Below are positions 1 to 36,764 of a stretch of 36,764 nucleotides of DNA, one piece after another. The stretch lies in contig CATPBP010000014.1 in NCBI GenBank assembly GCA_955652675.1, positions 1 to 36,764 on the forward strand, written 5' to 3'. Both the position numbers and the translations under genes were made by a program. Under the pieces are notes generated by a model. It saw only the letters and a list, made by a program, of their open reading frames with translations. It ran no database searches and was not told where the DNA came from. This DNA is from Candidatus Dormiibacterota bacterium (GTDB taxonomy: Bacteria > Chloroflexota > Dormibacteria > Dormibacterales > Dormibacteraceae). Positions within the stretch are counted from its first letter, which is position 1, and each line of letters begins with the position of its first letter.

Positions 1-2
1 CC

Positions 3-254
3 TACTGGATCACGCTCCAGGCCAACAATGTCTCCCTCTTCGCCGCCAGGAGCCGCGGTGTGGGCGTGCCCGGCGGCCCGGGCGTGGGCGTCACCGACGC
101 CGTCGCCAACCTCTCCGGCTCCGCGCTGACCGGGCCGGTCCTGGCCAGCCCCTCAGCGCCCGCTCCGACCGCGCCGAGCGCGCCGCCGACCACCGCCTCG
201 ACGACCCCCCTCCCCCCCACGCCCCGTGCGGCATCACCGTCTCCCAGCCGGTGA
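3..254 (+). CDS. 3' end of an unidentified gene, Pro/Ala/Ser-rich tail (partial)
   Basis: Only the last 83 codons are in the window; the reading frame is open from the left edge to a TGA at 252-254. The visible protein has a short hydrophobic start (YWITLQANNVSLFAAR), a Gly/Val-rich stretch, and a roughly 40-residue tail of mostly Pro, Ala, Ser and Thr. Its stop overlaps the GTG start of the following CpaE-like ATPase (GTGA at 251-254), so it is almost certainly the upstream member of the Tad operon. In Tad loci this position is often held by CpaB/RcpC, the usher-associated periplasmic protein, and the fragment could be its C-terminus, but no diagnostic motif is visible, so the identity is only a guess from context. 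Confidence 0.55.
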   Translation, partial: YWITLQANNVSLFAARSRGVGVPGGPGVGVTDAVANLSGSALTGPVLASPSAPAPTAPSAPPTTASTTPLPPTPRAASPSPSR

Positions 255-1009
255 GCACAGTGGTCAGCGTCCTCACCACCAAGGACGGCCAGGGCTCCAC
301 CAGCCTGGCCCTCTCCCTGGCCTGGACGGCGGCCGAGAAGCGCCGGGTGATGGCGATAGACGCGGACATGTCCGGCACCGGCACGCTGGCCGACCTGGTC
401 TCCCTCGACTTCGGCAGCCGCGGCATCGGCAACCTCTTCGGCACCATGGCGATCTCCGGCAACCTGCTCGAGCAGCAGGCGGTCAGCGTCCGCTCCCGGC
501 CCCGGCTGCGTCTCGTGCCAGGCCTGCAGGGCTTCTCCGGACCCGGCGTGGGCGAGCTTCTGCCTCGCCTGGCGCCGGCGCTGGCGGTCCTGCCCGAGGA
601 GCTGGTCGTGCTCGACCTGGGCGCCGCCCTGGCCCATCCCCGCCAGGAATCGTCGCGCCGGACCGGCCAGGCGATCGCCCAGATCTCCAACCGCGTGCTG
701 GTGGTGCTGCACGACAGTCCCGCCCGGCTGGTCAAGTCGATCCAGATCCTGAAGGCCGCTCAGCTCCCGCAGGCGGAGCTGGTCGTCCTGGAATCGAGGC
801 GCGGGGCGCTGCGGGACCAGATCCACCGGGCGATCGCCGAGCACCTGCCGGGCCACAGGCTCAGCGCCCTCCTGCCCTGGGACGAGCGCCGCGCCGCCAA
901 GGCGGAGGACTCCGCGGTGCCGGCTTCGGTGCCCGGGCTGCTGGACAGCCTGCGCCTGGCGGAGGCCGCGCCCGCCCCCGGCGAAGCGAACGGGAGGAAA
1001 GGCCCGTGA
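251..1009 (+). CDS. CpaE/TadZ-like MinD-family ATPase with degenerate P-loop
   Basis: A 252-residue SIMIBI/MinD-type protein. The N-terminus runs STVVSVLTTKDGQGSTS, which aligns with the deviant Walker A consensus KGGxGKT/S. The signature lysine is present (K11), but the P-loop lysine is replaced by Ser (S16) and the first Gly by Asp. Walker A' (VMAIDADMSG, about residues 34-43) and the hydrophobic VVLDLGAAL strand (Walker B position) remain. In Tad systems CpaE/TadZ proteins place the pilus machine at the cell pole, and atypical Walker A versions are known. The GTG start at 251 overlaps the preceding stop, and its own TGA overlaps the GTG of the cpaF gene at 1006, so it sits inside a translationally coupled operon. 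The ATPase activity is in doubt because of the missing lysine. Confidence 0.8.
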   Translation: MSTVVSVLTTKDGQGSTSLALSLAWTAAEKRRVMAIDADMSGTGTLADLVSLDFGSRGIGNLFGTMAISGNLLEQQAVSVRSRPRLRLVPGLQGFSGPGVGELLPRLAPALAVLPEELVVLDLGAALAHPRQESSRRTGQAIAQISNRVLVVLHDSPARLVKSIQILKAAQLPQAELVVLESRRGALRDQIHRAIAEHLPGHRLSALLPWDERRAAKAEDSAVPASVPGLLDSLRLAEAAPAPGEANGRKGP

Positions 1010-2457
1010 AAGCTCTCAGCGCCGAGATCGCGGAGGCGGCTTACGAGGGGCTCGAGGCGCTCCCCTGGCCTGACCTGGGCGATGGCGTCCGCGACCTGGC
1101 GCAGCGCCTGACGGAGGTGATCGAGACCAATCGCCGGGCGGCCGGCGCCCCGGCCTCCGTGGTCGAGGAGGACACGCTGTTCGACTCGGTGACCGCGCTG
1201 GTCGATCGCGTCATCGAATCCCCAACACGTCACGGCGTGCCGCCGATGGTGCAGGAACGCCTGCGCACCGACGACAGCTTCCGGCGGACGGTGATCGAAG
1301 CCACCCGGGTGCGGGCATCGAGGCTTTGGCCCCTCTCGCGTCTTATCTATCTGTTGCCCGGGCTGGAGGAGATCCACTGCTTCCGGAGCGACCGCTGGAT
1401 GGTGACGGCCGGCGGCCGCAAGGCGCTCCTGCTCAACGACGTCAACCCCTTCGGCAGCGACGAGGAGGTCATCAACTTCTTCCGGGACCGGGTGCTGGGC
1501 CTGGTCGGTGTGGTTGGTGCGACGCAGCTGAACGACGGCTCGCCGGTGGCCGAGGCCACGGTCGGCGGCGTCATGCGGCTGATCGTTGCGATCAAGCCGG
1601 CCATCTCCGGAGACGCCAATGTGCACGCCACCATCCGGACCTCGGCCGCCGCCCGGGTCCGCAGCCTGGACGACTACGTGAGCCATGGCGTCATGCCGCG
1701 CGGCGTGGCCGACTTTCTGGAGGCCTGCGTGGCGGGCCGGGCCAACGTGCTGATCGCCGGCGGCACGGCGACCGGGAAGACGACGCTGATGCGGGTGCTG
1801 GCGGGCATGATCCCCGACCGGGAGACGGTGGTGGTGATCGAAGACTCTGCCGAGCTTCACCTCGAATCCGATCGCGGCGACGGTCCAATGGATCTCCAGA
1901 CTGGCGAGCGGCAGCCTCGACCCTGGGTCCCGCTCTGCATCAACCTCTGCACCGTCCCGGCGGTGCTGCGGCAGGACTCGGGCATCACGATGCGGGAGCT
2001 GGTCCGGGCGGCTCTCCGCTTTCGGCCCGACCGCATCCTGCTGGGCGAGTCCCGGGGCGCGGAGATGGCCGACGTCTGCACCGCCATGAGCACCGGGCAC
2101 GACGGCTCCATGGTCACCATCCACGCCGACAACGCTTTTCTGGCGGTGGAGCGGGCGGCGAGCTACACCATGGAGTCGGCCCGGTTCGCGAACAGCAGCA
2201 ACAGCTATGAGCTGGCCAAGCGGGCGGTCCACCACGCGCTGGACGTCGTCGTCCATCTCGCCCACGGTCCCGGCGGGACCCGGCGCGTGAGCGGCGTGGT
2301 GGCGCTGGGCGAGGCGATGGATCATACGGTCGAGCTCTACGGTGCGACTGCCGAGGGAGGCCTGCGGCGCGTCTGCCGGTTGACCGGCGATCTGCCGCCT
2401 CGGCTCCGGGCGCGGCTGCGCCACACCCTGCGCAACGAGGAGCTGCCGGCGGCGTGA
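1006..2457 (+). CDS. cpaF: Tad/Flp pilus assembly ATPase CpaF/TadA
   Basis: A 483-residue type II/IV secretion ATPase that powers pilus polymerisation at the inner face of the membrane. An N-terminal helical domain (about 1-180) precedes the RecA-like core. The core has Walker A GGTATGKTT (K258), an Asp box region VVVIEDSAELHL, Walker B ILLGESRG (E348, where the family usually has GEVRG), and the His box GHDGSMVTIHAD. The open frame reaches back to 226, but GTG at 1006 is chosen because it overlaps the previous stop (GTGA) and has GGGAGGAAAG just upstream. The TadB-like gene follows after 18 nt. Length and motifs match the CpaF family; substitution of Val by Ser in the Walker B segment is a minor oddity. 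Confidence 0.93.
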   Translation: MKALSAEIAEAAYEGLEALPWPDLGDGVRDLAQRLTEVIETNRRAAGAPASVVEEDTLFDSVTALVDRVIESPTRHGVPPMVQERLRTDDSFRRTVIEATRVRASRLWPLSRLIYLLPGLEEIHCFRSDRWMVTAGGRKALLLNDVNPFGSDEEVINFFRDRVLGLVGVVGATQLNDGSPVAEATVGGVMRLIVAIKPAISGDANVHATIRTSAAARVRSLDDYVSHGVMPRGVADFLEACVAGRANVLIAGGTATGKTTLMRVLAGMIPDRETVVVIEDSAELHLESDRGDGPMDLQTGERQPRPWVPLCINLCTVPAVLRQDSGITMRELVRAALRFRPDRILLGESRGAEMADVCTAMSTGHDGSMVTIHADNAFLAVERAASYTMESARFANSSNSYELAKRAVHHALDVVVHLAHGPGGTRRVSGVVALGEAMDHTVELYGATAEGGLRRVCRLTGDLPPRLRARLRHTLRNEELPAA

Positions 2458-2475
2458 GAGGTCATTGAGCCGCCC

Positions 2476-3387
2476 GTGATCGTGCCGCCCCTGGTATTCG
2501 CCGCCGAGGTGGTCCTCGTGCTTGCCGTGGCAGCAGCGGCCGCCGCTGTCTACCTGGGACTCCCAGCCGCCGACCTGGGCCCGCGTCTGGGCCGAGCCCT
2601 CCGGCCCTACCTGCGGCGCCAGCGGGACATCGCGCACGGCCTGGGCATGAGCAGCAGGTCCTGGGTCGCCCTCCGCGTCGGCGCCGCGCTGGCCGGGTTC
2701 GGGATCGGCGCCCTGAGCGGAATTCCCACGGTGGCGGTCGGCAGCCTCGCGCTGGGCCTGGTCGGGGTGCCCTGGCTCCTGGCCGGCCGGGCGGCCCAGA
2801 GGCGGCTGCGAATGGAGCGGGCTCTGGCCGGGCTGCTGGTGGAGCTCCGCAACCTGATGCAGCAGTCCAACCTTGCCCTGGACCGGGCACTCCGGGAGGC
2901 CGCCCGCAACCCGGCCCCCGAGCTCTCGCAGGTGCTGGCGCCGCTCGCCGGGGATGACCCGATCGGCGAGTCGCTGGCCGCGGTCGGCAGCAGGGCCGGC
3001 TCGCCTCTGGCCGACCTGGTGGTGACCGCGCTGCTGATAGCACGCACCCACAGCCCGGTTGCCCTAATCAGGGTTATCGAGGAGGTGCTGATCCCCGTAC
3101 TCGGGGTGACCGTCGAAGTCCAGGAGGAGAACCACGCCACCGTCGCCCAGCAGCGAGCGGCCGCGGTGGCCATCGGCATCATCATGCTCGTCCTCTTTGC
3201 CGCGGTGGTGCGCGTCCCCAGCATGCACGCCTTCTACGACTCGCCGCCGGGACAGCTCGTCCTCCTCCTGGTGGCCACGATGTACGCAGGACTGGTCTGG
3301 CTGATCGGCCGGATCGCCCGCCCGGTGCCCTGGGTCGAGTGGGACCTGGAGGCCGTTCGTCGCGAGACGGAGGCGCTGCTTGTCTAA
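2476..3387 (+). CDS. TadB/TadC-type pilus assembly membrane protein (T2SSF domain)
   Basis: A 303-residue inner-membrane platform protein. Hydrophobic segments lie at about residues 3-25, 65-105, 235-255 and 260-280. They enclose a cytoplasmic T2SSF-like helical domain (about 113-230, with LVELRNLMQQSNLALDRAL, LAGDDPIGESLAAV and repeated Ala/Leu helices). TadB and TadC form the platform that couples the CpaF motor to pilin extrusion; position directly after cpaF points to TadB. GTG at 2476 follows GAGAGGT. The 3' end overlaps the next gene by 8 nt. The T2SSF motif is weakly conserved at this level of inspection; context carries much of the weight. Confidence 0.82.
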   Translation: MIVPPLVFAAEVVLVLAVAAAAAAVYLGLPAADLGPRLGRALRPYLRRQRDIAHGLGMSSRSWVALRVGAALAGFGIGALSGIPTVAVGSLALGLVGVPWLLAGRAAQRRLRMERALAGLLVELRNLMQQSNLALDRALREAARNPAPELSQVLAPLAGDDPIGESLAAVGSRAGSPLADLVVTALLIARTHSPVALIRVIEEVLIPVLGVTVEVQEENHATVAQQRAAAVAIGIIMLVLFAAVVRVPSMHAFYDSPPGQLVLLLVATMYAGLVWLIGRIARPVPWVEWDLEAVRRETEALLV

Positions 3388-4309
3388 CGTCGTGCTCGCG
3401 GCCCTGGCCGCCGTGATCGGAGCCGGTTGGGTGGCGGCGCTCTGGTACCTGCGGATCACCACGCATCCGGCGGTGCTGAGCTGGGAGCGCCTGGCCCGGA
3501 TGCGAGGACTGTCGGTGAAGCGGCCGCTGGGGGAGCGGGTCAGCGCTCGCCTGCCTTTGCTCCGACGGCTCCAGGCCGAGACGGACATCGGACGTCTGCT
3601 GACCATCGCCGGGCAAGCGCAGAGCCCGAGCGCCTGGCTGCTCAGGACCGGCGCCCTCTCGGGTACCACGCTGGCCGCCCTCCTGCTGCTCGACGAGGTC
3701 ACGCTCCTGGCCAACGGCCGGCTCGCCTTTCCGCTGGGCCTGAGCTTGCTGGCCGCGGCAGCGGTGGCCGCGCTCTCTTACGTCCGAGTTCGCAACCGGG
3801 CCAGGTTGCGTCAGCAGACGCTGGACCGAGCAGTTGCGGATTCCCTGCCCCACGTCGCGGTAATGACCTATCACCACCGGGTCCCGGTCTCTGAAGCCCT
3901 GCTGATCTTCTCTCGCTGCCAGCGCAACCCGGCGCTCCACCAGCTGCTGGCCGATCCCGCCTGGGAAGAGATGTCGCTCCCCGCGCGCCTCCCCGGCGAA
4001 GTCGCCGAGGGGGGCCGCCCCGAAAGCACGGCCACCGGCTATGAGCGGGTCGGCCGTGCGCTGGGGGTGCCGATGCTGCTGGCCCTGGGCAGCGCTGTGC
4101 GGCGTGTGAACGAGCGGGGACTCAGCAGCCAGGAGGTGCTGACCGGACTGGCCAGGGCGACCTACAGCGAGCGGCTGGTGCAGGCGCGGGTGGCGGCGGC
4201 ACAGGCCAAGACGCTGATCGTCGTGCCCATGGGTCTGATGATCGTGCCGGTCCTGATCCTGATCGGCGCGCCTTTGATTGCTTCGCTGGCCGGGGTCTTC
4301 GGGCGATGA
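3380..4309 (+). CDS. Second TadC-like pilus assembly membrane protein
   Basis: A 309-residue membrane protein with the TadC-type layout: an N-terminal helix (about 4-25), two further helices around 80-125, a T2SSF-like cytoplasmic region (RARLRQQTLDRAVADSLPHVAVMTYHHRVPVSEALLIFSR and onwards, about 135-270, quoted here only by its ends) and a C-terminal helix pair ending IVVPMGLMIVPVLILIGAPL. The start is TTG 3380, 8 nt inside the TadB-like gene; the stop overlaps the next ATG (ATGA at 4306). It is expected to partner the preceding protein in the Tad platform. The assignment rests on topology, length and position rather than on an exact motif. Confidence 0.78.
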   Translation: MSNVVLAALAAVIGAGWVAALWYLRITTHPAVLSWERLARMRGLSVKRPLGERVSARLPLLRRLQAETDIGRLLTIAGQAQSPSAWLLRTGALSGTTLAALLLLDEVTLLANGRLAFPLGLSLLAAAAVAALSYVRVRNRARLRQQTLDRAVADSLPHVAVMTYHHRVPVSEALLIFSRCQRNPALHQLLADPAWEEMSLPARLPGEVAEGGRPESTATGYERVGRALGVPMLLALGSAVRRVNERGLSSQEVLTGLARATYSERLVQARVAAAQAKTLIVVPMGLMIVPVLILIGAPLIASLAGVFGR

Positions 4310-4680
4310 TCGGCCGGCTCGCCCTGCCCGTCACCGCCGGCAGCGTCCAGCTCGCGGCCGCGCTGGTCATTCTGGGCCGCCCCGACCTGGACCTGACGCG
4401 CGGTCTCCTGCTGGGCAGCGTCCCGACGGTCGCCGAGACTCTCGCCGCCCTTCAGCTGCTGGCCTGGGCGCTGGTGGCCTTGAGCGTCGTCTGGGGGCTG
4501 ATCCGCGTGCTCACAGCGGGCGCGGCCGTGGCTCGGGCCGCGCGCAGCCGGTTTTGGGAGATCTCCGTGGCCGCATTGGGTCTGCTTCTGCTCGCTTTTG
4601 GCGTGGCCCATCAGATCACCTACCAGGTCACCCTCACCGGCGGCTCGGTACAGGAGGCTCAGCAGGCTCTTGGCCGCTAG
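4306..4680 (+). CDS. Small polytopic membrane protein of the Tad operon
   Basis: A 124-residue protein with three predicted membrane helices (about 3-23, 45-67 and 87-106), separated by a short loop and a basic segment VARAARSRF. ATG 4306 overlaps the TadC-like stop, and the following ATPase gene begins within its last codons, so it is translated as part of the pilus operon. I do not recognise the family. By size and place it could be an accessory subunit of the Tad platform or, less likely, a divergent prepilin peptidase remnant; it lacks the paired Asp residues of a prepilin peptidase, so the latter is unlikely. Confidence 0.7.
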   Translation: MIGRLALPVTAGSVQLAAALVILGRPDLDLTRGLLLGSVPTVAETLAALQLLAWALVALSVVWGLIRVLTAGAAVARAARSRFWEISVAALGLLLLAFGVAHQITYQVTLTGGSVQEAQQALGR

Positions 4681-6097
4681 CGGGCGGGCGACCCACACCT
4701 TCCTGATCCTGCTCGAGGGGAGCCCCGCCTCGGAGGCCGCCGTGACGCTCGAGCGAGCCGGGCCCCAGGGGAGCGTCGAGGTCCTCCTGCCACCGGTCAG
4801 GGCGCTGCGGTTCCTCACGGCCGGCGGCGCGGAGGGCGCCGCGCTGGATGAATGGTGGCGGAGCTCGAGACCCGTCACTACGCGGCCGATCGTGCTCGTG
4901 GGTCACGAAGATGGCCTGCCAAACGCCCTCCAAGGTCTGGACGCGGAATTCTGGGTGGCCGTGCCGGAGCCGCGAATGCTCGGCCTCTACGCGGGCCTGG
5001 CCAACACGCGCGCAATGGTGACCACGGAGCCGCGGCGGCTTGTGGAGGTGGTTCTGGAAGCCTCGGGCGTGATCGCCATCGCGAAGCCCGAGCCGCCCCC
5101 CGACCCTCTCCAGCTCCTGGCCGAAGCTGCCCCCTCGGCGGGATCACCCGATACCCCACGGCCGCTGACGCGGGGGGCCGTGCTGGGCCCCGCGGGTGGA
5201 TCCCCATCCCGGCGTCCGGGCCCACCGCGGGCGGCCGCCGCCATCGGTCAGCTCTTCGACCGTCTCGGCCAGCTCCGCCGACCAGCGCTGAGCCGTCAGC
5301 TGGGTCAGGCCATCCTGGCTCGCAAGCCGCTGGTGGTGGCGGTCGTCTCGCGCAAGGGAGGCGTCGGCAAGACGGCCAGCGCGGCGGCGCTGGCGGCGCT
5401 GCTGGGCGAAGCAGTCGACGAGTTCGGCCACACGGCGGCGCTGGTCGACGCCAACATCGGCAACCCCGACGCCTGGGGGCGGCTGGAGGTCCGCGGCGAG
5501 GCGATCACGGTCAGGGAGATCGTGGGCCGGCTGATGCGCGGCGAGGAACCTCCGAGCCCTCCCTACGCGCAGACGCCCGCCCTTGCCGTCTACCCCGAGT
5601 CGCGGGAGGCGGGGGACGGATACACCCCGGCCCAGGTTCAGCGCCTCGCCAACTACCTCAAGGCTCGCCACGCGGCTCTGGTCGTGGACCTTCCCAACCG
5701 GCTGCCGGCCTTCAGCTCGCCGGACGCCGCCCTGGCGGCGGCCTGGATCGCAGAGGCCGGCGTCGTGGTCATCCCCACGACCGCCGACCCGGCCGCGTTG
5801 CTCGGCGTCACCGAGTACCTGGCCACCGAGAGCGTCAGAGGCAAACCGGTGGTGGTGCCCTACATCGTCCCCAGGCTGCGCCAGATCCGGACCGCGCCGG
5901 AGGTGCACGAGCTGCTGGAGCGGATTCGCTCCGCTGGGGGCGGCGTCGTGGAGGTGCCTGATGACGACCGGGCGACCCTGGCCCTGATCCGTCGCACCGC
6001 GATAACCGAGGCCGGGCTGGCCCTGCGTCAGGGCTACGTGGCGCTGGCCGCGAGGGTGGTTGAGGCCGCGCCCCCGCGACCGGAGCGCGAAGGATGA
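4670..6097 (+). CDS. MinD/CpaE-like ATPase with N-terminal extension
   Basis: A 475-residue protein. Residues 1 to about 150 form a mixed alpha/beta domain, possibly receiver-like as in CpaE. A Pro-rich linker (about 150-200) leads to a MinD-type ATPase with an intact deviant Walker A, SRKGGVGKTA (K229, K234), Walker A' HTAALVDANIGNPDA and the strand AALVVDLPNRLP. TTG 4670 is chosen because AGGAGG lies at 4652-4657, 12 nt upstream, and an upstream ATG in frame (4598) would sit deep inside the preceding gene without such a site. The stop overlaps the next ATG (ATGA, 6094). It is the second CpaE-like ATPase of the operon and, unlike the first, looks catalytically competent. Confidence 0.85.
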   Translation: MAASGRATHTFLILLEGSPASEAAVTLERAGPQGSVEVLLPPVRALRFLTAGGAEGAALDEWWRSSRPVTTRPIVLVGHEDGLPNALQGLDAEFWVAVPEPRMLGLYAGLANTRAMVTTEPRRLVEVVLEASGVIAIAKPEPPPDPLQLLAEAAPSAGSPDTPRPLTRGAVLGPAGGSPSRRPGPPRAAAAIGQLFDRLGQLRRPALSRQLGQAILARKPLVVAVVSRKGGVGKTASAAALAALLGEAVDEFGHTAALVDANIGNPDAWGRLEVRGEAITVREIVGRLMRGEEPPSPPYAQTPALAVYPESREAGDGYTPAQVQRLANYLKARHAALVVDLPNRLPAFSSPDAALAAAWIAEAGVVVIPTTADPAALLGVTEYLATESVRGKPVVVPYIVPRLRQIRTAPEVHELLERIRSAGGGVVEVPDDDRATLALIRRTAITEAGLALRQGYVALAARVVEAAPPRPEREG

Positions 6098-6588
6098 CTA
6101 CCGGCGGCCGGCGGCGTGGCGGTCCGCAGTGGGCATCCCGCGAGGACCGCGAGGATGCGACGAGGGACATCTGCTTCTGTCTGCTCTACGACCTCTGCGC
6201 CTGGCTCGCGCAATCCCGGCAAGCAATTCCGCCCGAGGTCGGCGAGTACCGGCAGGAGGCGGTCCGACAGCTGCCCGACGCCAGGCAGCGGCTGCGCCGC
6301 TACCTCAACCCGGCGCTGCTCGACCTCTGGGAAGAGGCCCTGCAGCCGTTCTTCGACGCGGAGGCGTCGCTCACCACGGAGCTGGGTGAGGTCGCGCCGT
6401 TGACGGCTGTGGGCCTGGATGCCGATGGCGAGGTCCGGGCCGAGCTGCGCTTCTCGGAGCAGTCCAGCTCGGTCGATCGGTTCGGCGGGCGCCATCCGCT
6501 GCCTCGGCGGGAATGGGCGCTCGAGGTCTGGCTCTCCCCAGACCTCCGGCGCATCGAGAACGCTTGCCTGCGCTCCCTCCCCACCTGA
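6094..6588 (+). CDS. Unrecognised cytoplasmic protein of the Tad operon
   Basis: A 164-residue protein, predicted soluble, with no signal peptide or membrane helix. The first half is Arg/Glu-rich and helical (WASREDREDATRDICFCLLY and following residues). A second part looks strand-rich (APLTAVGLDADGEVRAELRF, WALEVWLSPDLRRIENA). ATG 6094 overlaps the stop of the ATPase (ATGA), so translation is coupled to it. No family is recognised. The coupling suggests a partner or adaptor of the pilus ATPases, but this is inference from position only. Confidence 0.68.
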   Translation: MTTGGRRRGGPQWASREDREDATRDICFCLLYDLCAWLAQSRQAIPPEVGEYRQEAVRQLPDARQRLRRYLNPALLDLWEEALQPFFDAEASLTTELGEVAPLTAVGLDADGEVRAELRFSEQSSSVDRFGGRHPLPRREWALEVWLSPDLRRIENACLRSLPT

Positions 6589-6637
6589 CCCCGACGGCCC
6601 CAACCTGGCATCGCGCCGGGGCCGGTGAGGGCGCATC

Positions 6638-7153
6638 GTGAGCCAGCAGCGACTCCCTCTGCCGCTTGGCAGTCCGCACCCGGTCCGCCGCAGCCGGCGG
6701 ATCTTCCGTGGCCGGCCCGACGGCGAGCGGACTCTGCTAGCCGCCCTGGGGATGGCCGCCGCCGTGGCCGGCGCCGTCCTGACCACCCTTCCACCATCGA
6801 CTTCCGTCCGGCAGGACGAGCAGAGCTACCGTGTCGGCGACGTGCTGCTGGAGTCTCGCGGCGACGGCGTCTACGCGGGACCCGGCGGTGCGCTGGTGCT
6901 GCAGGAGCAGGGCGGCAAGGTCCGGGCCGGCGCTTCCACCCACCTCAATGGAGAGCACATGGTCGGCGGCTGTCTGCTCGCACGCGGCGGTCGCTCGGAA
7001 CGCTGCTGGTTCCAGCTGGGTGGCCGGCGGATCTCGGCCGACGACCAACTCCGGTCCGGAGGCTGGGATCGCCGCTACGACGATGGACGCACGGTCCGGA
7101 TCTCGCTTGCCGGCGGGCGGCCGGTCCCTGTTCCCTTCGCCCTCGGTCGCTGA
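6638..7153 (+). CDS. Unrecognised membrane-anchored exported protein
   Basis: A 171-residue protein with a basic N-terminus (about 1-28, rich in Arg), one hydrophobic helix (LLAALGMAAAVAGAVLTTL, about 32-50) and an extracytoplasmic domain rich in Gly and predicted strands (SYRVGDVLLESRGDGVYAG, ALVLQEQGG). The GTG start at 6638 follows GGTGAGGGC. It lies 49 nt after the previous gene on the same strand and is the last gene of the Tad block; the next gene converges. Topology resembles a type II/Tad minor component or a single-pass surface protein, but no motif identifies it. Confidence 0.62.
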   Translation: MSQQRLPLPLGSPHPVRRSRRIFRGRPDGERTLLAALGMAAAVAGAVLTTLPPSTSVRQDEQSYRVGDVLLESRGDGVYAGPGGALVLQEQGGKVRAGASTHLNGEHMVGGCLLARGGRSERCWFQLGGRRISADDQLRSGGWDRRYDDGRTVRISLAGGRPVPVPFALGR

Positions 7154-7193
7154 AGCGCCATCCCCTCTCTGGGATTCATAGTTTCCAGTTGGC

Positions 7194-7688
7194 CTAGACC
7201 CAGAGTGAGGCAGTTCCGGAGACGCTGGCCGAGAATACGTGACAGCTACCCCAGTAATAACCCCCGTAATGCGTGAGCGTGCCATCGAAGTAGCCGTTGC
7301 TGAGGGGACCTCTGACTTTGTAGTGCTGCTGGCAAGCGCCGGCGAAGTGCCACTCGTCCGTGAACCACACGCCTTCGCGCACGGGCGTATCGGGCCTCGA
7401 ATGTTGGAACTGGCCCACAACCCGCCTGCTGGGGGTCTGGAGGGTAAAGGTCCCGCCGAGGATGTCCGCGTTCGGCAGATCCCCATGGCAGATACGCGCC
7501 CACCAGACCCCCTGCACAGTGCCATGAGCCGTACCGGTGAAGGGACTGCTGGAACCGCCCGGGCAGTTCGGGGGAACCCCGGTCTCCACTCCGTTCAGGT
7601 ATTCAGTTAACCAGGGCGCCGCCGAGGCCCCGACGGGCAGTAACGCCAGCGCCAAACCCACCAGGACACCAGTGAGCAATCTCTTCAT
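7194..7688 (-). CDS. Small secreted Cys-containing protein, unknown function
   Basis: A 164-residue protein with a clear Sec signal peptide: MKRLLTGVLVGLALALLPVG then ASA, with likely cleavage after residue 24. The mature part has four cysteines (PPNCPG, RICHG, GACQQ, WGSCHV), enough for two disulfides, and many aromatic and Gly residues with predicted beta structure. ATG 7688 is preferred over an in-frame ATG five codons upstream because GGGAGG sits 8 nt before it. It is monocistronic, converging on the Tad operon. I do not recognise the family; the features fit an extracellular beta-rich protein. Confidence 0.75.
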   Translation of the reverse strand: MKRLLTGVLVGLALALLPVGASAAPWLTEYLNGVETGVPPNCPGGSSSPFTGTAHGTVQGVWWARICHGDLPNADILGGTFTLQTPSRRVVGQFQHSRPDTPVREGVWFTDEWHFAGACQQHYKVRGPLSNGYFDGTLTHYGGYYWGSCHVFSASVSGTASLWV

Positions 7689-7856
7689 CCCGCTGCCTCC
7701 CAAATGCTCGACGCGACCGCCCTTCTCGTCTCTGTGCGGCCAGGATCTCTAGGATCTGATGGTGGAGCGCCGCTCCCCGCCCCCGATGTTTGGGCAATTC
7801 TCTCCATCCCCGCCAGGATGTCAACCCCCGCGGCGACTCATGTGCCGTGGTCCGGT

Positions 7857-8258
7857 CTAACCTGCGTCTCTGGCTTTGAAGGCCACCGGCCGGATGATCA
7901 GGATCACGCGGACGTCTCGGTCCCTGACCTCTGTCACGTAGCCCCTATAGCGCTGCTGCAGCAGCTGATAGAAACTGCCCTCCGGATCGTCCTCGATCCT
8001 CTCCACCACGCCCTGCACCTGCAGGTACCGGTACTGGTCATTCGGGTCCGCTATCGAGAGGGCCACGCTGGGCTGCTGCTGGATGTAGCGGTAGTTGTGG
8101 CGTCGCTTGGTGTGCGTCAGCTTGATGACGCCCTCGTCACCGTCCCAGAGGAACCACATCGGATTGACGAGCGGAGTGCAGTCCGGCCGAACGGTCGCAA
8201 GGTGGGCGAAGACCGGACGCTCGAGCAGGTCGAGGTGAGACTCCGGCAGCCTGACCAT
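7857..8258 (-). CDS. PPOX-class flavin/F420-dependent oxidoreductase
   Basis: A 133-residue split-barrel protein of the pyridoxamine 5'-phosphate oxidase-like superfamily. It opens with the usual helix and strand pair (LLERPVFAHLATVRPDCTPLVNPMWF), followed by the strand VIKLTHTKRRHNYRYIQQQP, which is the cofactor-binding region, and a C-terminal strand set (VILIIRPVAFKAR). Members of this size use FMN, F420 or haem; the TxKRRxxNYR pattern is typical of the F420-binding group, but the cofactor cannot be settled by eye. It lies 30 nt downstream of the EamA gene on the same strand, a likely shared transcript. Confidence 0.85.
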   Translation of the reverse strand: MVRLPESHLDLLERPVFAHLATVRPDCTPLVNPMWFLWDGDEGVIKLTHTKRRHNYRYIQQQPSVALSIADPNDQYRYLQVQGVVERIEDDPEGSFYQLLQQRYRGYVTEVRDRDVRVILIIRPVAFKARDAG

Positions 8259-8288
8259 CCAACAACCAGATTAGGCGCTCACTCTCCT

Positions 8289-9200
8289 TCAACGAACGCC
8301 TAAGGCCCGCTCGCGGTGTATGGCGACTCCAAGGACGACCAGGCCGATCCCGAGCACCTCCTCGGGCTTCGGGAGCTGGGCCAGGACCAGGACCCCGATC
8401 ACGGTCGCGGTGGCTGGCAGGAGGGAAAGCAGCAAGGCGTAGGTGGCCCGGGAGAGCCTGGCCATGGCCAGCTGGTCAGTCACGTAGGGGATGACCGAGG
8501 AACAGAAGCCCACCCCAACTCCCGCCGCGAGCAGAAGTGGGCTGGTGAAGGCCGGGGCGGCTCCCGCGACCCCGATCGGCATGACGACGACCAGCGCGAT
8601 CAGCATCGCGGCTCCCAGTCCGTCGACCCCCGCGCTGCTTCCGCGCTGGGCGATCCGATGCGCCAGAACGATGTAGAGGACGAAAAGGGCGGCGTTCGCA
8701 AAGGCCAGGGCGAAGCCGAGAGGCTGGCCGGCGAGGCGCACGTTGGTCAGCAGGCACACCCCGCCCACAGCCAGCGCCAGAGCCAGGAGGTTGCGAGGGG
8801 TGCGCGCACCAGTGGCAGCGAGCGCGATGGGCCCCAGGAACTCGATGGCCCCGACCGTGCTGAGCGGCAGCCGGGCGATCGCCAGATAGAACGAGGCGTT
8901 CATGACTCCGAGGACGGTGCCCAGGGCAACAAGGACCCAACGCTCGCTCCAAGGGAGGCTCTGGAACAATCGCCACGGTCGCCTCCAGGCGGCGAACACC
9001 ACAGCGGCGCTCGCGATTCGCAACCAGGCCACCCCCAGCACGTCGATCCGCGAGAAGAGCAGCACGGCGAAGGCCGGTCCCAGATAGTGGAAGACCGCGC
9101 TGACCAGGAAGTAGGCATGTGGTGGGAGGCGGCCCGCCACCCTGCCGGCGACGGGGCGAGCGCTCGCGGCGTCGGATGCCTGCGCGGGAGTGGAGGCCAT
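8289..9200 (-). CDS. EamA-family amino acid/metabolite exporter (RhtA-like)
   Basis: A 303-residue inner-membrane protein with ten hydrophobic segments arranged as two EamA repeats (about 30-150 and 165-295). The segment SSVIPYVTDQLAMARL followed by ALLLSLLPATATVIG strongly resembles the threonine/homoserine exporter RhtA group. The chosen ATG at 9200 gives a normal N-terminal tail; an in-frame ATG at 9236 is possible, and neither has a good ribosome-binding site. It is transcribed divergently from an Lrp/AsnC regulator 62 nt away, an arrangement common for amino acid exporters, so substrate-responsive control is likely. The substrate is inferred, not shown. Confidence 0.88.
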   Translation of the reverse strand: MASTPAQASDAASARPVAGRVAGRLPPHAYFLVSAVFHYLGPAFAVLLFSRIDVLGVAWLRIASAAVVFAAWRRPWRLFQSLPWSERWVLVALGTVLGVMNASFYLAIARLPLSTVGAIEFLGPIALAATGARTPRNLLALALAVGGVCLLTNVRLAGQPLGFALAFANAALFVLYIVLAHRIAQRGSSAGVDGLGAAMLIALVVVMPIGVAGAAPAFTSPLLLAAGVGVGFCSSVIPYVTDQLAMARLSRATYALLLSLLPATATVIGVLVLAQLPKPEEVLGIGLVVLGVAIHRERALGVR

Positions 9201-9262
9201 GCAACAATGCTGTAAGGCGGAAGGCGTTCCGTCCATGGCTAGTCAAAAGTTAGGAGCGGTAT
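9201..9262. promoter_or_regulatory. Divergent intergenic region with inverted repeat, candidate Lrp operator
   Basis: This 62-nt gap separates the divergent EamA and Lrp/AsnC genes. It holds an inverted repeat CGGAA-GGCG-TTCCG at 9218-9231 and a shorter ACA...TGT symmetry near 9204-9213. Lrp/AsnC proteins usually bind imperfect palindromes beside their own gene, so these are candidate sites. AGGAG at 9252-9256 is the ribosome-binding site for the TTG start at 9263. No convincing -35/-10 pair is seen. Confidence 0.35.
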
Positions 9263-9757
9263 TTGGCTGGAAAATCAAGGTCCGGTGCACGGCAAGCCTT
9301 AGCCAATGGCACGGCCCTTCTGGACCAGGTGAACCTCAGGCTCCTCGAGCTGCTGCAGCAGGACCCACGGCTGACGATGGCCGAGCTGGCCAGACGCGTG
9401 GGCATGTCAGCCCCGGCGGTCACCGACCGCGTCCAGCGCCTGGAGCAGGGGGGCGTGATCGCCGGCTACCGGTTGGACGTCGACCCGAAGGCGCTCGGTC
9501 TGCCGATATGCGCCTACGTCCGGGTTCGGCCGGGGCCGCGCCAGCTCCAGAGGATCGCAGAGCTCGCCGTTGCTACACCCCAGGTGATCGAGTGCCACCG
9601 GATCACCGGGGAAGACTGCTTCCTGCTGAAGGTCCGGGTCGCGGCGGTCGATCAGCTGGAGACCATCCTGGATCGCTTTCTTTCCTACGGCCAGACCACC
9701 ACCTCGATCGTGCAGTCCTCGCCCGTGCCGCCTCGATCGCTTCCCCTGGTTCTCTGA
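9263..9757 (+). CDS. Lrp/AsnC-family transcriptional regulator
   Basis: A 164-residue regulator. The N-terminal helix-turn-helix reads NLRLLELLQQDPRLTMAEL then ARRVGMSAPAVTDRVQRLE (about residues 23-63), the standard AsnC-type pattern. The C-terminal part (about 80-155) is the RAM/ligand-sensing domain, with ICAYVRVRPGP, VIECHRITGEDCFLLKVRV and LETILDRFLSYG. The TTG start at 9263 is supported by AGGAG six nt upstream. It is divergent from the EamA exporter, which it probably controls in response to an amino acid. Its stop overlaps the ATG of the following universal stress gene by one base, so the two are co-translated. Confidence 0.92.
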   Translation: MAGKSRSGARQALANGTALLDQVNLRLLELLQQDPRLTMAELARRVGMSAPAVTDRVQRLEQGGVIAGYRLDVDPKALGLPICAYVRVRPGPRQLQRIAELAVATPQVIECHRITGEDCFLLKVRVAAVDQLETILDRFLSYGQTTTSIVQSSPVPPRSLPLVL

Positions 9758-10233
9758 TGCGAATCCTGGTCGGGGTGGCGAGCCGTGGCGCCCCGGAGCT
9801 TCTACGGGCTCTCGATCCCCTGGTCTCGGTCTCAGGGCAGGAGCTGGTCCTGGTTCACGTGTTGGACAACGGCGCCCGGGAAGAGATGGAGCTGGCCGGT
9901 GGCCGTCTCCGATCCAGACCGATCCCGCGCCATCGCCTGCGGGAGATCGCTGAGGCGGAGCGGCAAGCGGCCCGAGCGGCTCTGGACGAAGCGGTGGAGG
10001 TCGCGTTGGCGCTCGGAGCGCTCCCCGAAACGCTGGTCGAGGAAGGCGAGCCCGGCGCCATCCTCTGCCGGCGGATCGAGGAGCGCGACTGCGACCTGGC
10101 CGTGGTGGCGCCCGACGCCGGCCGGCTTACGATCCAGGCCGGGCCCAAATCCGTGGGGCACACCGCCCGCTTCGTTCTCGACCACAGTCCCCGTCCGGTC
10201 CTGCTCATCCGGGGACAGCTCGCCGCCGGCTGA
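9757..10233 (+). CDS. Universal stress protein (UspA family)
   Basis: A 158-residue single-domain Usp. It starts MRILVGVAS, the first beta strand, and ends with the nucleotide-binding signature region DLAVVAPDAG, then GPKSVGHTARFVLDHSPRP and VLLIR, close to the G-2x-G-9x-G(S/T) pattern. The ATG overlaps the TGA of the Lrp gene (TGATG), so it is downstream in the same transcript. Such proteins bind ATP or act as dimeric stress factors in the cytoplasm. It converges on the ABC exporter gene with only 9 nt between stops and no obvious terminator. Confidence 0.88.
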   Translation: MRILVGVASRGAPELLRALDPLVSVSGQELVLVHVLDNGAREEMELAGGRLRSRPIPRHRLREIAEAERQAARAALDEAVEVALALGALPETLVEEGEPGAILCRRIEERDCDLAVVAPDAGRLTIQAGPKSVGHTARFVLDHSPRPVLLIRGQLAAG

Positions 10234-10242
10234 CCGACCCGG

Positions 10243-13188
10243 TCAGAGGACCTGGCGCCTGGCCAGTTCCTGGAACTGCCCGGACTGAGCCAGCAGCTCT
10301 TCGTAGACGCCGCTCTGGACTATGCGGCCGTCCACCAGGACGACGATCCGGTCGGCATGCATGATCGTGCTCAGCCGGTGCGCGATCACGATCCTGGTCG
10401 CCCTCAGCGCCTCCAGGGCCTGGCTGACAATCGCCTGGGTTTCGTTGTCCAGGGCGCTGGTGGCCTCGTCGAAGAGCAGGATGCGAGGCCGCTGCACGAT
10501 TGCCCGGGCGATCAGGAGCCGCTGCCGCTGTCCTCCGGAGAGTGTGGAGCCCCCCTCCACGATGAAGGTCTGCATGCCCATGGGCATGGCGCGGATGTCC
10601 TCGTCCAGCCCGGCCAGCCCGGCGGCCTCCCAGGCGTCGTCGAGCGTGAGCGTCGAGGTGCCCACGATGTTCTGCAGCACCGAGCCTGGAAAGACCCGGC
10701 TGCTCTGCAGGACGACGCCCAGCTGCCGCCGGACCGCCTGCAGGTCGAGCGTGGCGAGGTCGTGGCCGTCGTAGTGGATGGATCCGCTCTCGGGCGTCTC
10801 GAAGCCGAGAAGCAATCGCATGATGGTCGACTTGCCCGACCCGGAGGGTCCGACCAGGGCCAGGAACTGGCCCTGCCTGACCCGGACCGATACGTCGTCC
10901 AGCACCAGAGGTGCTTCGGGCAGGTAGCGAAATCCGAGACCCGTCAGCTCGATGTCGCCCCTCAGGGCCCCCGGATGCACCCGCTCCCCGCTGACTTCGG
11001 GCATCGCCGCGAGGATTGGACGCGCACTCTCGTAGAGCGGGACCGTCTGGGCCAGGGTGACGGCCGCCATCCCGAGGCCCAGCATCGCCACCAGCCCCTG
11101 CGTGAAGGCGGTGGTGAAGGCGATGAAGGTGCCTGTCTGCATGCCGGCCCCGAAGAGCGAGAAAGCCCCGAAGATGAGCATGGTCGACGCGAGCGGCAGG
11201 GCGCTCAGGATCACATTGATGCGGATGGTCGTGAACTGCGCGCGGGTGGAGAGCCGGCTCTGCTCCGATTGGTTCTCGGCCCAGACCGCGTAGGCTCGCG
11301 GCTCGGCGCCGGCAACCCGGATCTTCGCCATCCCGGTCAGGAACTGGAGTGTGATACCCGCCAGCCTGTTCTGCACCAGGTTGAGGGCGCGCAGTGTCCG
11401 CAGCTGGCGTCCGATCAGCGCGAAGCTCAGGCCCAGCCCGACCGCCACCATGGCGACGGCGACCAGCGCCAGACCCACGTTGTAGAAGAACAGCAGAACG
11501 AAGCTGAAGAGCGAGAAGACGCCGGTCAGCACCGAGGTGGAGACGGTGCCGGTCAGGATCTGACGCAGGTTCGTGAGGCCCATGGCGCGGTTGGCCAGGT
11601 CGCCCGCCGTGTAGCGCCGGAAGAACGGCGCCGGCAGCTTCAGCAGCCGGTCCCAGAGGGCGGACTGCAGGGAGGTGTCGGCGCGGCCTTCGGCTCGCAC
11701 CTGGACGACGCCGCGGGCGATCTGGAGAGCCCCGGTGGCGAGCCCGGTGATCGTCAGCGCCACGACGGCCAGCAGCAGCTGAGGCTGGTTGCCGGTCGGG
11801 AGGATCTCGTTGAAGAGCGGGGCGGTGATGAGCGGGAGGGCCAGCGCCAGCAGGCCGCCGAGCAGGCCGTAGAGACCCATCATGGCCAGGTCGCGGCCGG
11901 CGTCACGGAAGCTGAAGGCGAGCAGCTGTCGGGCGTTGACGGGCCGTTCGGGGAAGTGGCGGTAGAGCACGTGGGCGTCCTGCTCCAGCGTGCCGGCCAG
12001 CCGAGCGTCGAGGCGGGGCCTCTCGGCGCGGCCCGGTTCGGCCAGCACGTAGCCGGAGCGCGGCGCCGGGAGCACCGCCACCGGCCGCAGGGCGCCGTCC
12101 CGACGAACGTAGCCCAGCAGCGGCCCCTGCTCGCGCCTCCACCAGTCGCCGGAGAGCCTGACCCGGCGGGTGCGGATTCGGGAGGCGCGGGCGAGGGCCT
12201 CCAGCGGATCCAGTCCCCGATCGCCCGCTTCGGCCAGGTTGGGAGCAGCGACGGGGAAGCCCTCCACCTCGCCGATCAGGCGGCAGGCGGCCAGGAGCGG
12301 GTCCTCGGGCGCCCCCTCCGGCTTGGCAGGCGGGTGAGGGTCGAAGCTTCGGGCCAGCCGCCAGGAAGCCTCGACCAGATGCCGCCGGTCGGATTCGGAG
12401 CTTCGCGCGAGGCGTTCCGCCTCCCCGCTCTCGACCTGGTCGACCCGGCCCCGAACCTCGCCCAGCGTGCGTGCGTGGAAGAGCTCCAGTCCGGCCGCTA
12501 GCTCGGGTTCGGAGGCCGGCTGCACCGCCTCGCCCGCGACCACCGGAAGGGCTTCTGAGGCGACCAGCCAACCCGACGGCGACAGAGGGAAGGCCGGCAG
12601 GTCCGGCGTCAGGGGGAGGCTGTCGCGGCCGAGGAAGTGCGCGCTGCCGGCCAGAGTCCTCAGCCATACCAGCCCTTCGCCCGCCCGGGCGATGCTTCCG
12701 GCCGCCAGCCTCTGTTCTCCGGCTTTCAGCGGATCGGCGTCGCGCGGTTCGGGCCCGGCGGCTGCCGCAGCGGCCGTGGTCAGGCTCTCGATCCAGGCCA
12801 GGAGCTGGGCGCCTCCGGCGCTGTCCAGGACCAGTCGAAGGACCTGGTTCGCCTCGATCTGCACGACAGCGCTCTCGGGTCCTCCGCTTGCCACCAGGTG
12901 AAGGCCGGCCTCGCCGCCGGCCCGTCCGGTACCCAGCAGGAGGTCGCCCTCATCCACCCTGAAAAGCGGAGCTCGGGCGGCGGGCTCGTCGCCGCCACCG
13001 GAGCGGACGGCGAAGACCTGCAGGGGCCCGCGGCTGACCAGCCAGGCCAGGCGGTCATCCTGCAGCGACAGCGGCCGGTTGCCGGCCGCCGGCAGGGTGA
13101 CCCCGCCTTCCACGAGAGCCGACCAGGGATCACGCGCGGTGGCGGCCGAACCGACCGAGGTCCGCCGGCTCTTGGTCTCTCCGCTCAT
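10243..13188 (-). CDS. NHLP-type bacteriocin export ABC transporter, second permease/ATPase subunit
   Basis: A 981-residue protein of the NHLM ABC2 type found in NHLP-leader peptide clusters. Residues 1 to about 400 form a soluble region with a cyclic-nucleotide/cupin-like start (VFAVRSGGG, FRVDEGDLLLGTG) and a C39-like segment lacking an evident catalytic Cys. About 430-720 is the ABC exporter membrane domain with six helices. About 745-981 is the ATPase: Walker A LVGPSGSGKST (K786), Q-loop VVLQSS, signature LSGGQRQR, Walker B ILLFDEATSALD and the switch His in IAHRLST. Its ATG overlaps the stop of the C39 exporter (13185-13188). It probably pairs with that protein for export of the mature lanthipeptide. 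Confidence 0.93.
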   Translation of the reverse strand: MSGETKSRRTSVGSAATARDPWSALVEGGVTLPAAGNRPLSLQDDRLAWLVSRGPLQVFAVRSGGGDEPAARAPLFRVDEGDLLLGTGRAGGEAGLHLVASGGPESAVVQIEANQVLRLVLDSAGGAQLLAWIESLTTAAAAAAGPEPRDADPLKAGEQRLAAGSIARAGEGLVWLRTLAGSAHFLGRDSLPLTPDLPAFPLSPSGWLVASEALPVVAGEAVQPASEPELAAGLELFHARTLGEVRGRVDQVESGEAERLARSSESDRRHLVEASWRLARSFDPHPPAKPEGAPEDPLLAACRLIGEVEGFPVAAPNLAEAGDRGLDPLEALARASRIRTRRVRLSGDWWRREQGPLLGYVRRDGALRPVAVLPAPRSGYVLAEPGRAERPRLDARLAGTLEQDAHVLYRHFPERPVNARQLLAFSFRDAGRDLAMMGLYGLLGGLLALALPLITAPLFNEILPTGNQPQLLLAVVALTITGLATGALQIARGVVQVRAEGRADTSLQSALWDRLLKLPAPFFRRYTAGDLANRAMGLTNLRQILTGTVSTSVLTGVFSLFSFVLLFFYNVGLALVAVAMVAVGLGLSFALIGRQLRTLRALNLVQNRLAGITLQFLTGMAKIRVAGAEPRAYAVWAENQSEQSRLSTRAQFTTIRINVILSALPLASTMLIFGAFSLFGAGMQTGTFIAFTTAFTQGLVAMLGLGMAAVTLAQTVPLYESARPILAAMPEVSGERVHPGALRGDIELTGLGFRYLPEAPLVLDDVSVRVRQGQFLALVGPSGSGKSTIMRLLLGFETPESGSIHYDGHDLATLDLQAVRRQLGVVLQSSRVFPGSVLQNIVGTSTLTLDDAWEAAGLAGLDEDIRAMPMGMQTFIVEGGSTLSGGQRQRLLIARAIVQRPRILLFDEATSALDNETQAIVSQALEALRATRIVIAHRLSTIMHADRIVVLVDGRIVQSGVYEELLAQSGQFQELARRQVL

Positions 13189-15368
13189 CCGGAAGCTACC
13201 AGGCGGGCGTACACGCCTTCCAGGCCCTTCAGCTCGTCGTGGGTGCCGCGCTGGACGACCTTGCCCTGGTCGAGCACCAGGATCTCGTCGCAGTCCCGAA
13301 TCGTGCTCAGGCGATGGGCGACGATGACACAGGTACAGCCCCGCTCGCGCAGATGGTCGTCGATCTCCTTCTCGGTACTGGGATCAAGCGCCGCGGTGGC
13401 CTCGTCGAGGACCAGGATGCGGGGATCGCCGGTCAGCGCCCGGGCGATCTCCAGCCGCTGGCACTGACCGCCGCTGAAGTTCCGACCACCCTCTTCGACC
13501 GGACTTGCATAGCCGCCCGCGCGACCCGCGACGACGTCGTGCACCTGCGCGTCGTGGGCGGCGGCGACGTAGCTCGCTTCGGGGATGGTCTCTTCCCACA
13601 TCGTCAGGTTCGCCGCGACAGTGCCCTCGAAGAGGAAGATCTCCTGGTCCACCGCGGCCAGTGAGCCCGTGATGGTCGCCCGCGGGTACGCGTCGCGGGG
13701 CTTGCCGTCGAACAGGATCTCGCCCTCCCAGGGTTGGTAGAGACCTGTGATCAGCCGGGCGACCGTTGACTTGCCGGAGCCGGAGCCCCCCACCAGCGCG
13801 ACGCGGGCCCCGGGGTTGAGCTTTACGCTCAGCCGCTCTATGAGCGGAGGGGAGAGCGGGCTGTAGCCGAAGGTGACTTCGCGCAGCTCGAGGGCGCCGG
13901 CCAGCTTCCTGGGGGTGGATGAGCCGTTCGAGGGGACGGTCAGCACGGGATCTGCCGGGTAGCGGAGGACGTCGTCCAGCCGAATCATGCTGCCCTCCGT
14001 CTCCTGAACGGTGGCGCCCAGGCTGACGAGCTGGGTGATGGGCTGGGTGAAGCTGGCCATCAGTATCTGAAAGGCGACCAGCGACCCGATGGAGAGGCTG
14101 CCCACGATCACCCGCTCGCCACCCAGGCCCAGGATCAGGACGGTCGTGAGCACGGCCAGGAGGGCGGGGATCGCGCCCAGCACCTGGGTGGAGACGCCGA
14201 GCTCCTGCTGGGCGTTGAGCGCCTTGGCCTGGAAGCCCGACCAGCGGGAGAAAAAGTCAGAGTCGGTCCCCGTGGCCTTCAGCGTCTCTATGTTCTGCAG
14301 GCCGCCGAAGGCGGTGGAGGTGGCGTTGCCCTGCTCCTTCAGAAGCCGCTGGTTGGCGGCGCGCCGCCGCTCCGAGATAACCCGCAAAGCGACGAAGTTC
14401 AGGAGGCCGACCGCGATGCCGACCAGGGTGAGCACGACGTCGTACTGGAACATGACCGCCGCGTAGAAGACGATGGTCAGCAGCCCCACCATGGCGCTGG
14501 CCAGCTCGCCCGAGAGGAGCTGCGCGATGCGGGTGTTCAACTGCGCCCGGCCGGCAACGTCGCCGGCGAAGCGCATGTTGAAGAAGGTCATGGGCAGGCG
14601 CAGGACATGCCAGAAGTAGCGCCCCGAGCCGCTCAGTGAGATCTTCTGGCCCAGCCGGTACAGGTGGAACTGCTGCAGCCAGGTGAGCAGGACCAGGAGC
14701 ACCACCGTGGCGGCCATTCCCTCCAGGAGCGGGACCAGCCAGTCGTGGACGCCCTGCACCAGGTACTCGTCGATGAAGGTCCGGGTGAAGGCGGGTGCGA
14801 GGAGCCCGGGGACCACCAGGAGCAGGCCGGCGGCGACGACGAAGGCGACCGCGACGCGAGAGCCGGCCAGCCGGCTGCGCAGGCCGGTCCGGAGGTTGTA
14901 CGGCCGGCCGGCCTTCTCGAAGGACGGCTCGGGCGCGAACGTGAGCGCGATGCCGGTGAACGACTCGTCGAACTCGGCGTCGGTCACCGTCCGCCGTCCC
15001 GACGCCGGGTCGTTGACGTACACCCGCCCCCGACCGAAGCCCTCGACCACCAGGAAGTGGTTGAAGTTCCAGAAGACCACGAACGGGGTCTGAAGCCGGT
15101 GCAGGTCCGCGGGCTCCGCCTTGAAGGCGCGGCCCTGGAGCCCGTACTTCTCGCCCGCCTTGATCATGTTCAGCGCGTTGCTCCCGTCCCGGGAGACCCC
15201 GCAAGCCTCGCGCAGCTCCTCCAGGGTGGTGAAGCGGCCGTGGTAGGCGAGGACTATCGAGAGGGCGGCGGCGCCGCACTCGACCGCCTCCATCTGGAGG
15301 ACGGTTGGCGTCCTGACTCGGCGCTGCCGGTGGGGGGTCGCTGTCTGACCCCCGGCTGCCGCGCTCAC
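13185..15368 (-). CDS. NHLP-type C39 peptidase/permease/ATPase bacteriocin exporter
   Basis: A 727-residue peptidase-containing ABC transporter. The C39 domain (about 20-150) has Q25 and the catalytic Cys in QMEAVECGAAAL (C31), the His in NFNHFLVVEG (H104) and the Asp in NDPASG (D120), so the cysteine protease triad is complete. It would cut the precursor after its double-Gly motif. Six membrane helices (about 165-450) follow, then the ATPase: Walker A LVGGSGSGKST (K533), signature FSGGQCQR and Walker B ILVLDEATAALD. The GTG start overlaps the HlyD-like stop; its stop overlaps the next gene's ATG. It acts in the inner membrane on the LanM-modified peptide. Confidence 0.95.
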   Translation of the reverse strand: MSAAAGGQTATPHRQRRVRTPTVLQMEAVECGAAALSIVLAYHGRFTTLEELREACGVSRDGSNALNMIKAGEKYGLQGRAFKAEPADLHRLQTPFVVFWNFNHFLVVEGFGRGRVYVNDPASGRRTVTDAEFDESFTGIALTFAPEPSFEKAGRPYNLRTGLRSRLAGSRVAVAFVVAAGLLLVVPGLLAPAFTRTFIDEYLVQGVHDWLVPLLEGMAATVVLLVLLTWLQQFHLYRLGQKISLSGSGRYFWHVLRLPMTFFNMRFAGDVAGRAQLNTRIAQLLSGELASAMVGLLTIVFYAAVMFQYDVVLTLVGIAVGLLNFVALRVISERRRAANQRLLKEQGNATSTAFGGLQNIETLKATGTDSDFFSRWSGFQAKALNAQQELGVSTQVLGAIPALLAVLTTVLILGLGGERVIVGSLSIGSLVAFQILMASFTQPITQLVSLGATVQETEGSMIRLDDVLRYPADPVLTVPSNGSSTPRKLAGALELREVTFGYSPLSPPLIERLSVKLNPGARVALVGGSGSGKSTVARLITGLYQPWEGEILFDGKPRDAYPRATITGSLAAVDQEIFLFEGTVAANLTMWEETIPEASYVAAAHDAQVHDVVAGRAGGYASPVEEGGRNFSGGQCQRLEIARALTGDPRILVLDEATAALDPSTEKEIDDHLRERGCTCVIVAHRLSTIRDCDEILVLDQGKVVQRGTHDELKGLEGVYARLVASG

Positions 15369-16195
15369 CGCGCCTCTGGCAGCACCAGGCTGATCGGGTG
15401 CTGCTGCGAGACGGCGACCGACACCGAGGCGAGCGTGCCTGCCGTGATGACCGCGTCCGGGCCCCGCGACGACGACCAGCGGTAGCCGCTGGGCGTCCCA
15501 GCATCCGGCTTGAGCGCCAGGTGGACCTCGACCGGGGAGCTGCCCGCCTGGTTCAGGAAGAGCTGGACCAGGTTCTGGTTCTGGAGCAGCCGCATCATGC
15601 CCGGCGGGCTGGAGAGAAAGGGCGCCACGTAGTCGACGCTGGCCAGCATGTAGCCGTACTGCTGGGGGCTGTAGCTGCTGGGCGCGACCTCGGCCTGCAT
15701 CCCGGTCCTGATCTGCTTGCCGACCGAGGCCGGGAAGAACACCACGAGCTCGAGCGGGTTCTGGCTCTCCTCCAGGTTGAGGACCCCGGCGGCGACGGAG
15801 ACGAGCTGACCGGGATTGACCAGGAGCTCGAGCACCTTTCCGCTGTAAGGGCTGATCACGTTGATGGGAGAACCGTCCGCACCCGGCAGCGGCGTCACCT
15901 GGGCCACGACCTGGCCCTGGGACACCTGCTGGCCGACCCCTACCGAGACCGACTGAACCTGGCCGGCCGAGGGAGTCTGGACGGCGAAGAGACCGCCGCC
16001 CCGGATGAACATGCCCTGCTCGCTGATGCTCGTGGCCACCGTGCCGAAGAGGCCCCAGACCACCGCCGAGCCCACGACGGCTCCGATCGCCAGCAGCGCG
16101 ATCCAGCTCCGGCGCGAGGTTATGCGCATGAGCTGGTCCAGCTGCTCCGGCGAGGAGAGGCGGTCGAGCGAGCGCTGTCTGAAGATCGTGCCCAT
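15365..16195 (-). CDS. HlyD-like membrane fusion protein of NHLP bacteriocin export
   Basis: A 276-residue adaptor protein of the NHLM HlyD type. A cytoplasmic N-terminus (about 1-30) leads to one membrane helix (SWIALLAIGAVVGSAVVWGL, about 31-50). The lipoyl/barrel-sandwich half-motifs are VQTPSAGQVQSVSVGVGQQV and INVISPYSGKVLELLVNPGQ, typical of this family. The open frame extends further upstream, but ATG 16195 overlaps the LanM stop (ATGA) and gives the expected N-terminus. It is shorter than classical HlyD and lacks a long coiled coil, as is usual for NHLP clusters. It probably bridges the two ABC subunits to the outside. Confidence 0.9.
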   Translation of the reverse strand: MGTIFRQRSLDRLSSPEQLDQLMRITSRRSWIALLAIGAVVGSAVVWGLFGTVATSISEQGMFIRGGGLFAVQTPSAGQVQSVSVGVGQQVSQGQVVAQVTPLPGADGSPINVISPYSGKVLELLVNPGQLVSVAAGVLNLEESQNPLELVVFFPASVGKQIRTGMQAEVAPSSYSPQQYGYMLASVDYVAPFLSSPPGMMRLLQNQNLVQLFLNQAGSSPVEVHLALKPDAGTPSGYRWSSSRGPDAVITAGTLASVSVAVSQQHPISLVLPEAR

Positions 16196-19100
16196 CAGCT
16201 CGGCTCGAAGACGAGGACGCAGGGCAGCTCCGGCTGGGCCAGCCTCAGGAGCTGGTAGCCGATGCCCGACAGGCCCTGGAAGAACCCGGGCGCGTAGTCC
16301 TCGGAACCCACGCCCGGGGCAAGCCGGAAACGGCCTCCGGGCCGCTCTACCAGAGTCCTGCCGGCAAGATCGCGGGCGGCCTCTTCCAGCTCGGGACTGG
16401 CGAGCACCAGGCCGCCGAGGTTCAGAGCTTCGACGCGTCCCAGGGCGCCGCAGCAGACCTGGTCGAAGAGCCCTCGCCCGGCCGCCTTTGTGGTCTGCAT
16501 GGCAGCCGCCAGGTCGGCTCGCACCTGAGCCGAGTCGAGCACCCCGAGGCCGGCCAGGCGGCCTAGCCCGACGCCCGCGGCACCGTGGCACCAGGCGCTG
16601 ATCACGCGCACTGGAGCGGACGCTCCCGGTGGCGACGGTCGCAGGTCGGGCCAGTTGGCCTCGTCCGGGCGGAAGATGGCTGCCTCGTAGGCAATGCCCT
16701 CCTCCGCCGCGGCAAGGAAGTCGGCCCTTTCGGTGACCACCGAGAGTCTGGCCAGGGCGTAGGCGATGCCTGCCGCGCCGTGGGCGAAACCCGCCAGCGG
16801 CTGCTCGCCGTGAGACTTCCAAGCGCGCGGACCGGAGGGCGTCGGAGCGCGGCGGTCGAGCAGATGCTCGCCGCACCAGAGCGCCCTGATCAGGGCCTCT
16901 TCGCTGCCGGTCGCTTCGTGGAGCGAGAGCAGCCCGAGCAGGGCGCCAGCCGCCCCGGCCACCACGTCGAGATCGCGGTCGGCCGCGACGCGGTCCCTCG
17001 TGATCCCGGACGCTGCGGCCTGGGCGGCGCGGACCAGGTCCGGCTCTCTGAGAAGCCGGGCGCACGTGACCAGGCCGTAGACGATCGAGGCGCAGCCGGC
17101 GGCTCCGCCGATGCCGGCTTCCTCCACGACGTTCTCGGGGCACTCGCGGAGCGCGGAGAGGACCGGGCTCAGCGCTCCCAGCGCAAGCTCCCGGAACCTT
17201 GGATCTGCGGTGACCCAGGCGGTCGCGGCGAAAAAGACGGCGACGCCGCACTGCCCACCGTAGAGATCCAGGCCGACCGGCCGCAGCGAGGTGCGGCCGG
17301 TCCGATCGTCGAACCCGAGACCGATCCACGCCAACCCACCGTCAGGCGCCTCGATCGCCAGGCGCTCCAGGCGATCCGCGATCACCAGCGCCTCTTCGGC
17401 GAAGGCGAGGTAGCCAGGGGATCCCGTGCCCTCCTCGCCTGCGTCATCCGGGTCCGCCGGACCTGCGTCATCGGGGCCGGCCGGAACCTCGAGGGCCATC
17501 GGAGCCCGGGCCTCGAGGGCGAGCCGGACCAGGGTGGCCTGCCGCTCCCTATCCGCCTGGTCGAACCCGCGAATCCGCTCCACAGCGTGCTCCAGCGGAG
17601 AGGCGGCGAAGACCTCGGCGGTGACCTCGGCGGTGCCGCCGCGGCCGGTTTCGATGGTCCGGCCCATGGCGGGCACTGAGAAGCGCGGTATGTCACCCTG
17701 CTCCAGGCTGGCCTGCTCCTCGGGGTGAAGCGCCCGGAAGGGGTGGGCCTCCTCTGTCTTCAGAAAGACGCGAGCCGAGCGCTCCAACTCGAGACTAAAG
17801 TCGGCCCCGTCTCTCAGCGCTCCCGCAGCCATTGCGGCGTCGAGGATCCTCTGGTAGACGAGCGTCGGGCGGAAGATGAAGCGGACGCTCGTGTCCTCGA
17901 GCGCCGCGAGGGGCCCGTCTGGCGCCAGCATGAGGTCTCGGCGCTCCTCCAGCAGCCGGTGCATGTCGCGAAAGCCTGCCTCGACCTCAGAGGAGAACTG
18001 CCAGGGAAGCAGAGTCCGCTCGCCCAGCCGAACCGCGTTCACAGGGACCGGCAGATCCTCGAACACGCGGTCCAGGGTCATGGCGTCGGTGTTCACGCGC
18101 TGCCAGCGGGGCGTGAGGATGACGGACTCCCGTTGGTCCACGCCGCCCAGGCCGCTGATGTCGATGCTCCGCCCCTCTCCTGCACCGGTCCAGGCGGGAA
18201 GGAAGTCGGATTCCAGCACCGATTCCTCCATCCAGCGGCGGGCCGCGGTTCGCGCCCCCGCCACCTCGTCTGGGCCGCCGTGGGGCTGCACCCGCGGGTG
18301 GAGCAGGGTCTCGGCGTCGACCAGGACAGGCTGCTCCCCGGCCGCCACCACGTTGTGCTGGTGACAGTCGGTGCTGCCGAGGCCGTAGAAGAGGGCGGTC
18401 AGCATGCCTGCCCGCCGAAAGTAACGGCGGCCGGCGGCCTCGTCGGCCACGCCCTGCTGCTCCACCTGCTTCACCCAGCCGTACCCCGGTCGAGCCAGGA
18501 CTTCGGCAGCCTGCAGCGGGAGGTCGACGCCCTGCTCGTTGATCCACGCGACCAGCTGCGCGTAGCCCCGCTCGAGACCGACGTCGCGCGGCTTGTAGAG
18601 GACTTTGAGACCGGAGGCGAAGGTCAGGCGAAGCACCGAGCGGCCGCCCTCGTGAGGGTCGGACAAGCCGGTCGCGATGGCCTGCACCGAGCCCTGGCCG
18701 GCGCCGCCCGCGAAGGCCGCTTCCAGCTCCGGACGGTCGGTCTCCAGCCGGCGAATGAATTCTGCGGTGGACTCGATCCAGGCCAGGGTGGCCCTGGATG
18801 TCAGGCGGGCGAGCGCCGGGTACTCTTCCAGCAACCCCTCCAGCCCGCCGTCCAGGACTTCTCGGACGAAGGCGCGGTATTCGCTGTCGGTTTCACCGGC
18901 CAGCGCCACCAAGCGACTGAGGCCGGTGCCTGCACCGCCCCGCCGGATGGCGAACTCCATGTAGAGCAGCGGTGCGCAGAGAGCGCTGAGGCGGGTGAGG
19001 AGCGCTCGCTCCAGACCCAGGCGAGCGCCGCTGCCGAGGCCGCCGGTGTTGGGATGGACGAACGCATAGAGGTTCGCGGCGGCCGTCTCCAGGAAGGGTT

Positions 19101-19485
19101 GGAGGACCTCCTGGAAGGGGATGGCAGGCTCGAGCGTCAGCGCGTCATGGGGGTCCCCGTCGCCGGCCGCGGCTGCGGCACGCGCGAGCACCAATTCCAG
19201 CAGTGACGCCCAGGGGGGTGTCGGCTCCGGCTGCGAGGTTGGCTGGCCGAGAGCGCTCAGCGCGCTCTCGGTGGAGAGGCCGTCCCAGGCCAGACGGCGT
19301 TCGAGGATTGACGGCTCGCCGGCGGCCGCGACCTGGCACCATCTGTGCAGCCGTGCCCTGGCGAGCCGGCCGTCGCCGGAGGTCGCGACGACACCTCCCA
19401 GCCGCTCTCGGAGCGTGCTGGCGCGCGTCACGACGCCGGGCAAAAACCCGGACGGGAGGAGTGGCGAGACGATTGTGGTGGACAC
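16195..19485 (-). CDS. lanM: Class II lanthipeptide synthetase LanM, CCG-type
   Basis: A 1096-residue bifunctional enzyme that dehydrates Ser/Thr in the precursor and forms (methyl)lanthionine rings. The N-terminal dehydratase (about 150-720) has the kinase-like active site motif STDCHQHN (D373, H375, N378) and VLVDAETL (D390, E392). The C-terminal LanC-like cyclase (about 735-1090) has the HG motif in GFAHGAAG (H902), SAWCHG (C966) and VCCGALG (C1011, C1012, G1013). In most LanMs the last motif is CHG; a CCG motif, giving three Cys zinc ligands, marks the ProcM-like group known for relaxed substrate use. The start is GTG 19485, with a weak ribosome-binding site. It lies 93 nt after the precursor gene, with a hairpin between, and overlaps the HlyD-like gene. 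Confidence 0.96.
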   Translation of the reverse strand: MSTTIVSPLLPSGFLPGVVTRASTLRERLGGVVATSGDGRLARARLHRWCQVAAAGEPSILERRLAWDGLSTESALSALGQPTSQPEPTPPWASLLELVLARAAAAAGDGDPHDALTLEPAIPFQEVLQPFLETAAANLYAFVHPNTGGLGSGARLGLERALLTRLSALCAPLLYMEFAIRRGGAGTGLSRLVALAGETDSEYRAFVREVLDGGLEGLLEEYPALARLTSRATLAWIESTAEFIRRLETDRPELEAAFAGGAGQGSVQAIATGLSDPHEGGRSVLRLTFASGLKVLYKPRDVGLERGYAQLVAWINEQGVDLPLQAAEVLARPGYGWVKQVEQQGVADEAAGRRYFRRAGMLTALFYGLGSTDCHQHNVVAAGEQPVLVDAETLLHPRVQPHGGPDEVAGARTAARRWMEESVLESDFLPAWTGAGEGRSIDISGLGGVDQRESVILTPRWQRVNTDAMTLDRVFEDLPVPVNAVRLGERTLLPWQFSSEVEAGFRDMHRLLEERRDLMLAPDGPLAALEDTSVRFIFRPTLVYQRILDAAMAAGALRDGADFSLELERSARVFLKTEEAHPFRALHPEEQASLEQGDIPRFSVPAMGRTIETGRGGTAEVTAEVFAASPLEHAVERIRGFDQADRERQATLVRLALEARAPMALEVPAGPDDAGPADPDDAGEEGTGSPGYLAFAEEALVIADRLERLAIEAPDGGLAWIGLGFDDRTGRTSLRPVGLDLYGGQCGVAVFFAATAWVTADPRFRELALGALSPVLSALRECPENVVEEAGIGGAAGCASIVYGLVTCARLLREPDLVRAAQAAASGITRDRVAADRDLDVVAGAAGALLGLLSLHEATGSEEALIRALWCGEHLLDRRAPTPSGPRAWKSHGEQPLAGFAHGAAGIAYALARLSVVTERADFLAAAEEGIAYEAAIFRPDEANWPDLRPSPPGASAPVRVISAWCHGAAGVGLGRLAGLGVLDSAQVRADLAAAMQTTKAAGRGLFDQVCCGALGRVEALNLGGLVLASPELEEAARDLAGRTLVERPGGRFRLAPGVGSEDYAPGFFQGLSGIGYQLLRLAQPELPCVLVFEPS

Positions 19486-19510
19486 AGTGATCTTGTGTTG
19501 GTCAACGGGG

Positions 19511-19549
19511 CCGGCGGCGCTGTAACAGTTGGTTACTGGGCGCCGCCGG
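19511..19549 (-). promoter_or_regulatory. Long stem-loop between precursor gene and lanM
   Basis: Arms CCGGCGGCGC (19511-19520) and GCGCCGCCGG (19540-19549) are perfectly complementary over 10 bp. The loop holds a further GTAAC/GTTAC pairing, so the hairpin is very stable. It lies in the 93-nt gap between the precursor stop and the LanM start. No T-run follows on the transcribed strand, so a partial terminator, an RNA processing site or an mRNA stabiliser is more likely than a full terminator. RiPP operons often use such an element to make more precursor than enzyme. Confidence 0.6.
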
Positions 19550-19578
19550 GCTCCTATTGGTGTGTGTTCGCTAGGCCG

Positions 19579-19872
19579 CTAGCAGCTGCACTGGTTGCTG
19601 CTGCTGGACCAGGTGATCCCGCCGCCGGCGACCGCGCCCACCTCCTCCTCTGAGAGCTCGCGAGAGCCCGTATCCGCGGGAGGCAGCACGAGGTACATGG
19701 TGCCCGGGGTCTCTTCGACGACCTCGATGCGCACCGTACCCGGCAGCGAGACGCCTAGCACCTGCTGCAGCGCCCCATGTGGGTCGGCGATGAGCTGACT
19801 CCGGAAGGACTCGTCCTTCATGGCCCGCTCCACAACCCTGGCTTCCATATCGCTTCGAAAATCCGCAGCCAT
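19579..19872 (-). CDS. NHLP-leader lanthipeptide precursor peptide
   Basis: A 97-residue precursor. Residues 1-84 are a nitrile-hydratase-like (NHLP) leader: AMKDESFRSQLIADPHGAL, then VLGVSLPGTVRIEVVEETPG, TMYLVLPP and the acidic ELSEEEVGAVAGG, which match the family pattern (kA-x-DexFRxqLxaDP, LPxxvxVxVvEeTpxtxyLVLPp, ELsdeEL-x-xVaGG). After the double Gly comes the core GITWSSSSNQCSC, with Thr87, Ser89-92, Ser96 and Cys95/Cys97. ATG 19872 is chosen over an upstream in-frame ATG because AGGAG stands 6-7 nt before it. It is the first gene of the lanthipeptide operon; LanM is expected to dehydrate the core and the C39 exporter to cut at GG. Confidence 0.94.
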   Translation of the reverse strand: MAADFRSDMEARVVERAMKDESFRSQLIADPHGALQQVLGVSLPGTVRIEVVEETPGTMYLVLPPADTGSRELSEEEVGAVAGGGITWSSSSNQCSC

Positions 19873-20196
19873 GTCTACTCCTGAAGTGGATGTGACCCGG
19901 CGGTGTTCGGCCATGCGCCGAGGGCCACCGCTGGCCGCTGGAAAGGCAACCGCAGTGTCAGTGGACGAGGAGTGCCGTTCCTGTTAACCGGATGCGGTAT
20001 TTCGCGAACGATCCGGCGACTGCGGCGAGGTACCCCCTACCCCCGCCCTCCAATGACCCCCACCCCCGGCCCACGGCCGGGTACTCCCCCGACTTCCCGG
20101 TCCGACTTCGCGGGGGAGAGAAGGGAGGACTGATCTTGTATTCAAAACCGGCCCGCAAAGCGGGCCGGTGCTAACCTGCGTCGTCCTCGTCACCGC
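19873..20196. promoter_or_regulatory. Divergent intergenic region between precursor operon and LLM gene
   Basis: This 324-nt stretch without a convincing gene separates the leftward lanthipeptide operon from the rightward LLM oxidoreductase gene and must contain both promoters. I see AGGAG before the precursor ATG, and three palindromes in the right half: CCCGGCC-CAC-GGCCGGG (20065-20081), CTCCCCCG...CGGGGGAG (20084-20118) and a 9-bp perfect hairpin at 20148-20168. No clear -35/-10 pair stands out on either strand. A shared control region would fit co-expression of the LLM enzyme with the peptide cluster, but this is inference. Confidence 0.5.
20148..20168. repeat. Perfect 9-bp hairpin, possible leftward terminator
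   Basis: CCGGCCCGC-AAA-GCGGGCCGG forms a perfect 9-bp stem with a 3-nt loop. Read on the minus strand it is followed by TTTTGAATAC, so it looks like an intrinsic terminator for leftward transcripts. It sits 28 nt before the ATG of the rightward LLM gene, so it could instead be a 5' untranslated hairpin of that gene. It would insulate the peptide operon from leftward read-through. Confidence 0.5.
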
Positions 20197-21447
20197 ATGG
20201 AATTCGGGCTCTTCTCACAACACCACAGGCCTGCTCGGAGCGTCGCCGACGCGTACGAGGAAGACCTGTTCGAGGTGGTCGCCGCCGACCAGCTCGGCTA
20301 TCGCGAGGCGTGGATAAGCGAGCACGCGTTTCCCGCGGAGCTCTTCATCTGCAAGGCCGCGGCCCTAACCCGCAGCATCCGCCTGGGACCGGGCGTCAGG
20401 CCGCTGGCAATCCACCACCCCTTACAGGTCGTGACCGAGGCCAACGCCTGCGACCAGCTCACGCGCGGGCGATACCAGTTCGGTTTCGGGCTGGGTGGGC
20501 AGCTGGGCGGCCCCCGAAAGCTGGAACAGCGGGGGTTGGGCGACGACAGCCAGCGCCGGGCGCGCATGTGGGAGGCGATCGGCTTCATCCGCCAGGCCTG
20601 GGCCTCTGCGGAGCCCTTCGACTTCGAGGGCGCTTTCTGGCAGGGCACCGGGATCACCGTCCAGCCACCCTCGTATCAGTTTCCGCACCCGCCGATCGCC
20701 ATCTCCACGGGCGGCAGCGCCGAGACGCTGGAGGTGGCCGGGAGGGAAGGCTTCGCGCTTCTGCTGGGCCAGAACGACGACGGGAGAAGCGTGGCCGAGA
20801 TGCTCGCGGGCTATTCGGCGGCGGCAGCCGAGGCCGCCAGACTGCGCCCGCGTGATGACGTCCGGCTCTCGCGGCTGGTGTATGTGGCGGAGCGAACCGA
20901 CCAGGCCATCTCGGATCTCCGGTCCGCCGTCGGCCCCCAGCTGGAGAGCGAGCGCGAGCTGGTGCGCCAGCACCTGGAAAGCGCGGCCAGGGAGGGTCAT
21001 GAGCCGGGATCGGACCGTTTCGAACGCGATCCCGTCCTCCGCACGGGCTCCAGGATTCTGGCCGAGCTCGGCGCCGACGACCCCAAGGCGCTGACCCTGG
21101 AGGCGCTGGCCGAGAGCGGGTACTACCTGGTTGGCGACCCCGACACGGTGGCCGGTCACGTCCGCCGGCTGTTCGACGCCACGGGAGGCTTCGGCACCCT
21201 GCTCCTCCTCGCCGGCCGGGACCTGGCCGCGCGCGACGGCCGTCTGCGCTCACTCCGCCTCTTCATGGAGCAGGTCGCTCCGGCGGTCCGGGACCTGAGA
21301 CCGCCGCCCACGACGCCTTTAGCCGGCGCCGGCGTAACGGGCGATGGGTTCCAGGCAGAGGGCGGTGGTCAGCTCTTCGGAACCGAACCAGACGCTGCGC
21401 GGAAGCGGCGGCCGGGGTCCGCTGTAGAACGCGAGCCTCGGCCATGA
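20197..21447 (+). CDS. LLM-class flavin-dependent oxidoreductase (luciferase-like)
   Basis: A 416-residue TIM-barrel protein of the bacterial luciferase-like superfamily. It opens MEFGLFSQHHRP, followed by the barrel strands GYREAWISEHAF, IRLGPGVRPLAIHHPLQVVTEANACDQLTRGR and YQFGFGLGGQ. The mid-barrel substrate region holds PPIAISTGGSAETLEVAGREG. Family members use FMN or F420 and transfer hydride or oxygen. The last approximately 43 residues (after PAVRDLRPPP) are low-complexity and lie antisense to the 3' end of the next gene, a 129-bp convergent overlap. It is divergent from the lanthipeptide operon, so it may be a tailoring enzyme such as a LanJ_C-like dehydroalanine reductase. The cofactor cannot be told by eye. 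Confidence 0.88.
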   Translation: MEFGLFSQHHRPARSVADAYEEDLFEVVAADQLGYREAWISEHAFPAELFICKAAALTRSIRLGPGVRPLAIHHPLQVVTEANACDQLTRGRYQFGFGLGGQLGGPRKLEQRGLGDDSQRRARMWEAIGFIRQAWASAEPFDFEGAFWQGTGITVQPPSYQFPHPPIAISTGGSAETLEVAGREGFALLLGQNDDGRSVAEMLAGYSAAAAEAARLRPRDDVRLSRLVYVAERTDQAISDLRSAVGPQLESERELVRQHLESAAREGHEPGSDRFERDPVLRTGSRILAELGADDPKALTLEALAESGYYLVGDPDTVAGHVRRLFDATGGFGTLLLLAGRDLAARDGRLRSLRLFMEQVAPAVRDLRPPPTTPLAGAGVTGDGFQAEGGGQLFGTEPDAARKRRPGSAVEREPRP

Positions 21448-22278
21448 CCCGTCGCCACACTGGGTGTCGAGGATGTGGTCGACCTGCTCGTCGAGCAGCT
21501 CCACCTCCGCCTCACAGTTCAGAAGGGTCGCGGCGGCGAGGGCGGAGCTCAGCGGATCTCGAGCGCGGGGTCGCGTGGCGCACCGGTCGGAGACCCGGGT
21601 CAGCAGGTGCTCACGGCAGTCCCGCAGCGGCCCCTCGCCGTGGTACGCGGCGCGCGACACCGCATGGTCGAGAGCGAGCGGGTCCGGGTAATACCAGGAG
21701 CCTAGCTCGGACTCGGGTGACTCGATGAGCGAACGCAGGTACTCACAGGCGCGGGCGCTCTCTGGGCGGCCGCCCAGGTACAGGATCACGTTGGCGTTGA
21801 CGACACCGTCCACGTCGTTGTCCTCCTCCGGCGGCCCGACCCAGGTCAGGAACCGCCCCCGGCCGTCCCGGTTGGCGGCGACCAGGGCACTGCAATCGCG
21901 GGCATGCCGGCCGTACCGGGCCAGCGTCCAGGAGGCACAGGAAGTGTCATCGAGATCCGGCGGCAGCAGCGAGCGCTTCGGATTGAGTTTCGTCCAGTAC
22001 CGCCAGAGACCCTGCTCGTCCTGCTCACCGGAGAGAAATCCGAGCGCCCTCTCGATGGTGCCGTCCAAACCCTCCAGGTCTGCCGCGGGCAGCTCGTTCA
22101 GCGCCTGGAGCACAAAAGTGGTCACGAACGGTGTGCTGTCCACCACCGGTTCCAGCACCAGGCGCGGATCCACTGAGAGCACGGTTCGGAATTCGCCAGT
22201 CGGCAGCTGTGCCAACCTCAGGAACTCCGCAGCCCGCCGGCCGGCGGCGCGACACGCCGCGACCCGGGTCGCCTTCAA
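21319..22278 (-). CDS. Alpha-toroid protein with DxDD motif, class II terpene cyclase/prenyltransferase-like
   Basis: A 319-residue alpha/alpha-toroid protein of the prenyltransferase/squalene-cyclase repeat superfamily. Visible features are TPFVTTFVLQALNEL (inner-helix pattern), the acidic motif PPDLDDTSCASWTLARYG with DxDD at residues 108-111, and a QW-like repeat QCGDGSWP near residue 270. DxDDT protonates the prenyl substrate in class II diterpene cyclases and hopene cyclases. The protein is only about half the length of those enzymes, so it may be a single-domain form. The start TTG 22278 is chosen for a GAGGG site 7 nt upstream; upstream in-frame codons would run into the divergent neighbour. 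Substrate and activity are unknown. Confidence 0.78.
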   Translation of the reverse strand: MKATRVAACRAAGRRAAEFLRLAQLPTGEFRTVLSVDPRLVLEPVVDSTPFVTTFVLQALNELPAADLEGLDGTIERALGFLSGEQDEQGLWRYWTKLNPKRSLLPPDLDDTSCASWTLARYGRHARDCSALVAANRDGRGRFLTWVGPPEEDNDVDGVVNANVILYLGGRPESARACEYLRSLIESPESELGSWYYPDPLALDHAVSRAAYHGEGPLRDCREHLLTRVSDRCATRPRARDPLSSALAAATLLNCEAEVELLDEQVDHILDTQCGDGSWPRLAFYSGPRPPLPRSVWFGSEELTTALCLEPIARYAGAG

Positions 22279-22281
22279 TCG

Positions 22282-23505
22282 ATGCCCTCGCAAGCCGGGG
22301 ACATGATAGGCGCCGGCAGGCAGCGATTGGGCGCCGAGTCCACCGTGGGCGACGCCGTACGCGCTACGGCTCCGTTGGGCTACCCGGCCGGCATCTTCTC
22401 GGCTGAAGGCCTGGCCCGCGTCGAGGCGGTCGCCGACCAGCTGCCCGGCAGGCTGACCTCCACCTTCGGCTTCGAGGTCGAGCTTGGGAAGCCGCCCGGC
22501 GGCGCAGATTTCGCCCTGGCTGTGACCGGCCTCCACGGCGGTCGCGAGATGCTTGCCGGCAGCTCGGATTTCGAGTTTCGGCTGGCCTCCTCTGAGCAGC
22601 CGGCCTGGGCTGCCGTGCGCGCGCTCAGCCAGGCCTGGGCGGATCCCCTGTCAGGCCTGGACGCCGAGCTCCACAACCTGGCACTTGAGTTCGACCTCAC
22701 CGAGGGCGTGGAAGGAGTGCCCCCGCCCAACGTCTTCCTGGGAGCCCGCTCTGGGATCTCGGCGGACAGCCCCATGGACCGCCGCCGGGAGGAGAGGAGC
22801 TGGGCCTGGCTCTTCGACGCTGCCCTACCCGTCCTCCGCGGACGACTATCCAGGAGCCAGCGCGACACTCTGGGCCGCTGCTTCCATTCCCTGCCGTCGG
22901 GGTCGCGTGCCTTCCAGATCGGCGTGATGCTCGCTCGCCCGGTAGAGGCGCTGCGGGTGTGCATCCTCGGCCTGAGCTACGACAAGGTCTCCGGGTACCT
23001 CGAGAGCATCGGCTGGCCGGCGGACCCACAGGAGCTGGATGAACAGGTGGCGCCCCTGCTGGAGCGGGCAGAGTCGGTGATCGTCGACATCGACGTCGCC
23101 GACTCTGTAATGCCCTCCATAGGGATCGAATGCTTCCTCGGAGAGGAGAACGCTGGAAGGGGCAACGGAGCGCCGGGGACGGAGGAACATTGGTCGAGGT
23201 TTCTGGAGCCGCTGGTGGAGCATGGGCTCTGCACGCCTGAGCGCCGGCAGGCGCTGCTCGACTGGCCGCTCACAGCTGTCGAGTCTCGCGCCCGCACCTG
23301 GCCGGCACATCTCAGGGACGCCTCGCGGTTTCTGGGGGCGGACCTCGAAAGCTCGCTGGTACGGGCGATGAACCACGTGAAGCTCAGCTGGCGACCGGAC
23401 CGCCCTCTGCAGGCCAAGGCGTACCTCCGCGTCCAGCACCGCTGGCGCCCCGCCGCCAGCCCCATCGGCCGCCCCCTGGTTCCCTCGCCCTTGCGGGGAG
23501 GGTAA
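22282..23505 (+). CDS. Unrecognised conserved-looking protein, about 400 residues
   Basis: A 407-residue soluble protein with no signal peptide or membrane helix. An N-terminal alpha/beta region (about 30-150, with FGFEVELGKPPGG and LHNLALEFDLTEGV) precedes a central segment RAFQIGVMLARPVEALRVCI, the motif VMPSIGIECFLGEE (about 275-288), a helical part LVEHGLCTPERRQALLDWPL and a C-terminal VKLSWRPDRPLQAKAYLRV. Codon use is like the neighbours. The first ATG (22282) lies 3 nt from the divergent toroid gene start; ATG 22303 is an alternative. The last residues (PSPLRGG) are encoded by a dispersed palindrome. I cannot name the family; pairing head-to-head with the toroid gene suggests a shared pathway. 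Confidence 0.75.
   Translation: MPSQAGDMIGAGRQRLGAESTVGDAVRATAPLGYPAGIFSAEGLARVEAVADQLPGRLTSTFGFEVELGKPPGGADFALAVTGLHGGREMLAGSSDFEFRLASSEQPAWAAVRALSQAWADPLSGLDAELHNLALEFDLTEGVEGVPPPNVFLGARSGISADSPMDRRREERSWAWLFDAALPVLRGRLSRSQRDTLGRCFHSLPSGSRAFQIGVMLARPVEALRVCILGLSYDKVSGYLESIGWPADPQELDEQVAPLLERAESVIVDIDVADSVMPSIGIECFLGEENAGRGNGAPGTEEHWSRFLEPLVEHGLCTPERRQALLDWPLTAVESRARTWPAHLRDASRFLGADLESSLVRAMNHVKLSWRPDRPLQAKAYLRVQHRWRPAASPIGRPLVPSPLRGG
23482..23502. repeat. Palindromic element at the 3' end of the unrecognised gene
   Basis: CCCTCGCCC-TTGC-GGGG-AGGG forms a near-perfect stem and includes the last codons of the gene ending at 23505. A sister copy with nearly the same sequence lies at 31385-31404. 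It resembles the intergenic REP-like palindromes whose translation gives a PSPLRGG-type tail. It may also serve as a terminator. Confidence 0.5.
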
Positions 23506-23540
23506 AGGACGGGGCACCGCTCAGACGCGGCCTCGGCCGT

Positions 23541-24746
23541 CTAAGCGACGCCTTCCCCAACTCTCGCAGCGGGGGAGCGAATGTGTTTTGCCTGGTGGTG
23601 GAGCAGCGCGTTGACCACCACCAAGAGCACGACGTCGAGGGCCAGGCTGGAGACCGCGGCGAGCTGCTCCTGGTAGAACGCGAATACGTCGGCGAGGAAG
23701 ATCGACACGATCACCGAGCGCTTGAACCAGAGGAAGGCCGCGAGCCTGGAGCGGAGCAAGGTCACCACGCCGAGCAGCCCGAGGACGTTGGCGATGAAAG
23801 CCGCCGCGAAGGCGACCAGAGCCATGGGCTGCAGTTGAATTGGCGAGCCCCCGGGGCCGGTGTGCAGCACGAGCGCCACGGCGAGGACGATCACCGTGGC
23901 GACGAAGAAAAGGGCGCGCAGGCAGAAGAGTATCGCTATGGTGCGCGCCAGCCAGGCTGAGCCGAGCGCACGGTGGCCGGCCACCCGAACTCGCCGCCAG
24001 GCCCGCCCCCAGGCGGACCTCCTGCGGTTCTGTGCCGGAGCCAATGCTTCCAGGAGCGCGCCCAGGGGCGCGGCGATGCCCTTTGGCGCGCCGCTCACGC
24101 TCCGCAGCATGGTCAGCGCGTTCCTGTGCTCGATGGTGTCCATGTCGTGCAGCACGGCTTCCTGAAGGAGGACCAGGGCGTTGATGAGATAGGTCTCGTC
24201 CGACCACTCACGCTTCCGCTCGACCGCCCGCAGCAGCAGGAACAGCGCGAGGAAGATGAGATAGATCAGCGCCATCGTGGGGCGGTAGAAGTAGTTGTTG
24301 TCGCTGGTGATGAACTTGCCCAGCTCGTCGATGAAGATGCCGAAACCCAGGCCGGCACAGACCGCCGCCAGCCGCACCACGCGCTGCCCGAGATAGACCA
24401 GCAGCAGGAACAGCGCCACCACCATCAGGAGGCCGCCCCAGAGCATGTGGGCCACGTGGAGACCGGCGCCGCCCAGCTGCGGATAGCCCGTGAGTCCGAG
24501 CCCGAACCGGATCAGGAGCACGGCGGAGACCGCCGCCACCATGAAGAGCTCGAGGAGGTCCGCCGCCGCGAAGTTTCGAATGAAGACGCGGGAGCGGGTT
24601 GCCCTCAGCAGCGCCAGGCGACCACGCTCACGCGCCTCGGCGCGAGTATCGGCCTCAGCCGCCTCCTCCCCGTGCTGCTCCGGTGTGCGATCGGCCCGGG
24701 ATTGGTGATCCGAGCGCTGGGGCCGGGAAATGTCTCGGTTGGCCAT
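23541..24746 (-). CDS. Polytopic membrane protein of unknown function
   Basis: A 401-residue integral membrane protein. A charged N-terminal tail (about 1-60, Arg/Glu-rich) precedes roughly eight hydrophobic helices: about 65-85, 98-122, 124-142, 155-175, then 265-285, 303-322, 328-345 and 355-378. A cytoplasmic helical loop (about 180-262) lies between the two halves. The segment GFGIFIDELGKFITSDNNYFYRP between helices three and four is distinctive and may hold the functional residues. No enzyme or transporter family is recognised. It lies 87 nt after msrA on the same strand but beyond a terminator, so it is probably transcribed on its own. Confidence 0.8.
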   Translation of the reverse strand: MANRDISRPQRSDHQSRADRTPEQHGEEAAEADTRAEARERGRLALLRATRSRVFIRNFAAADLLELFMVAAVSAVLLIRFGLGLTGYPQLGGAGLHVAHMLWGGLLMVVALFLLLVYLGQRVVRLAAVCAGLGFGIFIDELGKFITSDNNYFYRPTMALIYLIFLALFLLLRAVERKREWSDETYLINALVLLQEAVLHDMDTIEHRNALTMLRSVSGAPKGIAAPLGALLEALAPAQNRRRSAWGRAWRRVRVAGHRALGSAWLARTIAILFCLRALFFVATVIVLAVALVLHTGPGGSPIQLQPMALVAFAAAFIANVLGLLGVVTLLRSRLAAFLWFKRSVIVSIFLADVFAFYQEQLAAVSSLALDVVLLVVVNALLHHQAKHIRSPAARVGEGVA

Positions 24747-24790
24747 GATTCGCGAACCACACTAGTCGAGGTTGCGCGAGCGCGGAAGAA

Positions 24791-24830
24791 ACCCCTTCCC
24801 AGCCGTCCGTACAGCGGCAGGGAAAGGGGT
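24791..24830 (-). terminator. Intrinsic terminator of msrA
   Basis: Arms ACCCCTTCCCAGCCG (24791-24805) and CGGCAGGGAAAGGGGT (24815-24830) pair with one mismatch and one bulge around a short loop. On the minus strand the stem ends in TTTCTT. It starts 3 nt after the msrA stop codon, the expected place for a Rho-independent terminator. Confidence 0.75.
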
Positions 24831-24833
24831 GCC

Positions 24834-25493
24834 CTAGTTCTCCAGCTTGACGACGCCGACCGGGCAGGCCACGCCGGTCCCGCCCACGCCGCAGTACCCG
24901 TTCGGATTCTTGTCCAGGTACTGCTGGTGGTAGTCCTCGGCGAAGTAGAACTCACCTGCGTCCACGATCTCGGTAGTGATTTCGCCGTAGCCGGAGGCAC
25001 CAAGAGCACGCTGAAAGGTGTCCTTGGACTCCACGGCGGCCCGCCGCTGCTCCTCGGAGCCCGCGAAGATCACCGAGCGGTACTGCGTCCCCACGTCGTT
25101 GCCCTGGCGCATTCCCTGGGTAGGGTCGTGGTCCTCCCAGAACACTCGAAGGAGCTGCTCATAAGAGACGCGCGAGGAGTCGAAGACGACTCTCACCGCC
25201 TCGGAGTGGCCGGTCCGGCCCGAGCACACCTCCTCGTAGGTCGGGTTGGGCGTGAAGCCGCCTTCATAGCCGACCGCCGTGGTGATGACGCCGGGCGTCT
25301 GCCAGAACTTCCTCTCCGCTCCCCAGAAACAGCCGAGCGCAAAGTCGGCGACCTGACTGCCCTCCGGGTAGGGCGGCGCCAGAGGAGTGCCGAGAACCGT
25401 GTGCCGGCCGGGGCGAACGATCGGCTCGGAGCGACCCGGGAGCGCCTGCTCCGGAGTCGGCATCTCCTGCTTATGCCTCGAGAAAAGCCACAT
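24834..25493 (-). CDS. msrA: Peptide-methionine (S)-S-oxide reductase MsrA
   Basis: A 219-residue enzyme that reduces methionine-S-sulfoxide in proteins with thioredoxin as the electron donor. The catalytic motif [11 protein letters not shown] places the nucleophile at C55. Other family hallmarks are [46 protein letters not shown] and the C-terminal [14 protein letters not shown] with resolving Cys candidates C201 and C210. The N-terminus [11 protein letters not shown] from residue 11 is typical; the longer start at 25493 also matches many homologues, and neither has a strong ribosome-binding site. It is cytoplasmic and followed by its own terminator. Confidence 0.97.
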
Positions 25494-25539
25494 GATGTTT
25501 TGTTCTACCGGGACCGGAGGACAGGCATTCCCCGCCCCC

Positions 25540-26889
25540 TCATGGCGCGTGAAGTCCGGTACCGGTCAGCAGCCTGACGCGATCGTCGTCGCGGTCGTCG
25601 ATGATCACTCCGGCCGGCACGAAGGAGCCGCTGTGAGGGCTGCTCAGGGCCGCCTCGCGGGCCGGGCCGTTGTCTCCGCAAGACCCGGTCGCCTTATCGG
25701 GCGCCTTGGAGGCGGCCTTCTCCTGGGTCGTTGGCGCTCGACCGCTCGGCTCACAGAAGGCGCCACTCCCCGCCACGGTGGAGATCACGCCGGTATCGGA
25801 GACGTAGCGAACCAGGTTGGCGCCGCCATCAAGGACCAGGTAACCGCCGCCGGAGGTGAGCGTCATGCCGATCGGCGAGTTCAGCTGGGCAGCCCGCGCC
25901 TGCCCTCCGCTGCCGCAGGTCGAGGCGGTCGCATCGCAGGCGGCGCCCGTCCCGGCCACGGTCTCGATGACGCCGGTGGTCGAGACCTTCCGGATCCGGT
26001 TGTCCAGCCGGTCGGCGACCAGAAAGCCACCATCGGGCAGCGCGACCACGCCGTGCGCGTCATTGAAGCGCCCCGCGCTGGCCTTGCCACCATCGCCGCA
26101 GGGATCGGTCGGAGCCGGGCAGGGTATCCCGGTACCCGCGACAGTGTTGATGACGCCGTCAGGTGACACCTCGCGGACCCGATTCTCCAGGCCGGCCAGC
26201 AGGACGCCGCCTCCGGGCATCAGCGAGATGACCTGCGGGTAGGAGATCCGGGCCTCGGTCGCCGTCCCGCCGTCACCGCAGGTATCCGGCTGGGGGCGGC
26301 AGGGCAGGCCGTTGCCTGCCACCGTCGTGATCACACCGTCGGCGGAAACCTTGCGAATCCTGTTGTCCAGCCTGTCCGCGATCAGGTAGCCGCCGTCCGG
26401 CGTGGCGACCACGAAATGGGGGCGATTGTTCTGCGCGCTCGTGGCCGGACCGCCGTCGCCACAGGGCGCGGTGGGCTCGGGGCAGGCCAGGCCGTTGCCG
26501 ACCACGGTGCTGATGATTCCCTGCGGTGACACCATCCTGATCTTCTGGATGTCGCGCTCCGCGATCAGGTAGCCGCCGTTGGGCAGCGCGGTGGCTGCGT
26601 CGGGCGTGCCCAGGGGAGCGTTCCTGGCGGGTCCGCCGTCCCCGCAGGGAAGCAGTGCCCGAGTGCACACGCTGCCGGTCCCCGCCACGGTGGTGATGGT
26701 GGCCGTGGCGATGTCGGGCTGGGCCGAGGGTCGGGAATTCGCGCTCGGGCTGTTGCAGCCGGCCAGGACCAGCACGATCGACACCACCAGCACCGGCAGC
26801 AACCGTAGATCGGCGATGTGGCGTCGGGCCGGGCTGAAGCTGGCCGGGGCTCGCCGTCCCGGCGTGGAAGTGCGCCTTGAATCGTTCAT
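25540..26889 (-). CDS. NHL-repeat beta-propeller lipoprotein
   Basis: A 449-residue exported lipoprotein. The N-terminus is basic and ends in a hydrophobic segment [16 protein letters not shown] with a lipobox (C45). The rest has about six NHL-type blades, each with the pattern G(V/I)I-x-TVAG-x-G, then a C-x(7-9)-CGDGG insert, then [20 protein letters not shown]. The repeated Cys pair (for example [15 protein letters not shown]) occurs in nearly every blade and may form disulfides outside the cell. NHL propellers usually bind proteins or carbohydrates; no catalytic motif is seen. It lies downstream of the universal stress gene, 108 nt away, and may be transcribed separately. Confidence 0.9.
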
Positions 26890-26997
26890 GTCGAATTGGC
26901 CCGGCCGGAGCCGGACGTACCAGCCTCAGAAGGCCCGGCGGCAAACCGGCAACCAGCCGGTGAAGATCAAGCGCCGGCCGGCCGGCGAATCCCCTTG
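26890..26997. repeat. GC-rich spacer with a 16-bp palindrome
   Basis: The spacer between the Usp stop and the NHL lipoprotein start holds CGCCGGCCGGCCGGCG at 26972-26987, a perfect 16-bp palindrome directly after the Usp gene, plus smaller GGCCCGG/CCGGGCC complementarity. It could act as a weak terminator for the upstream operon. I looked for a riboswitch fold here and found no convincing match. Confidence 0.4.
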
Positions 26998-27651
26998 CTA
27001 GGAGTAGAGGGCAGCAGCGCTTGCAGCGGCGTGGCGCGCGCTGGGCTCTGCGCCGGGCCAGGCGGCGAGCAGTACCGGGCAGGGCGCAGAGTCGCAGACG
27101 GTCCGCAAGGTGACCGCTCGCCCCCTGTCCACCACTCCCCGCCAGCCCAGCACTATGAGGTCGGCGGGAAGGGCGCGAGCGGCGTCGAGGATCGACTCGG
27201 GTACCGCCCCGACTCTCACCTCGAGCCGGCGCAGCAGGCCGGGAGAGCGCTGAAAGAAGCGGCGGCCGAATTCCTCTCGCCAATCCGGGAGGTCGTATGC
27301 CGCGTGGTCCACCATGCGAGGCGCGGGCAGGCTTCCCGGCTCGGCCGGCATCTCCGCACCCGGGACGTGCAGCACGACCACCTCTGCCCGCCCGCCCGCC
27401 GCCAGCTGGTCAGCTGCCTCCAGGGCAAGGGCCGGGGCAGGGCTGCCGTCGTGGGGCACCAGTATGTTCGCCAGCCGGTCCGGCAGCCGAGCCTCGGAAG
27501 CCACGAAGAGCACCATGTCGCCCTGAGCGCTGGCGCAGAGGGCAGCGCTAAGGTCGCCGGCTGTAACCGGCGCCGCGGCGACTTCCCAGCCGCCCGCCAG
27601 CGACGCCACTCTCCCGGCGAGCCTGCCGGGCACCACCGTTATCCGTATCAT
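26998..27651 (-). CDS. Universal stress family protein downstream of GH65
   Basis: A 217-residue protein. After an N-terminal part (MIRITVVPGRLAGRVASLAGG) comes a Usp-like fold with LANILVPHDGSPAPALALEAADQL, AEVVVLHVPG and the C-terminal strand ILDAARALPADLIVLGWRG. The usual glycine-rich ATP-binding signature is degenerate, so nucleotide binding is doubtful. ATG 27651 is chosen because GGAGGAGG stands upstream and the ATG overlaps the GH65 stop (ATGA). The open frame continues upstream but only as a shadow of GH65. It is the third gene of the sugar operon, perhaps linking it to energy or stress status. Confidence 0.8.
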   Translation of the reverse strand: MIRITVVPGRLAGRVASLAGGWEVAAAPVTAGDLSAALCASAQGDMVLFVASEARLPDRLANILVPHDGSPAPALALEAADQLAAGGRAEVVVLHVPGAEMPAEPGSLPAPRMVDHAAYDLPDWREEFGRRFFQRSPGLLRRLEVRVGAVPESILDAARALPADLIVLGWRGVVDRGRAVTLRTVCDSAPCPVLLAAWPGAEPSARHAAASAAALYS

Positions 27652-29846
27652 CCAGTCTCCACCTCCTCCGGTTGAGACCAATTCCCGTTGCCAAATCTTG
27701 CCCGGTAGCGGCCCCGAGCCAGCCGCCTGGGACTCCCAGCGCCAAGGGCAACATCGGCCGGCGAGCGGAGCTCGATTCTCACTTCCGACCGGTCGGCGTC
27801 GATCCTTATCACATTGTCGCGCCACCAGAAGGGAAAAGCCAGACGTGTCCAGCTGGCGGGCAGCTTCGGATCGACGCGGAGGCAGTCGGCTTCCGCCGTG
27901 ACGCCTCCGAAACCCAGGACTGCCGTCTGCCAGAGGCTGGCGGCAGCCGCCATGTGGATCCCGAAGGCGGCGTTGCGCATTCGGTCGTCGAGGTCGATCG
28001 CCGCCGCCATCCGGAAGTAACCGAGCGCTTCCTCCGCCAGCCCCAACCTGGCCGCCACCACAGCATGGACGCCAGGCGAGAGCGAGCTGCCGTGGGACGT
28101 CCGCGGCTCGTAGTAGCGATAGTTGGCCGCGACGACCTCGCGCGGATAGGCGGAAGGCAGCATGTGCATGAGCATCAGGACGTCGGCCTGCTTGACCAGC
28201 TGAGTCTTTTGCAGCCGGTCCCTGCCCAGCACCAGCTCGCCGGCGAAGGGCCGGGGTGCCAGCTCGGCGGCGTTGATGTCCTCCAGCTCGAAGAAGTCCT
28301 CGAACTGCTCGTAGACCATCGTGTCCGCGTCGCAGCGCCTCATGAGCTGGTCGGCCACCAGTCGCCAGCGCGCGAGGTCGGCCTCCTCCAGCTTCAGACG
28401 CCGTGCGAGCGCCTTCCAGCCGCTCGAGTCCGCTCGGCTCAGGAGCTCGGCCGTCTCCAGACCCCTCTCCAGGTTCCAGCGGGCCAGCTCGTTGGTGTAC
28501 GCGTTGTCCCGCACGCCCTCGTGGTATTCGTCGGGACCGATCACGGGAGCGATGTGGAAGCAGCCGTCCGCGCCACGGCGCGCCCGCGAGGACCAGAAAC
28601 GGGCCGTCTCCAGGACGATCTCGGCTCCGACCCGAAGCAGGAACTCCTCGTCGCGAGTTGTTTCCCAGTAGCGCCAGGTCGCCCAGGCCACGTCCGCCGA
28701 GATGTGGTGCTCCTCGCGACCGGTCAGGACGGGAGTGACGACATGGTCCGGCGTCAGGGCGAAAGGTGGCGTGCAGTCACGGCCGTCGTCGGCTGACTCC
28801 CAGGCGAACAGGGCGCCGGTGTAGCCTAGGCTGCGCGCACGAGCCCTGGCGGCCGGAAGGGTCCGATGCCGGTATCTGATCAGCTGCCGCGCGACCTCCG
28901 GGTGGGTATGCAGGAAGAAAGGCAGCACGAAGGCCTCGGTGTCCCAGAAGACGTGGCCGTTGTAGCCAGGCCCGGTCAGGCCGCGGGCGCCGACCGAGGC
29001 GAAGTCGGTTTCGGGATCCCCGACGGAGATCAGATGGTAGAGCGCGAACCTGAGCGCCAGTTGAGCGTCCGGATCACCCTCCACCACCACGTCCGAGGCC
29101 TCCCAACGCTCCCCCCAAGCTTTTCGGTGCTGCTCTCGGGTGGCGGTGAGGCCGGCCTTCTTGGCCCGCGCCAGGGCCTCGGTTGGTGAGCCCTCCGGCT
29201 GACCACCGGGAGCGGCCCGCGCCACGGCGGCGAAACGCTCGAGGCTTCCTCTCGACTCGCTCGTGGAGATGGAGAAGAACGCCCGTCCACCCTTCCGGGC
29301 AACCAGCTCGAAGTCGACCTGGTCTCGCCCTCGTGTGAAGGCGGCATGTTCAAGGGATGGACCGGCGGGCAGCGGGATATCCGCGCCAAAAGCGAGAGGC
29401 GTGCCGTCACAGTGGCCATCCGCCTGCAGCACGAGCAGCTGCCGGTCGTGGAGCGCCGCGAAGCGGGCGGAGCGAAAGGTGATCTCCTGTCCAGAAGGCA
29501 GCCGCTGTCGCCAGAACCTGAACAGAATCCCCTGCCGGAAGTCGAGCACCCGCCGCTGCTCCAGGATCTCGCCGATCTCGAGGCGCACCTCAGTATCGGC
29601 CAGCCGGGGGTCGAGGAATGTCCACTGCGGGCCGATGAGCGGTTCGGGACCGGAGCTGTCGTCCGGCCGGCGGCCGTAGATCCCGGCCACATAGGTGGCC
29701 GGGTTGGACTCCGGGGAGCCCTCCTCCAGGGACCCACGAGTGCCGGTCCTGCCGTTGGCCACCGCAAACCACGACTCCAGGTCCCGCTCACGAAACCGGT
29801 CGAAGCCGGCAGACTCCAGCCGCCAGAGCACATCCTGGACGGGCAC
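27648..29846 (-). CDS. Glycoside hydrolase family 65 protein (disaccharide phosphorylase-like)
   Basis: A 732-residue enzyme of the trehalose/maltose/kojibiose phosphorylase family. The N-terminal beta-sandwich begins ESWFAVANGRTGTRGSLEEG. The (alpha/alpha)6 barrel holds GYNGHVFWDTEAF and the catalytic acid in VIGPDEYHEGVRDNAYTN (E440 from the chosen start). The phosphate-binding part shows KTQLVKQADVLMLM and TSHGSSLSPGVHA. Phosphorolysis of a glucosyl disaccharide to sugar phosphate plus glucose is the likely reaction; the exact disaccharide cannot be read by eye. The frame extends to a TTG at 29969, but GTG 29846 gives the usual family N-terminus and leaves the promoter-like repeats upstream. 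It follows the MFS gene in the same direction. Confidence 0.9.
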   Translation of the reverse strand: MPVQDVLWRLESAGFDRFRERDLESWFAVANGRTGTRGSLEEGSPESNPATYVAGIYGRRPDDSSGPEPLIGPQWTFLDPRLADTEVRLEIGEILEQRRVLDFRQGILFRFWRQRLPSGQEITFRSARFAALHDRQLLVLQADGHCDGTPLAFGADIPLPAGPSLEHAAFTRGRDQVDFELVARKGGRAFFSISTSESRGSLERFAAVARAAPGGQPEGSPTEALARAKKAGLTATREQHRKAWGERWEASDVVVEGDPDAQLALRFALYHLISVGDPETDFASVGARGLTGPGYNGHVFWDTEAFVLPFFLHTHPEVARQLIRYRHRTLPAARARARSLGYTGALFAWESADDGRDCTPPFALTPDHVVTPVLTGREEHHISADVAWATWRYWETTRDEEFLLRVGAEIVLETARFWSSRARRGADGCFHIAPVIGPDEYHEGVRDNAYTNELARWNLERGLETAELLSRADSSGWKALARRLKLEEADLARWRLVADQLMRRCDADTMVYEQFEDFFELEDINAAELAPRPFAGELVLGRDRLQKTQLVKQADVLMLMHMLPSAYPREVVAANYRYYEPRTSHGSSLSPGVHAVVAARLGLAEEALGYFRMAAAIDLDDRMRNAAFGIHMAAAASLWQTAVLGFGGVTAEADCLRVDPKLPASWTRLAFPFWWRDNVIRIDADRSEVRIELRSPADVALGAGSPRRLARGRYRARFGNGNWSQPEEVETG

Positions 29847-29857
29847 CGGAAAAGCGT

Positions 29858-29892
29858 CCGTTGACTCAGCTTCTCGAGCCGTTGACTCAGCT
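29858..29892. promoter_or_regulatory. 21-bp-spaced direct repeats near the GH65 start
   Basis: CCGTTGACTCAGCT occurs at 29858-29871 and again at 29879-29892, exactly 21 bp (two helical turns) apart. Each holds a near-palindromic TGACTCA core. They lie just upstream of the chosen GTG start and just downstream of an AT-rich segment (29905-29935) that could hold a promoter. Helically phased repeats suggest a transcription factor site. If the longer TTG start is real, they would instead encode a repeated AEST peptide. Confidence 0.45.
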
Positions 29893-29984
29893 CCTTGAGT
29901 GGGAAAGCGGATATTCTCGTTTATCGGTTTAGAAGGCGTCGACGACCGGCGCTGGCGCCCTTGCTGCAAACGATGGCACGAAAC

Positions 29985-30004
29985 GCGGTTCCGAAAGCGG
30001 TTCC
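29985..30004. repeat. Tandem 12-bp repeat upstream of GH65
   Basis: GCGGTTCC at 29985-29992 and 29997-30004 with GAAA between gives a 12-bp period. It lies in the gap between the MFS and GH65 genes and could be part of an operator. Nothing else is recognised in this gap apart from the 21-bp repeats further downstream. Confidence 0.35.
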
Positions 30005-30060
30005 ATAAGTTGTACCTGACCCGTGACGGAGCCGTGTAAAGAGATGTTGGGAAAGCAGGC

Positions 30061-31329
30061 TCAGCGGATGGAGCGAATCCTGCTCACGAACAAGGTTCCC
30101 AGGGCGAAGAAGAGGATCGAGAAGCCGAACACGACCCGATAGCCCTGATCCCCGCCGGTCCGGTTGACGAAGTCCAGGATGAAGCCCGCCACCAGAGGGA
30201 AGAACGTCTGAGGCAGGGTGTAGGCGACGTGGAACAGGCCCATGTCCTTGGCCGATGCGCGGCGGTCGGGCAGGGTATCGCAGGCCAGCGCCCAATCGAC
30301 AGCGTAGTAGAGACCGTAGCCGAGCCCGAAGAGCACCCCCAGCAGGATCACCAGCGGCACGCTGGTCGGGTAGAGGACGATGAAGAGCAGAGCCACCCCA
30401 CCCTGGAAGGCGCTGCTCGCGTAGACGAACGGCTTACGCCCCGCGCGGTCGGAGAGGCGGCCGCCGAGGAAGCCAAGGGGGATGCCCGCGATGAACACCA
30501 CCAGCAGCCACTCGGCCGTGAACTGGTCGGGGTTGGGCACGTGCACGACGTCGCGAAAGAACGGCGACAGGAAGTAATAGACCACGCTGACCGCCGCGGT
30601 CATCATCAGCCGGGTGAAGCAGACCCAGGCAAAGTCGCCCCGCGTCAGAGGCCGGATGAACTGCTTCAACTCCTCGGCCAGCGACGCGGACTCCCGAGCG
30701 GGCGCGGGAAGCCGGCCCTCGGCGCGCGCGATCCAGAGGACGGGCAGCAGTGTGAGCACGACCACCGCGGCGATCACCAGGTAGGTCAGGGTGACCTGGT
30801 GCACGGAGGCCAGCGCGAGGCTGACCGCGACCCCGGCGAGCCCGCCCAGCGTGAACATGGCTGAGAGGTAGCCGCTGGCCCGGCCGAACTCCTGGTCGGG
30901 CACGATATCCGGGATCATCCCGGCGTAGGCAGCCCCCGCCCCGTTGGCGAAGAGCTGGATGATCATGTAGCCCGCCGCCATCTGGAGCAGGCTGTGGGCG
31001 GTCATCATCACGACCAGGCCGACCACGTCCCCGGCGACCCCCACGACCATGATCGGCCGGCGGCGCCCCCAGGGTGTCACCAGGCGGTCTGAGTAGTAGC
31101 CCACCAGGGGCGGAATGAGGACGGCGAAGATGCCGCCCGCGCCGACCACGGCACCGATCGCCGTGCCTTGGCTTCCCTGCGGCACCAGCCCGCGCACCTG
31201 AGCCTGGATGAGGATGCCGCCGATCGGCAGCCAGTGAAAGTTCGAGCCAAACCACCACGAGGCGAGGGCCAGATGGCGGAGCGCGCCGAAGCGGGGCTGA
31301 ACGACCGGGGCGGCCGCCGCCGTTGTCAT
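30061..31329 (-). CDS. MFS sugar transporter (GPH/SLC45-like)
   Basis: A 422-residue inner-membrane transporter with twelve hydrophobic segments. Between helices two and three is the MFS signature variant YYSDRLVTPWGRRRPIMVVG; the equivalent in the second half is GGRLSDRAGRKPFVYASS. The N-terminal stretch FWLPIGG-like (NFHWLPIGGILIQAQV) and the loop DIVPDQEFGRASGYLSAMFTLGG resemble glycoside:cation symporters. It is upstream of GH65 on the same strand, so it most likely imports the disaccharide that GH65 splits. The substrate is inferred from context. The ATG at 31329 has only a weak ribosome-binding site. Confidence 0.9.
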   Translation of the reverse strand: MTTAAAAPVVQPRFGALRHLALASWWFGSNFHWLPIGGILIQAQVRGLVPQGSQGTAIGAVVGAGGIFAVLIPPLVGYYSDRLVTPWGRRRPIMVVGVAGDVVGLVVMMTAHSLLQMAAGYMIIQLFANGAGAAYAGMIPDIVPDQEFGRASGYLSAMFTLGGLAGVAVSLALASVHQVTLTYLVIAAVVVLTLLPVLWIARAEGRLPAPARESASLAEELKQFIRPLTRGDFAWVCFTRLMMTAAVSVVYYFLSPFFRDVVHVPNPDQFTAEWLLVVFIAGIPLGFLGGRLSDRAGRKPFVYASSAFQGGVALLFIVLYPTSVPLVILLGVLFGLGYGLYYAVDWALACDTLPDRRASAKDMGLFHVAYTLPQTFFPLVAGFILDFVNRTGGDQGYRVVFGFSILFFALGTLFVSRIRSIR

Positions 31330-31383
31330 TTCGGGCGATCATGAATGCTGGCGCCGCCGTAGTCAAAGGGCAACGGGATCGTG

Positions 31384-31439
31384 TCCCTCCCCTTGCGGGG
31401 GAGGGATTAAATCAACGGCATTGCCGCAAGGGGGAGGGA
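31384..31439. repeat. Long imperfect inverted repeat after the DHA2 pump gene
   Basis: TCCCTCCCCTTGCGG (31384-31398) and CCGCAAGGGGGAGGGA (31424-31439) are complementary except for one extra base. The left arm is also part of a small palindrome of the same family as at 23482-23502. The element starts 5 nt after the stop of the DHA2 pump on the minus strand and ends before the MFS sugar gene, so it likely separates the two transcripts. Confidence 0.6.
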
Positions 31440-31444
31440 GATCA

Positions 31445-33328
31445 TTAGCGGGGCGCTGGGATGGAGGGCACGCTTGGCGGCTGGTACCCGTGAACGATGA
31501 AGAGCACCGACGCTGCAAGCGCGGCGAGCAGGATGATCACGAAGGCGACACGGCGGGGCAGCGAGATCCGTGCCTGAGGGACCAGGCCGGAGGCGTTGGT
31601 GCCCGCTTTGAACAGCGTCATAGCCTTCTGCAGGCGCGCGACCGCGGCCTCTGCGAAGACCTTGAAGGCCCGCCCGCTGTCCAACTTCGCCGGCGAGGAC
31701 CCGTTGAGCCGGCCGTCGCGCAGCCGGAGCGCCGCCAGGCCGAGCACGATCCCCTCGGATGCCTGCCGGACGGCGTAGGAGCGGACCGCCTGGGGGGTTA
31801 GCGCTCGCCTCAGCAGGAGCGTGATCGGAAAGGCGATGACCACGAAGCCGGCGCTGACCCAGAAGGTGTCGTCGAAGCCCTTCGCCGCCTGGTTGAGCAG
31901 GATCGTCTTGATCGGCGCAGGCAGATGGGCCGCCGCCAGGTTCCCACCGGCGGAGACGCTGCCCTGGGGCAGCGGGGGGAGGTTGGCTGAGATCCGGTTG
32001 GTGAGGATGGTGGCCATGATCGCGATGCCGAGCCCGCTTGCCACCCGCTGCACGACGTTGCTGATGGAGGTCGCGCGCGCGATCCGATCGGGCGCCAACG
32101 TGATGAAGGCCGTCGACATGCTGGGCATCAATGAGAACCCCATGCCGAATCCGCGCAGGACGAGCATCGTGGCGATGACCGGCGCCGCGGTGTCTGAGGA
32201 CACGCTCGCCATCCAGATGGTGGAGCCCGTGAGCACGGCCAGGCCGAACGGCACCACCCGGCGAGCCCCGATCTTGTCGGTGAGGATGCCCGAGATCGGC
32301 ATGGCGACGGCCGCGCCCAACCCCTGGAAGCCGAGCAGAAGGCCGGCGTCGAGGGCCGAGTAGCCCTGGATCTGCTGCAGGAAGAGGGGGAACAGGAAGA
32401 TGGCCCCGAAGAGCCCGAGCGCGATCAGGAAGTTGAGCATCATGGAGGCTGAGAAGGCTCCGTCGCGGAAGACGCGGATGTCTATCAGCGGGTACCTCGT
32501 CCGCAGCTCGAAGACGCAGAAGGCCACCAGTAGCAGCACGCCGGCGACCAGCGGCAGGATGGTCTGCACCGAAGCCCAGCCATAGTTGCCCGGCTGGCTG
32601 AGGCCGTAGACCAGGCCGGCCACGGCCGGGGTGACGAGGAGCAGGCCGATCACGTCGAGCGGCTCTTTCTTGGCCACCCTGTGGGGCGGCTCTCGGAGCT
32701 GAGTCAGTGAGAGGAACGCGCCCACCAGCCCGATCGGCAGGTTGATGAAGAAGATGAACCTCCAGCTCACGTCCTGCACCAGCCAGCCGCCAAGGGTGGG
32801 GCCCAGGACAGGACCGAAGAGCATCGGCACACCCATCACCGCCATCATCCGGCCCCTCTCGTCCGGCCTCGTGATGCTCATCAGGATAGTCATGCCGACG
32901 GGCATGATCAGCCCGCCGCCGAGGCCCTGGAGGATGCGGAAGCCGATCAGGCTGGCGTTGGACCAGCTGAAGCCGCATAGGACCGAGCCGAACACGAAGA
33001 GCAGCTGGCTGATCACGAATATGCGCCTAGTGCCGTAGCGGTCGGCCAGCCAGCCGGTGAGCGGGATGACCGCGGCCAGGGCCAGGGTGTAGCCGGTGAT
33101 GATCCACTGCACGTCGGAGAGCGTGGTGTTGAATTCACGCTCCAGCGTGGGCAGCGCGACGGTCACCACGGTCTGGTCCAGGATGACCATGACGGCCCCG
33201 ATCATCACCACCCCGGCCGCCACGAACTTGTAGCTGAGGCCGCCGGACCGAGCCTCCGAGGGCGCCGGCGCCCCGGCACCGGGCATACCGCCCGTGCCGG
33301 TCCCGGCTCGTTCGCCGATCGTGGTCAC
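31445..33328 (-). CDS. DHA2-family (EmrB/QacA-type) MFS drug efflux pump
   Basis: A 627-residue efflux protein with 14 predicted membrane helices. Diagnostic stretches are VILDQTVVTVALPTLEREF (helix 1), GWLADRYGTRRIFVIS (loop 2-3), GFRILQGLGGGLIMPVGM (motif near helix 4) and GVPMLFGPVLGPTLGGWLV (motif C of antiporters). The C-terminus is longer than usual and ends in an extra hydrophobic segment (VAFVIILLAALAASVLFIV). GTG 33328 overlaps the stop of the small membrane protein upstream (GTGA). It is third in an operon divergent from a MarR gene, so expression is probably induced by a toxic ligand released from MarR. Substrates are unknown. Confidence 0.95.
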   Translation of the reverse strand: MTTIGERAGTGTGGMPGAGAPAPSEARSGGLSYKFVAAGVVMIGAVMVILDQTVVTVALPTLEREFNTTLSDVQWIITGYTLALAAVIPLTGWLADRYGTRRIFVISQLLFVFGSVLCGFSWSNASLIGFRILQGLGGGLIMPVGMTILMSITRPDERGRMMAVMGVPMLFGPVLGPTLGGWLVQDVSWRFIFFINLPIGLVGAFLSLTQLREPPHRVAKKEPLDVIGLLLVTPAVAGLVYGLSQPGNYGWASVQTILPLVAGVLLLVAFCVFELRTRYPLIDIRVFRDGAFSASMMLNFLIALGLFGAIFLFPLFLQQIQGYSALDAGLLLGFQGLGAAVAMPISGILTDKIGARRVVPFGLAVLTGSTIWMASVSSDTAAPVIATMLVLRGFGMGFSLMPSMSTAFITLAPDRIARATSISNVVQRVASGLGIAIMATILTNRISANLPPLPQGSVSAGGNLAAAHLPAPIKTILLNQAAKGFDDTFWVSAGFVVIAFPITLLLRRALTPQAVRSYAVRQASEGIVLGLAALRLRDGRLNGSSPAKLDSGRAFKVFAEAAVARLQKAMTLFKAGTNASGLVPQARISLPRRVAFVIILLAALAASVLFIVHGYQPPSVPSIPAPR

Positions 33329-33615
33329 GAGCCTCGCTCAGTGCCGGCCGTGGCGCGGCCCTCCCGGGTCTGGGCCGGCCGCAGCGCGGCCGCCAGGGCG
33401 AGCGCCAGCGCGACCACCAGGCCAAACGCGCTCGTGCCGACCACCACGGCGCCGATCCAGACGTCGGACCACGTGGAGCTCGTCCAGGTGCCCGCCCGGC
33501 CGGCCGGAAAGCCGACCACCCAGGGCGCGATGAAGACCCAGGCGCCCACCGCGAGACCGGCGAGGAAGATGCCGGCGAGCTGGATCGAAGCACGAACCGC
33601 CAATCGCCTCTGCAT
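33325..33615 (-). CDS. Small SPW-like membrane protein
   Basis: A 96-residue protein with two hydrophobic helices (about 12-34 and 53-78) and the stretch AWVFIAPWVVGFP, like the SPW repeat found in small membrane proteins. The start is 1 nt after the previous stop, and its own stop overlaps the GTG of the efflux pump, so it is co-translated with it. A role as an accessory to the pump is plausible but unproven. Confidence 0.72.
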   Translation of the reverse strand: MQRRLAVRASIQLAGIFLAGLAVGAWVFIAPWVVGFPAGRAGTWTSSTWSDVWIGAVVVGTSAFGLVVALALALAAALRPAQTREGRATAGTERGS

Positions 33616-33616
33616 G

Positions 33617-34096
33617 TCAGCCCTCCAGCCGGCGGAACGCGGGCGGATACTCCGGCGCTCCCTGCTCGTGCTTTGGCCCGGAGTCTCCGCCTGCGCTGTT
33701 CCCCTGACCGGGTGCCGGCGCTGGGCCGGACTGCGACTGCAGCTCTCTGGTGAGTGCCTGCGCCAGGCCCATCAGCGTGTTCTCGAACTCGGCGGGATTC
33801 GATGCTCCCGTACCGTCCGCCCCAGCCCGAACGCTGCGCCCGCTCACGGTCGCCTCTCGCCTATCTGTCACTCCAGCCTCGCGCAGCACCGCGAACGACT
33901 GAGCGGCGACCAGTGCGAGGCCAATGACCGCCAGGATCACCAGGCCGAGCCCGGTGAAGAATTCCGTCTGGGTGACAACCGTCCAGTCCTTCGCCAAGGG
34001 CTGCTGACCGAGCGCCCATGGGCTCAGCATCAGCCAGCCGCCGGCGAATCCGGTGACCAGCGCCCAGGCGGTGCCCAGGACAATACGTACAACCAT
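33617..34096 (-). CDS. Small membrane protein, first gene of the efflux operon
   Basis: A 159-residue protein with two hydrophobic helices (about 5-27 and 45-68), a GGWLMLSPWALG motif after the first helix similar to the SPW-type protein that follows, and a C-terminal polar tail rich in Gly, Pro, Ser and Gln (about 85-159). It is divergent from marR across the promoter region, and 1 nt separates it from the next gene. No family is recognised. The shared W-x-SPW-like motif suggests that the two small proteins are paralogous partners of the pump. Confidence 0.72.
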   Translation of the reverse strand: MVVRIVLGTAWALVTGFAGGWLMLSPWALGQQPLAKDWTVVTQTEFFTGLGLVILAVIGLALVAAQSFAVLREAGVTDRREATVSGRSVRAGADGTGASNPAEFENTLMGLAQALTRELQSQSGPAPAPGQGNSAGGDSGPKHEQGAPEYPPAFRRLEG

Positions 34097-34132
34097 CCGA
34101 TGACCTCCAGAGCAATCCTGCCCGCGCGAAGC

Positions 34133-34163
34133 TTGCGAGTACTAGCTAGGCTATATAATGTAG
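34133..34163 (+). promoter_or_regulatory. marR promoter with overlapping palindromic operator
   Basis: TATAAT at 34154-34159 is a perfect -10 box. TTGCGA at 34133-34138 is a candidate -35 with a rather short 15-bp spacer. CTATATAATGTAG (34151-34163) is a nearly perfect palindrome overlapping the -10, and CTAGCTAG (34142-34149) lies in the spacer. The marR ATG is at 34176, so the leader would be very short. MarR proteins bind such AT-rich palindromes, so autoregulation is likely. Confidence 0.6.
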
Positions 34164-34175
34164 CACGACTAAACT

Positions 34176-34715
34176 ATGGATAGTGATCAGTACCCCGAAG
34201 AACTGAGACCGCTGGTCTCGGCGCTGAAGCGGTTCGGGACCACGCTGAGCGCGGACCTGACCGAGATCCTCTTCCGGCTGAACCTGACCATGCCCCAGAT
34301 CCGCGTTCTACACACCATCAGGAAGGAGGTCCGGATCAGTGGGCGCCGGCTTGCGCAGGAGCTCGGGGTCTCTCCGGGGGCCATCGTCCAGGTCTGCGAC
34401 CGGCTGCAGGAGCAGGGCTACGTGGAGCGGGTGCCGGACACCCACGATCGGCGCGTGACCTGGTTCCAGCTGGCCAGCTCCACACGCGACCTCTTCGAGG
34501 AGATGCTGGCTCTGCGGCGGGCTCGGGTGGTGCCGGCGCTGAGCAGCCTGTCGCCGGACGACCGCGAGACCTTGATCCGGATTCTCAACCAGATGGCCGC
34601 CACTCTCGACTCGGAAAGGGAGGCGGGTCCGAAGAAAGCGTCAGTGATCGACCGCATGACGGCCGGCAGCGCCCTCGAGGCAGAACCGACCACACTGGCG
34701 TCCGGCTCGAGCTGA
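34176..34715 (+). CDS. MarR-family transcriptional regulator
   Basis: A 179-residue winged-helix regulator. The DNA-binding part (about 40-110) has LTMPQIRVLHTIRKEVRISG, then RRLAQELGVSPGAIVQVCDRLQEQGYVERVPD, and the wing DTHDRRVTWFQLASS, all typical of MarR. Flanking helices form the dimerisation domain; the last 25 residues are a polar tail. It is divergent from the efflux operon, which it most likely represses until a ligand binds. A terminator-like hairpin lies downstream. Confidence 0.94.
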   Translation: MDSDQYPEELRPLVSALKRFGTTLSADLTEILFRLNLTMPQIRVLHTIRKEVRISGRRLAQELGVSPGAIVQVCDRLQEQGYVERVPDTHDRRVTWFQLASSTRDLFEEMLALRRARVVPALSSLSPDDRETLIRILNQMAATLDSEREAGPKKASVIDRMTAGSALEAEPTTLASGSS

Positions 34716-34772
34716 AGCGCGGCGGCCGGCATGTCTTCCTAACGGAAGGGCGGGGCAGGCGTCACCATGAGA

Positions 34773-34806
34773 GGCCGGATTCACTCCGGCCGTGTGAGTT
34801 GTTTTT
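34773..34806 (+). terminator. Candidate terminator after marR
   Basis: GGCCGGA (34773-34779) and TCCGGCC (34785-34791) form a perfect 7-bp stem with a 5-nt loop. TTTTT (34802-34806) follows 10 nt after the stem, a little further than usual. It is 57 nt after the marR stop codon. Confidence 0.55.
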
Positions 34807-34812
34807 CTTCAC

Positions 34813-34869
34813 ACCCACCATTACTCCCGAGAGGAGGGTGGGTCCGTGGGGGGAACCTTGGGTTCCCCC
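34813..34869. repeat. Two hairpins in the convergent marR-rhomboid gap
   Basis: ACCCACC...GGTGGGT (34813-34843, with an inner CTCC/GGAG pairing) and the perfect 9-bp stem GGGGGAACC-TTG-GGTTCCCCC (34849-34869) lie side by side between two convergent genes. The second starts 11 nt after the rhomboid stop (minus strand), so it probably serves as that gene's terminator. Confidence 0.5.
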
Positions 34870-34879
34870 GGCGTCGTGC

Positions 34880-35728
34880 TCAGGCTCGCAGAGGATTCGC
34901 CCCGATCCACATGGCGGCGAGGAAGAATCCAGCCGCAAGCGCCATGGAGGCCAGGGTGGGAACCGTCCTGCCGCCCGGAACCCGCCACCTGAAGAGCAGG
35001 CTGCCCGCTGCCAGGCCACCGGCGAGGCCGCCAAGGTGGCCGCCGATCGATATCCCGGGCACGGCGAAGGTGAATACGAGATTGATCACCAGCAGGCTCA
35101 GGATGCCACTGCTCCGGAAACTTACCCCGGCTGCCCTGTGGCCCACCAGGAGCGCACCGAGCAGGCCGAAGATCGCTCCCGAGGCCCCGACCGTGAGCGA
35201 GTGCGGGCTCAGGAGCAGGACGCCGAACGATCCCGCAGCCAGTGAGGCAAGGTAGAGGACCGCGAACCGGACCCGGCCCAGCGCCCGCTCAAGAGGTGTC
35301 CCGAAGACGTAGAGCGCGGCCATGTTGAGGGCAAGGTGGATCAGGCCGGTGTGAAGAAAGGCCGAGGTCAGGATGCGCCACCACTCGCCGGAGGCAACTC
35401 GCGGTCCGGAGAGTCCGCCAAGCGCCACCAGCGGACCGCCGCCGAGCACCGCGTTCGAGCCCGAGCTCAGGACCCCCAGGGCCGCACCGGCCACCCAGAC
35501 CGCCACGTTGGCCGCGATCAGCGTGTAGGTGAGATAAGGGCGATAGCCGAGAAGCAAGGCGCGTCCCGAGATCACCCTGGAGGGAGACGCGCGGACGCAC
35601 TCGCGGCACTGCACACCGACCGGCGCCGGCATCAGGCAGTCGGGACAAACGGGCCGCTCGCAGCGCTGGCAGCGCAGACCGGTCTCGCGGTCGGGATGCC
35701 GGTAACAGGTGGCGACCTTGCTGGACAC
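34880..35728 (-). CDS. Rhomboid-family intramembrane serine protease with N-terminal B-box-like zinc finger
   Basis: A 282-residue membrane protease. Residues 8-44 hold a B-box-like zinc finger: C8, H11, C20, C23, C28, C31, C41, C44. Six or seven membrane helices follow from about 65. The catalytic Ser is in GASGAIFG (S183) and the His in IGGHLGGLAGG (H231); the oxyanion-hole motif HLALNM is upstream, and the loop GEWWRILTSAFLHTG is typical. Rhomboids cut transmembrane segments of other proteins. The finger-rhomboid layout is common in Actinobacteria and Chloroflexota. It is divergent from the LLM gene at the right edge. Confidence 0.95.
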   Translation of the reverse strand: MSSKVATCYRHPDRETGLRCQRCERPVCPDCLMPAPVGVQCRECVRASPSRVISGRALLLGYRPYLTYTLIAANVAVWVAGAALGVLSSGSNAVLGGGPLVALGGLSGPRVASGEWWRILTSAFLHTGLIHLALNMAALYVFGTPLERALGRVRFAVLYLASLAAGSFGVLLLSPHSLTVGASGAIFGLLGALLVGHRAAGVSFRSSGILSLLVINLVFTFAVPGISIGGHLGGLAGGLAAGSLLFRWRVPGGRTVPTLASMALAAGFFLAAMWIGANPLRA

Positions 35729-35814
35729 CTCAGAACACCCTACCCAGATCTGTCACGGAACCCACCTGGCATGGTTATGATCGGCGCACTGGAACCCGTG
35801 ACCAGGGAAGACCG

Positions 35815-36764
35815 GTGCCTGGATCGCTGAGCGTGTACGCGCGCCTGGGGGGCGGCCCGCTGGGCGCGATTCGCGACGAAGTCCGGCGCTGGGAGGAGCT
35901 CGGCGTCTCCGGCCTGATGGTCAGCGATCATCTCTTCGGCACCCAGGCCGGCTCGCGGCTCGAGGCGCCCCGCCCGCCGGAGCCGCTGACCCTGCTGGCA
36001 GCGGCGGGGACCTTCTCGGACCGGCTTCACCTGGGCACCTCGGTCTCCAACGCCAGCCTTCTCCATCCGGCTTTGCTCCTGCGCCAGTTCGCGCAGCTCG
36101 CGGTCATGTTCGGCGGGGAGCGCGTACTGGCCGGCATCGGCGCCGGCTGGAACCGACCCGAGTTCGACGCCCTCGGCATGCGGATGCCCGGCTTCGCGGA
36201 GCGGATGGACCGCCTCGAAGAGGCGGCGGCGCTGGCACGCCAGTTGTTCGACCGGGGGTACGCGAATCTGGATGGCCGGCACGTCAAGGCCTACGACCTG
36301 CCGCTGTCGCCGGCGCCCCAGGTGCCGCCCCGGCTCCTCCTGGGCGGAGGGTCGGTTCGGCTGCTGGAAATCGCCGGTCGCTACGCCGACGTCGTGGACC
36401 TCAACGGCAGCCCGCAGGCCCCGAAGGTTTCCGGGCAGGACCTGCGCACCGCAGACCGGCGCAGGCGGCTGAGCACCACCGTCTCCGACCTCGAAGTGTC
36501 CGGTGACCTCGTAAGCAAGGCGTCTGTGGTGGCCGGGCGGCCCGCCGATGCCGTGGAGAGGTCGATCTTGATCTCGGAGATCGTCTTCTGCAGCGACGCC
36601 GAGGTGCCCCGCCAGGCGGAGATCCTGTGCGCCAACGAGGGCCTCTCCCCCAGGTCGCTGGACGCCTGTCCCTACGCGCTGCTGGGCACTCCCCGACGAA
36701 TGGCGGCCCTCGTCCTGGAGCGCCGGGAGCGGCTTGGCCTGACCCGGGTTCTCCTCGGCGGTCC
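35815..36764 (+). CDS. LLM-class (probably F420-dependent) oxidoreductase, 3' end missing
   Basis: An open frame of 316 codons that runs off the right edge. The protein is a luciferase-like TIM barrel: EELGVSGLMVSDHLFG, LLAAAGTFSDRLHLGTSVSNAS, HPALLLRQFAQLAVMFGGERVLAGIGAGWNRPEF and PPRLLLGGGSVRLLEIAGRYAD are the usual strand and loop pattern of this superfamily. GTG 35815 is chosen because AGGGAAG stands 5 nt upstream; GTG 35833 is an alternative. This is the second LLM enzyme of the window and shows no link to the peptide cluster 15 kb away. Substrate and cofactor are not readable; F420 is likely from the SDHL and GAGWN patterns. Confidence 0.88.
   Translation, partial: MPGSLSVYARLGGGPLGAIRDEVRRWEELGVSGLMVSDHLFGTQAGSRLEAPRPPEPLTLLAAAGTFSDRLHLGTSVSNASLLHPALLLRQFAQLAVMFGGERVLAGIGAGWNRPEFDALGMRMPGFAERMDRLEEAAALARQLFDRGYANLDGRHVKAYDLPLSPAPQVPPRLLLGGGSVRLLEIAGRYADVVDLNGSPQAPKVSGQDLRTADRRRRLSTTVSDLEVSGDLVSKASVVAGRPADAVERSILISEIVFCSDAEVPRQAEILCANEGLSPRSLDACPYALLGTPRRMAALVLERRERLGLTRVLLGG

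Follow-up and report, generated by a model that had tools for sequence, protein, structure and literature searches.

What can a lanthipeptide operon make when its neighbours are an LLM flavoenzyme, a terpene cyclase-like toroid and a protein of about 400 residues that resembles no known family? The initial annotation of the window (the whole 36,764-nucleotide stretch of a Candidatus Dormiibacterota genome analysed here) raised this question and guessed at a reduced or prenyl/terpene-decorated lanthipeptide. The reading that we moderately favour is a class II lanthipeptide cluster to which two genes add a terpenoid tailoring module, and which would combine LanM rings, prenylation of a Trp residue and cyclisation of the attached chain. 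The argument is built on the following features.

10243..13188, minus strand: NHLP exporter ABC2 (TIGR03797, 860 bits against a cut-off of 709)
13185..15368, minus strand: NHLP exporter ABC1 with C39 leader peptidase (TIGR03796, 1040 bits against a cut-off of 853; PF03412)
15365..16195, minus strand: HlyD-type membrane-fusion protein of NHLP systems (TIGR03794, 245 bits against a cut-off of 156.2)
16195..19485, minus strand: LanM, class II lanthipeptide synthetase (TIGR03897, 746 bits against a cut-off of 304)
19579..19914, minus strand: NHLP-type precursor peptide of 111 amino acids (TIGR03793, 81.5 bits against a cut-off of 50.9)
19609..19611, minus strand: codon of the core Trp, the putative prenyl acceptor
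20197..21447, plus strand: LLM-class flavoenzyme, candidate dehydroalanine reductase or prenyl oxidase (PF00296)
21319..22278, minus strand: toroid, putative single-domain class II terpene cyclase (profile matches to PDB)
21946..21957, minus strand: DLDD acid motif at toroid residues 108-111 (P-P-D-L-D-D-T, with D at 108, 110 and 111)
22282..23505, plus strand: predicted ABBA (PT-barrel) prenyltransferase (AlphaFold2 model and fold searches)

According to the Pfam and NCBIfam profiles, the minus strand from 10243 to 19914 holds a complete NHLP/class II lanthipeptide operon, and the annotated set of precursor, LanM, HlyD and two ABC exporters is borne out by scores above the NCBIfam cut-offs for all five proteins. 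The LanM combines a dehydratase domain (DUF4135, PF13575) with a LanC-like domain (LANC_like, PF05147) and carries WCHG and VCCG motifs close to its C terminus, which we take to be zinc ligands; it is the sole LanM found in its genome, which is 92% complete. The start of the HlyD gene was read by eye as the ATG at about 16195, while the open frame extends further. The three neighbouring genes alternate in strand as annotated, with the LLM gene on the plus, the toroid gene on the minus and the gene for the unrecognized protein on the plus strand.

The key to the locus is the unrecognized protein. It earned this description in profile searches, as neither Pfam nor NCBIfam gave a match to its full frame at E ≤ 1, its conserved domain (about 22384-23442, with a profile match over 22381-23442) matched no NCBIfam family at 0.01, and the PDB sequence search missed it likewise; its fold, on the other hand, is a known one. 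In the AlphaFold2 model (pLDDT 81.8, pTM 0.84), helices separate five pairs of long strands, which gives ten strands in all and corresponds to the five beta-beta-alpha-alpha units of a PT barrel. With this model as query, all Foldseek hits from rank 1 to 34 are ABBA prenyltransferases, with an E-value of 9e-6 to CloQ and TM-scores, normalized by query length, of only 0.34-0.46 over these ranks, and VIA aligned it with CymD over 279 positions (Z 15.9, rmsd 3.8). On the strength of the model we regard an ABBA fold as nearly certain. A wholly new fold was considered and rejected, because the model and both fold searches led to ABBA prenyltransferases.

A first contig scan of genomes using this protein alone gave no confirmed match. 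The loci finally counted as carrying a homologue number 31, window included, and come from four named phyla in addition to the genome of the window; three candidates (G028, G057 and G059) were dropped before counting, with E-values of 0.002-0.007 over short stretches, two of them containing an internal stop and the third being read as a TIM-barrel enzyme. RiPP markers are present at 27 of the 31 loci. The four loci at which none was seen comprise two contigs of less than 5 kb (L017 and L075), the weakest relative (L072, tblastn 1e-4) and L069, where a 104-residue frame with a C-terminal Trp is all that precedes the prenyltransferase. We consider it very probable that the window protein acts on a RiPP substrate. 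A protein invisible to Pfam, NCBIfam and PDB sequence search thereby gains a likely function as an ABBA prenyltransferase, with relatives that lie mostly in RiPP clusters.

If the peptide is the substrate, which residue accepts the prenyl group? The leader of the window precursor ends in ..VAGGG and is followed by the core ITWSSSSNQCSC, which contains one Trp, five Ser, one Thr and two Cys. Trp is present in the core at 19 of 21 prenyltransferase-bearing loci with a readable precursor and is the very last core residue at 14 of the 21, where the count covers only loci whose precursor was detected by two small HMMs, with the precursors of, for example, L010, L011 and L016 lying outside it, and leaves out L070 (a weak match) and L071 (a leader fragment without a core). 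In the background of precursor loci without a prenyltransferase match nearby, a small set of ten that was sorted by eye after Nif11 proteins without a core and wrong frames had been set aside, and in which some genomes carry a prenyltransferase elsewhere, the core contains Trp at five loci and ends with it at one. The enrichment corresponds to Fisher p-values of 0.02 for Trp in the core and 0.006 for Trp in last position, kinship between the loci being ignored. At L009 and L065, which bear a prenyltransferase, and in presumed lasso precursors, the core contains Tyr instead of Trp. Judged from sequence, the core Trp is likely to be the prenyl acceptor.

The gene between the LLM and prenyltransferase genes had been annotated as a DxDD toroid, and the DLDD motif is indeed there. 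Its listed frame runs to 22536, while the profile match spans only 21328-22272. Asp-108 and Asp-110 are invariant in all seven aligned toroids. A profile of seven toroid sequences, the window toroid among them, was run against the PDB and matched best to drimenol synthase (9mhs, 1.6e-26) and AstC (22ty, 2.3e-16), followed by squalene-hopene cyclases (1.9e-15 and 5.5e-13; matched entries include 8paj and 1gsz); MstE reached only 0.02-0.05, and copalyl diphosphate synthases matched more weakly than drimenol synthase and AstC. The latter two share the DxD-type acid motif with the window toroid but are longer chains with a HAD part (according to the entry title of 9mhs), whereas that toroid consists of one domain. 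As a single sequence it scores 11.7 in Pfam, under the cut-off of 26.1, and its structure predicted from the single sequence has a pLDDT of 39. Searching viral contigs yielded no confirmed toroid.

A toroid is found in the same locus as the prenyltransferase homologue at 14 of the 31 loci, a count that includes L018, where the Pfam score sits under the cut-off, and no toroid was found at the other 17, three of which are contigs of less than 5 kb. Because ten of the 14 toroids are without a DxD-type acid motif, the toroids of most relatives may be something other than class II cyclases. A 600-residue partner, PsTor, is without DxDD; Pfam did not match it, the PDB matched it in no credible way, and it was kept as a toroid on the basis of hhalign (probability 96.8, E 2e-10) and weak profile matches. 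At L018 and L019 an FAD amine-oxidase-like domain is fused to the toroid next to the prenyltransferase, and hhalign relates these FAD-fused toroids only weakly to the window family (54.6%). No single frame in the 31 loci matched both prenyltransferase and toroid profiles. The combination of a prenyltransferase with a DxD-type toroid in one cluster recurs at three loci. L063, from a cyanobacterial genome, is the closest analogue and contains a prenyltransferase, a toroid (DADT) whose open frame lies 11 bases further on, a second prenyltransferase, a LanM and an NHLP-like precursor (41.4 bits, below the cut-off) with the core CTWGVSCQSSSN. L016, from Sphingomonas trueperi, has a prenyltransferase, a toroid (DADS, above the Pfam cut-off) and a LanM, and L012, from the same phylum as the window, has a prenyltransferase, a toroid (DLDS), a YcaO and NHLP exporters. 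The L012 toroid is fused to an NHLP-leader-like domain, which hints at peptide-directed toroid action.

The annotation had held that occurrence of the extra genes without a LanM cluster would refute a shared pathway, and such occurrence is what we find for the prenyltransferase and the toroid. LanM is present at 11 of the 31 loci; the prenyltransferase is also accompanied by a LanKC-like enzyme, YcaO, radical SAM or lasso-type enzymes. The DxDD-type toroid family in turn also occurs without any ABBA prenyltransferase (none in G164, G280 or G326), and at the DxDD-type toroid loci L026, L027 and L028 the queries gave no RiPP marker. Whole-genome absences do not amount to proof, because scanning the loci turned up toroids, in G524 and G458 among others, that had escaped the genome search. 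We read these occurrences as those of portable tailoring enzymes and not as disproof. An isoprenoid-synthase-like prenyltransferase is suspected in L028-L030; for L029 this reading of the frame 6823-7800 was made by eye, and Pfam and PDB searches with it gave nothing credible.

Taken together, the ABBA fold, the RiPP markers, the recurring toroid, the LanM loci and the core Trp support the early guess of a prenyl/terpene-decorated lanthipeptide. In the pathway that we propose, the LanM would dehydrate and cyclise the NHLP precursor on Ser/Thr and Cys, as expected from its family. The ABBA enzyme would then place a prenyl group, probably C10-C20, on the single Trp of the core before the leader is removed, and the DxDD toroid would subsequently protonate the attached chain and fold it into rings. 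That the toroid cyclises a chain already attached to the peptide is, from sequence comparison, somewhat more probable than not. Any dehydroalanines that remain may be reduced to D-Ala by the LLM enzyme, and the C39 exporter, again by family membership, would cut the leader behind GG and export the product.

The combination was not one familiar to the initial annotation, but its chemistry has published precedents. Hubrich and co-workers reportedly described maturases in which a prenyltransferase and a terpene cyclase are fused, along with geranylgeranyl groups that are cyclised and a minimal proteusin cluster. According to the available part of PMC13290415, NctPC (Hubrich et al. 2024, Chem 10:3224) is a fusion of an ABBA prenyltransferase acting on a RiPP with a terpene cyclase like MstE, and ChrPC is a trans-IDS-like prenyltransferase fused to a cyclase, by which an internal Trp is prenylated before cyclisation takes place. 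Likened by description, as far as that text goes, NctPC and the window have in common an ABBA prenyltransferase, a class II-type cyclase, a RiPP precursor and a Trp acceptor (proposed in the window); unlike the fused NctPC, the window has two genes on opposite strands plus an LLM gene, and its toroid scores nearer to drimenol synthase and AstC than to MstE by profile. ChrPC, on the same partial account, resembles the proposed pathway in the succession of Trp prenylation and cyclisation but differs in prenyltransferase fold and in being fused. MppC, encoded in the mpp cluster of Moorena producens PAL, is an ABBA prenyltransferase in a LanM cluster that acts on a core Trp once the rings have formed and requires the leader (PMC12715784). 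Compared by description, the window shares with it the ABBA enzyme, the LanM cluster and the core Trp, whereas the mpp cluster has a Nif11 leader, no terpene cyclase is mentioned for it and its geranyl product is not described as cyclised (PMC12715784). In the literature searched we saw no split prenyltransferase/cyclase lanthipeptide, although Hubrich et al. 2024 may list such clusters. Because the fused NctPC and ChrPC and the prenylated lanthipeptide of MppC are published, we view the window as a split-gene variant of published chemistry.

Could such a split arrangement be of practical use? The search for drug leads takes an interest in lipidated macrocyclic peptides, and with the prenyltransferase and the cyclase on separate genes each step could be tested and swapped independently, which a fusion enzyme does not easily permit. 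More tentatively, and with the odds in our view somewhat against it, terpenoid RiPPs might be assembled by a portable mix-and-match module in which the toroid recurs while the prenyltransferase, ring-forming enzyme and leader type are exchanged and the LLM enzyme replaces a zinc-dependent reductase or an FAD enzyme. The exchangeable prenyltransferases would in that equally tentative scheme be ABBA or isoprenoid-synthase-like, and the ring formers LanM, LanKC-like, YcaO, radical SAM or lasso-type enzymes.

Other readings of the toroid and prenyltransferase have to be weighed against the proposed pathway. The order might be reversed: the toroid would act first, forming rings on a free prenyl diphosphate, and the ABBA enzyme would attach the finished cyclic group to the peptide. 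Drimenol synthase and AstC, the best solved relatives of the toroid, act on the free diphosphate, as do the more weakly matching copalyl diphosphate synthases; yet the ABBA pocket would need room for a bulky ring system, and the leader-like domain of the L012 toroid hints at action on a peptide. NctPC and ChrPC, moreover, transfer to Trp first and cyclise after (available part of PMC13290415), and we consider the reversed order unlikely. Less probable still is that tailoring of the lanthipeptide stops at prenylation by the ABBA enzyme, with the toroid being part of something else or having another role: the 17 loci at which no toroid was found and the occurrence of the toroid family where no RiPP marker was seen would fit, but the 14 loci with a toroid include the two nearest analogues, L063 and L012, and the DLDD motif is intact in the window. 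Finally, the two enzymes might be chance neighbours of the operon whose product is an unrelated small molecule, such as an indole that is first prenylated and afterwards cyclised. Small-molecule meroterpenoid pathways do contain ABBA enzymes and class II cyclases of a single domain, as with the hapalindole enzymes and MstE, and the alternating gene orientation would agree with this. Against it stand the RiPP markers at 27 of the 31 loci of the prenyltransferase family, and none of 20 further window frames searched against Pfam (eight matched) belonged to an indole- or tryptophan-pathway family, which makes a separate product very improbable.

The last part of the proposed pathway to consider is the LLM enzyme. 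It matches PF00296 with 136 bits (E 2.8e-39) over residues 1-327 (20197-21177); its last 90 or so residues are not covered by this match, and the end of that tail overlaps the toroid gene. None of its 25 NCBIfam matches exceeded the respective cut-off. The annotation had grouped it with the toroid and the unrecognized protein, but as a shared partner it was rejected, since tblastn at E 1e-3 found a homologue at none of the 30 other loci. Might it oxidize the prenyl chain, for example by epoxidation, and so ready it for the toroid, instead of reducing dehydroalanines? The FAD amine-oxidase-like domains fused to the toroids of L018 and L019 beside a prenyltransferase point this way, and an F420-dependent reductase is disfavoured because CofG (TIGR03550) was not found in the window's genome (92% complete); the LLM enzyme may act in a flavin-dependent manner instead. 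To our knowledge, a DxDD cyclase needs no epoxide. Dehydroalanine-reducing enzymes of the luciferase-like type, LanJC and LxmJ, are known from lanthipeptides (accessible parts of PMC7268733 and PMC8498797). F420 is needed for the LxmJ type only. As far as those texts describe LanJC and LxmJ, the window enzyme resembles them in adjoining a lanthipeptide operon with surplus Ser in its core peptide, and differs in that it has no subfamily match above cut-off and that CofG was not found in its genome. With a zinc-type alcohol dehydrogenase that the LLM enzyme could replace also present at several other loci, a prenyl oxidase seems a minority reading, though the least improbable of the alternatives considered. 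The zinc-type alcohol dehydrogenase occurs at eight of the 30 other loci and belongs to the superfamily of the LanJA reductases (accessible parts of PMC7268733 and PMC8498797). Against plasmids, the LLM enzyme had no match at 1e-20 and matched 95 records at 1e-6, in all of which query coverage stayed below 80%; among the 20 of these 95 matches listed, the named features are LLM oxidoreductases and one limonene monooxygenase.

The protein encoded at 22282-23505 (+) has no family match in Pfam or NCBIfam and no meaningful sequence match in the PDB (best E 0.13 over 30 residues). An AlphaFold2 model computed from an alignment of nine sequences including the window's (A3; mean pLDDT 81.8, pTM 0.84) contains five pairs of long strands alternating with helices. 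In a Foldseek search of the PDB with this model, ABBA-type prenyltransferases of bacterial, cyanobactin (PatF, KgpF, LimF, PagF) and fungal origin occupy all of ranks 1-34 (best E 9e-6); normalised to query length, the TM-scores are modest, at 0.34 to 0.46. Re-examination of Foldseek's own list with VIA-align 2 gave Z of at least 8 in 127 of 999 chains and, for CymD, Z 15.9 with an rmsd of 3.8 over 279 residues. Among the positions that are invariant in A3, or in the six-row alignment A1 that preceded it, are the Glu and the Asp of LEFD, two Arg residues, and the Lys and the Tyr in the last strands. Charged residues of this sort serve in ABBA enzymes to bind the diphosphate and activate the acceptor.

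The five-gene lanthipeptide operon claimed in the initial annotation stands: the NHLP-leader precursor, LanM, HlyD, the C39-type exporter ABC1 and ABC2 each score above the curated cut-off of their family, and all five occupy the minus strand, together spanning 10243-19914. The three genes beside it are likewise intact frames where they had been placed:

20197-21447 (+), LLM-class flavoenzyme; Pfam match over residues 1-327
21319-22278 (-), class II terpene cyclase-like toroid; profile match 21328-22272
22282-23505 (+), putative ABBA prenyltransferase; profile match 22381-23442

Because the matched regions are shorter than the frames, the apparent overlaps between neighbouring genes fall outside them. 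One LanM was found in the window's genome (4.2 Mb, 283 contigs). An Lrp/AsnC-type regulator at 9263-9757 (+), about 480 bases past the end of the final operon gene and separated from it by another frame, might regulate the operon.

Relatives of the prenyltransferase were matched in five of 301 genomes of the window's phylum, its own counted in, and in 14 of 339 cyanobacterial genomes; the named hosts belong to four phyla (Cyanobacteriota, Pseudomonadota, Bacillota with Sporomusa, and Synergistota). The 31 loci compared are the window, four plasmids, eight named genome contigs, five loci from the window's phylum (in G117, G147, G206 twice and G233) and thirteen further cyanobacterial loci, with Nostoc UHCC 0926 and Pseudanabaena FACHB-1998 counted once. 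Within the fetched stretches, mostly 10 kb on each side and less on short contigs, 27 of the 31 carry RiPP markers. These are LanM at eleven loci (window, L007, L008, L009, L013, L014, L015, L016, L061, L062, L063; only parts of LanM matched at L007 and L015), a kinase-like enzyme with a LanC part, interpreted as class III/IV (L011), YcaO (L012), radical SAM enzymes with a RiPP precursor (L010, L018, L019, L020, L065), NHLP or Nif11 precursors or exporters (L059, L060, L066, L068, L071, L073, L074) and lasso-type clusters with Asn synthase (L067, L070). No RiPP marker was found in the fetched stretches of L017, L069, L072 and L075.

Several of these loci have features of their own. The prenyltransferase lies inside the two lasso-type clusters (L067:5228-15716, L070:6948-14170), where a P450-like gene, a small protein resembling PqqD and presumed precursors that have Tyr close to their end were read by eye. 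At L069:9014-10513 a 104-residue frame ending EKGLW immediately precedes the prenyltransferase, no other RiPP genes being seen, and the pair is a possible two-gene system. At L015:9908-12199, beside LanM and NHLP exporters, the prenyltransferase frame, open over 764 residues, continues into a zinc-type alcohol dehydrogenase.

The precursors point to Trp as the candidate acceptor. Trp is present in one or more cores at 19 of the 21 prenyltransferase-bearing loci with a readable precursor core and is the last residue of a core at 14, compared to 5/10 and 1/10 of precursor loci without a nearby prenyltransferase match (Fisher tests, 0.02 and 0.006, ignoring the relatedness of loci). The cores of L009 and L065 have Tyr and no Trp. 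A single Trp stands at position 3 of the window core, and the same holds for L063. Five-residue cores, MIIVW and MIIMW, lie beside the prenyltransferase at L073 and L074 (G206).

The toroid sequence on its own gives weak squalene-cyclase matches in Pfam and NCBIfam and a PDB match to drimenol synthase (3.6e-6); its prediction as a single sequence yielded no usable structure model. A profile of seven sequences including the window's matches drimenol synthase (1.6e-26), AstC (2.3e-16), squalene-hopene cyclases (from 1.9e-15) and MstE (0.02 to 0.05). The acid motif is DLDD, and D108 and D110 are invariant in all seven aligned toroids. By profile or Pfam, a toroid is present at 14 of the 31 loci, L018 resting on a below-cut-off Pfam score. 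A DxD-type motif occurs in four of them (window, DLDD; L012, DLDS; L063, DADT; L016, DADS) and is missing in eight of the 600-residue type (cyanobacteria, Azospirillum) and two FAD-oxidase fusions, the single regex match in L018 lying in the FAD part and not being counted. The cyclase role of these ten is doubtful because they lack the motif. The nearest analogues of the window are two loci:

L063: precursor core CTWGVSCQSSSN, prenyltransferase, toroid, second prenyltransferase, LanM
L012: prenyltransferase, YcaO, toroid carrying an added domain that resembles an NHLP leader

In L012:12909-14261 (G147) the leader-like domain forms the N-terminal part of the toroid; its TIGR03793 score of 42.1 bits falls short of the cut-off of 50.9, and such a fusion of a leader to a tailoring enzyme is odd. 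Neighbours of this gene are YcaO, the ABBA prenyltransferase, an enzyme resembling Trp halogenases and a precursor whose core is LCCCW. At L019:7639-10873 and L018:1899-5260, adjoining the prenyltransferase, an FAD amine-oxidase-like domain is fused to a squalene-cyclase-like toroid with DSALV in place of DxDD. A block of metallo-beta-lactamase-like protein, 2OG-Fe oxygenase, prenyltransferase and 600-residue toroid recurs in L008, L013, L014 and L059-L062 with Nif11 precursors ending KW; the prenyltransferase frame extends into a 2OG-like part in L008 and L013.

The LLM enzyme had been named as a possible pathway partner from its proximity, and no homologue occurs at any of the 30 other loci; eight of them have a zinc-type alcohol dehydrogenase instead. 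According to PMC8498797, LxmJ is an F420-dependent LLM enzyme of a lanthipeptide cluster that converts dehydroalanine to D-Ala, and in PMC7268733 the same conversion is ascribed to the LLM-type LanJC of birimositide and zinc-type alcohol dehydrogenases act as LanJA reductases in other clusters. NCBIfam gave no LanJA name to the two dehydrogenases tested (L008, L015), and a search for CofG in the window's genome gave no hit. Our first guess for the LLM enzyme is a reductase, our second a prenyl oxidase.

The combination had seemed unfamiliar, and it has precedents. As described in PMC13290415, NctPC joins an ABBA prenyltransferase and an MstE-like cyclase in one fusion protein, which attaches C20 to Trp prior to cyclization, and ChrPC is similar but has a trans-IDS-like domain; MppC geranylates, in a leader-dependent manner, a Trp in the core of a peptide that has a Nif11 leader and is cyclised by LanM (PMC12715784). 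In view of these systems the window cluster belongs to a published kind, the likeness to NctPC and MppC being drawn from published descriptions. What sets the window apart from them is that prenyltransferase and cyclase are separate rather than fused, that the cyclase scores closer to drimenol synthase and AstC whereas that of NctPC is MstE-like, that an NHLP leader accompanies LanM where MppC acts on a Nif11-led peptide, and that an LLM gene is present. The proposal of a reduced or prenyl/terpene-decorated lanthipeptide is partly supported: the ABBA fold, the RiPP markers, the toroids and the core Trp favour terpenoid tailoring, and the LLM gene as a shared partner is not supported.

Toroid relatives were matched in five of 400 genomes of the window's phylum, its own counted in, and on two plasmids. 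Across 24 genomes bearing the prenyltransferase, the toroid profile matched fully in the window's genome and G147 only and partially in G455, in a search that missed toroids found by the locus scan. Conversely, G164, G280 and G326 have a toroid, and a search for the prenyltransferase in them gave no match. L026 and L027 contain glycosyltransferase, sulfotransferase and ABC genes; family queries found no RiPP marker at L026, L027 (four frames sent to Pfam) or L028. Since toroids occur where no match to the prenyltransferase or no RiPP marker was found, their family is wider than this system. At L029:6823-10718 (G326, with a weak NHLP match of 24.9 bits) and L030 (G164), a DxDD toroid lies near a leader-like frame of 71-72 residues ending GSTW or GTQWG and a protein without recognised family, isoprenoid-synthase-like by eye; these are possible minimal terpenoid RiPP loci. 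At L028:2-4120 (G280), a trans-prenyl synthase (GGPP synthase 1wy0, 8.6e-13) is followed by a sensor read by eye as PDZ/membrane/GAF/HD-GYP and then by the toroid (DIDS), an order that, by analogy, recalls ComQ-ComP quorum sensing with an added cyclase.

Follow-up and report, generated by a model that had tools for sequence, protein, structure and literature searches.

The question raised by this locus is what becomes of a very short, serine-rich peptide that ends in Cys-Ser-Cys. The window, meaning the whole stretch of 36,764 nucleotides that was analysed, is the entire contig C14 of a Candidatus Dormiibacterota assembly that comprises 4.2 Mb in 283 contigs and is 92% complete. A first-pass annotation, made from the letters of the DNA, had read the peptide as a lanthipeptide core with more serines than its cysteines could engage. 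The core is real and is without likeness in the collections searched, and the cluster around it is likely to encode a lanthipeptide-terpenoid hybrid pathway, a variant of the peptide-terpenoid RiPPs that are already known. The precursor gene and its core are as follows:

19579-19872 including the stop codon, minus strand: precursor gene of 97 amino acids, with NHLP leader and core (TIGR03793; PF02979, 34.4 bits; Shine-Dalgarno sequence AGGAG)
19582-19620, minus strand: core GITWSSSSNQCSC, 13 residues by translation, or the 12-residue ITWSSSSNQCSC if cut after GGG

Residues 6-84 of the precursor score 82.0 bits with the TIGR03793 NHLP leader model (cut-off 50.9; E 2e-23), and this is the sole such match in the whole 4.2-Mb genome; the same search of 14 control genomes gave none. 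The mechanically called reading frame starts at 19914 and spans 111 amino acids. Upstream of the ATG at 19872, however, stands a good ribosome-binding site, CAGGAGTAGAC, and translation from this ATG yields the 97-residue protein in which the terminal residues are C95, S96 and C97, as numbered previously. The precursor ends in VAGG-GITWSSSSNQCSC-stop, so that the leader may be cut after GG to leave 13 residues or after GGG to leave 12. The core had been placed at 19579-19617, an interval that consists of the stop codon (19579-19581) plus twelve codons; it thus fits ITWSSSSNQCSC but not the full 13-residue form. Translation bears out the earlier count of six Ser/Thr-type residues (T3, S5-S8 and S12) and only two cysteines (C11 and C13), and with it the ceiling of two thioether rings. 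The core also contains one tryptophan, at position 4. A double-glycine site followed by a core with Ser/Thr and Cys is in keeping with a class II lanthipeptide precursor.

Searches of 110 genomes of the class, 300 genomes of the phylum, plasmid records and papers turned up no core similar to GITWSSSSNQCSC, and within that scope the suggestion that it is undescribed holds. Matches to TIGR03793 below the cut-off in the phylum are mostly longer open frames. Many of those inspected bear CTLCSCYPW, the metal site found in nitrile-hydratase-type enzymes, and they were excluded as precursors. It is very improbable that the core is an artefact of a frameshift or of assembly, with a different true core and an unreal CSC end. 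The sequence does come from one genome assembly and has AGC repeats in the core region, but errors in the length of whole-triplet repeats preserve the frame, no other frame offers a plausible core, the leader is intact up to its GG site and the contig ends are distant.

The precursor gene is the first of a complete class II lanthipeptide operon; lanM and the genes of an export system follow it on the same strand:

19486-19581, minus strand: spacer between precursor and lanM, including the stop codon, with a strong hairpin (RNA fold -35.5 kcal/mol, z -4.65)
16195-19485, minus strand: LanM class II lanthipeptide synthetase, 1096 amino acids (TIGR03897, 746 bits; LicM2 alignment; motif alignment)
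15365-16195, minus strand: HlyD-like secretion protein of the NHLP system (TIGR03794, 240.8 bits)
13185-15368, minus strand: NHLP exporter with C39 double-glycine protease, permease and ATPase (TIGR03796, 1039.6 bits; PF03412)
10243-13188, minus strand: second NHLP exporter permease/ATPase (TIGR03797, 859.7 bits)

The precursor stop and lanM lie 93 nucleotides apart, and from lanM onward adjacent genes overlap by 1 to 4 bases. The hairpin in the spacer is a possible attenuator that would lower lanM expression relative to that of the precursor. LanM and all three export components exceed their NCBIfam cut-offs, so that the NHLP leader is accompanied by its own export system (TIGR03794, TIGR03796 and TIGR03797). 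LanM harbors both a DUF4135 dehydratase domain (PF13575, 366 bits) and a LanC-like domain (PF05147, 169 bits), and its catalytic and zinc-binding motifs are intact: DxH, YKP, DxHxxN and FRPT in the dehydratase, and WCHG, CCG and HG in the cyclase. In the alignment, the third zinc ligand is a cysteine (CCG) where LicM2 has CHG. The leader, the GG site and the adjoining LanM and exporter together uphold the original identification of a lanthipeptide core. With a single LanM and a single NHLP precursor found genome-wide, the arrangement looks like a one-enzyme, one-substrate system.

The nearest LanMs found, those of genomes G146, G070 and G135, are 38-41% identical and have the CCG motif in common with it; when LanM was searched against the contigs of GTDB genomes, no relative came up. 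Cores with cysteine accompany the LanMs of G146 and G135. In G146, two NHLP precursors (L043:7770-8156 and 11695-12006) flank lanM and have the alike ends LVTWECCN and LVTWSCCHAN. Genome G070 encodes three near-identical NHLP-like peptides on separate contigs (L100, L101 and L102), each ending GGMVT-MPVCIIA.

Ordinary lanthipeptide maturation of the precursor is highly probable. LanM would dehydrate several of T3, S5-S8 and S12 and would close one or two lanthionine rings using Cys11 and Cys13, while the C39 transporter would cut the leader at GG and export the product. Such a scheme leaves extra serines, as the first-pass annotation had pointed out. This surplus is not chemically paradoxical. 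A gene of the LLM family, the family to which the LanJC reductases belong, starts 324 bp from the precursor, and CofE, for F420, is encoded in the genome:

20197-21447, plus strand: LLM-class oxidoreductase, candidate LanJC reductase, divergent from the precursor (PF00296, 135.7 bits; TIGR03619, 75.5 bits, below cut-off)

The name LanJC is given to LLM-type reductases that convert dehydroalanine into D-alanine, and one has been proposed for the class II lanthipeptide birimositide (PMC7268733). In massatide biosynthesis, MatR1 and MatR2 are LLM-type dehydroalanine reductases with an F420-binding domain (PMC11162475). The score against PF00296 places the window protein within the LLM family, which is vast, and no NCBIfam subfamily cut-off is reached. 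No match to it at E<=1e-20 was found in 40 relatives, and its plasmid matches are generic, at most ~30% identical among the matches listed. Since the genome has CofE, a supply of F420 for this enzyme is plausible. The LLM-family reductase would turn some of the leftover dehydroalanines into D-alanine, and such a reduction of the surplus serines appears a little more probable than its absence.

The real distinction of the core is likely to be its tryptophan, together with two likely tailoring enzymes, a prenyltransferase and a terpene cyclase; these were missed in the earlier reading, which was to that extent incomplete. Their genes lie beyond the LLM gene:

22303-23505, plus strand: ABBA-fold protein of 400 amino acids, candidate tryptophan prenyltransferase (AlphaFold2 model; best Foldseek matches all aromatic prenyltransferases)
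21319-~22281, minus strand: class II terpene-cyclase-like toroid protein (DLDD and two QW motifs; PDB profile matches)

The 400-amino acid protein finds no match among the Pfam, NCBIfam and PDB sequence profiles, including any solved prenyltransferase, and thus lacks sequence homology to the characterised ABBA/DMATS members. Its AlphaFold2 model (pLDDT 66.5, pTM 0.70), which is of moderate confidence (TM 0.4-0.5), has five alpha-beta-beta-alpha repeats that form the ABBA barrel, and the prenyltransferase fold is predicted from this model. With Foldseek, the model matches 48 PDB structures at E<=0.001, all of them aromatic prenyltransferases and mostly enzymes acting on indole or tryptophan; they include AnaPT, IptA, CymD and DMATS1, with a probability of 1.00. 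Five basic or Tyr residues that may bind diphosphate (R212, R218, K360, K372 and Y374) are invariant across eight sequences. The protein is therefore best described as a candidate that may work like an ABBA prenyltransferase, rather than filed as a member of that family. Its BFVD matches are uncharacterised cyanophage proteins of similar fold (S-CAM1, S-RIM44 and S-CAM3).

The terpene-cyclase-like protein was judged by its sequence, its single-sequence model reaching a pLDDT of 40. A profile of the protein and two relatives matches drimenol synthase (1e-14), AstC (5e-8) and squalene-hopene cyclase (1e-4) in the PDB. Homology to a terpene cyclase beta domain is accompanied by a DxDD-type motif and by QW motifs, namely QDEQGLW and QCGDGSW. 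The DLDD motif aligns on the DLDT of drimenol synthase, of which a second PDB sequence has DLNT. A protein of 598-604 amino acids found beside the cyanobacterial prenyltransferases was also considered as a terpene cyclase and was rejected, since no PDB profile matched it and what resemblance it has to the window protein is at the level of chance.

If both enzymes act on the precursor, the ABBA-type prenyltransferase would put an isoprenoid on Trp4, a step that we regard as probable, and the terpene-cyclase-like protein may then cyclise it, which is somewhat less assured though still favoured. The precursor, its leader, the LanM motifs, the exporter, the LLM family and the terpene-cyclase-like family are all read from sequence, and from them we infer the chemistry as a whole, including in what order the steps occur, how long the prenyl chain is, which sites are modified and that the divergent genes act on the precursor.

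The wider distribution of the prenyltransferase-like protein bears on whether it belongs to the pathway. Ten relatives were found: five in Chloroflexota (L063-L067) and five in the named records of Chamaesiphon polymorphus (L068), Pseudanabaena galeata (L106), Nostoc sp. UHCC 0926 (L107), Azospirillum sp. B510 (L108) and Acaryochloris sp. 'Moss Beach' (L109). A six-sequence alignment was too divergent for scanning, and a three-sequence version gave three loci. In Chloroflexota, cyanobacteria and Azospirillum alike, an NHLP or Nif11 precursor lies within 3 kb of the relative (8 of the 10); none was found near L063 and L064. All tabulated C-terminal parts of these precursors contain Trp or Tyr, as does the window core, with Trp being C-terminal in most and at position 4 in the window. 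Four of the ten loci (L068, L106, L107 and L108) also have a LanM.

Several of these loci are of note in their own right. NHLP precursors ending GLCCCW are found at L067:7101-13869 (G098) and L104:9613-10026 (G314), the former having as neighbours a YcaO protein, a Trp halogenase, a prenyltransferase-like protein and a terpene-cyclase-like protein with an NHLP-like leader domain at the start of its reading frame. In G157, the NHLP precursors (L065:7076-7648 and L066:11041-11487) have five residues past GG, MIIVW or MIIMW, and adjoin a methyltransferase and a prenyltransferase-like protein. On the Azospirillum sp. B510 plasmid (L108:5993-11988), eight NHLP open frames lie near a degenerate-site LanM, a YcaO protein and a prenyltransferase-like protein; seven of the eight end in Trp, the eighth being perhaps frame-shifted or cut.

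It could be argued that the product is a plain class II NHLP lanthipeptide, with dehydration, one or two rings and perhaps D-alanine, and that the prenyltransferase and terpene-cyclase genes serve an unrelated small-molecule pathway. The LLM, terpene-cyclase and prenyltransferase genes do sit outside the operon, in a separate, divergent, mixed-strand block, which counts against a hybrid product, and relatives of the terpene-cyclase-like protein are found among glycosyltransferase genes too (L110). Against this, relatives of the prenyltransferase repeatedly adjoin NHLP or Nif11 precursors, four times with LanM, and in the searched genomes of the same family neither lanM nor the prenyltransferase gene was found, as if the two had been co-acquired; the plain product is accordingly given a minority share of the probability. 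One relative of the terpene-cyclase-like protein adjoins the YcaO/halogenase/prenyltransferase NHLP cluster of L067. Another such domain lies within a 1218-amino acid TPR protein on a Nostoc sp. C052 plasmid (L110:10006-13662), with glycosyltransferase and sulfotransferase genes around it.

The searched genomes of the same family yielded neither LanM nor the gene for the 400-amino acid protein, nor the LLM gene, and for this reason the block looks acquired. The left flank of the window (8308-9741) is collinear with, and 76% identical to, G004 of the same family, which supports acquisition by a native chromosome rather than a contaminating contig.

A further alternative concerns the cysteines. 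In the Pseudanabaena, Nostoc and Azospirillum clusters the cyclase zinc site of LanM is degenerate, the Chamaesiphon LanM is without a LanC domain, and the cores of these four loci are mostly Cys-free. By analogy with such relatives, the window peptide might be dehydrated and its serines reduced while it stays largely uncyclised, with Cys11 and Cys13 free, in a disulfide or binding metal. This is improbable, as the window LanM retains WCHG, CCG and HG, like those of G146, G070 and G135, and the cores in G146 and G135 contain cysteine. Among the LanM-prenyltransferase clusters found, only that of the window combines an intact cyclase site with two core cysteines, and the reductase in the others is of a different type or none was seen. 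Comparison of the LanMs of L106, L107, L108 and L068 with those of the window and L043-L045 suggests a candidate rule, in which a core with Cys goes with an intact LanM zinc site and a Cys-free core with a degenerate one; the cases are few, and for L044 no core was found.

On balance, we lean towards the core being the scaffold of a class II NHLP lanthipeptide-terpenoid hybrid, a reading drawn from the genes of a single genome assembly. The more exacting proposal, that one 12-13-residue core from a non-cyanobacterial host combines thioether rings and D-alanine with an enzymatically cyclised terpene on its internal tryptophan, the prenyltransferase and terpene cyclase being separately encoded, is doubtful as a complete set. 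The finding gains interest because of the divergent neighbour genes. Peptide-terpenoid hybrids are a very recent type of RiPP, and the cluster is compact: it has a single substrate, and its candidate prenyltransferase and terpene cyclase are encoded by two different genes, which allows each step to be tested singly.

Members of the ProcM group have a three-Cys zinc site. The window LanM resembles ProcM in having CCG for CHG and in being paired with a large leader, but the prochlorosin system differs from the single precursor and single LanM found in this genome, and has a Nif11 rather than an NHLP leader. The Chamaesiphon polymorphus CCALA 037 (L068) and Pseudanabaena galeata pPg_03 (L106) clusters share with the window a LanM and a relative of the 400-amino acid protein (34-35% and 30-32% identity, respectively). 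However, their leaders are of the Nif11 type, their cores are Cys-free and end in IKW, their LanC domain is inactive-looking or absent, and their prenyltransferase-like part is fused to a 2OG-Fe(II) oxygenase; alongside LanM they encode a dehydrogenase that belongs, like LanJA, to the zinc-binding alcohol dehydrogenase family.

A report by Hubrich in 2024, in Chem 10:3224, is reported to describe peptide-terpenoid RiPPs in which a cyclised isoprenoid is carried on a peptide, with maturases that are reportedly cyanobacterial and commonly prenyltransferase-terpene cyclase fusions. These systems reportedly pair an NHLP (proteusin-type) precursor with a prenyltransferase and with a terpene cyclase, for all of which the window has counterparts or candidates. 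Compared by description, the window differs in its two separate genes, its Chloroflexota host, its candidate LLM reductase and a LanM whose cyclase site is intact.

An LLM-class oxidoreductase alongside a lanthipeptide pathway is also found with birimositide (PMC7268733), massatide (PMC11162475) and lexapeptide (reviewed in PMC10373908). There, dehydroalanine is reduced to D-alanine, whereas here that role is a candidate one, the protein being placed with LanJC by family; the precursors and hosts are also different. For prenylation, the counterpart is MppC, an alpha-beta-beta-alpha enzyme that carries out leader-dependent Trp geranylation of a lanthipeptide (PMC12715784, which cites Hubrich et al. 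2024) and is likened to the 400-amino acid protein by description rather than by sequence comparison. The mpp cluster and the window both have a class II LanM, a prenyltransferase of ABBA type (a candidate in the window), a short core with Trp and a large structured leader. In contrast to the window, the mpp cluster has a Nif11 leader and a 7-residue core, its modification is geranylation, and the main text of that paper names no terpene cyclase, the class of enzyme that in the window may cyclise the isoprenoid on Trp4.
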